Source of the DNA: Hansfordia pulvinata
Taxonomy: Eukaryota > Ascomycota > Sordariomycetes > Xylariales
Direction of reading: 5' to 3'
DNA: 64,000 bases
NCBI GenBank assembly: GCA_006538405.1
Contig: BJKQ01000038.1
Location: 1 to 64,000 of the forward strand
Part shown: piece by piece, positions 1-64,000 of the stretch
Position numbering within the stretch: the first letter of the stretch is position 1
Layout of the letters: every line of letters begins with the position of its first letter
Position numbers and translations under genes: made by a program
Notes under the pieces: generated by a model
Told to the model about the DNA's origin: nothing
The model's database searches: none
What the model saw: only the letters and a program-made list of their open reading frames with translations

Positions 1-3000
1 AAGATACACGTAAGTGTAATTATTTATATACATTAAATTGTATTAAATTAACTTAAGGCTATATTATATGAGTCATTTAGAGCCATCAACTATCTCTATA
101 TATTATAAGGCATTAAAAAGTATATATAAATTTAAATTTAAGTAGGTTAAGTAATAAATTAAGATTAAACCAAGTCGAGCTATTAAATCAAATAGTCAGC
201 TTTAATAAGCTGCTCGCTCTTAAACATAAATAACAAAATCTAATTTTGAAACTTAATAAATCTTAAAACAGCTTATATTAAATTTTTTTAAAGATATGTC
301 TTTTATTTACACTTTTTTTAAACCTATTTTATTGACTTAAATTTAAACTTAAAAATAAAATTTAAAAAACTTAAAATAAAGATTATACACTTATATGTAT
401 AATCTTAATATATATGTATTAAAGGCTTTTGACATAAAATCTTCATAATATAAACTGATTTAAAACTGATTATTTAAGTGTATGTTAAGCTTATTTATAA
501 TAAACCTGTATCGCGTTTATTTATGTCCCTTTTAAAGCTTAACGTATTATAAAAAGTAATTGCTTAATTAATATATATAAAAAAGACTTTATAAAAACTA
601 TATACAACTTCATTAAAATTGAAGCATATATTATAAAGTCGTTTAAAATTAAAATAATTTCATATAATAAATCTTATTTACTTATAAGAAACTTTTATTA
701 TATAATGTAATTAAAACTATATTTTTAATCTAATTTCTTTCAGAGACGTATTAACTACATTTTTGAATAAAAGTATATATATAAAATTGAAATTGAACTT
801 TATGTATGACCTGTTTTACGTAAGTAAATTAAACTTTTAACTTTTACCTTTTTAAGTTAACTCACGTAAGCGTAAGCTTCTATATACTTTATTTATATAA
901 CTTATTAAAAGGCACTTATATAAGATCTTGCTTAAAAGTATTAACTCACGGCCTTTTAATACTTTTATATTAATTATCCTATATTTATAAATCAAAAGGG
1001 TATAATAAAGAAATTAAATGCTAAAAATAATAGCAATTAAATTATCTTAAGATAAAGTGACGTAAAGCGTTTTAAAGTATATAAGCAATTAAGAACTCAG
1101 TTAATAAGTTAAATAAGCTATAAATAAGTCTTTTTATTAAACTTTATTTAAATATGATTTAAGTTTAATACATATAAGCGTTAAAAATTAATAAACAGAA
1201 TTATATGCAGCTTTTAAACGTGATTTAAAGCAGTTAATATCAGCACGCTTAATGTAAGTTATTTAACGCTTTCTTATAACCCTGATATAAGTTGATATTA
1301 AGCCTTAAAATATTGATAAATATAAAACGATTATTATAAATAATTAAATAGCACTTAAGATATAAAAGTTAAATAACAGTATAACATGTTTATATAATAA
1401 GTTTATATAAATTACTTTTAAAGTATTAAAAAATTAGTTAAATAAAGATTTTATATAAATTAGAAAAGCTTTATTTTTGTAAATATACTTTATTAAAATA
1501 TGAGTAATATTAAGAATATTATATTAATTCACGAAGAGACATATAATAATAATCAGCTTTTATCATTATAATATATATATTTGATAATCTTGAAACTAAT
1601 AAACATCTTTAAAATCTTAACCAGAGTTTTTAAATTTCTTTTACTTTTTTTTAGTTCCTGAAGTCAAGAATATAATACTTAAAAATCTATATTAAAATAA
1701 CTTAAATAACACGTAAAAAATCTAGATAAAGGAAAAAGATTAAGTATATAAAATAGTTAACGTGACTTACCCTTTAAGTTATTATTAGTTTGACTTAAAA
1801 TTTAAAATATATAAAACCGATCTTAGTTATAAAAACTATCTTCTATATTTTATATCAGCATCTCTTTTTTATTAAAATATAAAACTTTAAGTACACTGCT
1901 TAGAAAATAGGGATAAAAGCTTATAAACTCGAATTGTTTCACTTAAATAAACGAAATCTATCTTATCACCGCTTATATTGAAAATTGAACTTTATTGTAA
2001 CTTCGAAGCAGTAAAATGAGTTTAAATTACACACTTAAGCATAGTCTTTAAACGTTACTTATTAATGTTTCTGTTTATCTTACGTGCTATGAAAAGTACG
2101 TGTTATAAAAGAGAAGTCATTATACGTAGCTTAATCGATAATTATTAATAAGATCGTGTAATAAAGAAATAAGATTTAAATTATGAAATCTTTCTTTTAA
2201 TATTTAAGAATATTGAAAGTTATTACCGCGTAACTTTCACTTTAAGGTACATTAAGTAACTTAAATATTACTATAAACATATTGTAAAGTTTATATAGCT
2301 TTACCTTAAAAGAAATTTAAATATAAGATATTCTCCTTACTTTTATATTTTTAAATTTAATATAAGAAAGAAGAGAAGTTCTTATTTAGTTTAAAAGTTA
2401 ATCTACTTAATTTATATTAGGTTTTTTAAGTCTATTAAGCTGCGTATATTAAAACCAGTCAATAAAAAGATACGTAATAAAATAAGTGAACTTACTAGTA
2501 CTTTTTGAATAATAAGGTTTAAGTTAATTAACGAAAGAATTAATAATAATTATAGTAGACTTTATAAAATAAACTATCATTAAGTTTTTTTTAAATAAAT
2601 CGAGTCTTTCAAGGCATATTAATCAATTTTAAACGACGTTTTCACATCTTAGTAGAACTATTTAAACCTATCAGAAAACGCGAAATGTAATAAGCTAAAT
2701 TAATTGATTAATTAATTGATAAAAGATAAATAAATATATACTTATATAACCGTTTTTTATTTAAAAGAGATTTATTATGTGATGTTAGTAAAAAAAGGAT
2801 TTAAGACTATATAAAGTAAACCGAGCTTATTTGATTAAATGTTTAATGTTATACTTCTATAAATTTTATTCACATTTCTTTATTATTATATTTTCGTTCC
2901 ATTTTATTGGTTTTTCAAATTATATGCTCACACTTTTATTTCCAAAACCCGTAAATATATAAAAAGTTTAATTCGCCGACTTTTCTTTAAACAAAAAATT

Positions 3001-6000
3001 TAATTTCAATAACAAGAATAAACTTCGAAAACGATCGTTAAAATTAAGAGAAAACTGCAGTTCTTAATTAAAAGTGATTTAAGTATAAATAAAGAGGCAT
3101 CCGTTTTTCATAAAGCATTAAACCATTTCATAACAGCTTTTAAATATTTAATATACTTATAAAATAATAGTAAGTAAGGCAAAAAGAAGTTGAAAGCAAG
3201 TTTATTAAGCTTAAAGTTAAAAAATATTTATTTAAGCTTTTTCGATCACTTAATCTTATAAGTTAAAAGAATAGAAAATTGAATGGTTATATTCTTGGTT
3301 TATTCCATAGAAAGTACTATGTTTATAAACTTTTTAAAACTTTATTGAAGTGAAGTTAAAGGTTAAATCAAATTCAAATTTATATATACTGCTTAAAACT
3401 GTATCTAAGTCTTAATTTGGTCTTATAACTTAAAGTAAAAATTTTTAAGAAAACAAACTAATATAAAATTCAATATAAACAGTCTTCTCACAATCATTTA
3501 CTTATTAGATGTTGAAATTGCTCTTTAATTTCGAAAACGAAAAAATTATAAAACATCTTCCGAGATTGAGAGTTTAAATCATCAAAGAAATATCTTATTA
3601 AGATCCATGATTTAAAAAGGCTTTATAATAGAGTAAAATTCTTTTCACTTCTTTAATCGCTTAAAATTAAGTTAGTATTATTTACAATGTAACACTTCGA
3701 TATAAATATATATTGATTTAAACCTAAAGCTACTAATAATAAGAATAATATAAATTATAATATGGATTATGAGTAATAGAACTAAGTAATTTTTTTAACT
3801 GTTTTTAAAATATGTTTATACGTTATACGTTAATAAAGTTGAAAATAAGTCAACTCGAGTTACCTCACGTGGTTTATAACCTTACGTGAGTTACTTTTAC
3901 CTTGAATTTTGATTTATATAAATTACTCACTTTATAAATTTATAGTAACTCACGTGAATTTCAGTTATTTATAAGTTTAACTTTAACTGTAATTAATCAA
4001 AATTAAAATTTCGACACTTTATATTCTTCCACATAAATTAAAAGTCCTTTTTATTAATGAATTTTTACTTTATTTCGTAATAATATATAAAGTTTAAAAA
4101 TATTCTTTTTATTTTTTTTATGTAATTCACACTTAAGACTTGCTTTTTTAAAATCCGTAAATTAGCTTTAAGTATTTCACGTAAATCAGCTGGCCTGGTT
4201 TAAAATAACTTAAATCACATAGGCTACTTACTTTACCGATTTAGGTTTATATGATTTATCATCATTAATAATGTAAAGTGACTTATATAAGTTAATTATA
4301 AGTTAATTAAAAACGCATGGTTGATATTATTAACCCCATACGTTTAAACAGAGATTATATAAAAGATTCTTTATTAAAAATTAATCTTTAAATAAAGATA
4401 AGCAATTTTCACCTTTTACTTTTAAAAGCGATAAAATGGAATATCTAAACCATAACAAGTAAATATTACTTAATCCACTTAGAAATAATTCTTTAAGTTG
4501 AATCGAGTTTAAAGTAGTTAAATAAAAATAAAATATTACGTTAAAAAGAAAACTTTTCTTAATTTATATTATAAGCAGTTTCGAATACGTAAGCACTATT
4601 ATATGTTATATTTATAAATATATTATAAGGCCAGTACGTTAATATCTTAATAAAAAGACTTATAAAAAGGTTAATATTATATTTATTAAATTTAAATTTT
4701 CTTTTTATAGCGTTGAAAGTAATAACGCTACCTTTTATAATAACTTTCGTATTCACGGTCACTTTTTCAATACATACGTATAGTTGTTTCTTTAAATAAG
4801 TTTTAATATAATAAGAAGTTAAGAATATAAAAGCATTAATAATACTATAACTGGCTTAATCTCTTTTAATTCTTTTTTATATTAATAAGTCTTTAGTAAC
4901 GTAGTTAGTCACGTTTAACGTATAAGCTTTAAATTAATGTCTTTACTTAAGGTATTACTTTGAATATTAATTTAATAAAAGCAAGCGCGTATTATAATTA
5001 AACGTAATTTAAAGTATTTGTTTTATAGTGTGTATTAACGATAATAAGATTGTTATTAAACCCACTTGAACTCATAATGAAAGCTTCTATATAAGTTGAA
5101 TCTCATAGCTTATGTAAACTAATATATATTTAAAAACTTAAAACTTATTTTTCTTAAAGGTTTAACTTTATATAACCATGATTTATGATTTGAACGAGTC
5201 GAATTTCAATCTCAAAGTTAACATATAAATAACTTAAAGCCACGTGCTTAATTAATAAAACAGTAACCTACGTATATTTTGATGTTAACTAATATAAGTT
5301 TTTAAATCACGTAAGATTATATTAAATAAACTTATTATTAACTTTTGTTATTATTTCTTAGATTAAAATCTGGTTTTCGAAGTAATTAACGAAAATTCAA
5401 CTACCTTTTCAATTTATACTTATAATACTTAACTTCTTCTAAAACTTAAATTTTTATCGCTTAGTTATATAACTAGTTTTAACTTACTTGAATTAGTTTT
5501 GACTTTGTTTTAAATACTTGAATATCTTTAAATTATAATGTTTTTCAACTTTATAAGCTTTAGCTTTCCCTCTTATGTAGCTTATAAAAGTCAACTTAAA
5601 TCCGTAATTTTACTTGAATAAATATTAAGTTATCCCTTTATCTAAATTATTAAAAGATTTAATAATGAAAATATTCATAATAAACTTTGAATAAATAAGC
5701 AAAATTAACCTTTTCTATTAAGCTTATTATACTTATTAATTTGTATTAAAGCTATAAAACTAAATTCTAAAGCAATGATCATATTGTCACATAAATTAAA
5801 AGATATCAGACATCAATTTTGAATTAATCTTAAAGTAACTTAAGTGACTTACTTTGAGTCCCCGCTTTTATTATTTTTTCGTATATTTACGTTACTTTTA
5901 AATAAGCACTTGATTTATATTAATTATTTTAAGTTATTTATAAGGTAAGCTACGCAGTTAAGGCTTTTAGTTTAATAAGACTTTCGATTTAATAAACACG

Positions 6001-9000
6001 TTTTAAGTCAGGCCATTTAATAAATTATAAAAGATAAAAAGTTAAGTAAGATAAAATTGATTTAAATATTAAATGAATTGATAATTTATATAATAATATG
6101 ATAAGTTCAACGAACTATTCTATACCTTTTTTAAGAGCTTTAATAAGTATTATAAGAATTGAAAACAATAAGACTAATTCATAATGGTTTCTAAGTTAAG
6201 TTTATCTAAAAAGGGGTAATTAATAAGGTTGAATAAAAGAAGTAAGTAAATTTACGTGAATTAATATCTCACGTGATTTTGTAGGAATCATCTTTAAGTT
6301 AAGCTTACTTGAATCTGACAATGTAGTACATTAACATCTTTTAAGCTTACGTATAATTAATTCTCTTATTTCAACGTATATTAATTGAAACAAACATATA
6401 TATGCTAAGTATTGTAAACCGCTTAAAATAAAAAGTTCTATATAAGCTTATCTTATATTATACTTATAAAACTTCTGACTATAAAATACATTCCATTAAA
6501 TATAATAACATACAATGTGTTTACTTATATTAAGACTATAAACCTATTTATATTAAGTCTGTTTAATCTTAAGCAAATATATTATATAATATGCTTTAAG
6601 TCAGCAGCTTTAAACTTTAAAACAAAGCTGAAACTTATTAAAAAGCCATGGTCTATCGTTCATCAACTTAAGTCTTAATAAAGTAAAGACCATATAATAA
6701 ATTAAATACATCTTAATCTGTAATATAAAATAAAAGTGGCTGAAAAGGACCACAATAAATTCATAATTTACGAAAACTACGTAAAGTGTAATTAATAAAA
6801 ATGTCACTCACGCAAATAAATAATAAGATAATGAATTTTTAAAATGAAATTCAATTTAAAATAACTCTTATATAAAAAATAGCATTATAAAATAAAATTA
6901 AAATAATTTTTAAACTTTATTAGCTTTAAAGTAATGAGCTTATTTAACTCTTTATAGTTAACGCTTATACTATCTTTTTCAATACGGGTTTTATCAGTCA
7001 TTAATAAACTAATTAAAAGTAATTTACGTAACCGCATATTTTCAAATAGGTTTAAAAAAAATCACTTTTTTTCTTTTAATTTATTACTTACTCGATATCT
7101 TTTTCTTTATTAAACTTTCAATTAAAGTACTTTTAATACAAACTTATAACTTAACTTATTAACCATTCATAAGAAAGGGTTTAAAGTTTATTAAATTATA
7201 AATATCAGTATTTTTAAGTTAAATAAAGAGTCGTTAAAGTCTTATATTTCAAGTTTTTAAGTTGTTATATAGATTTATATACTTACGTACACGATTGAAT
7301 CTTAATAGCATCACAATTCACGGAGTTATATTAAACGAATATTAATTGAAATCTGTTTTCTTAATTTCTTACTTACTACGCTTGAAAATTTAGAAGTATC
7401 TGCTTATACTGATACATTTTCTCTTATTTCGTCGTAAAATAATATGAAAACCTCTATTTTTATTTTGTTTATATCTTGAGATTCATTATACATTAACGTA
7501 TAGTTTATTTAAGGTACATTTTCATTTTTTAGCTTAAAACGTACTATAAGTAAATGTAATATACATATCTTAAAGTTACCGCTTTAAACACTTTATATTA
7601 TTATACTTTCTATTTCATATGTATTTTACTTTAAATAAAATAGTTTATCATTCGATTTAACTATATTAAGTAGTCATAAAATAATGAACTTTACGAATTA
7701 AACTTTTTAATAATAACTTAAAGAAAGACTTCCTGCTTACTCAGTTATAAACGATATTAAAGTACTTTTACTTCTTTAATTTTAAGTAAAATATAATTTA
7801 ATCAACCCCGATATTCTTCACACTTAAAGATTTTTATATAAATTAAGTTTTTAACGATGCTTACGAGAACGAGCTAATATAATAGTATCTTCTTTTAAAA
7901 AGAGAAAGAAGAAAGAATTTTAAAAAACTTTACGCTGCCGTGATTACATGTTATGAAATTATATTAAAAGCTTGCATTTTAAAGAAAGTTAAGAGCTTTA
8001 AACATTTAATAAGTAGAATAATACCTTTTATATACTTACGTTTTCTATTCAGTTTAAGTTCACTTTATTTTACTTAGAATATAAATAAATACTTATAATA
8101 ATAAGAACGATTACTTACATTCCGATATGGAAGCGCGTTCGTATAAGTATTTCTTTTTAATAATTAAAGTAAACTCGGATACCTTTTTAGAAGATGATCC
8201 TCTCTTTAATAGACTGATTCAAAAATACTTATCTCTCTTTATTATAATTTACTGGATTTAAAAGATTTTGAAAGTAGGCTCTATAAGTATATAATAGAAT
8301 TACTTATATTATATAAACTATAAAGTTAAATATTAATTACTTGAAGATTAATCATAGTATTTCAAAAAAAAATTAAAAAATTATATATATTAATTATTTT
8401 TACATTTATTAAATCAATTATCATCGTAAACTATAAACTATAACTATTTAATGAGTTAAATCACACATAAGATTCTTACATATTAAACATATTAATTTAA
8501 GTAAGTTAAATCACGTAAATAAGAATAACTCTTAATTCATTTATAACCTTAATTATATTAAAATATCTTTATTTTCAATTACCTTATTACATTAGGTATT
8601 AAGTAAGACAAGTTTTTAAAGCCTTAAAAGAAAAACAATAAAGCTGCTTTGAACAATGTAAGTATTAATGCAAGTATGCTATTTAAGTATATGATAATAA
8701 GATAATAGTATTTTATCTTAATAAACAATATTAAAGCTTTATATTCTAGTGTTTCTTAATTTATTAATAATCAATGTGATTAATATCTTATATTTTATTA
8801 AGTATTTACACGTGAGTTTACTATTATAAATTTATAACTTTCAAGCTTAATAAAATTTGAAAAAAAAAACAATAGCTTTTAATATATTTGAAAAACATGT
8901 ATTATATAAGCTTCTTAAACTTTTTATTTACGTCTTTAATAAGTTATAATAAAGCAAAGCTTGAAAAGCTGAACATAAATAATTATAATATAATAGATCT

Positions 9001-12000
9001 TTAAAGTAAGGATTAAATTAATCTTATAATTAGATTTTTATAATAATCGCATTGTCTTTTTATTTATAGAAAATGAAATTTGATTATCTTACGTATATTG
9101 ATCTTAAAGAAACTACTTATACTTTATGTATTAATCTTGTTTTAACTTAACAGAAAGAACGTTTAAGTATTAAATGATTGATTTATATTAAAGATTATTA
9201 AGAACTTAATTTAAAATGTGCTAAAACTTTGGTTGTAAAAAGATTTCAGTTCGTAAATAAATTAAGAAAATAAGCTTATAATAATGAATAATCAATTTTA
9301 AGTTATTTTATCAATTTAGAAATAACTCACGTGGCTCGTATTAAATCATTAATAATATCGATTTACGTAATAATAAGTCTTTTTAAATCAACTTCTTAAC
9401 GTATACGCGTTTATTCAATTTCTATATACTTAAGACTTTTTTATTTTAAATTTTATTAAGCTTTAAGGTAAAGTTAAAGCTTAAAATTTTTCAAAGTATT
9501 ATTTTTTTAGGCTTAACTGTTATATATAATTTGAATACATGATATTTGATATAATCGTTTATTAAATTTCAGATTAATAAGATATATTAGTTATATTAAC
9601 ATCATACTTATTACTTTATTAGAAGTGTATCTACAAGCCCTAGGTTTCTTATTTATATAAGCTTTAAAAGCTTATTTATATAAAACATATAGAATTTCTT
9701 TCTTATTACTTCTTAATAAGTATTACTTTATTTATATTAACTTTCCTTACGATACGTATAATGATAATTAACATATGATTTAACTTTAAGAAATATATAA
9801 TACGTGAGTATAGCTTAATAAGTAAGTTATATACGCTCGGGTTAATAAAAACTGATTCTTATATACTTAAATTAAGTAAATAACTTACTTATTTAAGCCA
9901 GCTTATAGGAACTTAATGTTAAGCTTTTATATTCTTTATTAATATAAAAATACTTTACTTTTCAATATTAAGCTTCAATATAAATAATGATATTAATATT
10001 ATAGTTCTTATCATGTAAATGAGTTTATTTAACGGCTGTATTAAATAGTCTTTATTAAAAGATTTGAAGGCTTATATTAAATATTAAATTTAAATATAGT
10101 TTAAACTCACTTTATCGACTCTTTTAAAAGTGTTATACACTTAAAGCCTATAGTAAATAAATGTTAATATGCTTTATCTTATATTTAACCTTATATAATT
10201 ACTTATAATCATACTTAAACGTAACTTTTTTTTTATCAAATATATTATACTTAAACAACACGTGTTAAAGAAGTAAAGAGGCTTCTAAAGCTGCCTTATA
10301 TTCTATAAACTTTATATATTTCATTCTAGGAGTTACGTTATAATTCTTTAAAAGGCACTTATATAACTTAATTACTTAAATAAAGATACGTTAAGGTCAC
10401 GTAAGTTGGGACGGAAGTTATAAACTTAATATAACTCTTATAACGTACTTATAAATCAATATAAGGTTTATCATTTATATTATTAACTTAAATAATAATA
10501 TCAATATGAGCTCGATAATTATGAAAATTAAGTAGGTAACAGTTGAGTTTTAAATAAGAGATTTAACACCTTTAATACCGTAACTTAATATAAAAACGAA
10601 GCTTTGAGTTAATAATTAAACTTAATCATTATTTAATAATAATCTTTTAACTTAACATAAAAGATTTGAATTAAATTTTAGAAGTATATTATATATATAT
10701 ATATCCGTACATTATTCTATATTATAAAAGAAATAAGATTGTTTTGAAAACTTAAGAAAATAAAGCTCGAAAAATAAGATATTGAATTTTTTAAAGGAAA
10801 GTAAGTGATAGTTAATACTAATAAGAATAACGAAAAACAAATGTAAGAATTGTATCAAGAATCTTAATTAAAAAAAAACAAAGCGCTTAAACTTAATAGC
10901 TTAATATCTTATCTTTATCTTTTCTTATTTTATATTATATATTTTGAAGTTTTATTGCATTCTATAATTCCATTATATATATATATAAAATAAAGACATT
11001 GTCTATTAAAAACGACACGATTTCAACTTTATTATATTATAAGCTTTCCTCTTTATTATATATAGTAATATATTTAATTAATTATAATGAATTTCATAAA
11101 AAATAGTATTTACGTTAAACTTAATTAACTTTAATTTAAAGTCATATAAGTACGTATAATACTTATTTAAGCTACGTATATAAGTGAAGTACCGGATCCA
11201 CTTCCCGTGGGCCGGATTATTTAAAGTGAAGTTCCGGATTATTCTGAAAATATGTTTTCTTATAAATATTTTATATAAGTTTATATAATAATCCTTAAAA
11301 ACGTTTATAAAAGAATTTACCTACGGAGTAAATAATAAAAGTATATTATCCTTACTTTATTAAGTTATATATATTATATAATAAACTATAAAAAGTGATT
11401 ATATAATAAATTTACGTATTTATATGTATCGATTAAGTTGAATAAGTACCTTAAAGCAATTTCATTAACTTTTAATAACGTTATCCCGAGGCAGCGAACT
11501 CTTACCTTCCCGTGCATATATTGTTTAATATAAATGTAACGAATTACGATTTCTCGTATTATTATAATATATGTATAGTATTAACTTAAAGCTTTACGTA
11601 TACTATATAAATAAAACCTTTATTAACTTTAATGTTGCAAAAACATTTAATAGTTTAATAAAATATTCATATATACATATATAAAATTACTTAACTTCGA
11701 AATATATATTAATTTAAAATCTTAAGAATATAATTAACGTTAAGTGTATTATAAGTTTTTTTAATAAAGTTAATAATAAGCAATATATAAATTAATGATA
11801 TTATCTTTAAGTATATATCTTTAAATATACGTAAAGATCTTCTTCTCTTATAAATCTATTATAAAAATACGTGATACGTGATAAACGGATATAAACCACT
11901 CGAAAAAGTCTAATCTTTAACTTTTTATAAAGTGTGCAATTTATGTATTATAAGAGTCCTGCTCTTTGAACAGCTTTTACGGGCTTTTATATTACTTATT

Positions 12001-14205
12001 AAGAGTCTCTCATAGTGTATTTACTTTTTACTTTTTAATCTATCTTTTAAAATAAGTCACTTTATTACTTTTTATTACGCGTTAAAATAATAACTTTATT
12101 TAAGTTTACGTAATTAAATAACTATATGAGCTTAGTATTACTATTTATTAATTTATCTTAAAGATAAACCTTAGGATTATTACATATCTCACGCTTTTTA
12201 TATTAAAGACTCTGGGTTTTAAATAAATTTAAATTATATCTTATATAAAAGATTCTTAATAAATACTTTATAATTCAGTAAGCCTATTGATTCAGTATAA
12301 TATTATATTACTTAAGCTTTAACAAAATGTAAATTAATTATAATAAACTTATTTATATACTTAAAAGTAAGATAGCTTATTATTACTTATATATTAACAT
12401 TAAATTTAAAGCTTTTAAATAGTTTTTATAAAAATACTTTACTTAAAAGTTATTTCAAAATTTATATAGTTTATTTATATAAGTTTAAAGCGATAAGTTG
12501 CTTATAATATAAGGTCGGTAGCTTTAAGCTTAATGCTATTAACATCAAAGTTATTATTATTTTTAAAAACTACATTTATTTTATATATCGTTAAAATTAT
12601 AAGGGTTTTACTTATATAAAGCACGTAAATCTTAATTTAATACACGGATTTGAATTTTACAATTTCATAAGATTTATATATTATAATACATTGTTTATTT
12701 ACAATATCATTAAGGTAAAAATATATCATATAAGGTATAATTAATCAACATTATGTAAAATATATAATATTAAATAAACGAATCGTATTAAGTGAACTAC
12801 TTTATATAAAGTAAAATAAGCGATATTAAGTAAACTTCTCTTTATTAAGCAGATTAACTTATTGTTAATAAGTTAAGTTATAGTGAATAAAGTGATTCGA
12901 ATTGTCTTAAGTTAATAAAGTTAACTTATGTTTAATCACTTTTATAATTCTTTTTTAAACTCTTTTTCCTTTTCGTGAAAATTAAGGCTTAACTCTTTAT
13001 AACTCATAAAGTCTTAACTTTATAATATTAATGAATAGTATTACCGTGGTGAAGGCTATTTGATTTTTATCTTTTATAATTATATTACTAATCATAAGAA
13101 ACGTTCGTTTTAATGAAGTGAAAATAACGAGAATTGTTAAATATTGTTTAATTTAAATACGTAAGATTAGAAATTGAAAAGTAATTTATTTATAATAAAT
13201 AAAAAATCGCTTTATTGCAATGTATTAATAATTAAGGTAAGATAAACTGAATAACTTATACTTTAAAAACTTAAGCCTTTATTTCAGTAAGGTTCAGCTT
13301 TATTTCACATGTTTTATATAATATCCCGACTCGATTTCAGTATAATTCGTCGTTTGAATTCGAATTTGAATATTAAAAAATTTGATATAGTATATTAGGT
13401 TTTAATAACTTATTATATTCCGGATTAAAATAATGGATTATACATCTTATATTAATTTATTAATAGCCTATATAAGCTTTCTTATATTAATGTTCTTAGT
13501 AATAAGCGTCACTTTACTTACTTACGTTTTATACTATTTAATAGATCTTATTTGTTTACTTTTTTACGATTTAAAATATTATAATATAAATATATTAATA
13601 ATATTAGTTTTAACGATAATATTTAATTACGCATAACTTTATTAATAAATAATTATAAAATTCAATGAAATAAAACTATATCACGAAAGATAAGACGGAT
13701 TAAAATAAAAAGAGAAATAGTATATTTTCACTTATTTTTCTTTCTCGCTTTTCTTTTTTAAACTTTATTTATTTATAACGACTCACTTTATGTTTTATTC
13801 CTTTTTTACTTATAAACTGTAAGCTAATTCCTCTTTTAGTTCTAATTTCGATATTAATATAATTATAAAATTAAGATTGTATCCTTAAAACCCGTATTAC
13901 AATTATAATAAAGCTATAACATATATTATTCGTTCATTATCTTAGAATATAAGGTATTAATTTCAATAAGCTACGATTTATTACTTACGAAACTTTTTTC
14001 TTTTAAAATATTAAATTTACTTACGTTAATTTATATTTAAACTTTATACTTAAAATCAGTTTGTGCTTCCACGTAAGTTGCCTTAATATTAATAAGATAA
14101 ATAACTTATATAAGTTAAGAAGCGAACTGCACTTACTTAATTAATACTGTTTAAACCTGGTAAATTAAGAATAAGAACACTTTAATAAAATTCTTAAGTA
14201 ATATA
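1..14205. repeat. AT-rich RIP-type relic block, no gene
   Basis: About 14 kb of DNA that is close to four-fifths A+T by eye, full of TTAA, TTATAA and TAAG strings. No open frame exceeds about 67 codons, and those present are composed of Ile, Leu, Tyr, Asn and Lys as expected by chance. No terminal repeats are visible and the left end lies outside the window, so I cannot say which elements it came from. It differs from the blocks at 18-25 kb and 49-56 kb in keeping more TGA and CAA triplets, so it may be older or less completely converted. CACGTG hexamers are unexpectedly common in it. A regional centromere or an old cluster of transposons are both possible. Confidence 0.8.
11182..11239 (+). 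repeat. paired 16-bp GC-containing direct repeat in AT-rich DNA
   Basis: The 16-mer AAGTGAAGTNCCGGAT occurs at 11182-11197 and 11224-11239, differing only at the N position, with a GC-rich spacer that contains GGATCC and CCCGTGGGCC. It stands out in an otherwise nearly pure AT stretch. It could be the edge of a small element or a surviving minisatellite; I see no matching copy elsewhere in the window. Confidence 0.5.
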
Positions 14206-15362
14206 GATAGAACGAGTCCTCGGCCGGCGCGTGGACTGGATCTATCTAATAGGCGGCGATAAGACGCCTAGTGAGTGCGGATAAGTGGTGTAAAAAGGGA
14301 TACAATATAAGTTAAGCTAAGTAAATACCTCCGTAAGACGTAAGGCAGCGCCGCGGCCGCTGGTGCGAGATGGAATTAATAACGTCCACCATAGCAGCGC
14401 ACGTTCGGAGCTATATATCCGTATGACGACATTGACAACCGGCACATGGTCAAGGTCGGCTGCCTTGCGGCGCAACGCGCGGAGATTAACGGAGTCGAAC
14501 GCATCGTTTCGACTTCACGTAAGGAGGGAGGCTTCTCAGTCCTTGTCCAAAGTTACTTCTAAGTCTCGCGTGATTTTGCCAGGAACCTTCGGTTGCGCGC
14601 TGCCTGACCCTGTGTTTTTTCTTCATTGACAATAAGGCCATTAAGCCCACTTGTGGTGCCAAAACAAGCACTAATCAACCCGAAGCTGCTAGAGCGACGG
14701 CAAATCACGCCATAGCGGACTGGTGGCGGGGGGGGTGAAGACATTCGTCAGCCCTTATAAAGAACAATGTTCTCTTATTTGGTCGAGCCGATAATACTAA
14801 GGGGTGGTAAACATCCCGTGGATAGTTCACTCTTACTTAGCTCGAAAGGCCTTCACGACCGCCACTGCGATTCTAAGGACAGATCAGGATCGTTGTACGC
14901 CGTTCACCCGACCATATAAGCCAAGGGCGTGCGGGAGATTATTATAAGATAATCTAGGAACATATGAGCTCTTATTATGTTGATTTGAGAAGACTAGCAG
15001 TCGGTATGCCGCTGACTAGCTCGAAGCGGCAGTGACAAGCTTAATATTAAGAAGAGGAACGAAGATTTCCTCTCGGCTGGTATTCCGACTTGGAGAAGGG
15101 GCACACCGGTGGCTAATCACACCACTCAAAGGGACAAGCTGCCCAGATATCAGTGCAGTAAGACAACTCTTAGAGTATAAGAGGTAAGTTAAAAATTGGA
15201 GATCCGCGTGGATAAAGTAGATAAGTGCGTTAAGGTGCTGTTCTTAGTCATCGGACCCTGAGAGTGCGCCAGGGCGCTATGAGCCGACGGCGTCGTATCC
15301 GCATTACTGTTTATTGCGTTAAGCTGAAAGGGAAGCATCTTGAGGACAAGTATGCGCCGATC

Positions 15363-15695
15363 TCACACGGTGCGCTTAGTGTGGACGAGGGGGTCTATAA
15401 TCGATTGACCCTTCGGAACGGTCGGGACGCTGCGGTGGTCTAAGGCGCCCAGAAATTGGCAAGCGGCATAAGCATCTACGGTATGGGTCCGCAAACTCAG
15501 CGGCATCGGGGTCGATGTAAACGAAGGAGACGGACGGGAGGGCTCCGACGAGGGTAGATGCCAGGACGAATGTGCTGATAGTGTGATGCTGTGGCGCTGT
15601 AACGATGAACGTGCTCTTTCAGCTCTCTTCCGGGAAGCGCCCCTCTGGTAAGTGATATATGGCATGCAGAAGTGATATGGACGCCGCCGGCACAT
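15363..15695 (-). CDS. weak 110-codon open frame
   Basis: An ATG-initiated frame of 110 codons, rich in Arg, Ser, Pro and His. I recognise no domain, no signal peptide and no membrane segment. There is no neighbouring frame to form a gene with it and no clear intron signals. A chance frame in GC-balanced DNA is as likely as a real exon. Confidence 0.12.
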   Translation of the reverse strand: MCRRRPYHFCMPYITYQRGASRKRAERARSSLQRHSITLSAHSSWHLPSSEPSRPSPSFTSTPMPLSLRTHTVDAYAACQFLGALDHRSVPTVPKGQSIIDPLVHTKRTV

Positions 15696-17287
15696 GGGAA
15701 GTGTGGCTTATTTTAACTGGATAAAAGGAAGAGAAAGTAGCCTAAATGATCCCCGAGTTTTTCAAGCTCTCTGTAAGGCTATGCTTACCACTTCGGCGAA
15801 TTCGGCCAGTTTAAGTTGAGGAAGCCTGTGAGCACACTTATCAGCCTATCTATATCTGTAGTAAAGGGCTTAAAAATGACAATACATATATGGTGACAGG
15901 GTCTAGTGTAATAGTAACCTCACGCCACTTAATCATATTTTTAACCGAAAGGCAATCTGCACGGCAACACGACGTCGATTACCTGCTAGTCTTAGCAACA
16001 AAATTAAAGCACTGCTTATAACTAACATAGCAATATTACCCAGGCTGCGTTAAAAAGAGCGGAAGCACGCGCTTAAGAGAAACGCTCTTACGGCTTTCAT
16101 GTTCAAGTTCCCTTTACGCCATTAACTGACCATGGCTAAGATACAGTGGGCTATAAAGATGAGCCCTGCCACCGCAGCAGATACAGAGGCAGGACTAGCT
16201 TATCAAACACCTCGAGTTCAGCGATAAGCGCATCATTCCGGATAACACGACTTACATTATTTAAGAATACGCAAGATCACCTTGTGTATATATTAACCCT
16301 GCGGTTAGTATCTACCTTATCACGGGATCTTTTACAGTTATCTTATCCGTTTTTAAAATATAACGGACTTTTTGTATTAAAGCATCGAAGTGCTTAATTA
16401 CATTTAACCTTGATGATTCGCAAACCAACGATCAATTTCAGGGGCGAAACCAAGCCCAGGGGACGAATAGACCGTTAAAGGAGCCGAGAGTCGGGATGGG
16501 TAAGTGTTTGTAAAGGAAAGGTAAGACGGGTAGTCAGATAAATGCTAAAGTGCAATGTTCATTATCGCTAAGTCGCACACGAATACGCCGGCGGGCAGGG
16601 GGTGGTGCAATTGAACAATCAGCGCTTAAAGCAGGTCCTTAGACTTTAGTATCACCTTAAAGAGGCGGAAGAACTGGCCAGGCCCTGCAGTCAGTTCGCG
16701 TATAAGCACTCCCCTCTCCGTACCTACGGCAAGCCACCTCCCTCCTCTACCTCCCCACCACCTAAGCCAGCAAACCTCCTATACCTGCCTCTAATTAACA
16801 TGTCATTAAAGTCACCGATCTCGTCGAGGATTCGACTGTACTCAAGGACGACGCCAAAACCCTAAGGGGTCAACCACACCAGGTCATGCTTACACGAAGG
16901 TGCAACTGGGTCGGATTCGAAAAAGCAGATTTAAGCGAGGAGGGGGGGTAGATGTGTTAAGTGCTGGGTCTAGGTTACGATACTACCGGCTTGACCGAGG
17001 AGGGGTGAGACCGGCCGAGTGGAAGGGACGATTGTACGGCTGTTGCGTAGTAGACGCGTTCTTTCGTAAAGACGCGTAATGGACGTGTTCCACTTCGACG
17101 CGCGGGGTACATACATGTAGCGACCGAATATGGTGAGGTCCTCCGTCCTGTAGCACCTCGAGGTTTCCCTTCACCCCGACCGACCTTCCCGAGAAGTCTA
17201 ATTATGGATCTCCCTCTCTGCACGTAACATTTACCAATACACCCATTTTCTCATCCCTGCCATTTCTACTCTCTTTTAATAAACTCT

Positions 17288-17698
17288 GTGGCCCGTAATT
17301 CTCTCAGCACCTCACAACTGGCGACTCGCTCGCCACAAACGCCTTCCTTAACTGCTTCCATGTCTTCCTCTTCAACTGCGATATCTTCCTCTTCAAATAC
17401 GACAGTGCCCTGGAATCCGCCGATAACCTGTTCCCCAGCACCGTCGAAACTCTTTAGCTCTTCTTGTGAGGAGCCTACGAATTGCGCGCGATTGTTCTTA
17501 GCAAGGAAAAAGGGGCCAGCATATCACAGGCCGGCGTGGCATAGCATAACAACACCCCCCGATACATCTATATTTAACTCTGTAGCCGACCTTAGATCTA
17601 AATCCAAGGCCGGCGGCGGGAGCCGAGCTCTACGCGACCACGATTCGGTTGGATTCTGGGTCCGGCGGTGCGATGCTCGACCATCAAGATTCACCTAA
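17288..17698 (+). CDS. hypothetical Ser/Thr-rich open frame
   Basis: A 136-codon frame whose N-terminal third is a Ser/Thr/Asn-rich low-complexity stretch (residues about 20-45), followed by Cys- and Arg-containing sequence with no recognisable domain. The apparent start codon is GTG, which is not a normal fungal start, so the true beginning is unknown. The opposite strand over the same interval is also open for about 137 codons with one TGA and reads as an acidic Glu/Asp-rich sequence. The serine runs may therefore be the shadow of a glutamate-rich minus-strand exon. I cannot choose between the strands. Confidence 0.2.
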   Translation: MARNSLSTSQLATRSPQTPSLTASMSSSSTAISSSSNTTVPWNPPITCSPAPSKLFSSSCEEPTNCARLFLARKKGPAYHRPAWHSITTPPDTSIFNSVADLRSKSKAGGGSRALRDHDSVGFWVRRCDARPSRFT

Positions 17699-17897
17699 GT
17701 CGCCGCCGGCTTGCTCGGTATACCTCTTCCATCACGGCGCTAAGCTGTCCACCCTTTCCAGTCGCGTTAAGTAAGCGCTGTCGATATACTTCAGCCTTTA
17801 AACCTGACCACCAGAGAGAGACAGACAGTGGCGGAGGGGGACAGACGAACAGCTTAATTAGCTGGACAGAAGCATAAGGACTTCGAACTGACCAGGC

Positions 17898-18242
17898 TTG
17901 CCACCCATGCCGTTAATGCTGGTTTTCGAGGAGGGCGTGTGCGGTGGTTGGTGTACGGGAGCGGCGGCTCTGCTGTTTCTCAACGTGTTAATGGTGATGC
18001 TGCTTTCACTTCTCGGGATCTCTGATGACTTAGCTGCCACTGTGAGGCGTCATAATTGTTTATTTATGCCTTCTCCGTATAGCCCCTTTCTTCTCTTATC
18101 ATTTAATCGTGTGGCCGGCTGTGTGATCAGGTCTATAATTAAGGCTATATTTAGCACTGCCAGCCTAAGTGCCACCACGCACCATGCCGACCGAGTTAAT
18201 ATACCCGGGGCTCGTAAGGCTAATTCTATGTCACGGGTTTAA
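17898..18242 (+). CDS. hypothetical hydrophobic open frame running into the LTR
   Basis: A 114-codon frame with a strongly hydrophobic segment at about residues 20-45, looking like one membrane span preceded by a Gly/Cys-rich stretch. Its last codons and stop lie inside the gypsy LTR that begins at 18229, so the natural 3' end, if this was ever a gene, was displaced by the insertion. No family is recognised. Confidence 0.2.
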   Translation: MPPMPLMLVFEEGVCGGWCTGAAALLFLNVLMVMLLSLLGISDDLAATVRRHNCLFMPSPYSPFLLLSFNRVAGCVIRSIIKAIFSTASLSATTHHADRVNIPGARKANSMSRV

Positions 18243-18468
18243 CAGTTATTATAATAAAGATTAATATATTTAAGAGGTTTTATAAAAAGGAACTCTTTTT
18301 TAACGCTTTACGGCCAGAGTTCGTGTTTATATATATAGGTTAAAACCTTAACTTATATTCGCTTAACCAGCCTTATAATATATTAAGCTTTAAGGGCTGG
18401 ACTTAATATTAAAATATCTTATTTAAGCTTATTATTTAAACTTTTTATTTAAGCCTTAACCTTTTATA
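18229..18468 (-). repeat. gypsy LTR (3' LTR in element orientation)
   Basis: 240 bp, beginning TGTCACGGGTTTAAC on the plus strand and ending TATA where the other copy has CACA. The first 35 bases or so are unconverted, while the rest is heavily RIPped. Confidence 0.92.
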
Positions 18469-18487
18469 TATACCCCCCTCTCTGTTT
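18469..18487 (-). other. polypurine tract of the gypsy element
   Basis: On the minus strand an A/G run ending in six Gs lies directly next to the LTR, the usual primer site for plus-strand DNA synthesis. It supports the minus orientation of the element. Confidence 0.65.
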
Positions 18488-19076
18488 TAACGTTTTTAAT
18501 ACCGATATAATAATATTAAACACCGATATAAGTAATAAAAGGTAAATAATAATAAAATTTTATTAAAAGTAAATAATAATAATTTTTTAATAATAAGTTA
18601 ACCGCTTATTATTTATATAAGTAATATATAAAAATAACTCTTTTTACTTTATTTAATTTACTTATTTTCCCTTTTTTATTATTAACCTTATTATTATATA
18701 TTTTACCTTTTATTTTATCCTTTTTAACGCTCCGCGCCCGGTACTATACTTTATTAACCGCTTTTAAATATTAATACTTAATAACTTTGCTTTTTTATTC
18801 TTTAATAAGCTTTTTATAAAATACGTTAAGGCTTATTATTTTTATAACTTATACCTTTATTACTTTAATTAAACGGTGCTTACATATGGCACCGACCGTG
18901 ATCGTAATAAGCGCGGTTATAATAAGCACGGTTATAATAATATTACGTTTTTTTATACTTTTTCCGCTTTTTTTAACCTTTTAACCTTTAACTTTAACGC
19001 TTTAATATCGTGTATTAAATTGTTTAACCTTTTTATTATTATTACCCTTATTATTATTATTAATTATTATAATAAA

Positions 19077-19077
<1 letters not shown>

Positions 19078-19119
<42 letters not shown>

Positions 19120-19138
19120 CGATAATAAAAACGATAAC

Positions 19139-19191
<53 letters not shown>

Positions 19192-19210
19192 CGATAATAA
19201 AAACGATAAC

Positions 19211-19243
<33 letters not shown>

Positions 19244-19246
19244 GAC
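19078..19246 (+). repeat. AAT trinucleotide tracts
   Basis: Three long (AAT)n tracts separated by two copies of an AATAAAAACGATAACGG-like spacer. The long Ile or Leu open frames called here on both strands are artefacts of this repeat. It lies in the element between integrase and the 3' LTR. Confidence 0.9.
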
Positions 19247-20639
19247 CTTTTTATTAAAAGTGTTATTGCTTTCCTTTTTAACGTTTTTCCTTTATTAATA
19301 TCCTTTATTATCTTTAACCTTATTAACACGGCCTGTTATTACTTTAACACCGCGATAACACATATCGTTATTTAACTTTTAATTTTTACTTTTTTTATAT
19401 TAAAAAAAAAAGTATATTACGCCCTTTTTCGCTTTTATTACTTTAACTTTTATAAGTTTATTTTTAATATTACTCTTATTATAATCGATCGTGTATATAA
19501 AGATAATATTATTACTTTAAATTAATAAACACCGTAAAAAAAATAAAAGAAAAAAAAAGGTTTAATTAAAGATTAAGCTTATAAAATACCTTACCTTTTT
19601 ACGTTTTAACCGGTACCGATTATATTATTAACTTTAACCGCTTTTTATACGGTTATTATTATTAATAAAAAACGGCTTATTTAAGCTTATAAGTATTATT
19701 TTTATTTATTATTTTTAATATTAATTAATTAAATATCGTTTTTAAGCTTTTAATATATATAATAACGTGGTATATAACGGCAAGCTTTAATTTTATTAAA
19801 GATCTTTACTTTTTATATTACACTTATAACCTTACTTATATTATTATTAAGCTTATCTCCGCCGGTGTGCTTTTTAAGTAAATTCTTTAATATTATTATT
19901 AATAACTTAACTTATTAACGTTTTATTAAAGACTTTATTTTATGTTTAATTCTTTACCTTTATAATAAAACACGCCTTATATCTTTAACCTTAACTTTAA
20001 CTTTAATACTTAACGCCGCCTTTAACCTTAATAATAAGGCCTTTTAACTTATTATAAGCTTAATTTCGGCGCGTTTAATTATATTAAAAAATAAAAAATA
20101 AAAAAGAAAAAGAGATAAAAATAAAAATAATAATAATAATAATAATAAGTTTAAAAAGGTTATAGCCTTTAATATTTAAGAATCGGCCTTAAGCGCTTTC
20201 GGTGTAAAGATAATGTTTTTATTTAAGCTTTATTTTAAAGAATTAAAACCGTTCCTTCTTTTTATATACGTTTTAACTTTTACTTTATAAATTAATCCTT
20301 TAAATTATTATATATTTTTAAATTTCCGTAACGTGTTATAAATTCCTTTAAGGCGTCCGTGTATTAAATATAAAAAAGTAACTTTTATAATGGTTTAACG
20401 TACTTTTCTTATATAATTAACGCTTTTTTTAAAAATCCTTATTTTACTTTTAAAGATTAAGCGTATAAGATTTTATTTACTTTTTAATACGCTTTATTAT
20501 CTTAATAAAATAAGGTTAAAGGTTAAAAGTCTTAACGTTTTTACTTTAATAAAAGATTATTATAAGCTTATCAGACTTTAAAGATATAAAATCGGTTATA
20601 TATACTTTTTAAGATTCCTTTTAACTTTATAACCCTTAA

Positions 20640-20760
20640 GCTTAAGACCTTTATAATAAAGTACTTTATCTTTAATTAATTAAGCTTCTTTTTAAGCTTA
20701 TAAATATTATAATTCTTTAAATTTAATTATACTTTATCACTTACTTTAAAGCGTAAAGCC
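20640..20760 (-). pseudogene. integrase C-terminal remnant
   Basis: Minus-strand reading gives RFKVSDKV, a stop, LNLKN, then KKLN, a stop and LKIKY-like residues. This matches the conserved fungal gypsy block of the form RFKVGDKVWL followed by KKLD. Both stops fall where the family has Trp, which fits TGG to TAG/TAA RIP changes. Confidence 0.8.
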
Positions 20761-22399
20761 AGAATCTGTTTTACGTTTACCGTTTTTTTATAATCTTAAT
20801 TAACCGTTATAATTTAAATAATATAACTTTCCTTTTATTAATATTATAAATCGATTTAACGCGTAATTAACGCTTTTAAAGCCTTAAAAGTTAAAGGCGT
20901 AAGATTAAACTTTTTAATTAATATCGTATTATAAAGGTAAAAATTATAAATAATAAAAAAGGGAGTTATCTTAATAAAGCTATTTTTTTAATTATTAAAA
21001 GTTAATTAAGTAAGGGTTAATCACTTATTTTAATCGTTTTAAGTTAAATTAATATAAGCTTATAAGTATATTTACACCTTTTAATTTATTTATTTTAATT
21101 CTTTATTTATTTAAGGGTGGTATATAATATTAAAAAGCTGCTTTATACGGGTTCGTTTATATATCTTTATTTAAAAGTCCTTAATTTAATTTAAGCCTTA
21201 ATTTATTAAAATAAAAAAGGGCCACTTATAATTCTTTATAAAGTATTATAAGAACCGTTATATATAAAAGGGGGCATTTATACTTAAAATCGCCTTTAAA
21301 ATTACAGACCGTAAAAGTTTATTTTTAATAACTTATATATTAATATTTTTAACTGCCGTAAAAGGCAGCTTTATTATAAAGTTTATTTAAATATATTATT
21401 ATAAACGCTTAAACACGGTTAAAGGTTATAAAAGTCCGTACTTTACTTTTTATTAAACCTTAAAACGTTTATATAAGTTATAATTATTTATAAATTATTA
21501 TACCGCTTAACTTATTAAAGGTTAAAAATAATGCTTATTTACGGTTATAATGATATTTTCCTTTTTAATATAACCTTTAATTATAAGATTATTATAAGTT
21601 TATTAAATTAACGTTATATAAAAGCGGTTTAAGTCTTTATTATTAATTATAAAATAACGAAGTTCTTTTTAAGTTAAGTAAAGTGCTTTAAAAACTTATA
21701 CTTAATCTTTATAACGTAAAATACCTTAATTATTAAAGGTGTAATCGGTAATCTTTAAATATAAATATAACTTTAATAAAAACCGTTATTCGTTATTTTA
21801 TAATACTTACCTCGCGGCTTAATAAACGCGGTTTTTTTAAGCTGCTCGTATTTAAAGTTCTTATAATTTAAGGTTAAAGAAAAGGGCTTTAAGCTTTAAT
21901 TATAAGGATTTAAGGTCCGTGTTTTTAATATTAATTATAAAAATAATGCCTTTTTTCTTTAATAAAATTAATTATATTTTTTACGTTATAAAGTTTAACG
22001 TTTTAATATTAAAAAAGTTAATAATTATAAGTATCTCTTTATTATAAATTAAGTAATTAATCTTTATTAAATTTAATTTATATAAATAAAAGCTTATAAT
22101 CTTTTAATCTTCCTTAACTTTTTAAAATAAGATTCCGTTTAAGATTCACTTAAAGCAGTTTACTTTTAACCTTATTTCTTTTTTTAAGTCTTAATAAATT
22201 AAGACCGGTACCTTATAAAAGTGTTTTTTAATAACTTAAAAAGCTTATTCTTTTATTTTTCTTTAATATTAAAGAATGTCCTTTTTAATTAACGTAATAA
22301 AAAAGGCGGCTTTTTTTAAGTAATCCGGGATTAACCTTTAATAAAAGTTAATAAAGTTTAAAAATTTATATACTTTAAAGATAATAATTAAGCTTTATT

Positions 22400-22700
22400 A
22401 TTTAAATATCGTTTTTACCTTTTTAAGGTTCGCTTATATTTCTTTACCGATATATAAAAAGAAGCTTAAATATTTCACGCTTTTTATTATAAATTAACAC
22501 TTTTTTAAGTTTAAATAAAGGCCGGCTTTTTATAAACGTTTTAATACGGTGCGCACCTTTTTTATATAATCTTTATAAGTGTTATTTAAGTAAATAATAA
22601 TGTTATTAATATAAATAAAATAATAATCGTTTAATAAATCTTAAAGTACATAATTAATATATTATTAAAAAGTAATTAAGGACTTATTAAGTTTAAAAAG
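22400..22700 (-). pseudogene. reverse transcriptase palm remnant
   Basis: Minus-strand codons at 22602-22613 read Y-I-N-N. The two Asn replace the paired catalytic Asp, each explained by one G-to-A change. Downstream blocks (residues like DYIKKVRTVLKRL, then a stop, KAGLYLNLKK and KYLSFF) align in order with the fungal gypsy thumb and connection region. Loss of both metal-binding Asp abolishes activity independently of the stops. Confidence 0.9.
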
Positions 22701-25198
22701 TATTATATATTACTTAAATAAGCTATACCTTATACGGAACGTTATTTTAAACTTCTTTCTTTTTATTATATAAATTTTTTAAAAGGCTTATATTATATTA
22801 ACCTTTATTATTTATTATAAGCCTATAATAAAGCGTAAAGTATTTAAAAATAATAAAAGCGGGTAATAATTAAATTTTAAGACCGCGTTAAGCGCTTAAT
22901 AATTATAATAAAAACGGAGTCCGTTATTAAGTTTTTAAATAAAAAAAATAAAAGCGGCCGTATTTAAACGACTTACTTAAATAAACCCTTTATTAAATAA
23001 GTCTTAAAAGGTATGTTTTAAGATTAAAAGCTTTTCTTTTAATATATTATATAAAAGGCCTTAAGGTAATAGAAGCTTTTTCCTTTTTTATCTTTTTTAA
23101 TTTTTATTATATAATTAAGTCTTTAATAATACGGGATTAAGCGGTCAGCCTCTTTTTTTTAAATAAAAGGAAAAGGTCATAAAATTATATAAGAATTATA
23201 ACTTAAAGTTCTTCTTTTATTTTTAAGCGTTTTTAAACGTAAGGCCTTTTTAATGTCCGTTATTAAAATCTTAAAGATCGCGTTTATTATAATAAAAAGG
23301 CCTTTTTTTTATTTTTCTTATTTTATTTAATAAGTAAACACTTATAAGTTAATTTAATAAGCCTTTTTTATTTTATATAAGTAATCGTATTATTTATTCT
23401 TTAATATTAAGATTTATTTATTAACCTTACCGTATTAAATACGGTCTTTATAAAGAATAAAGTAAGCACGGTTAATTATTAATTATAACTTATTTAAAAT
23501 TAAGTTATAATTTAATCTTTAAATTACGTATATATATGTACGTTTTTAATATTTATTTAAGTTTAACCTTCATTAAGCTACTTTTCTTATATAAGTAATC
23601 TTTATTTTTAATAAAGTATTAATAATATTATATAACTTAATATGTATACGGCTTAATCTTATTTAATTTACGAACTCTTTACTTATAATAATATAATATA
23701 AGTATCTTTTATTTAATAAAGCGTTAATTATATTTTTATTATTAATTATAATAAATAAAAAAGTAAAAATAATATTAAAGTTAATCTTTACCTTTTCTTA
23801 CTTTACTTATACTTTTAAGCTTCCTTTAAAGTTTTAATTTTAACTTAAAGGAGGGCTTTTCCTTTAACCTTATTTTTTATAAGCTTAAAATCGGGTTTAA
23901 TAAAAAAAGATTAAATTATTAAGTTCTTAAAGCGTTATATATAAAGGTATAAATAATTAATAATAAAGTACCGGTTTATTTTATAATAAAGGTATAATCG
24001 GTTTTCTTTTTACTTTATAACTTTTTTATTAAATACTTACCGGGCTTATTACTTATTTAACTTTAAGTTATTTAATTAAAAACGGCCGTTAAAGCCGTGT
24101 TTTTATCTTTAAAAGCCGTGACTTTATTTTTAAAAGTAAGTATTAAAAGCGTTTATAACCGTATTTTTATTTATATCAGTATTTTTATTTTATAATATAA
24201 GTATATTAATTATTATTAAAGTAAATAAAGAGTTTATAAGTTTAATTATAAAGGATCTTTAATACTTATTAATATATATAATATTAACGTAAATTAACGT
24301 TTATTTAAATTAAAAGGCCTTATAATATATAACTTAAATATAATTTATATAATACTTTAAAAAGTTAATTATAATTATTATATTTAAAAAAACGAGGTTA
24401 ATAATTCTTTTTAAGAATATATACTTTATTTATAAGTTTAAATAACCGGCTTATATTATTATAAACTTATATTAAGGTATAAACTTAAAGAAACGATCCG
24501 TGTTATATATTTTAATAATATAAAAGAGCTTATTAACCTTACTTTTATTATTATTATTATTAAAAGTAATCTTAAATTATTATAATATAATAAAAGGTTT
24601 AAAATCCTTATTAAGGCCGTTAATATAAAAGAAGATATTAAGTTACTTTTATTAAATAAGTAAAAAGGTGTTAAATATTAAGTATTAAGCTGCTTTCTTA
24701 TTATTAAAAAGGCTTACTTTACCGTTTATATTACACTTTATAATAAGTTTATTATAAAAGAATTAAAAGTTATAAATATCTTTATTTTAAAAGGGCCACG
24801 CGAGTGGCTTACGCTTAATTCCTTATTAAAGAATAAAGGAGATAACCTTTTAAAAGCGGAGTTTAATAATAAAATTTTATTAATAGATTTATAAATTTAT
24901 TATTTAATTTACGATATTAATTAATTATAAAATATTATTAACGCTTACTTAAATATATAAGGCTTATAAGGCTTAAAAGGCCTTTTATTCTTATAAAGTT
25001 AACGGGTTTTATTATTAAGATTATAATATTTATTAAGATTATAATATTTATTAAAAAGGGTTTAATATTAAACCGTTACTTATATTATTTATAAATATAA
25101 CGTTATAAAAGTGTTTATTTAAAAAGCCTTTTATAAGACCGTTAAAAAGGGGGTTTTTTATTATTTTATATTTAATATTATAAAAGGATAAAACTTAA

Positions 25199-25439
25199 TA
25201 TTATAAGTTTAATAATTATTATAATAAAGATTAATATATTTAAAAGGTTTTATAAAAAGGAACTTTTTTTCCGGTGCTTTACGGCCGAAGTTTATATTTA
25301 TATATATAGGCTAAAACCTTAACTTATATTCGCTTAACCAGCCTTATAAGACGCTGGGCTTTAAGGGCTAAACTTAGTATTAAGGTGGCCCGTCCGGGCC
25401 CACTGCCCGGACTCCGTACTCGGGCCTTAGCCCTTCACA
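25199..25439 (-). repeat. gypsy LTR (5' LTR in element orientation)
   Basis: 241 bp. The inner part is RIPped, while about the last 75 bases are unconverted GC-rich sequence ending CTTCACA. Together with the intact edge of the partner LTR it shows what the original LTR looked like. Confidence 0.92.
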
Positions 25440-27700
25440 TTTTATAACATATAAGGACGGAAAAACGAAGTCAGGGTACGGTGTTCGTGTTGTTTATAAA
25501 AAGGGCGAAGCTCCCACGGATACGACCGCTTATTAATATACACATAAACTAAAAACTGCGGTACTTAAGGTGGAAGATCCTATAAACTCTACTATAAAGG
25601 TTCTTAAGATAAGAGACCTTAACAACACTCCATCTTATTCACCGCGGACGAAGGCGCCGTCGCGATGAGATCGACGTAGACAAAGGTTAAGACCTAGACG
25701 CCGTCATCGTCTACACTGGTAATACTTAATATCCCGTTAAGATTAATGCTCCTCTCATCCCCGTTGACGCGGACAAAGGCGCCATCGACCCCGCCGCCGT
25801 CTGCAAGGGTTTATGGCCTTAATAAGGCAAAGGCACTGGTAGATACCATTAAACCAAAATGGCTGGGCTGCATAGTTATTAAAAGATACAGAGTTAAAAC
25901 TTTAATAGTGGCAACCTTACTAGCACTTATATGCTCAACATGCTTAAGGCCAAGCCCGTGACACCGTCGAGGTTAATAAGACTGCCACTTTCTCAACCCC
26001 CGTCGGCACAAACAATGGTCAAAACCTGAACGCTGACGACTCGGCAGATCTTAAACGCTGGCGATGCTTAATTTCCCGATTCCGTCACACGCTCGCCGTT
26101 ACGACCTTAGCTTTCTTGGGAGAAAGCCCCTCCATGGCGGCGTATGCCTGGCCGGGGTTAAGCTCACGCTCAGTTACTACCCAGCAGCTAAGGTTGGTTA
26201 AGCTAATGCCACCAGCCCGGATGAGAGCCGGCGTGGGCGCAAGCGTGGCAGAAAGGGTGTGCAACTGTACTCGTATAGAAGTCTAAGGGATAAAGCGGGC
26301 AGCCAACGGCGCTTAAGGCCGAAGGCATAACCGAAGACGGGGTGTACCACTGCGTATCCACTCGAAGCAGCTCCGTACTCCGCACACGCTTAAATATCGC
26401 GCCGAGTGGCTTACCGCTTATCGACCTACCACAAACCACCGTACATGTCCTGACCCGTTACTTCGGCACTTACGTAGCCTCTCCTGTCGCGCCCTTGCTG
26501 CTTATGACCTACCTATAACGAGCGCATTACTCTGACATAAAACGACCTCTTACGACCCCCTGTTCCGTCCCCCCTGCTGTCCTATTGCCTATGGCGCTGC
26601 TCCTCCCGACTCGCCTCTCTCTTACTTAATCTATTACTTAGCTGTCCGTCCTGTGCCTTTATGCGCTTACGATAAGAGGGGGATCGGGACAAGGGTGCAA
26701 TAGCAGTAGAAGCGCAGCAAAGCTATACTTAAGATAAAGGCTTTTTGTTAATAACAGGCGGAGAGGAATTGGCTAAGAATATGAAAGGTGGAGGAGAGGG
26801 TAAGGTTAAGTATGCGACGGCTGGTGTGTGTAGTGCGAGCGAGTGAAGGTATCGCACAAGGTCTATAAGCACCCGTCGTAGTTAAGGTAAACATTTAGGC
26901 TTAAGGCCTTGAAAATTGAAGGTAGAACCTAGGGAAATAGGTTTGGTTATAGTTCTAAAGAGCAACCGCCTGGCTTTCCTCGCTACCCATCGATCTCTTA
27001 ACGTTGTTTGCTGCCGGTGGTACGACTTGGTCCCTATTACCATGATGAAAGGATGACGGTGCACGCGGCTCCGGGGTCCGAAGTAAGGGTGTTTGCTGCG
27101 ACAATTATGTCGGCTGGCGGGGCGGCAAACGGGTAAATGAGGGAGGTAGAAATGAAGCAAGTGAACGTCGTTGTCGATGGTTCTTGTCCGAAAGTGAGGC
27201 TCGTGATACAGCTCTCTGTCGACGGTCGATCTCTTAATACAAATGGTAACGATGCTAATTTGCAGATAATGCTGGTCCGGGCGAAATCCTTAATGAAGTA
27301 AGAATCGTCACGGCCGGTTCTGCATGAGCAAGGTGGGTGGGTTAGCTGCGAGGAATTTAAATGCGACGGGCGGTGTTTCCAGTGACAATTCAATGCGAGC
27401 CAGTAAGGCCAGGCCGCACACGCATGAATTCGCAGCTGGTCTAGCCAGACACACGAGTACCCGCACGCACGCGAAGAGTGTACCCGACCATGCTGAGGGC
27501 GGGTGACATATGTATGTATCGGTGCTGTCCATGGCAGCAGCCAGTCTGTCCCGTGGGTACGTCTGGAAAGGCTAGCCTTAAAGCCTTAGCCGACTTGTAA
27601 TGCAAATCCCCTGCTTGTACGAGTGGGGCGATTCATAACGGGCGATAGTCGTTACTGTGTTAAATATTAAGACCCCACTTTACATTCACCCCACGCGTAG
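25440..27700. other. GC-normal island, right half, no confident gene
   Basis: Continues the island interrupted at 18228. At 25640-25830 a motif close to CGCGGACAAAGGCGCC occurs twice, inside a frame rich in Asp and Ala but broken by TAA and TAG. Several frames of 70 to 118 codons overlap on both strands near 27.0-27.5 kb. I recognise none of them. Confidence 0.65.
27037..27393 (-). CDS. weak 118-codon open frame opposite a broken plus-strand frame
   Basis: An uninterrupted ATG frame of 118 codons, rich in Ser and Thr, with two hydrophobic patches in its second half. No domain is recognised. The plus strand over 27053-27385 is also open except for two TAA codons (27134 and 27299), each one change from CAA, and reads with alternating hydrophobic residues like a folded protein. 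Either strand could be the relic of a real gene and I cannot decide. Confidence 0.2.
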   Translation of the reverse strand: MNCHWKHRPSHLNSSQLTHPPCSCRTGRDDSYFIKDFARTSIICKLASLPFVLRDRPSTESCITSLTFGQEPSTTTFTCFISTSLIYPFAAPPADIIVAANTLTSDPGAACTVILSSW

Positions 27701-29950
27701 GAAAAGCCGTACTTATTAATCGTAATATCCTGGTAATTAGCTGCTTAGCTTATATTACTTAACCTTTTCATTTAAGTATTTATAAAAAATCCTTTTACTT
27801 TTTAAAGTATAAAAACCACTCTTTTTTATCTTTTTAACTTAATTATTAAGTTTTTTTTACTTTTTAAAAGATTATAGCTTTTTATTTTTATTTTTATATC
27901 TTTAATTTTGGTTTTAGCCTTTATTTCTTAATCTTAAAGATCTTTAAATTTATACTATTAATTGCATATTTAACTCGGTTAATATATACCGTGCTTAAGA
28001 CCTTAAACTTAACTTAAAACTACTTAAACTATACTTAATATTAAGCTTTTAAAAATGTTTATAATATATATATAAAACCATACATTATTAATATAATAAA
28101 TATAATAATAAAGCGATTTACTTAAAAAGGTGTTCACTTGATTTATAAGATTTTAAAACCAGTGAAAATTTATTAACCGACCTTTATAAATTTATAAAGG
28201 TTTTAATTTAAGTTTTAAAGTTAAGATGTAATATTATAATTATTATTCACTTTAAGGATAAAACAATGTGACACGTATAATTAAGCATACTTTTTAAAAA
28301 GTTAAGAAGTTAAAGGATATAAGAAAATTTAAGGAAAATTTAATAAAATACATTAAGTTATCGTATATTTAGCTTTTATAAACGTTAAAGCTGTAAAAAA
28401 AAAGGAAAATACTATAACATTTACGTTACAGATAATTTAAAAAAGTATTTCTTATACAAATAATGTAAAAGATTAATAAACACTTAAATCCGAGTTTATA
28501 TAAGCTCGTGAATACTTGAAATTAAGAGTTAAAAGAACTTATATGGAATTATAATAACTTAATTTTAAGCTAAAAGAATATTGAAATATTTACTTTCTTA
28601 TTATAATATTAATATATACTTTAAAGCTTATCATATATAATTTTAAACTTACAAAATGTAGATTAACTTAAAATTAAATATAATAATCTTAATGATTATT
28701 ATAAGTTGAATATTTGATTACAAATGTGATGTTTTTTAATTTAAAATATATAAAGATGCTTATTAACATTCTTTTATTAATCATGTTAAGATATTATAAT
28801 TATATAAAAAGAGTGAAAGTAAAAGTAAACGTATACTTAAATATTAAAGTATGAACAATTAAGGTATTAACTTATTTTAAGCTTATAAATTAATGTTTAT
28901 TTTATTTCGAAATTAGCTTTATTAATACTGATAATTATTTTATATTTCTTCACGTATATTAAGTTCTTATATTAAGTTAATGAAGGTAATAAAAGTAAAA
29001 ACCTTTATTTTAACGATTTATAAGTTAAATAATCCTTATAATAATAATAACTTAAATACATACTTATATACTTTTACCATTTTTATGTTATATTTATATA
29101 ATTTGATATAAAATATATTTTTAATCTTTTTTAAATAAGCTTTTTAAAAGAAGTAAATAGTCTCTTTTATAACTTATGTAATACTTCGTAATAGATTTTA
29201 AGTATATTTATTAAAGAAACTTTTACATTATAATAAGCGTATATACACAAGTGTTAAAGTGGTTAAAACGCGTTATCTTAAAGTAAAAAAATAAAAAAAG
29301 TAAAAACGACGTTTTAATTACTTTTTAATTTATAAAACGCTACGAATAGTGATTTAACGAGAAATTCTTTATGCTTAAATAAACTATAATAAATAAGAAG
29401 TAAAAGAACGCTTATACTAACAATTACCGCTTACGTAGGTTATATCGCTTAACTCGTAGTTTCTTTTTAAAAAGTAATTATAAGAATAATAAGAAAAAGA
29501 TTAAAAGAAATAATAAAGTAATAATATAAACGAATTATTAAGGATACTTATATTAATAAAGAAAATATTACTTTTTTACTTAAGAAAGCTAACTTATAAT
29601 ATAATAAAATAAATGATTATAGCTTTTATTATTATTATATAAATTTTTTAAAATGATTAAAGTATTATTATAAATGTTTTTTAATATTATTAATTAATTA
29701 TACGGCGCTGCCCGCTTCTGCGTCGACCGCTCCGTCGCCCGGCGATCTATCGGGAAAGCCACGGCGCGCCCGTAATAATATTAACAATACATAATGATTC
29801 AGTAAGCTTATTACTTTATTAAATAAATTATAAGAGTTAATTTCATAGCTTAATAATATTCAATATACGTTCACTTTTTTTAATTAAAAATAATATTAAT
29901 GATAATGATAACCTTCTTTTTTCAACCTACTTAATTTAAGTAATTAATAA
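27700..29950. repeat. AT-rich RIP-type block, no gene
   Basis: About 2.2 kb of AT-rich DNA between two islands, with no open frame of note and no terminal repeats that I can pair at its edges. It contains one compact GC-rich patch. Confidence 0.75.
29701..29773. other. 73-bp GC-rich patch inside AT-rich block
   Basis: A stretch of roughly two-thirds G+C with abrupt edges, surrounded on both sides by AT-rich DNA. It is too short to code for anything recognisable and has no flanking duplication I can see. Confidence 0.6.
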
Positions 29951-30755
29951 GATCATAATGAATTTACTTCTCGCCCGTCTCTTCTGGTGTGCTTCCTTTT
30001 CCTGTCGGCGCATTTGAATCTCCCCTCCACGCCCCCCGAGGGTTGGTCACTGGCTACTTGCCTTCCTCTCATCATATCTCCCTTTACGCCCCTCGTCCAC
30101 ACTCACCGGGCATCTCTTGCCCTCTTCCTGTCACTCTCTCCCACTGCGACTCTAGCCCCTCGCTATAGCCCCCTCTTTCAGCCACTGACGAGTCCCATCT
30201 CATCCGCCTGATTTTATCCCTAAGGTTGCCTCCATCGCGCCCGTGACGCTGCCGGGCGCGGACAGGTACCCGGTCGCGGGCAAGCTGGCGCGCTTGGGTC
30301 GAACACTGTCAGAAGCCTCGTCGGGCCCCCGGAGCTCTTACACACTGTTCTTAAACGCGGAAACCGAAATTCAAGTCGGGCACTCGTACTTCCAATCTCA
30401 TAGACTCAGGCGGCTGAGACCCGCCATGGTCTCTAGCATTTCAGGGTCCACCGCTCCCACGCGACGCCGCCGCCGCTGCCGCCGTGCTTCTTCGCCTCTT
30501 CCAGGGCGCCTGGGGCTTCCGTCATGGGATCTGCCGCCGCCGCCGCCGCCGAGTCCCGCGGCCTGACACCATCGCATCGCGATCGACACGCTCGATGCGC
30601 CACAGCTGGCGTGACTCCCGAAGAAAGCCAGCTCAGCATTCTCCCCCTCCTTAGGCGGCCGCTAGGCTGTTCGTTAACGCGATGTTGATGATCAACGAAG
30701 AACGGAGTAGCCATGCCAGCAGACAGCCCTCGTATACACACCTCGAGGATGCTGC

Positions 30756-31013
30756 ATGGTATGTCGTGACCGCAAGAATTTCACTAGTTCCCTACGTGCT
30801 AAATCATGCATCGCTCGATGGGCCGATTCGCGCGCATCTCGCCGAAACGTGGCACACCTGGCACCGTTCATTATTGCTGGATCCCATCCTGAAGAGCCTG
30901 CTTCTTCGTATGAACAATTCATCACGAACCAGAGTTTTTACAAGCTGCTGCAGATATTGTGCGGCGTATCGATGGAATTGGACGCTGGGACCAGAACGGG
31001 CAAGACCCCTTAA
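30756..31013 (+). CDS. weak open frame, 85 to 101 codons
   Basis: Open without interruption from about 30711, with the first ATG at 30756. It encodes a mixed, soluble-looking sequence with a helical C-terminal part. A second plus-strand frame (30682-31023, 113 codons) overlaps it in another phase. No family is recognised, and choosing between the two would need transcript data. Confidence 0.15.
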   Translation: MVCRDRKNFTSSLRAKSCIARWADSRASRRNVAHLAPFIIAGSHPEEPASSYEQFITNQSFYKLLQILCGVSMELDAGTRTGKTP

Positions 31014-31490
31014 CGCAAGGTAAACCCCCCTGCCACCGTCAAGGAGGCACAGAAACGGGCGCTTGAAGAGCGCGGGGTGCGCGCCGGCAGGCGCTGCAGG
31101 CAGCGGACCGCGTCCGTATAGGAGATGCGCTCGCGGTGGGCGAGAGAGCGCCTCCCTCCCCCCCCCCGAAGTTAGGAGTTTCGTTATTCAACTTCATTTG
31201 GTGTGATTCGGGGTGCAGCACCGAGAAGATGGTCTTGTCTGCATCTCAAGCAAGTCTCAGTAGCCAAATACACGACTGACAGAGTTGGTTGATTCCAGTG
31301 AGCGGCGGCGTCGGTCGGCTGCGACACGCTGCTCCTCCTGACACGGCCCGCGCAGCAGGGCACCAACACCATGTCACCGCCTCACGGGCATGGCGCTCTC
31401 TCGGCATAAAGCCTTAAATTATAAAAGTCTATAACAACTTTCGTCGGTACAGCGACGCGGGCGCTAAGTTGAGGTTTTTGTACTTGTATT

Positions 31491-31952
31491 TTGTCCAGTA
31501 GTGACTCTCCTACGGTCTGGCTACAGGGCATCATCGTCTTGCTCACGCAGACGCGGCGCAGAAGAGAGTTTCTCATTTATTTTATCATTTTAGCCGACGA
31601 TGAGTCGATGTTCCAAAGCCTGCGGCTGGGTGGTTATGTTTTTCAACATTGCGGCCCGCCAGGACGAAAATTGGGAGTCCTAGATATACACATCAACATA
31701 AAGGCTAACCGGTATCGTTTACTTGCCTCCTTAACCGTAAGGTATCGTGCTGTAGCTAAAGCTTACCGAGGAGCTTCCATATGCGTGTGCCTTGCCAACC
31801 TCCGCCCTACTTTTTTATACATGCGTGACGGGTTGTCGATAAGATGCTGGCAATTCTCCATCGCGTCGAAGCATTATCACAGGGCTTTTGCCGGGGAGGG
31901 GGGAGGGGGGGGTCCAGTAGGTGAACACCTTTACGCAGCTGAAAGTCAGTAA
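31491..31952 (+). CDS. hypothetical 153-codon open frame
   Basis: The longest uninterrupted frame in this island half. It opens with a hydrophobic stretch (residues about 10-35), continues with basic and aromatic residues and ends in a poly-glycine run (near residue 137) encoded by a G-rich tract. I see no domain. The G-rich tail and lack of neighbours argue for a chance frame. Confidence 0.2.
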   Translation: MSSSDSPTVWLQGIIVLLTQTRRRREFLIYFIILADDESMFQSLRLGGYVFQHCGPPGRKLGVLDIHINIKANRYRLLASLTVRYRAVAKAYRGASICVCLANLRPTFLYMRDGLSIRCWQFSIASKHYHRAFAGEGGGGGPVGEHLYAAESQ

Positions 31953-33977
31953 GTACGAAGCGTCCACCACCGTTTATAAAAGTGTAATCTCTGTTAAGAG
32001 GGCCCCGGTGAGCAAGCGGGTACGCAACGAACCCTCTCCCTTAGCCTATTTCAAAGCGTTTTGAGTGCGGAAATAATATTCCAGGTCCTCGATGCCGAAT
32101 CATAAATGGACGAGTGGCCAGGATTTGGTACCTAAGAGACTGCGCAGGCACGTACAAGTCGCTGTAAGCGATTGTGTCTACTGCAGCTCTGCCATTCATG
32201 TCCCGGGGCCGGTGCTTTGAGCCAAGAGACGTAGCGACAGTTTGGCACAACGTGTCCATGACCGAGACGCGCTCAAAAGGGGTTAATCAAGCTTTCGTGT
32301 AGCACTCTCGTAAGGAGTGCCGGTGCAGCTGGGTTAGCCATCGAATCGTGTACTCTTGGCCATCGAGCTAGCTTATGCTACTAAGATCAAGGACGCCTCC
32401 TTCTGTTCGTGAAGAGTTGGGAGTGCTGGCGGCATTCATGCCAGGCGTGAGATTTTGTTTCACCGAGGTAGCCAGCTCCTAAGTACTTGTTACATCGTCC
32501 TGAGTGGAAATCCCCTGACCCTAAGCGAGGCTTTACTCGCTGTCCATTTCTGTCCGAAGATAGAATAGATGAAGACGCATGTCAAGTAGTGTGGTTAATA
32601 CGACTGGGCCTGGAAAGAGGGCTAAAGGGATAAAGGGTGTGAGGACAGTCAGGATGGAAGGATAGGAAATGAATGTAAGACCAGTTCTCAGCCGGTATGA
32701 ATGAGCTTTAAAGGGGGTGTTAATGGTAACCTTCCAGGCGACGTGCTGTTTCTGCTAAGTATTATTCTCGATGGCGGAGTTTACGAGGGAGAACACGGCT
32801 TTTCCGAGGTTTAAGTTAACGAGATCCTTTATAAATTGGCATAATGCTTGGTCGATGCTAGTAAGGTGTCAGAGGTAAGGGGTAAGCGTAGCTAAGATTC
32901 CGTCACGCAGGCCCCGAGGTAAGGGGAACTCGTGCACCGATACGAACCAGGACCGCGATCAAGGGACGATCTGTAATGCTAGAGTGGAGAGAATTCATAC
33001 CGAGCCATAGTAGAGGGCTTACCTTTTAGGATCATGGTAACAGGCATACCTGCCAGCCTGCGAGGGTAGAGGCCTTCTTTGAAGCTTCTCATAACATCAC
33101 CTCACGTCTTTGTGGCCCATTCGTGTCTTCCTTACGGTACAGGCAATTCATAGCGTCTTAAAGACCCCGCATTGCTACAATCCAGCATGGAGTGTTCACT
33201 CTTTCTTGACGGTGCCGGGGTAGTAAATTGGGTTGCTTATACGGACTCCAAGCTAAAGGATCAGGTTCGTCCCAAGAATATTAATCGCACAGCAGGTCGG
33301 CTCCGCGAGAACGGTTATGTCACTGCTGCGACGGACCTATTTATTTCCGGCTGCGTCGAATTGCTCTGTTATGCAAATTGACGGTAATAGGTGAGTTATA
33401 CCACGGGCAGCAGGCAAGGTCCACGGGCTCTGAGCGCGGAGGACTACACATAATGTGGCCTGTAAAGTCTGTAAGGATGATATAAGAGGACTGTCAAATG
33501 GCACTTTAACGAGGTCGTCGGTGATATACCTAATTAGGTTGACATCTAAAGAAGCATAGTTAGCACTGGGGTCGCTGTATATTCAAGGAATAAACTCAGG
33601 AGGGTGTTAGCAGTCGTCTTATGCGCGGCACTTCTTAGCGACGGGTTGGTACGGAAGGGAGGTTTAAGGACTGGCAGTCGCAGAGATCGTCAATGGCAGG
33701 ACAGGGCCACTGATGTATGACAGGCCTGGTGAGCTATCGGAAAGGATTGAAGCCGAAATTACGTCAAAACAGGCAACGGGGTGTTATGGGTAGAATAAGA
33801 AGCGCGTATCGATCGGCATATCAAGGGAAAGGGCGTGAATGAGAGGCTGGTGAAAGACCGCCCACTCCTTGAAATTGTTATGGAGACCGTCAGGAGGCCC
33901 ATTAACCCGCGAGGCCGTCGACAGCTGTTTGCGAAGCCGTATAGAGACGTGTCAAGACACTAAGGGCAGGCTGGGAA

Positions 33978-34325
33978 TTATCGGGAATCGTGTGAACTTG
34001 GGCCTGGTGTCGAATATGCTGATAGAGCCGAGCCTGCGGGAGCGGGCAGCCGTCCAAGGGAATATCGATGGCGGGAATGGGTCGCCTTAGTCGGTTGTGG
34101 AGTCGTCTGACCCAGACGCCACGCAGATGTTCTTAACTTGGCTGGTGATAATGACGATAGCAGCGACCGATGGTCTCGGAAGGTATTAAGCTGGACCGAC
34201 AGCCTGGCAGCAACCTGAACCGACTGCCTGGTCGAGGCATTGCGATGCGATGCGGAAGTGTCCGAGTACTCGTATGCAGTAAGTGGGTTCCAGTCGAAGC
34301 CCAAACTATGTACCAAGGCGAGCAT
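33978..34325 (-). CDS. weak 115-codon open frame
   Basis: An ATG frame of 115 codons, Ser/Arg/Leu-rich, ending just short of the inverted repeat of the DNA transposon. A plus-strand frame over 33800-34110 is also largely open, with two or three stops, and neither resembles a known family. Confidence 0.15.
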   Translation of the reverse strand: MLALVHSLGFDWNPLTAYEYSDTSASHRNASTRQSVQVAARLSVQLNTFRDHRSLLSSLSPAKLRTSAWRLGQTTPQPTKATHSRHRYSLGRLPAPAGSALSAYSTPGPSSHDSR

Positions 34326-34349
34326 TAATAGGAGATCGATTAAAGCTTA

Positions 34350-34379
34350 TCCCCTTAAACGCCCGAAATCAGCACTTTT
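34350..34379 (+). repeat. left terminal inverted repeat
   Basis: Begins TCCCCTTAAACGCCC and reads toward the element interior. It pairs with 36529-36558 on the other strand. Confidence 0.88.
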
Positions 34380-35640
34380 GCCAAGACCTGCAAATCCCTA
34401 TTAAAAACGGTAAATATACCACTTTTTACCCTTATTTTACCCGCCTTACTTCGCGGTACGCGATCCTGCCCGCTACCCACCCTTTATAATAATAATAATA
34501 ATAATGTATTATCGTGAGTTTCCTACTGCTTTTAAGGGTATTTATAGCTTAAAATTAACCTTTTTTTAATATAAATAACGTAAAAGCGTGATTTTTATAT
34601 CGCTTTCTTACTTAATAATCCCACCTTACCTTTATAACTCTTAAGCGGTGCTATTACCGATATTACTAACTTAATAACCCTTCGCTTATAAGCCCCTTTA
34701 AACCCTGATTTTAACCCTTATTTTACCCACTTTTTTATACTTAAACGCTCTTTAAAAGTAAGACTATTACCCTTAAACCCTTTAAACATTATAATGCTTT
34801 TTTTCTTGGATAATTTATTATTAAAATAAGTAATATATATTAATAATTACCACTTACACGGCTTAATATAATAATATACTTATTAATATAATTAAGAACT
34901 TATTATAATTCGTAAATTACGCTTCTTTTTTATAATAATTTATTATATATACGAGTTTTTAAATAAAAAACTCTTTAATTATTAATTAACCGGTTATACA
35001 CTTTATTAATTTATTAAATTCATGCTTAAAAAGCGTTAAAAGGCCTTTTATTTTTAAATTAATTATTAAGACCCTTTTTCTTATACTTCCTTATTATTTA
35101 ACCGTATAAAAGAGTGGTTTAACCGGATTTAATAATTATCATTTCGATTTTATACTTTAAGCTTTTAATTTATTATTAATAAGGTCGTCGTTCGCTTTTA
35201 AGGTAAAACCTTATTTAAAACCATTATTATTAATAAATTAAACCTTATAAGCTTTAAAATTTAAGTTAAAATAAAAGTAAGTTACTTCCTTATATGAAAA
35301 TTCTATTAATTAAGCCGTAAAAGAGGGCTAATAAGCCTTTTACTTATTTTAATACTTAAAATTAACAATAAAATGCTTAATATTATATAACAAGTTATTA
35401 TAAGCTTAATAAACGCTTTATAAGATTAACACTTAAGTTAATATAAGATGTTATTAAATAACTTATTCTCCTTTTTAAGCCTTTCCTTTTAATCATTATT
35501 ACGTAAAATAATTATTATAAGAATTATAAAAGTTAATAATAAGGTTTATTAAGCTTTAATAAACGTTAAATAAGCCCTTAAACTGCCTTTAAAGTATAAA
35601 GAGTGTCTTTAATAATTAACGTTAAACGGTAAAGTTAATT

Positions 35641-35669
35641 AAATATATATGTATATATATATATGCGTG

Positions 35670-35700
<31 letters not shown>

Positions 35701-35702
35701 AT
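35641..35702 (+). repeat. TA then TG dinucleotide microsatellite
   Basis: A run of TA repeats passes into GTGTGT repeats, about 60 bp in all. The TG run has escaped conversion although it lies inside a fully RIPped element. Confidence 0.9.
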
Positions 35703-36528
35703 ACCGTTTTTTACTTATATTAATCGTTTTTATTATTATTATTAAATTCTTTTTACCGATTAAAACCTTATTATATTACTTTTCACCTTTTATAACGTTA
35801 TTAATAAAGTTATTAAACTTTAAACACACTTAAAAGCAGGTATTAAGTATAAGAATTCTGCCTGTAAATACTTTCAAAACGCCTTATAAAAGGAAGTATA
35901 TATCCTTTAAGTAATTTATAAGTATAATTATAATAAAAGAGGGGTTAATATTAATAATTAATATTATATTAACACTTTATAAGATTATTAACATTTAAAA
36001 AGCCTTATAAAGTCGCTTATATTAAGGTTTTTACTTTTAATCGTTATTATAAATAACTTTATTCTACACTTATTAAGATAAAACACCACTTAATACCATA
36101 TATTGTTAAAATTTAAAAAAGCTATTATTAAGGATAGTATTTATAACTTCGGTTAATATATAAAGTAAATAATAATTTTTTATTAACGTTTTTTAATTTA
36201 AAGCCACTTACATCCTTATAAAAAAGTATAAACCGAGTTATATAAAGAACTCCTTTACTTATTAAGCTTATAAAAGATATATAATATAAGGTACCGTATA
36301 TTAAAAGGGTTAAGCATTATAAAAAACTTCGGTAAATAAGGCGTTAATAAGGGTTATAATAAGAATAAAGTGTAAGACGTGCGATATAACTTTATATAAG
36401 TTATTTACTTATTAATACTTATAATATAAGTTAAAGTACCTTAAGAATTAAGTATATATTTATTCTTTTCCTATATTAACTTACATTAGCTAAGAGCGCC
36501 GATTTGTTACCATTTTACGCGTCTTAAT

Positions 36529-36558
36529 AAAAGTGCTGATTTCGGGCGTTCAAGGGGA
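36529..36558 (-). repeat. right terminal inverted repeat
   Basis: Reverse complement of the left end, but with CTTGAAC where the left end has CTTAAAC. The right copy therefore keeps the unmutated base. Confidence 0.88.
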
Positions 36559-37313
36559 TATACGATATAAACAAATCCAGCAATCAGGCAATGGTTGTAT
36601 TGCAGCGAACCTTGGGTTGCAGTGCTCTCGTGTTCTACATGTCCGGAAGTAGACTAAAGTACCTAAGATAGGTCATGGTACATGTAGACTAGCAATGCCC
36701 AGCAGGGCTGGAGGTTAAGGGGCACGACCGTGCAAAAGAGAGGGTAGTTAAGGGCAGTTCGGGCAGATTGGGCCGACCGTGGAATCTTCTCCCCTCCTTC
36801 ATCTTTACCACCCACATACCTTGGAAGGTACTGTTTAATGGCCCCATTTCAAGGTCCATCAGACTTTACATATAACAAGCAGCACTTCAAGGAAGGCGTG
36901 TGGGTTCAAATCCAGTACATGTACGGGTGCAGCTACTCGTTCCATACCTCATGGTAGGTACATAGATACATGTAGATAAGGTGGTCCCGCGCCTTCCGAC
37001 CCGTTTCGAAGTCGCAGAATGTTCCGGAATCTTTTTATGCATACTTATACTTGTACATAAACCTCGACATCGCGTCGCGAACGCGTCACATGTAGTCAAC
37101 TCCAGCTGACACCGCACAAAATTCTAGCGCGTCTTAAGCTGGTCTGAGTAAATACTGCACAATTTAGGTGAATAGCTGACCTATCCTCTCAGGGACGTGG
37201 ACGTCTATTCTCTCGGTCCGTCTACCCAGTTTCTGCCTCGAATCTTCGCACGGCCGCTGCTGCTACTCGACCTTGTAGGCGTCAAGTCCGTCCATCCATC
37301 CACACCTATCTAC

Positions 37314-39664
37314 TCACACATCTTGTGGATAGTACGTCCGCCGGTACAAAGAATACGTTTCGAGGTTGCGAGTTTCCAGGTCTTGGCCTTGCTGGTATAG
37401 CTTGTCCGCTCGGGCCCGCAATCTCTCATGCATTCGGGCAACGTCTGGCAGCATTGCTGATGCCGGATACATGTAATAGTGCTCGTAAAGCACCACCTTA
37501 TTATCGCTTTTTACCGGGGTAAACCATCCGCTACCATCACTTAGTTGTGACACCTCATGGTATATCTCCTTAATGGATAGGATTAGCCTGTTGCATTTAA
37601 GCAAAGTATCCTCGATCATTGAAGCAGCCTTGGCCAGGTCGGTAAGATAGGTCTCTAGCAGCTTGGCTTGGGATCTGGTGGACTGTGAGGTAGCCTCCTT
37701 TTGAGCCTGCCGTAGCGAGGCTGAGCTTGGGGCGTCCGCGAGGTGATGCCGAAGAAAGACAGGCCAAGGATGTCTGGCGGTCGACTTGGTGACAGGCCAA
37801 GGATGACTGACGGTCGACTTGGCATGGGTTGGAAGAGCAAGAATACCCTGAGTGCGACTGATCAGAAACTGGAGCGCAATGCTCAACTGCTGTAACTCCT
37901 CAATGTCAGATTCGAGGAATCTCAAAGCCAGCTTCTTCGAGGACATGTGCCGGACAAATGCAGCCGCGGTCTCATTGTAGCTGTGCAGAGTACGCAACTG
38001 GCTCAGGCTAGGCGCTGGTGTGAGTGCGGTCTGCCAGAAGAAGTCGTCGTCTTCAGATGGGTCGCTACTACCAATGTCCCTTCAGATGGTTCACCACTGT
38101 CCCCGTCTGGGTCGCCACCTTGAGACCCGACAGGGTCTTCTGCCTGCGTGTCAAAGACAGCCCATTCTAACGAGGTTCTGACATCGAAGAGCATGTCCCT
38201 CAAGTTCTTCGTCCAGGAGAGGTGGAGCATTGAAGCAACTGATGAAGCTAAGCGCTTTAACGAGTACGCGTCTCGAGACCTGCCCTCGCATGCCTCATTG
38301 TACCTGTTTGAAGGATCATTACACCTATCGTCGTTCAGATCCGAGATGGCCATAATAATACCCTCAAGGTTCCCGTGTGCAATCTCCATAAGACAAGGAG
38401 CGACATCGGTCAGCTCAACTGTCATATTAATAAGATTCCCCGGGAATGGGTGTGGGTGGAAGAACGTGGGTAGAGGGGGTTTGGCCCTCCATTGCAGCCT
38501 TGGCAATTGATCAGTGGAGAGGAGCTCGAGGTGGACAACGAGAAATGCGGTGATTGCGAAGGCTAGAAGACTGAAGCCAATGTGAAAGAGGGTTTGAAGT
38601 TGATATCGATGGCCGCTATTCTCTTCGTCGCTGTCGTGGTTGGTGGAATGGCGGCCCAGATCTCGAACACGGTCGTCATCGCAGTCATGACCCTCGTCAT
38701 CATAATCATGATCCTCATAATCATCAGGCAGACCCAGCGAGCAAGGAGGCGGCGGGAACAGCCGGACATGACTATTGACAGCCTCAACTAGATAATCAGG
38801 CGGCTTAGGGATGAAGCCGCCATCGACCGGCTTTGAAGTGACGTATCCGGTTTCTCCAGTAAAGTGTACTGTGACGGGACAGGCAGGCCGGACATGCCAA
38901 TCACGATGGAATACCAGCTCAATAGGTCGGTAATAATCCTGAGTAGGAGGTGGTGGTGGCAGGTCCGGGCAGAGCTGTACGGTAAAGCGAAGCAGACTGA
39001 AATTATTGTCTTGGCAGTCTTCGCTATCATGATCGTTCCCACGTTCCCGGTCGTCCGAGGGATAATTCAAGCTGATGGTACGGACACGACATGTGGCGGA
39101 AGTGGGAGAAGGTTGCAACCCTGCCGTTGTCGGGGGGTCATCTGCTGATAGCAGCGGTGATGGACTCTGCGGTGGAGGACTCTGCGGTGGAGGACTCTGC
39201 GGTGGAGGACTCTGCGGTGGAGGACTCTGCGGTGGAGGACTCTGCGGTGACTGGCTTGACGATGGCTGGCTTGACGATGGCTGGCTTTGTGGTGACTGGC
39301 TTCGCGATAGCTGGCTTGTATTTATTCTCTGGCTTCGGCTTCGGCTTCCACTATCAATGCCCTCCGTGCCCCCGCCGTTGTCCGGGCTGTGACGCTGGAA
39401 AGGATCGATGTTGATGTCACTAACGAAGTGGTTGCTATCAGGGCTGCCACTGTCGCTGGCATTGTGGATGATTTGATGGTTTTCGGCATTGCCCTGGTCT
39501 CCTGAGCTTGAATACGCAGTTGGTTCGCCGTCAGGGCCTTCTCCCGCACTCTCACGCGCACTTTGACGATGGGTTAGGGAGTGGGCGGCCCGGGCACGGG
39601 CACGGGTCATCGGATGAGGCATGATGACAGCGACTCGAGTCGTAGTCTCTTGCCCGCAAACCAA
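37314..39664 (-). CDS. hypothetical single-pass membrane protein, frame interrupted
   Basis: Two abutting frames on one strand: 39664-38003 (553 codons) and 37997-37314 (227 codons). The second is open from just upstream of 38078, so they overlap and look like one protein of about 780 residues. The join is either a lost base in a short G run at 38078-38080 (C on the plus strand) or a very short intron starting GTAGTA. The N-terminal half is disordered and Ser/Pro/Gln-rich with a PPPQS repeat (residues 139-168). Acidic segments follow, then one membrane helix (about 356-382), then a C-terminal region of long amphipathic helices, probably coiled coil. The ATG at residue 1 is the longest choice; Met15 or Met19 are alternatives. 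The family is not recognised, though fungi have many lineage-specific proteins of this plan. Confidence 0.7.
37758..37823 (-). repeat. 33-bp coding tandem duplication
   Basis: Two copies, 37758-37790 and 37791-37823, encode an 11-residue unit of the form KSTxxHPWPVx in the C-terminal part of the membrane-protein gene. They differ at a handful of bases. Confidence 0.85.
39162..39250 (-). repeat. 15-bp coding minisatellite (PPPQS repeat)
   Basis: Five perfect copies and a partial sixth of GGACTCTGCGGTGGA on the plus strand, reading PPPQS on the coding strand. Diverged CTGGCTTGACGAT-type units that encode a Ser/Gln repeat follow immediately. Open frames on the plus strand here are shadows. Confidence 0.92.
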
Positions 39665-40207
39665 AAGTGGGTGCAGAGATCATGTCGAGCCGTCGCTTAA
39701 ATAAGACGCGGCAGTCAAAACAAAGACGAGGGACGAGTACTGGCCTTCGAGCAGGTATGGTGGCGTTGGCGTTGGCATCAGCCACGAGATGGAAATAGGT
39801 AGTCGGTAGGCAGGTAAGGGATGGTTTCACGAGCCTGAGTGAGACAACCTTTAAGCAGCGCGCGTATTGACGCCACCCTCTTCCCTGTTGCCGAGTCCTA
39901 ACTTAGCACAACGGCAGGGACGGACTCGGAAGCCGAATAAAGGAAGCAAGCAAGTCAAGCTACGGAATTATCCTAAGGGGGAAAAGACACGCCACAGGAC
40001 AAGGTGGATCGCTTCCGGCGACGTAGGTAGCCTGGCGTTCAACCAACTGACCTGACCGTGTATAATAAGATAAGCCTCTGTGGCTGAGTAACGAAGAACT
40101 GTGGTTTTGGACTACTTACTCTGGCTGGAATGCAAGAACCACACGGGGTCAGCATACAAGTCAAGCGAGCACGCGTAATGAACGTTAGATAGGATCCGGG
40201 GGGAGAG

Positions 40208-40440
40208 ATGGACGAGCAGGGCGAGCAGGGCGCGCAGGACGAGCAGGGCGAGAAGAGCAAGCAGGGCGAGAAGGGCAAGAAGCGAGAGAAGCGAGAGAAG
40301 CGAAAGAAGGGAGAGGAGGCGAGAAGGGCGAGAAGGGCGAGAAGGGCGCAGAGGGCGCAAAGGGCGCAAAGGGCGACAAGGGCGCAAAGGGCAAGAAGCG
40401 AGAGAAGCGAAAGAAGGGAGAAGGCGAGGAGAGGGGATGT
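40208..40440 (+). repeat. 9-bp-based GAGAAGGGC minisatellite, possibly coding
   Basis: Purine-rich tandem array built on GAGAAGGGC and GCAAAGGGC variants. The plus-strand ATG frame from 40208 (127 codons) reads Gly-Glu-Gln/Lys units, then switches to Arg/Ala/Gln repeats. A shifted frame reads Gly-x-y units (GEKGEKGEKGAEGAKG) over the second half. A single indel near 40310-40320 would join them. The minus strand is open for 176 codons as Leu/Ala/Ser/Phe repeats. Without a non-repetitive domain I do not call a gene. Confidence 0.75.
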
Positions 40441-40644
40441 GCCCGTTTGCCCTATGGGCTGGGCCCAACGGAACGCCACAGCCATCATCACCTTGCAGGG
40501 TCTATCTGCAAGGGAGGGTGTTGCTTGTGCGTTTGTTTGCTCCAGCCAACACCTCCATCGTATTAACACCTTACCGGGACATGTGATCTAAGGAAATGAA
40601 TACCAGTCACATCTCAACTCAACCCATCAATTGGAGCATCACCG

Positions 40645-40700
40645 GCTCTTAGGTCGAACACATCTCGTACGAGTATTCTCCGACGTGTTCGATTAAGAGC
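40645..40700. repeat. imperfect stem-loop with a nested palindrome
   Basis: Arms at 40645-40661 and 40685-40700 (GTGTTCG complementary to CGAACAC, plus GCTCTTA with TTAAGAGC). The loop contains the perfect palindrome CTCGTACGAG (40664-40673). Confidence 0.65.
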
Positions 40701-40723
40701 TCGGGCCCTTCTTAAGGTGATAA

Positions 40724-40739
40724 GGTACCCACGGGTACC
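40724..40739. repeat. perfect short palindrome GGTACCC-AC-GGGTACC
   Basis: Seven-base arms around a two-base centre, about 60 bp before the AT-rich border. Confidence 0.8.
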
Positions 40740-41339
40740 TAGCGGGACCCAGCAAGATTCCTGGGTACGAATAGGCACCCGTTTTAAGCCATGGGTCTTA
40801 ATTAAAAAAACTATCTTTCACGTTAAGATGTAAGTCGTAATAAGTACGATAAATAAGTTTAAGTCTTTTTAAGTCCGATTTACGAGTTTTAATTTTTTAT
40901 AAGTTTAATACATAAGCTTTAAGTTCTTATAAGTAAAATAATGTTTTTTCTTAAAAAATATATAAAAAATACAATTTACTTATTTCAGAATAAGCTTAAT
41001 ATGCCCGACTTACCGGGGGTCTTATAAGCGTAAAAGCGAAGCCGCGGGAAATGTATTAATTAGCACACGTATATTATTATATATAATAATTTAATAATTT
41101 GCTTGAATATTAAATTATCTTTTAAATATTTGTATTATATTTATCCCTTTTTATTATAATACTTATATATATTAGTTTTTATTATTTTAATTATTAAAGT
41201 TACTTTTAATTATTTAATTATATTATTATTTAATAATTTAATAATTTCATTAATTACAATATATTTTACTTATATAGCCTTTTTATATTTTTATATTTTT
41301 AATTAAGTTTTATTTATTTATAAAACGTTTAATCCATTT

Positions 41340-41870
41340 ATTTAATAATCTTCTTATATTTATTTAAACTTTTTTCTTTGTTTAATTGAGTTCGTTTTTT
41401 TTATTTAATTAATATCTCTTAATTTATTAATTATCTTATCGTATTCACTTAATTTTCTTCTTTTATTTAAGTATTTCATTAATTGTTTCGTATTTAATTT
41501 GCTTTTTTCTTTTTATGAACTTGTTTTTTTATTATACATTTAAACCATTTTCTTATTTACTCGGGTTTCTTTGTATTAATTTGCTTTTATTCTTATTTAT
41601 TCAATTATTCCTTCTTATGTTTTTTTTTATTTATTTATGTATTTATTTCTTTTATTAACTCAACCTTTTTTATGCTTATTTAAAGTTTTTTTCTATTTAT
41701 TTAGCCTTTTTTTCTGTTTATTTAAACTTTTCCTTTTATATATTTAACTTTTTTCCCTTATGTGCTTAACTCTTCTTTCGTATTCTTATGCCTTCAATTT
41801 TTTTCCGTACTTATTAAGCCTTTCGTATTTATTCAGCCTTTGTTTCTTATTTAAAAGGAGACCCTTTAAA
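41340..41870 (-). pseudogene. possible relic of a Lys/Glu/Gln-rich coiled-coil coding region
   Basis: The plus strand is strikingly T- and pyrimidine-rich, so the minus strand is purine-rich. In one minus-strand frame much of it reads as Lys/Glu/Asn/Arg/Gln-rich sequence with stops that mostly sit where a CAA would give Gln. Loose repetition of about 25 bp (TTTATTTA plus a T/C run) is visible. It could equally be a decayed pyrimidine minisatellite. Confidence 0.3.
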
Positions 41871-43799
41871 ACCTCCCTTAACCTTTAACTGTGATAAGAG
41901 GCGCCTGCGGCCGGCAGTACACAGCTGAGTGCATTTAGAAACAGCTAATAAAAAGGCAACATTAATCTGAAAAGAGCGAAATTTGTTTATTCTCGGCCGC
42001 GTTAAACTTGAACCTTAAACGTAAATTAATCAATTAAAGTTTAAATTAAAAGACAAGGGAAAAGTAAGTTTCGTTAAAAGGACCTTTTTTACTTTAAGTA
42101 AAAGCTTACTTTTATTACGTTATAATATTACTAGTCTAAAAGCTTCGCTGTTAATAATAATAAGTAAGAGTTATATATTAATTTAAAATAAGTCATTATT
42201 ATATATAATATATAATTTAAAAAGAGTTTCTTTATTTTAAAACAATTAATTTAAAAGGTGGTGTTTCCCGCTTTATATTAAGTATTACGTATAAATTGTT
42301 ATATATTAATTGTTTTTATTAAACTGTATCACTTAATTAAAACTTTTAATTTTTGTATTACTTATATCCTTATTGATTATTATATTTTATGAATAAGTTT
42401 ATTTATTTAACAAGTATGATTAAAGGCGGTTTAAATATTAAAGTATTAACATATTTTCATTATATAATAATTAAAATTTCCCATTTTTATATTAAACGCT
42501 TATTATACGTAATTATATACTTTTAACGCTTTGAGTTATAAAGTTCTTATTGTTTAAGAACGGAAAAGCCGATTTATTAATATCTTTATTTAAGTTAACG
42601 ACTTTACTTAATAATTTAAAGATTAAATAAGAAATTAAGTAATAATTATTAACTTATTAAGTTTTATATTATAACGATGTTGAAAAAACGTAAAATAAAA
42701 ATTAATACTTAAATAAAAAAGATTTTAAATAACTTAACTTATATAACCCGTTATATTAACCGACCTTTATTCGTATTTTAATCTGATAACGTTTTAAATA
42801 AGCAATTTATACATAGTTCTTAATTTAATATAAAGTAACACTTTCAAATGAAATAAATGAAAATAATAATAATAAAGTATAAAGATTAAAACGGGCGGAG
42901 AAGCTTAAAGGCCCTTACTTCAAGACTTATTAAAGAATTATAAAAGATATAATATTATCTTAAAGTAATCGATATTTATATTATCGAAAGAAAAGGCTTA
43001 CTTTAAAAAACGAAGGGTTTTAAAATGTATAAGTATTTATCTTTAATCTTATAAGATTATAATTATGATTAATAATAATATAATCATTACAGTTTAGAAA
43101 ATTATAAAGTATTTAAGATTAATAAAATTTTTAATAAAGAAACTTCTTTCTTTACGTTTCATTTAAAGGTTTTTCAAGAGTTATAAAGTTAATTCACGTT
43201 TTTAAATCCTTAAAGTTAAATAAAATTTAAAGTTTATTAAGTTTATATTAATTATAATAGTCTTATATAAGTAAAATATATAATTTGTATTAAATAAATT
43301 AAGGCGTTAATTATTTTGTTATTATCGTAGAATATATCATTATTAAATATATATAAATAAGTCTTTTTTAATAAGTTATTAAGATTATAAACTAATTCTT
43401 AAAGATAATAAGATTAATTATAAACTGATTAAAGTTATAAGTTAAGCGTGTAAAGTATAAAGTATACTCGATTTATATTAAAGTCGATGAAGTAATAAAA
43501 GTATTTTAATTTAAGTAAGTAAGATTAAAGTGTTTTTTATTCTTTATCTTTAAATAATAATAAGAACTATTCTTATTATCGTTATTTTTATTTTTATTGC
43601 GTTATAAGCCTTAATTTTAAAATATAATACTACGTTACGGTAAGGAAAACATTACCTTATTTAAAGATGTTCTTTTAATTATTAAGCCTTCCTTATATAA
43701 TGTTCGTAAGGCTGCTTTATTATATAACGTATAAGTAATTAAAAGAGAAAAGAGGAAAAAAAGGAAATAAGAAATTAAAAGGCCTTTAACTTAAAGGTC

Positions 43800-44110
43800 T
43801 TAAAAGATATCACTTAATTTAATAATCTTAACTTAATTAACTATTTCAAATTAATTAATCACTCTTAATTATATAATTTAACTTAATTAGTTAATTTAGC
43901 TTAATTAAATCCATTTTAATTATATAACTTAACTTGATTAATTAATATAACTTAATTAAGTGCTTTTAATTATATAACTTAACTTCTTTAATTAATATAA
44001 TATAATTAACTTAACTTAATTAAGTGTCTTTAAGAATATAATTAACTTAATTAAGGATATTAACTTAATTAAGTTTATCTCTTAATTTTAAGCTTAATTA
44101 AGTAAGGCTT
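43800..44110. repeat. degenerate 50-bp AT-rich satellite
   Basis: The anchor TTAATTATATAA recurs at 43865, 43916 and 43966 (period 51 and 50), each followed by an AACTTAATTAA-like core. Looser TTAATTAA-rich units continue to about 44110. Confidence 0.75.
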
Positions 44111-45091
44111 ATAACTTATACTTAATTATAATATAAGGTAAGGTTAAGTTTAGCTGATTAAGTATACGTGACTGATAAAGGTGCAGATTTTTTAAAAAGG
44201 TGGAGGCTTAAGTTTTTTATTTTAAAGTTATAAGAAAGGGAGCTTTACTTATAAGTGCGCGCGGAAATGCTTTAATAATCATATTAATAATATACCGTCC
44301 TTACTTTAACGTAATACTTAACCTTTTTTATATAAGTCTTAAGGTTATTAATATTAATTTTCGTAAAGATTATTTTGACTTTATTTATAAAGAATAATAT
44401 CACTTTAAAACCCTTTTATTAATTTTATAAATAATAGTCTTTTTTTAATTATAAAATAAAAGCTTTTTTATTATTAGGTATTTAAGATTAATAAAGTTAA
44501 GTTAAATAATTATAAAATAATTTAAGTATTATAATTTAAATATATTATTTCTTATATTTATATTTTATATTAACATATTTTATATATTATTTATAAAAAT
44601 AATATATAAGAAATATTTTTTTATATAAGTTCTTTATATATATGCACCTTTATTATTTATTATAATAAGTATTAACCTTATTTTACTTTTGTTTACTTTT
44701 TATCGTGTTATATTAAGTAAAATCTTATAATTAATAAAAGGCTTACATTTTATTAAGTAAAGAAAATAAAAAGTTAAGTTAAAACAAATCTTTTTTTAAG
44801 ATATGATTTTATACCTTTACTTTTAAGTAAGTACGAAATTAAGTTCTCTTTAAATTAAGATTTATAACTACTTTATACCTTATGTTTAAGTCGGTTTATT
44901 AAGTATTGAATAATGGGCCGAAATTTGAAACCATACCTTAAAGCCCATCCATCTCATTCAGTCTTCTACGTTGGCGGCACCTTAAGCACCCCTCCGTACA
45001 CTGTATAAAATTGTAGGTACGACACAGTATACTACCAGTCAAGGCGACAGAAAACCATGAGAGACGATAGGACTCGCAATCTACCCACTTA

Positions 45092-45385
45092 TTGACTGTT
45101 CTAGGGCTGGCTCCGATCGCATCCGCTCAACCATACTCACCGCCGGCGTGCCCGACTATGTCGAAAAGCCCCTTCCGCATCACGATCTTTTCAGGACCAA
45201 CACTTAGGATTCATTATGAAGACACGAGTTCAAGACATGAAAAGATTGCAGGATACATCGGCCACACGCATGAAAGGCGTCCTGCTGTCCAAGTCTCACA
45301 TATCGTGCGCCACCATGTTCGTTCGGATCTTCTCATAGTAGAGGCTGGGACAGGATTTACGGTTTATCATATTGCACTCAGATGA
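45092..45385 (+). CDS. weak 97-codon open frame
   Basis: An ATG frame of 97 codons whose first residues (about 1-13) are mildly hydrophobic and end SAQ, vaguely like a signal peptide. The rest is soluble and His/Arg-containing. No family is recognised, and it may be a chance frame or one exon of an unseen gene. Confidence 0.18.
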   Translation: MTVLGLAPIASAQPYSPPACPTMSKSPFRITIFSGPTLRIHYEDTSSRHEKIAGYIGHTHERRPAVQVSHIVRHHVRSDLLIVEAGTGFTVYHIALR

Positions 45386-45819
45386 AAGAAGAGCTCCTCC
45401 ACTTCGCCCCGACAAAGAGAGATGCGCGCGTGCTCTGCGACTGACGTATGCCAGTCATGTGAAAGCTAGGTGGGGGTTGATTCCGCTAGGGATACCGTTC
45501 ATCTGGACGTCATGTATATGTGAATTAGCGAGTAACGTATATATCAGAATGAAAGTGAATAGGTAAATGGATGTTTCTTCTCAGCTTCACCTCATGTCGG
45601 ATTCATCCAAGTCTCTGGGTTAGCTTCACTCTTCACTGGTTACTTCTCCCCTCACAGCAGACACTCTGTGGGCGCGCCAATGTCCCGCCCTTCCAACTTG
45701 AGCGGCTTTTCTCATACAGTTGAACAGCTTTCTCCTCACTGGACTCAATCCATACGAGCAGCTCTTTGCGACCCGCACGTCCAACCTCATAATTCTCGCG
45801 TCCTCCCCCCCTTAAGCTT

Positions 45820-45880
45820 GATCACCTGATGGGGTTGCGACAGTCTGATCAGCTGTCCTGGGGAGTCGCGAGATTATACG
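45820..45880 (+). repeat. diverged dispersed repeat, copy 1
   Basis: Shares TGATCACCTG, GGG.TGCG.CAG and CTGATCAGCTGT in order with 47038-47098, roughly 80 percent alike by eye. Both contain one of the CTGATC-loop hairpins. Confidence 0.65.
45839..45857. other. hairpin with CTGATC loop, no. 1
   Basis: Arms GACAG and CTGTC around the nine-base loop TCTGATCAG. The loop contains the palindrome CTGATCAG. Confidence 0.55.
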
Positions 45881-46553
45881 GGTCTTTCCATGATGGCATG
45901 CTCCTTTCGTTCGACATCGATGGACGAAACACTCGGTTCTCTTCCCGGGAGAGGAATAGAGAGATCATAAATGCCTCACTCGACTGCCCAGGTTGTCACT
46001 GCGATGCGACTCTGTAAGACTCAGTCAACCTTTGCAACACTTAACGGAGCCGCGGCTAACTCTTGACGTCTTGTTGACAGACTGGTTCTCGAATCGTGCC
46101 TCGAGCCGATTATCGAGAAGGATGCTGCGCAGCACAACTATACTTAGGAAGTCCGAGAGAATACCGCCCTTCCCTCAGACCATGGCTTAACCTATTCATC
46201 TTCGAATCCCGTCCCAAGCCTGCTCATCAGAGAGCTGCTGGTCGAGAGAACTGCTTGGTTTTTGTGGTTTGCCGGCATGTCCGCGGTCCGTTTCGCCTCA
46301 AGGTGGGATGGTCGTGTGGGTAGACATGGCCGTGCAATAGGGATACATGCCAGGATATCCGAGGCACGAACACTCTAAACACGACACGTCCGAGCATCAT
46401 ATGGAAACACCCACATGCGCACAGCGACAACACGAGCATCAGATGAACACACTTGCGCGCACACACGCACACACAACTCTCAGCCATCACGGGCTTCGGA
46501 ATTTTTGGCACAACACGAGAGACAGGGACAGTCACACTGCACATAGATGCCCA

Positions 46554-46581
46554 CCGAACTGGTCTGATCCACCAGTTTCGG
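46554..46581. other. hairpin with CTGATC loop, no. 2
   Basis: Arms CCGAACTGG and CCAGTTTCGG (one bulged base) around the nine-base loop TCTGATCCA. Confidence 0.7.
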
Positions 46582-46594
46582 ACGCCACATGAGA

Positions 46595-46619
46595 GCCGGC
46601 AGCCTGATCCACTGCCGGC
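46595..46619. other. hairpin with CTGATC loop, no. 3
   Basis: Perfect eight-base arms GCCGGCAG and CTGCCGGC around the nine-base loop CCTGATCCA, 13 bp beyond hairpin 2. Confidence 0.75.
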
Positions 46620-47037
46620 GTGGTTGTAGCATCGTTTTGTCGTCACCTGTCGTGAAGCCGAGCCCGACACTTCCAATCTCCCCAGCGCGTGACCGGGTCA
46701 TTATATCAAGTGGCACTTCATCTACTTAGTCCCCAAGGATGAAGAGATGAACGTTCAATAGACCTACACAACCACCAAGTAGCAGGAGAAGCAGATTCCC
46801 CAGAACTGCTCCTCTTACAGGCCACAGCTCGAGTGCCCGCACGGGTAGCGGCCGCTCTAGGTTGCATGACAAAGCAGCCAAATCTGCATGACAGAAGCGT
46901 ACGAGTAGTCACCTTGGAAGGCGGGCCGCTCCAGCGCACCCACTCATAACGCCTCTTTTCACGCATATCGCGATAACTGCCAATCCTCGCAGGTGCAGCC
47001 TTACGAGCTCGTGCCTTTCCCGCTTCTCACCTATCCA

Positions 47038-47098
47038 GGCTGATCACCTGGATGGGCTGCGGCAGCCTGATCAGCTGTTTCCGCCGAGTTGCGAGGGA
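47038..47098 (+). repeat. diverged dispersed repeat, copy 2
   Basis: Partner of 45820-45880 in the same orientation, about 1.2 kb away. Confidence 0.65.
47061..47079. other. hairpin with CTGATC loop, no. 4
   Basis: GGCAG and CTGTT arms (three strong pairs CAG/CTG) around the loop CCTGATCAG. The weakest of the four. Confidence 0.4.
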
Positions 47099-47499
47099 GT
47101 GGGTTGTGCTTAGGAAAGCGATGACACCCGCTCTTCCGGCGTCAGCTCAGCTGGTTTCCGTCATTGTCACCATCACGAATGTGGGTGGTGGGCGCGCGTG
47201 TCGGTGGGTGTCGGTGGGAGTCCGTGTCGGCCATTCCATGCCTCCTTCTCACCCGCAGCGCTGGGTTTCGGACTTGACGAGCAGGCAGGCCGGTTTAACC
47301 TGGCAGTGGAGGTCTGTGTTGTCGCGGCACGTACATAATTCAGTATACGAATAAACCGTGCAAAGAATCGATAGCACAGAGAACGTGTATTGAATCTGTA
47401 TCGTAAATCTCTGTAACAAGGTTTAATGTATGTGATTATCCCATTTTCGCTCGGTACGTTCACGTTCCTGTCCGCTCATAGGTATCTCTCGTATACGCG

Positions 47500-48520
47500 G
47501 GTGCTCGTACCTGGAGTACCAGATATGTAGGTACTGTAAGCTCTGATATGCTCGCTAGATAGGTACACAGCTAGATACTTACCTACTAAGTACTCCCCAT
47601 CTACATGTAGCCACGCGACGACACCATTGATCGACCCGCCGTCCGTGGGCACATACGTACACGTAGGGAGGGTCTCTAAGCCGATATGAGTACTGCCTGC
47701 ATGATGGGCGCCGCCACAAAATACGGGATGCCAATGGATGATTACTCGTATCAAGTAGCCTAGCACGCGCCTCCAAATATTAGTTGCGTACTGGGTGGTG
47801 GTAGGCAGTAGGGGTTTTGGGAGGTAATGCGCAAGTAATTTTAACTACCACGTACCTAGGTACACGTGTACTGCCATTAAGCAACATCTAATGAACATAC
47901 TGGGACCTAGGTAAGCGCTGCTGTCTTTATAGGTACTTAAGTAAGCACAGTAAGGCTGGTAAATAGGTATCTAAGTAGGTAGCTAACTGCTACCTAGGTA
48001 CATGTAGGTAGGTAAGTATCTGTAGTCGACCTTGGACACGTATCAAATGTTCGCATGCCATCGACTTTCAGGAAGCCGAACGAGATTGAGGTGAACAAAC
48101 GACGTGCCGGATGGAGAGCCAGAAGACGCCCCCACCTCTGCTACGAGCTCGTACCCGTAAGGTATGTCATCACTCCCGAACCGTGAAGTACATGTATCTA
48201 TGTAGCCACTTCATGTTACATACCTAACTTAGGAGCATTTATGCATGCACAACTGCGTGTGCGAGTATCTTAAAGGTGCACCCATAAGCGAGCCTTGGTC
48301 CATTTATCCATGGATGTGCACATGTACTCGTAGATCGGTCCGGTCCACTGCTCTCTGCCTCCACTCGTGTACTCGCACTGCAAGGAGCGACATGAACCAA
48401 CGACGTTGAACCGTTTTGAGTACGACTGAGTGCCTACTATGTATCTAGGCACTTGCAGCACATCAAAGATGTGTCTTAATACCAGCCTACTTATACATGT
48501 ATCGTACTGTGCAGCATCTC
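47500..48520. repeat. dispersed TACCTAGGTA / ACATGTA motif cluster
   Basis: Short palindromic words built from TACCTAGGTA, TAGGTAGGTA and ACATGTA recur many times, for example at 47851-47880, 47990-48017 and 48187-48203. The same words occur at 36640-37060. They resemble intergenic microsatellite-like DNA of some Sordariomycetes. Confidence 0.6.
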
Positions 48521-48574
48521 TTTCGACACGATCGTGGCCCTCACCCTCACCCTTACGAGTACCCCCCCCTTATA

Positions 48575-48839
48575 TGATGGGTGGGTGTGTAAGAGAGTGT
48601 AATTATTATTCATTAAGTAAGGGTTATATTAAATAATCCTTAATACTTACCTCCTTTCACACCTTAAGCCGGTCACGTCCTCCTTTATACCGGTGTCCTT
48701 ATTAAAGGTTTATTATAACCTTTTTAAGCCCTCTTATAATATTAAAATCTTTATTAATTTTTATCCCCTTTAAATAAGCCTTTTAACTTTTAATAAGTTT
48801 CCTTTAAATTTCCGATGAACCCTTAATTAACTTATAATA
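48575..48839 (+). repeat. left LTR of the second element
   Basis: Starts TGATGGGTGGGTGTG. Its outer 30 bases are unconverted; conversion increases inward. Confidence 0.85.
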
Positions 48840-51800
48840 AAATAACCTTTTTTAATTATAAGTTATCTTTAACTTATAATAATAAATAATATAATAAATA
48901 AAGATAAATTAAAAGAAGCGTGACCTCGCTCTTTCTTTATATAAAGCGTACGGTTACTTAATTAATAAAGCGGTTAATTAATTAAAATATAAAAAGTTCT
49001 TAACGATTATCGTTATTTATTAAATATAAGCGTGTTACATATATTATTAAAGAGTGTTTCAGCCTTACCGTATTTTTTTTATAACTTTACTTAACCTTAT
49101 TAATATTCTTTATATTATTATTTAAGTTATAAATAACTTTATCGTTTATTACTTATATATAAGTAAATATACTTAAAACGTTATTAAAAAGTATAAAAGC
49201 GCTTTTAATAAAAGTATAAAACCTTTCCTTTTTTTTACGCCCTCCTTTTTTTTTCCTTTTTTACTTTTATCTTATTACCGCTTAATATATTATTTATTTT
49301 CTTATATGCTTTTTATTATATCCTTTTATTAAGTGTGTTATAAAAGGGTTCTAAGTTTATTAATGCTTTAATTATATTTAAAATTAACTTTATATATGTA
49401 TTATCGGCTTTATTTTTTTCTTTATATTTATTTCGTTTATCTTTTATTTTTTAACTTTTTTAAATGCTTCCTTTTTCGTTTATTTCTTTTTTTAAGTTCC
49501 TTTTAACCTTTTATCGCTTTATACTTAACTTCACGCCGCTTCCGCTTTAATTTATAAGTTAAAGTAACGTGTGTTACTTATAAGCACGTTTTTAAGCTTT
49601 TTTCCCTTTTACACTTAATTTTTAACCCCTTTTTATTTTTCCTTTAAGTTTCCCTTATCCTTTTTATATTTTAATTAGCTTATTCCCTTTTTTTATACCT
49701 TTTTTACCTTAATTTTACTTTATTTTCACCGCTTTTATAAGCCTTTATTTTTACTTATTTTTATAATTCTTATAATCGCTTATTTTATTACGGTTTATAA
49801 GTACGGTTATATACCTCCCTTTATAATCATTATTTTAATAAATATATAACTGGTTTTTTAATATTTTTTATAAGTTATAAGTGTTTTTATTCTTTAATTT
49901 CTTATAAATCGCTTTTTTAACGCTTAATTCTTATTTTTTATAAATCGCCTTTTAACGCTTAATTATTATTACTTATTAACTTTCCGTGTCCTTATAAAAA
50001 ATTCGTTAAAGAACCGTCCTTTCCTTTTATTTTATCCTTTTTTACCTTTATTACTTATTCGTTATTTCTTTATTAAAATAACTTTAAAGTATTATACCTT
50101 TTAAATTTAATAAAAAGAAATATAATATTTTAAAGCTTATTAAATATAAGTATTCTTTAATTTTATTTTATAAGGTCGTGATTAACTTTTTTAAAGGATC
50201 CTTTTTACCTTATTTATATCACGCTTTACTTACACTTTAACACTTATAACGGGTTCTTAAAGAACCTTAAAAACTTATTTTAAAACGTCGTTCCTTTTTA
50301 AAGTGATCTTACTTTAAGTAAAACACGTCCTTATTATTATAATTTTAATATAAGGTTTTTAAGAATTTATAATAAAAATCTTATTAACTTAAAATAAGGT
50401 TATAATTATAAATATAAACGTTACACCGATTAATATAAGTTTAATTATAAGCCGGTTTATTTTTTATTTCTTTTTTAATAATTCGTTATTAATTCGCTTA
50501 AATTTTTAACTTATATTAAGTTATTATTATATAAGCGCTTTTTAAGCACTTTAATACATGTATCCTTATTACTTTTAAGAAAAACGTTAAATAAAAAGAG
50601 CTTTTTTAAAGTTATTTATAAAAAAATTCTTATATTATTACTTATATTAAGGCTTTATTAAAAGAATATTAAAAACTTAACGTTATTATAATTCGTTAAA
50701 AGCGTAAAGATAAGCTTACTTATTTAATTGAAATTTTAATATATATAAGTTTTTATTATAATAAGTATAACGGTTCTTTATTAAGAGTTTATCGTTAATT
50801 ATCTTAAAAATCCTTATAAAAGCTTATTACCTTTAAAATAAATAAGTTAAAGGCTCGTTACGCGCTTATTATAATTAAAAAGAAGAATTATAACTTTTAT
50901 TCGCGTACCCCTTTAAAGTAAAAAGCGCTTAAGGTTATTAAAAAGGTCGTTAAGAGTTTATAAGAAGGTAACGTTAATAAGAACGTTAAAAAGGTTATTA
51001 AAAGTTTATAAAAGATTAATATTAAAGCGTTTAAAAAGGCCGTTAAGGAAAACAGGTAATAACCGAATAATATTAAGGCTTAAAAGTAAATTCGTGGGTA
51101 ACTTATAAAAAGTTTATTAAAAGTTTATAAATAAAACATAATAAGTTCTTTAATTTAAATAAAGAGTAAGGATTAAATTAAGTCTTTAATAACGGGTCGT
51201 TAAAAGTTCTTAATTACCCTTTTATTACCTTATAAATAAATAAAAAAGTTAAGAGAATCACAGGCTTATCCTTTACTTAATTTTTAAATAATCCTTTTAC
51301 TTTTTATTACGTTTTCTCTTTATATTATAATTTTACTTTTTTAATTTTCCTTTTATAATCCTATTTTAATTATTCGCTTATATTATACGCTTATATTTAA
51401 TTATTATTATCCTTATTATAACCTTATTACTTTAATAAGTAATGCTTATTTTTTACACCTTTTTTATAATTTAAGATACGTTTCACTTTTTATTAATCGT
51501 TATCCCTTTTAATAAAAGTTATTAATTAAATTATTAAGAGTTCGCTTTACTTTTATTAAAAAGGTTTTAAGTTTAAAATATTAAAGATATTATATAAACG
51601 GTATTATAAAAGTAAAGTAACATGATAAGCTAGCCTTTATATACTTATTACGGCCTTAATTAAGAATAAGCTTAAATACTTATTAATGAGTTTTTATTAA
51701 ATTATTATTAATTAATATTCTTTATTAAGATAAGTATTATATTTTTAAAAGTAAAAGGTTAAATAATACGTTTCTTATTATATTACTTTTTTTAAGTCTT

Positions 51801-54800
51801 TTAATTATACTTTAATAAATTTATAACGACCTTACGGTCTTTTATTAATTTATTTACTTGCTTTTTTATTTATTATAATATTAAAGGGCGCGGTGTAATA
51901 AACACTTTTAACGGGTTAATTAATTAATAGCTTAATAAGATCTTTATAAGGTAATAACCATATAATAAGTACGTTATAATATTATAAGCTTATTTTATAT
52001 ATAATAACCGGTTTACTTAATCGTTTTATTTATAATTATTAAAAGTATATAAGTAATATTTAAAGGTTTAATTTTACCGCTTTATTTACTTATTCTTTTA
52101 TAAGTAAAAAGCCGTGTTAAGCCTTTACTTAATTTATAAAAAGTTATTAAAAGTTCCTTAAAAATAAAAGGTAAAAAAGGAGCCTTTATTAAATATAATT
52201 CCTTTTAAGAACCCGTAATATAAAAATATATAATTTAATAATAAGCTTATAAGGTTAATTACTTTTAACGTTTTTATTATAAGTATATAAAACGCGTATT
52301 TTAAGAACCGGTAAATAATTATTAACACGTTATCGGTTATCTTTTTTAAAGGTAATAATAAGTTTAAAAGGTTAATAATAAAGTTTATAATTATTTCTTT
52401 AAATAATATTAAAAGTGTAAGAAAAGCGTTAAAAGTTTTATATAACTTATAATATTTACGTTTTATATATTAATAAATTATATATATCTTTATATATACC
52501 TTTACGTCTTTCCTTATAAATAATTAAAAATATATTATAATTACTTTACGAATTATTTTTAAGGTTTTTTAATATCTTATTAAAGGTTAATTATAATAAT
52601 ATTAAGTGATTTTTACGGTGAAAAGGTGTTTATTTAAAATATAAAGTTTTCTTTTTTATTATAATAAGCTTATTTTATTTTAATTTTAAGCTTTTTTATT
52701 ATAAGTTTTTAATAACCTTACTTATTTTTTTAAGTAAATAAGTCCCTTATTTTTACCTTATAAACGGCCTTTTTTATTATAAGTAATAACGTGTTTAAAG
52801 CGATTAACGTTACTTTAATAAACTTTATTAAGAACTTAAAGAGTACTTTTTAATTTACCTTTACTTTTTTATCTTTATTATTATACTTTAAACGGCGGGA
52901 TAAGCCGTTAATAAGGTTTAATTTATTAAGCTTATAAATAATATTAAAGTTAAAGTTTATTAATAACCTTATTTAATACACTTATTTTATATTAAATTAA
53001 GCCTTTATAACGAAGTATTAATAGTTTAAATAATTAAATAAGACATTTATTATATATTACGTATAATTAAGGTAATATTATTATTACTTAAAAGTGTACA
53101 CGATTATAAGCAGCTTAAAGTTTAAGACCTTATAATAAAGTTTTAACCTTTTTAACTTCTTTAAAATATATATAATTAAGTGCTACCTTTTTTTAAATAA
53201 TTAACTTAAAACCGTATTAATTATAAATTACGAAGCGTCGGCTTTTACGTGGATAAGTAATTATAAGTTAAAATAATATAATATAAGGGTGTGCGTAAAA
53301 AGGATTTATAATTTATAAAAGGCCTTCTTTATATTAAAAGGTAATTTATCCTTTATAAAGGTGTTGTTATAAAGTAAGTTTATAAAAGAAATTATTACTT
53401 TTATATAATTTTTTATAAACCTTTTATAAAAGCCGGTAAATCTTAAAAATATTTAAATCCCTTTAATAAAAGTAAAGGGTTTTTAATCTTATATCACCGC
53501 GACCTTTATAAGGTTTATATAAATCCTTTAAGGGTTAATAATGAACTTAAAAAATATAACCTTATTTTAAAAGAACTTATATTTATTTAAGTTAACGTAT
53601 AATTTCTACTTTTTAATTAATTAAAAACCTTATATATATTTTATAAGTGCGTAATAAGGTTTATAAAATAAATAAGAATATTATTTAAGTAAATAATATA
53701 TATAACGTTTATTAAGCTTATTAATATATAATTAATATATTATTAAAAGGTCGTAAAAACGTTTATAAAGCTAAAAGGTATAATAAGGTATTTAAAGTGT
53801 TTATACTTTATATAAAAAGCTATTAATCATTTATCACCCTTTTTAATATATAATTAATAATACGTGTTTATTAAATTTAACTTTAAAAAACTTTTATATT
53901 ACTTAATATATTAAGGATCTTATATATTAACGGTAACGCGGTCCGATCCTTTATTAAGACTTTATTAAAAGCTTAATAATTTATATATAACCGTAACTTT
54001 CTTTTTGCTTTTAATATAAATAATATTAATAAGCTTATTACGCTTTTTAAAGGTTAAATTTACATTTTTATAATATATCGTTAATATATTTTTAAGGACT
54101 TTTTACTTATATATAAAAAGCGAGTAAATAAAGCTTAAAGGAGGCTTCGCTCCCTTTATTAAGTTAATTAAATATTTTAAGTAATAATAATTTAAAAGGT
54201 TTATAATACTATTTTTATTAAATACGTCCGTAAAGTCCGTAAACTTATTAAGGATTAACGGTAAAGTCGTTTTAACCGTTTTTTTTCTTTCTTTTTTATT
54301 TTAATTATTATTAATATTAAGGCTTATATAACCTTTTTTACCGCGTGGCGAACCTGCTTTTTCTTTTAAATAAAGTTAATATCGGCTTTTTAAAAGCGAA
54401 ACGTCCACTTTATTATATTAAAATTTAAGTTAAGGTTTACTTTTTTTACTTATAAGATTTTTAAGATTAAGTTATAAAGATTAAATAAGTATATTACTTT
54501 AAACTTTAATAATACACGGTAAGTTTATTATTAATAATTAACGACTTTTATTAAGTATAAGCGAGTAATAAAAGTTTTAACCTTTTTATCAATTCTTATA
54601 ATATTTTTATAACCCTTATAATAACTTATAAAGAACACGTTTAAAGTTATTATATTTATATTAAAAGCGTTATTAATAAATACTTTCTTTTATTCTTATT
54701 ATTTATTTATTTAAACCTTTATTAAGGCCTTAAAACGTACTTATAAGTATAAAGGGTCTTATTAAGTAATATTAATAATTAATAAAGAGGTATTAAATTT

Positions 54801-56104
54801 AATAATAGGCCTTTTTTATAAGTTCTTTATATACTTTTTAAAGTAATCCTTAATAATATATTCTTATTTTTAATATTAATAGTAATAAGCTTATAAGTAT
54901 TGATTTATTAAATATTACTTATTATTATATAAGTTATAATTATAAGTACGTTATAAGGGGTTAAAAGTGTTTTTTCGCGGTTAAAGGGCTGTAAGGGTTA
55001 ATGTTTCTTAACTTAATATTTATTAAGTAAGTCTTATCCTTTATTATAAAAGGTTTATAAAAGGGTTTTTAAAAAGTTTTTAAGATCTTTTAAGGTGTTT
55101 TAAGGTGGTGTTTCTTATTAATAGTTTTATTAATTAAGCCTGTTTATAAAAGGTAAGGTAAGTTTTAAAAATGCCTCTTTTTTAAATTTTAGCCTTTAAA
55201 TCCCTTTATAAATTAATAAAAACGTTAAGGACTTATTAATTTTTATTAATTAATTAAGGGTTTTTATATTTAATAACTTTATAACGGTTAAGGTAATTAT
55301 TAAAGGACTTATTTTCGCTTTATTATAAAGTATAAAGCTTTTTAATAGCTTTAACGTGTTTAAATTATAAGTTAAAGATATTAGCTTTTATTTATATAAT
55401 TAACTTATTTTAAGCGATATTTTTAAGGCTTTTTTAATACTTTAATTTAAGTTTATAAAATTAATATTAATTAATAAACCTTTTAAATAAAACGGTAATA
55501 AAAAGGACCTTTATATACTTTTTTATTACACGGTCCTTATTATATTTATTATAAATTAAGTTTTAATACGTGTTAAAGTTAATAAAAAAACGTTAATATT
55601 TTATTAAAGACTTTTTATTATATAATAAAAGCGGAAGCTTAATACTTTTTAGTAACTTATAAGTTATTTTCGCTTTTTTAAACGTTATAATATAAGAAGG
55701 CTTTAATAAGATTTTAATAAAAGCTTTAAAAAGCGAAATTCTTTTAATTAAATCGTTTTATAAGGTTTAATTACACGCCTTTTTTTAAGTTAATTAAGCT
55801 TAAGCTTATTAAACCTTATAAAAGCGGGTAAGCTCCTTTTTTTCTTTTAAAAAGGTTATTAAAGCCTTATTAAGTAATAATTAAAAGCGCTTTAAAGGTC
55901 CTTTTTTAAGCTAGGTTTTTAAGTTAAGGTTTATTAAGCTTATAAAGGGTTTAAAGCGGGTTTAACTTAAGTTCTTTAATTAATCGATTATTATAAATCT
56001 TAAAAGCGGAGAGTTTAAAGGTTAAGTTAAGTCTTTAATTCGGTTAATAAAATAAGTAATAAAAGGTATTTTAAAATTATTAATATAAAAAAGGTATTAA
56101 TATA

Positions 56105-56369
56105 TAATAAATAAGTGTATAAAAAAGCGTAATTATTATTTATTAAATAAAGGTTATATTAAATAATCTTTAATACTTACCTTTTTTCACGCTTTAAGCT
56201 AATCGTGTCCTTTTTTATATTAATATCCTTATTAAAGGTTCGTTACGACCTCTTTAAGCCCTCTTGTAACGCCGAAATCTTTATTAATTCCCGTCCCCTT
56301 TAAGTGGGCCCCTTAGCTCTTAGCGGGTTTCCCTTGAATTTCCGACGAACCCTTGATTAACTTATAACA
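56105..56369 (+). repeat. right LTR of the second element
   Basis: The inner half is RIPped; about the last 130 bases are unconverted and end CTTATAACA. Confidence 0.85.
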
Positions 56370-56689
56370 CCTTGGCTGAACACCGAGTAAGAGGGCATCA
56401 CTGGACGCGCCTGAGACGGCGGGCCTCGTCATCTTAGGACCCGACACTGAGGACCCCACATCCGACTCCCCGTGCCTGCCCGCGAGCCGCACTCCTTATT
56501 ACGGCCATTTCCCACTCCATCTGCTTTCCTCTTTTAAGATCTTTTAGAGCAGTTAGAGCCAACTGATACACACGTGTGGTCTGGCTCGGTCATCCCCACC
56601 GCCGTCCTTTGAGCCAGGAAAACGACTAATATTAATATTATTTTACCTTATCCACTCGCCTTTTCACAACAAATCTTAACCTCGGAATT

Positions 56690-56872
56690 TTAACAGCACA
56701 TGTCAGTACGGGTGGCCTTTTCAATCTTCGGGAAGTCGACCTTCAACGCGGCGGTCATGTTATCGACGAACATCGCGGGCGTGAAGAAGGCCATCACCAT
56801 GATGCCGTGGCTCAGAGCCGACATCGATCTCGCGACCGAGGAGATCATGAGTAGGGCGGTGCTGCTGATCTA
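56690..56872 (-). pseudogene. possible extension of the polymerase relic
   Basis: After the TAG near 56870 another minus-strand frame stays open to 56690 and is rich in Met, Ala and Phe. It might be the original C-terminus after a frame change. The plus strand is also open here from an ATG at 56701 for 57 codons, so this is only a suggestion. Confidence 0.35.
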
Positions 56873-59800
56873 GTGCCCGTCCTTTGTCATGAACCTCATA
56901 GTCATGCTCGTAGTCTTCTCGCTCTTCAGGGAGGCAGTCGTCAGGAACACGTTGCTCTTGACCGCCGAAAACCTGACCGAGACCGTCGTCGGGTCGGGCT
57001 TCATGCCCTCGCAGTCGCAGTAGACCGTGAGAGCCTTACAGACGGGGCATACGGTCACGTTCACGAGATCGGAGCTTCACACGCACTCCTTAGAGCACAT
57101 CGACAGGTTCTGCATCATCATCGACAGCAGCCCTGTCTCCGAGACCCTCGGCGTCCCGCCCTTGTACCTGCCGCGCGTGGCCTCGTTCGAGTGGACCTCC
57201 GAGCTGGGGCAGTGCTGCTTCAACGAGGGCTTGTGCCTCAAGTGGAGCATCCTCACGATGCCGTAGTTGCACTTAATAGTCCCCACGCTCTTATCCTCCT
57301 CAGAGAACGTGATCTTATCCCCGTTCATCAGGACGTACGCCGCTGGGAGCTCAGGCTCATAATTCATCTCCTCTTGATAAGTCAAGTACGTCTTCGTGTT
57401 ACGCTTCTGGCCAGACCTAAAGGCCTCGATCGAGCCGAACTGGTCCATATAGACCTTCATCTCCCTTACCTGGCCTCCGATCCCGCGGTTCAAGATCTTT
57501 ATGGAGATCAACACGTTGGGCTTAAACTTCTCCCCGGCCTCTACGTTCTTCAATTCGGGCATGTCCTTCGACGGGAAGGGATCAAGGAGCCGACCGTGAA
57601 CTTCAGACCGTGCCAGGTCGATAACTTGTCCCCGGTCTCGAGCTTGGTCTGCCCCACGAAGACGTACGCGTTCATGCCTCCGCTCTTGTTGACGTAAGTC
57701 TCAAGCGCCAACCCGGGCACCGTGGGCCTCCACTAGTCCTGCTTCCAAAGGACGTCCCAGGGCTCGATCTTCCCGCCGTCCTTCGGGAGAGGGTAGTCGA
57801 TGAAGCCGTTCCACGTAACCAGCCGACCTCTGCGTACTCCTTACACACCACGCAGGCGTCCTCCGTGTTCTGCTGCATGTTGATGAAGGCCAACACCACC
57901 TCGCGCCCGGGGACGATAAAGGGCTCCTCGTGGGTGGAATTGCTGGTGGTTATCTCTGCGAACTGCGTCTTTAAGATAGGCTCGCGGTACCCGTTGGCCG
58001 ACATCGTAGACTAGCCCTTGGTCGGAAGGGCACACAAGCTCTGCTTCATCATCCCGACCCTCGGCCAGTCCTGGGCTCTGTGTTGAACCTGTAGAACGGG
58101 ATCATCAACGTGGCAGAGGAGGCCATCTGCGAGGCCTCCGCGTAGATGTGAGGGAACTTCTTGCGGATGAACTTCATCGTGTCGGAGTGATAGACGCACA
58201 TGATGTCGACGCCATAGGGCTCTTTATGGAGAACTGATCGTTGTTCATATCCAACCTCACCGGCCTTATAACGTTCCCCGAGCTCACGGACAAGTTGGCT
58301 ACCTTGCGCTTGATGAATATGAGCATCGTCGGTATGTTGTGCTCGCAGTACCTGGCCTAGGACCTGCTGATCGACACTATGTCTTCGTAGGCGATCAGCG
58401 TGGTGTAGCATATACACCTCAGCACCCAGCCCGAGCCCATGGCCGAGTTGTTCTTAACGTTCGCTAGGATCTCCTCGGCGATCTCCACCGCCCGCTCGGT
58501 TATGATCCTCACCGATGTCCCCGCCACCATGGTCCTGATCCTCCCGGCAGCTTTCGACTAGGGCGTGTAGTACGGGTCGTGGAACCCCTTGTGGTACGGC
58601 AAGCAGACGCTCTGCTTTGGCGTGCACTTATCGTCGTTCTCTGCGTATATCTTTACGGATACGATGGAATTGTTCTCGATGAGTCCCATGGTGGTGAAGA
58701 GGCACGATATGGTCTCTACAGGCTTATAAATGGTCCTTTAAAAGTCGCTGCGGTTCGTATGGTAGGTCGCCTTTAACGTGGCGATGTTGTACACGTATAA
58801 GGGCCGTGCTCCGAATAGGGCATCGTGGACCTTAACAAGTAGCGATTAATAGGGTACTTCAAGACCACATCGTTGTCCGGGTGCAGGAACATCCACTTAA
58901 GGTCGTTGCCCTTCCTCGTGCTTACCATGTTCTTGAACGAGTCAACCCCGCAGTGCATGTACTCGAGCTCGCATACGACCAACTGCTTTTACGACTCCTC
59001 GTCTGCAGTCATCGTACACTCATGCCCGACCAGTGAGGGCATCGCGCACATCCCGTACATGGCGCCGGTGGACTCCTACTGCATATCGACCTCCGGCGAC
59101 GAGTCGTCGATGGACAACGAGCCCCCAACCGACGGTGTTCCCAACTGCCCTCCCGTGCCATCACGGCGGAAGAGGCTGCGGCAGAGGAAGCGGCATGGGA
59201 GGACCGGCCGGTAAGCCCGTCCCCGCAGGCGGTGGTGGCGGCGACCGCGGCAGTCAGCTCCGAGCCCTACTACCGTCCCCCGGCGAGGGCGAGTGGGCAC
59301 AGCCCGTCGACACCTTCCGCTCCGCCTACCGGCCCGTCCCGGCGCGCTGGCGCGACAGCGAGATCCTGCGCCTCCTGCGCCTGCACGTCCGCAGCCGAAG
59401 CGCCGACACATCGTCGTTGTCGTCGTCGTCAATCCACTGTTTCGATACAGCTGGAAAATAACAAAGTAAGGACAAGAAGGATGACGACCTTCCTGGCGGC
59501 CTTCTTATTATCTCGATGCTTCACCTCTAGGCCCCGAACTTGTCGTGACACCTCCTTTCTTCTACATGCCGATCTCATGCGATCCTCACCTTATACCTGC
59601 TTACTACCTAATCGAGTCGATTCCGATCCTTACATCCGGCGGTTTCTCAAGTGTGCCATTTCTCTCAGAGGCCCTGGTGTCTTACAGGTGCGCATCCGCT
59701 CAACAGGATGTTTCTTCTAAACACAACCCAGAGCTTCGTCGCGCACATCGACACGTAATTAACCACCATCCCGAACATGCATAAGAGAATAATAAGAGAT

Positions 59801-60620
59801 CCAACTCGGTTATATCTATACGAATCCCTTATCGTCCAGTTCATGTTTAAGCCCGTGCCGTAAAGCCTGGCCGGGATCGCCTTTCCCAGCCGTCTGATCG
59901 GCTACGGGGTAGGATGTAGAATCGCCTCGGGGCCGTCTTTATAGCGGTGATGATAGACCTCGGGATTGCTCTCACGTCCTTCTATTACGTTATTCCGGTT
60001 CTATATCTTGAGTTCCGACCTTAATAACGCGGCCTAGGTCAACTAAAGCATTTCCATCTCCCTCGCCACTCTCGTCACCGTCCCGTCACCAACAGGAGCC
60101 CGACCTAGGTCGCCGGGTAAACATATTAATCGTCTCGGCGATGCTCTCATAATAGTCGCACCCAGCCGCATTAAAAGTGTAGTTTATCGTTAAGGCCATG
60201 TCCCTATATCAGCTGCGCTTATGATCAGATTATCCTACCATCCTTTAAATGCCCTCCTTCTTATGGTCATGTTTCCGTAGCCATCGTGATTAAAGATTGA
60301 CTTGTTTCTGGTTTAAGCACCCTAAGTTAAGCAGGAATTCTTCTTATATAGTCTATGTTCCTTTCCTTAAATCTTATGTCTTATTAAATGTGGGTGCACA
60401 CATTTCGTATCTTCGGGGCCGCTCTTAAAGGCATGCCTATAATGTCGTATGTGCCGTGCCTGAAGTCCCACTCTTGACTTTTCTCGCCGTTATGAACATT
60501 TAATGTAACAACTGTCTCGACTTGAGTAGCTATATCCGCCGTCCCAAATGTGTGGCAAATTAAGCCACGATACTTATTACATCTCGAGCTCGATAAGACA
60601 GCCATTTCGAAACCATACAT
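56870..60620 (-). pseudogene. RNA polymerase second-largest subunit (RPB2/beta-like), frame-broken relic
   Basis: Family members form half of the active-site cleft of multisubunit RNA polymerase. On the minus strand the family landmarks come in order but in shifting frames. These are a lobe-like block ending GMPLRAA (60384-60620), RDSYRYNRV of the fork (59803-59829), a region resembling the ETPEG block (58773-59090) and SSGNVIRP (58261-58284). Then IPFYRFNTEPR (58071-58106), MMKQSL (58036-58063), NTEDA (about 57850-57905), GDKL with HGLK (57601-57640), DMPE, NRGIGGQVREM, GG with RVSE, and a zinc site CPVC with CDC (57011-57049). The acidic pair and both conserved lysines remain. The last 231 codons share one frame with one TGA. 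Several stops are one transition from Trp or Arg. Divergence from nuclear Pol I-III suggests a viral-type or plasmid-type source (inference). Confidence 0.85.
59100..59650 (-). other. GC-rich low-complexity stretch within the relic
   Basis: Between the fork block and the ETPEG-like block lies about 550 bp of GC-rich sequence with TCG trinucleotide runs near 59410-59430. In every frame it reads as Arg/Gly/Ala/Pro-rich low complexity. I find no polymerase landmark in it. It may be an insertion or a hypervariable linker. Confidence 0.5.
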
Positions 60621-61249
60621 TTAGCATGTTCGCGAATAACATGGATTCGATCAATAAAAGATCTTAGCGTTGTGGAAGCAACGATAACATATACAAATAT
60701 ATTATAAAACTTAAACTTACCGCTCGTTTTCAGCGGACAGGCGTTAGGCATCGAATCGCAATGTGTTCACGTCGGGTTCTGACCCCGCGATAACGGTTAA
60801 CAGGCACCATGATTAAGTTGCTGTCCGCTTAAGAGGCGCAACTATACCTGTGCGATATCCATACGCGTCAGCTGGATTTCGGCCACAGCCATAAGACCAG
60901 CCTTAGTAGAATACATTAAACGGATAACGATGATGATCATAACGGCTTGTATCCCCGAGAGGAAGGGTTATGTGGAGCGACCACACAGGAACACACAAAA
61001 AGCACCACTAGGACACCATCACCGGAGCACCGGCCCTCGTCCTTGGCTATAATTGAGTTGATTCGTTGGTTTCTTTTCTCCTTCTTTGCTTTTCCTTAAC
61101 ATTCTGCTATGACCTTAGGGTCTTCCGATAAGGGTCTAGGCTGTTTATTCCCTGGCCTCCTTATACCTGAACCCTCGTGTAACACATAGTATGTCAGGCC
61201 GTGAGGAGGCTCTTCTGTCCTTATTCGTACATGACAGCTCCCGTTAACA

Positions 61250-64000
61250 TAAAAAAAGAAAGAAAAGGGGGGTTTTCTTAATTAAATTATATTAATTCGT
61301 GCCTTACCCCCGGTAAGGTTTCTTAAAATTACTTATTACTTATTACTTAATTTACCCGTTTTACCCACCGGCGTTAAAACGTATTAAATTTTTCTTATTA
61401 AAACTTAAGTTAAACCTTTTTAACTTATCGTAACTTAAAACTTATTAATAAAAATAATAAAATTAACGTTATTACTTAATATATTAAAGATTAACTTAAA
61501 TATACTTAAGTATTATTATTATTACTTATTATAACTTATATATTAAAACTTTAATTTAATACCACTTATAATAAGCCACGTTAAAAGTAAAAAATATAAT
61601 CAATAAGTTATTATTTAAAATTAAGTCTTATAATAAAATCATCGGCTTTAAAGTTAAAAAATTAAATAACGAGTTAAATTTTAAAAGTAAAAAGGATTAT
61701 AAAATTAAATAATCGCTTAAATAAGCTGCTTATAAGCTTATATAAAATTATATATATATTAAAAATAAACTTTAAAAACCTATTTTAATATTAATATATT
61801 ATATTTAAAGAGTCTTCTAAAAATATTATTAAAATTAAAACGATCGTGTTATTATTATTATTTTATAACTTTTAAAGTTTAAAGGTGTAATAACTTAATT
61901 AAGGTTTAATTTTATTAAAAAGCGGTTAAAAAAGTAATAAAAGCCCTTTATTAAAACATTAATTAAAAAGGGAAATTAAGTTTTTAAAAAGCTTTAATTA
62001 AATATTAATTAATCGATTATAAATACGGCGACCGTGATATAAGACTTGTTTTATTATAATTGAAAGGGGCGGCGCTTAAAATTAATAATAACGAAAAGCA
62101 TATAATAAGTAAATACTTTTATAAGTAAAGTGATAAGCGTTAAAGAATTTTAATTAATAGTTTTTTAATTTATAATTATAAACTTTTATAAATTTAATAA
62201 TCTTATAAAAGTTAAAAATACCGGTATAAAGATTTAATTAATAATCATTAATTTATCTTTTAAAGTGTAATTAATAATTATATAATAATTATATTAAATA
62301 TTATTAAATTAAAAGCGTGAATAAGGTTTCTTTTATATATATAACGTATAAATAAGGATAAGACCGTATATTTTAATAAAGTTTAAATATTAAATAGTTT
62401 AAATTTATAAATCGTAATTTAATTAATTATAAAGACTTAAATAAAATAATAGAAAACAATTTATATAATAAAACTTATATTAATCTTTAATATATTAAAT
62501 ATAAGTAAAGATTAACCGACTTATTATAATTTATAATATTTAAAACTTATTATAATAATAAAGGTAATAAAGTAAGCGTAATTACTTTTAAATTAAAGTC
62601 CTTTTTTAATATTAAAGCGTATCGTTTATAAATATATAATTAATATAAAGTCTTTAATATTAGCCTTTATAAGTATTTTATTAAAAAACTCTTAAATTAA
62701 ACGTTTATATATATATATAAATAAGTAGTATAAAAGCCTTAAATAAAGTATATACTTTTAAAAACGGTGCGGAATAAAATAATTTATTATTAATAAAGGC
62801 CGAACTTAATAAGTTAAATAAAAGTAATTAATATATAATTCTTATATTTTAAATTATTAAAACCCACCTTTTTTATTTTCTTACTTTATCCGTTTATGAT
62901 TATATTCGCGGTTTTTAATATAAGCGTAAAATAAATTATCTTTATATAATCTTTTTTTAATTAAGCATTAATATATTATAATCGATAATAATAAAGAATT
63001 AATTAAAGTGCCTTAATTATAATATTATAAATTTTATTATATTAAAATATAATATTTTAAAATAACGTATTATTATTTATAATATTAAAAAGGATATTAA
63101 ATAAGTCTTTTTTAAGTAATAATAATAAATATAATTTTAATAATATAAGTAATATAATTAATATATAATTAAATATTAATTTACTTTATAAATTATATTA
63201 TACTTTAATAAAATAAAATTTATATTGTTAATATTAAGCGAAAATATTTTAAATTTATTATATAAAAATATAACGGAATTTATATACTATTTATAATCCT
63301 GCTTTTTATTATTAATATTATTTACTTAATTAAGGTCCTCTTTTTATTTAAAAGCTTTAATATTTACCTGGTTAAAAGTAATAATAATATTATTAAGGAG
63401 TGCGTGAAAGTCTTAAGTTAATTCCGTATTATAAAGAACTTAATTAAGGTGCGTTTTAAGAAAATAATTATATAAAGTTAATATATTTTAAATTAATTTA
63501 TAAAAAGACTTACTATTAATCTTCGATTTACTTTATAATACGTTTATATACTTATATTTTATTATTTCTTAAGTTTTAAGTTATATATTTATTAAGATTA
63601 TAAAGGATTTTAATTAATATAATATGTCTTTAATTATAAACTTCTTTAAATTAAAGAGATAAGTTACTTTTATAAGTATAAAAACGGGCGGTATTTACGT
63701 TTATAAATATCACTTTTATAATTTTTTATCGCTTATTTAACGCTTTAATTATTATAATTAAGTTTTTATATTTAAGTGTTATCTTAAAGCTATAAAAAGA
63801 AAGTTAAGTATACGTTAATTATATTAAATAATTTAAAATTAACGGCCTTAAGCTTAAAAGAGAGGTTAGTTATAATAAAGGGTTTTAAATAAAAATATAA
63901 TAAAAATAATATAAAAAAGGTATAAAAGTAAAATAAAACTTATTTATATACTTTCATTAAATTATTAACTTATTTTAATATAAAAGGTAAAGATTATTTT
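61250..64000. repeat. AT-rich RIP-type block running off the window
   Basis: Almost no CpA outside CAC, no open frames. The left edge carries the palindrome CCTTACC-CCC-GGTAAGG (61302-61318). The other end lies beyond the window, so the element type cannot be told. Confidence 0.75.

What the first reader, a model, noticed from the sequence alone, without database searches (positions are those of the whole stretch)
56690..60620. Captured and decayed RPB2/beta-type RNA polymerase subunit, unlike the nuclear ones
Seen: about ten family landmarks in correct order on one strand across 3.9 kb, in several frames. Known: RPB2-family proteins carry an acidic E-D pair, a K...HGxK pair, a DMP block and a C-terminal zinc ribbon. 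Here these read NTEDA, GDKL with HGLK, KDMPE, and CPVC with CDC. The nuclear Pol I, II and III versions have GDKF/L, SRHGQKG and DMPF, so this copy is distant from all three. Inferred: it came from a DNA virus of the nucleocytoplasmic type or from a linear-plasmid-like element, and its presence in a RIP-capable ascomycete would be notable.
Basis: partly seen in the sequence, partly recalled or inferred. Interest (0 to 1): 0.9.

Follow-up and report, generated by a model that had tools for sequence, protein, structure and literature searches.

The report
Dead RNA polymerase gene from mobile DNA
Near a chromosome end of a fungus lies a broken copy of an RNA-polymerase gene that resembles not the fungus's own polymerases but those of a little-known family of small DNA elements, one intact member of which was sequenced along with the same fungus.

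Summary
One RPB2-like gene of about 811 codons lies on the minus strand at about 59,130-56,690, in six reading-frame segments with nine internal stops. A profile of 33 relatives matches six pieces in order (E 1.3e-8 to 6.1e-3); reversed and shuffled controls give nothing better than E 3.

The source is neither host Pol I/II/III nor, on the evidence here, a nucleocytovirus. It is a compact (~790-aa) RPB2 family found on contigs mostly of 20-36 kb, the few named ones mainly fungal, many also carrying a B-family DNA polymerase. Contig C46 of the same assembly is an intact, circularly reading 27,085-bp member with RPB2, RPB1, PolB, a capping-type enzyme and helicases. In unrooted trees the relic is separated from conventional RPB2s (support 100) and attaches just outside the family: a deep, distinct lineage.

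Third codon positions are 84% G+C with host-like codon usage, so it died after a long functional life in a GC-rich setting. It lies about 30 kb from a telomere in RIP-type AT-rich DNA.

The parts
56690..59130 (-). RPB2-like relic, about 811 codons in six frame segments, 9 internal stops (6 TAG, 2 TAA, 1 TGA) and 5 frame changes; the codon at 56,690 is a TAA taken as the terminal stop
   Evidence: GC3 phase scan (segment limits set by eye) and stop count
58791..59130 (-). N-terminal coding track (phase 0), no detectable sequence similarity; 2 stops
   Evidence: GC3 periodicity only
58561..58737 (-). piece matching family profile 171-204 weakly
   Evidence: E 5 alone, but in order with its neighbours; tblastn of P0002 spans 58,809-58,183, E 6e-4
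58360..58557 (-). piece matching profile 226-288
   Evidence: E 7.1e-6
58177..58356 (-). piece matching profile 298-340
   Evidence: E 1.7e-3
57675..58010 (-). piece matching profile 410-475; holds the NTEDA acidic pair
   Evidence: E 1.3e-8
57553..57732 (-). piece matching profile 530-565; GDKLSTWHGLK (the two lysines conserved in the family)
   Evidence: E 6.1e-3; PF00562 E 0.046
57080..57700 (-). 207-aa open piece matching profile 572-726; SKDMPE ... GRYKGG
   Evidence: E 6.9e-8; used alone in two of the three trees
56873..57076 (-). C-terminal zinc ribbon CPVC ... CDC, profile 731-767
   Evidence: E 6e-4
56690..56869 (-). C-terminal extension in the same frame, GC3 about 0.86-0.88; no match to relatives
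59198..59405 (+). fragment 79% identical to a host locus on C3 (strand and identity read from recall: last exon of an SDH5/SDHAF2-like gene), just upstream of the relic; not part of the RPB2 gene

Best explanation
It is a dead, nearly full-length gene for the second-largest subunit (RPB2) of the RNA polymerase of a small autonomous DNA element, stranded in the host's nuclear DNA. Such elements (here C46: a 27-kb circularly reading dsDNA with its own DNA polymerase, RPB1, RPB2, capping-type enzyme and helicases) presumably copy and transcribe themselves outside the nucleus (inferred). A piece of a related but distinct, GC-rich element entered a subtelomeric repeat region next to a fragment of a host gene (inferred). 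The protein once worked as a polymerase subunit: the lysine pair, acidic pair and zinc ribbon are kept, and codon positions 1 and 2 stay at 0.43/0.41 G+C while position 3 is at 0.84 (shown; function inferred). It then lost function: nine stops and five frame changes (shown). It is not expected to do anything now. The island is not RIP-biased (shown), probably because the gene is single-copy (single match shown, reason inferred).
For: Six collinear profile matches with clean controls. tblastn of 64 queries (60 family, C46, 3 host) against the island: 26 hit at E <= 0.01, C46 among them and no host, best linked E 7e-14. Length of the coding track (811 codons) fits the family's 781-850 aa. A profile of 10 conventional RPB2s gives E 0.086 at best. 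Three unrooted trees on single pieces: conventional RPB2s are split from window + family with support 100 and a branch of 1.6-2.7, while the family is split from window + conventional by a branch of 0.45-0.67, support 92, 74, 88. Intact family member in the same assembly. Another member in a cluster with a 19.7-Mb contig of Blumeria (P0034), so nuclear copies seem to occur elsewhere. No second relic found in the genome.
Against: Identity is low: 15.9-25.8% (median 21.3) to 57 family members over one piece and 17.1-28.6% (median 21.4) over another, against 15.6-20.0% to the hosts, so raw identity hardly separates the groups; the case rests on the profile, the collinearity and the trees. The trees are unrooted with a long window branch (2.4-3.2), so 'sister of the family' depends on the root and long-branch attraction is possible. 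Only this one gene is found; no other element gene was seen in C38. GC3 of 0.84 is unlike C46 (0.37). The first ~110 codons show no similarity. No reads were available to exclude local assembly errors, or to show that C46 belongs to this fungus rather than to a contaminant.
Confidence: 0.8

Rival explanations
1. A domesticated gene: the element's RPB2 was captured long ago, served the fungus as a nuclear gene with host codon usage for a long time, and was lost only recently in this strain or species.
For: Codon usage over the six pieces correlates 0.84 with three host polymerase genes and 0.11 with C46; GC3 0.84-0.85 against 0.37 in C46 and 0.76 in the host genes. The divergence is too large to be due to decay, since codon periodicity is intact.
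Against: Two protein searches found no closer relative than about 26-29% over single pieces; no partner RPB1 found (a weak test that did not even find the host's own RPB1s). A GC-rich element would give the same codon usage.
Confidence: 0.25
2. A relic from a nucleocytovirus or from a yeast-type linear killer plasmid.
For: Such viruses and plasmids carry RPB2-type genes, and a nucleocytovirus-like region lies in Rhizophagus (PMC10640383, abstract and passages seen). The C46 RPB2 model aligns with nucleocytovirus and poxvirus RPB2s, but equally with cellular ones.
Against: A profile of 7 IMG/VR + 3 host RPB2s gives E 0.086 at best, the element-family profile six matches down to 1.3e-8. The tree with 7 IMG/VR RPB2s splits them from the window with support 100. 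Those seven frames are 950-1,490 aa, longer than the relic.
Confidence: 0.1
3. A decayed duplicate of host Pol I, II or III.
For: Same superfamily; host genes share the GDK...HGQK and DMP blocks.
Against: Host-containing profile nearly blind; no host hit among the tblastn rows (where the Pol II query was the wrong exon); support 100 for the split from hosts in three trees.
Confidence: 0.01
4. A living gene, its stops and frame changes being assembly errors or recoding.
For: Coding periodicity is almost perfect and 6 of 9 internal stops are TAG, a codon that some fungi edit (recalled).
Against: Five frame changes plus nine stops; long intact reading frames elsewhere in the same assembly (C46; a host frame of 1,041 aa). 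A TAG excess is what codons ending in G would give.
Confidence: 0.04

Closest known systems
RPB2 of the C46-type DNA elements (unnamed; P0035 Aspergillus hancockii BBP40_010724, P0039 A. insuetus BJX65DRAFT_291230, P0034 Blumeria BgtA-21553, P0031 labelled Quercus suber)
   Same: compact ~790-aa RPB2, same motif order, spacing and C-terminal zinc ribbon; six pieces match its profile
   Different: at most 26-29% identical over single pieces; GC3 0.84 against 0.37 in C46; about 90 codons beyond the last matched position, where relatives have about 20; broken
Yeast cytoplasmic linear plasmids / virus-like elements (pGKL2)
   Same: small fungal dsDNA elements with their own multisubunit-type RNA polymerase, capping enzyme and helicase (PMC6211774, abstract parts and passages seen)
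   Different: linear with terminal proteins and terminal inverted repeats, about 74% AT (same passages); C46 reads as a circle, has separate RPB1 and RPB2 genes and a PF00136-type polymerase. No direct sequence comparison made
Endogenous nucleocytovirus region of Rhizophagus irregularis
   Same: viral-type PolB, RNA polymerase subunits and capping enzyme inside a fungal genome (PMC10640383, abstract and passages seen)
   Different: 1.5 Mb, Asfarviridae-related; here one gene, from a ~27-kb element family, in an ascomycete-like host (recall)
Nuclear RPA135 / RPB2 / RPC2
   Same: same superfamily and active-site blocks
   Different: solved chains are about 1,100-1,300 aa, 15.6-20.0% identical, split off with support 100

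Membership tests
RPB2/beta subunit superfamily | GDK...HGxK lysine pair, acidic pair, DMP block and zinc ribbon in order | tested here: met
RPB2/beta subunit superfamily | match above the Pfam RPB2_6 cut-off | tested here: not met
   13.3 bits against 23.4 on the best piece; the intact relative C46 passes with 65.1 bits
C46-type element RPB2 family | collinear match to the family profile over most of its length | tested here: met
   6 pieces, positions 226-767 of 788
C46-type element RPB2 family | compact length of about 780-850 aa | tested here: met
   811 codons by periodicity
C46-type element RPB2 family | position inside the family in a tree | tested here: not met
   just outside all members; split {family}|{window + conventional} support 92, 74, 88
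C46-type element RPB2 family | nearer to the family than to conventional RPB2s in a tree | tested here: met
   stem to the family 0.45-0.67, to conventional RPB2s 1.6-2.7, split support 100; unrooted, long window branch
C46-type element RPB2 family | accompanied by PolB, RPB1, capping enzyme | tested here: not met
   none found in C38 or elsewhere outside C46
Nucleocytovirus RPB2 | grouping with viral-contig RPB2s | tested here: not met
   7 IMG/VR RPB2s in the tree (taken as nucleocytoviral, not checked); poxvirus and asfarvirus sequences not in the tree
Yeast linear-plasmid ORF6 | sequence similarity to ORF6 | not tested
Host Pol I/II/III paralogue | position inside the host clade | tested here: not met

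The most novel reading that the evidence does not exclude
Ascomycetes carry a widespread, undescribed family of autonomous dsDNA elements of some 20-36 kb (viruses or virus-like plasmids) with their own replication and transcription machinery, one of them intact beside this very genome (C46); the window relic is the nuclear trace of a second, deeper, GC-rich branch of that family, kept functional with host-like codon usage until recently.
Probability: 0.5. Interest if true: 0.9.

Novelty: new variant of a known kind. Interest (0 to 1): 0.75.

Why it matters
Two papers state that no dsDNA virus of fungi is known or has been isolated (PMC10640383, abstract, 2023; PMC11355518, passages, 2024). 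This relic plus the intact C46 element in the same assembly point to a family of fungal DNA elements with a full transcription apparatus and nuclear traces, which can be tested in a living culture. Ten literature searches showed no description of it in their listings; beyond the listings I saw passages of three papers only, and the library lacks most subscription papers and bioRxiv.

Tried and rejected
Pfam on 30 window ORFs in three calls: 10 RPB2 pieces and 20 others, 4 of them from this island and 16 from the other islands: nothing above cut-off. Rfam: no match at gathering scores. Scans of IMG/VR for the window piece, C46 RPB2 and alignment A1: no relative. Plasmid and phage records: no match for C46 RPB2. 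PDB search of the 207-aa piece: none. PF03175 over the genome: nothing, and its control rang nowhere, so it says nothing. Host Pol duplicate: rejected. Structure of C46 RPB2: mean pLDDT only 63.7; Foldseek finds RPB2s of every kind, so it confirms the fold but does not choose a lineage. Capsid genes in C46: Pfam on 20 of 25 translated ORFs and PHROGs and NCBIfam on 10 each gave no capsid hit; one ORF matches a phage tail tape-measure family (E 7e-5), which I take for coiled coil. This does not show absence. In one search the host Pol II query was by mistake its N-terminal exon; searches use the C-terminal exon. One search was an error (that tool takes no alignment for this genome); the question was then asked with the single protein P0039. 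The support values printed come from re-rooted trees; one search is wrong on supports, read from the trees as written, replaces them.
Full report
OBSERVATION. The window is G000:C38:1-64,000; C38 is 89,114 bp of a 46.8-Mb, 63-contig genome. It is an AT-rich plain (mostly 15-22% G+C) with islands near 50%. The island at about 56.2-61.3 kb holds the finding. Pfam is almost blind to them: of 10 pieces, one gives PF00562 at E 0.046, 13.3 bits against a cut-off of 23.4; the only other row is a chance-level one on the 207-aa piece.

WHAT IT MATCHES. A genome-wide PF00562 search gave three strong host genes (C4, C18, C8; read by me from recall as Pol III, II and I) and two matches inside one open frame on contig C46. 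C46 carries an intact 789-aa RPB2 whose tblastn match to the window is E 6.6e-9. A protein search with it found 34 relatives, 34-61% identical. A second search, with the most divergent relative plus six separate window pieces as rows, found 28, two of them already known (P0033, the first row itself, and P0016), among the rest proteins of Aspergillus hancockii and A. insuetus. Of these 60 proteins 56 are 781-850 aa; four are shorter (P0024, P0034, P0059, P0060). Most have no source name; the named ones are two Aspergillus, Blumeria and one labelled Quercus suber. A profile of 33 members matches six window pieces: 58,557-58,360 (positions 226-288, E 7.1e-6), 58,356-58,177 (298-340, 1.7e-3), 58,010-57,675 (410-475, 1.3e-8), 57,732-57,553 (530-565, 6.1e-3), 57,700-57,080 (572-726, 6.9e-8), 57,076-56,873 (731-767, 6e-4); a seventh, 58,737-58,561 (171-204), is E 5 alone but in order. 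These six are all matches below E 1 among 1,700 pieces; the best control values were E 3 and 4. A profile of 10 conventional RPB2s (3 host, 7 from IMG/VR) listed three pieces, at E 0.086, 1.6 and 5, the first two inside the gene. tblastn of 64 queries against the island hit with 26, C46 among them and no host (the Pol II query there was the wrong exon).

ANATOMY. Third-position G+C shows a coding track from about 59,130 to 56,690 with one position at up to 0.94 against about 0.45 for the others, changing phase near 58,790, 58,205, 58,060, 57,805 and 57,593 (limits set by eye). In those phases there are 811 codons and ten stops, the last at 56,690 taken as terminal; nine are internal: six TAG, two TAA, one TGA. 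G+C by codon position is 0.43/0.41/0.84. Over the six matched pieces codon usage correlates 0.84 with three host polymerase genes and 0.11 with three C46 genes, largely a matter of GC3. The low identity to relatives is therefore not mainly due to decay; the gene evolved under coding constraint for long and was broken later (inference). The longest open run (207 aa) alone is only mildly unusual for this composition (33 of 2,000 Markov sequences reach it), so the case rests on the profile matches and the periodicity, not on open-frame length.

SURROUNDINGS. At 59,198-59,405 there is a 79%-identical copy of a host piece on C3, which I read from recall as the end of an SDH5/SDHAF2-like gene on the plus strand. 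60,989-61,249 is 83-84% identical to a stretch on C9, and 56,100-56,370 is a repeat with ten further matches in the genome. Four AT-rich stretches have TpA/ApT 1.24-1.48 and (CpA+TpG)/(ApC+GpT) 0.15-0.59, a RIP-type signature; 56,700-59,000 has 0.83 and 0.95. C38 ends in TTAGGG repeats, so the relic is about 30 kb from a telomere. No other element gene was found in C38:1-82,000 by tblastn or phmmer of 25 C46 proteins or by 52 PolB relatives, nor in C38:82,001-89,114 by tblastn of the same 25; phmmer rows other than RPB2 start at E 0.15. In the whole genome, RPB1 and D5-type helicase searches return C46 only, PolB also three loci that I take for the host's own polymerases, and the capping-type search one further chance-level row.

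THE INTACT RELATIVE C46. Its bases 1-9,000 recur exactly 27,085 bases later, and 9,001-15,824 at 99.94%; its last part is an inverted repeat of itself, 99.3% over 3.8 kb. So the contig reads more than once round a 27,085-bp unit with a fold-back end, most simply a circle or head-to-tail concatemer plus a read artefact (inference). Encoded: RPB2 (PF00562, E 8e-18), RPB1 (PF00623, E 0.0024; PDB beta-prime chains, E 1e-6), PolB (PF00136, E 3e-39; PF03175 only E 0.005), a long ORF with a TFIIS-type zinc ribbon (E 2e-7), a weak methyltransferase match (E 0.003) and a KPDG motif (capping-type, by recall), a P4/D5-type helicase (TIGR01613, E 4e-10, below its cut-off), PIF1 (E 6e-34), RNase H (E 1e-27), NADAR (E 5e-26) and a weak uracil-DNA-glycosylase match (E 0.003). 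No capsid match was seen among the ORFs searched. PolB relatives number 52 above a clear score gap, and 18 of these 52 share the exact longest-contig length with an RPB2 relative, so the two genes probably sit on one contig there (counted by eye). One RPB2 relative (P0034, Blumeria) lists a 19.7-Mb contig, so a nuclear copy probably exists there too.

PLACEMENT. All trees are unrooted and hold one window piece each. (a) 207-aa piece, 169 columns, 61 sequences (56 family, C46, 3 host, window); (b) 58,010 piece, first 70 residues, 61 sequences; (c) 207-aa piece, 153 columns, 39 sequences (28 of the 57 family members chosen to span it, 3 hosts, 7 IMG/VR, window). In all three the window sits on the stem between family and conventional RPB2s: the split conventional | window + family has support 100 and a branch of 2.66, 1.58 and 2.09; the split family | window + conventional has 92, 74, 88 and a branch of 0.67, 0.45, 0.49. 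So the window is not inside the conventional group, lies just outside the family, and is nearer to the family. Identity to the 57 family members is 15.9-25.8% (median 21.3) in (a) and 17.1-28.6% (median 21.4) in (b), to the hosts 16.8-20.0% and 15.6-18.8%. Of nine IMG/VR loci, L052 was not used, L051 was dropped for length, and L045/L046 are near-duplicates; their nucleocytoviral nature is assumed. No yeast linear-plasmid, poxvirus, asfarvirus or archaeal sequence was in the trees.

MECHANISM AND JUDGEMENT. Most likely (0.8) the locus is a dead RPB2 gene of a deep branch beside this element family, captured into a subtelomeric repeat zone. Shown: homology, order, length, frame damage, codon signature, place. 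Inferred: extranuclear life of the source, way of capture, and a GC-rich source element rather than a period of domestication (about 2 to 1). It has no expected present function.

LITERATURE. PMC10640383 (abstract and passages): no dsDNA virus that infects fungi known to date. PMC11355518 (passages): none fully molecularly characterised, none isolated. PMC6211774 (abstract parts and passages): yeast linear elements carry a two-subunit polymerase whose origin lies close to poxviruses. Ten searches showed no description of C46-like elements in their listings.

Noticed in passing
G000:C46 (L006-L010): Intact circularly reading 27,085-bp DNA element with its own PolB, RPB1, RPB2, capping-type enzyme, helicases, RNase H and NADAR, in the same fungal assembly; no name found for it.
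   Followed up: partly
P0034 (Blumeria graminis f. sp. tritici BgtA-21553): A 555-aa relative of the C46 RPB2 whose row lists a 19.7-Mb contig, i.e. probably another nuclear copy, in a powdery mildew.
   Followed up: no
L007:4388-5866 and L009:1959-2843: Two C46 ORFs (492 and 294 aa) look like relatives of each other by eye and match no family strongly.
   Followed up: no
59198-59405: 79%-identical fragment of a host locus on C3 just upstream of the relic.
   Followed up: partly
56100-56370 and 48585-48837: Multi-copy AT-rich repeat (ten further matches, on C61, C1, C6, C35, C10, C16 and in this window).
   Followed up: no
37314-39679: Two long minus-strand open frames (255 and 558 aa) with a possible membrane segment and no Pfam match above cut-off; probably a host-specific gene.
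   Followed up: no
L053, last ~75 bases (C38 end, 89,114): Contig ends in TTAGGG telomere repeats.
   Followed up: yes
P0031: A C46-type RPB2 is deposited as Quercus suber; presumably from a fungus in the oak sample.
   Followed up: no
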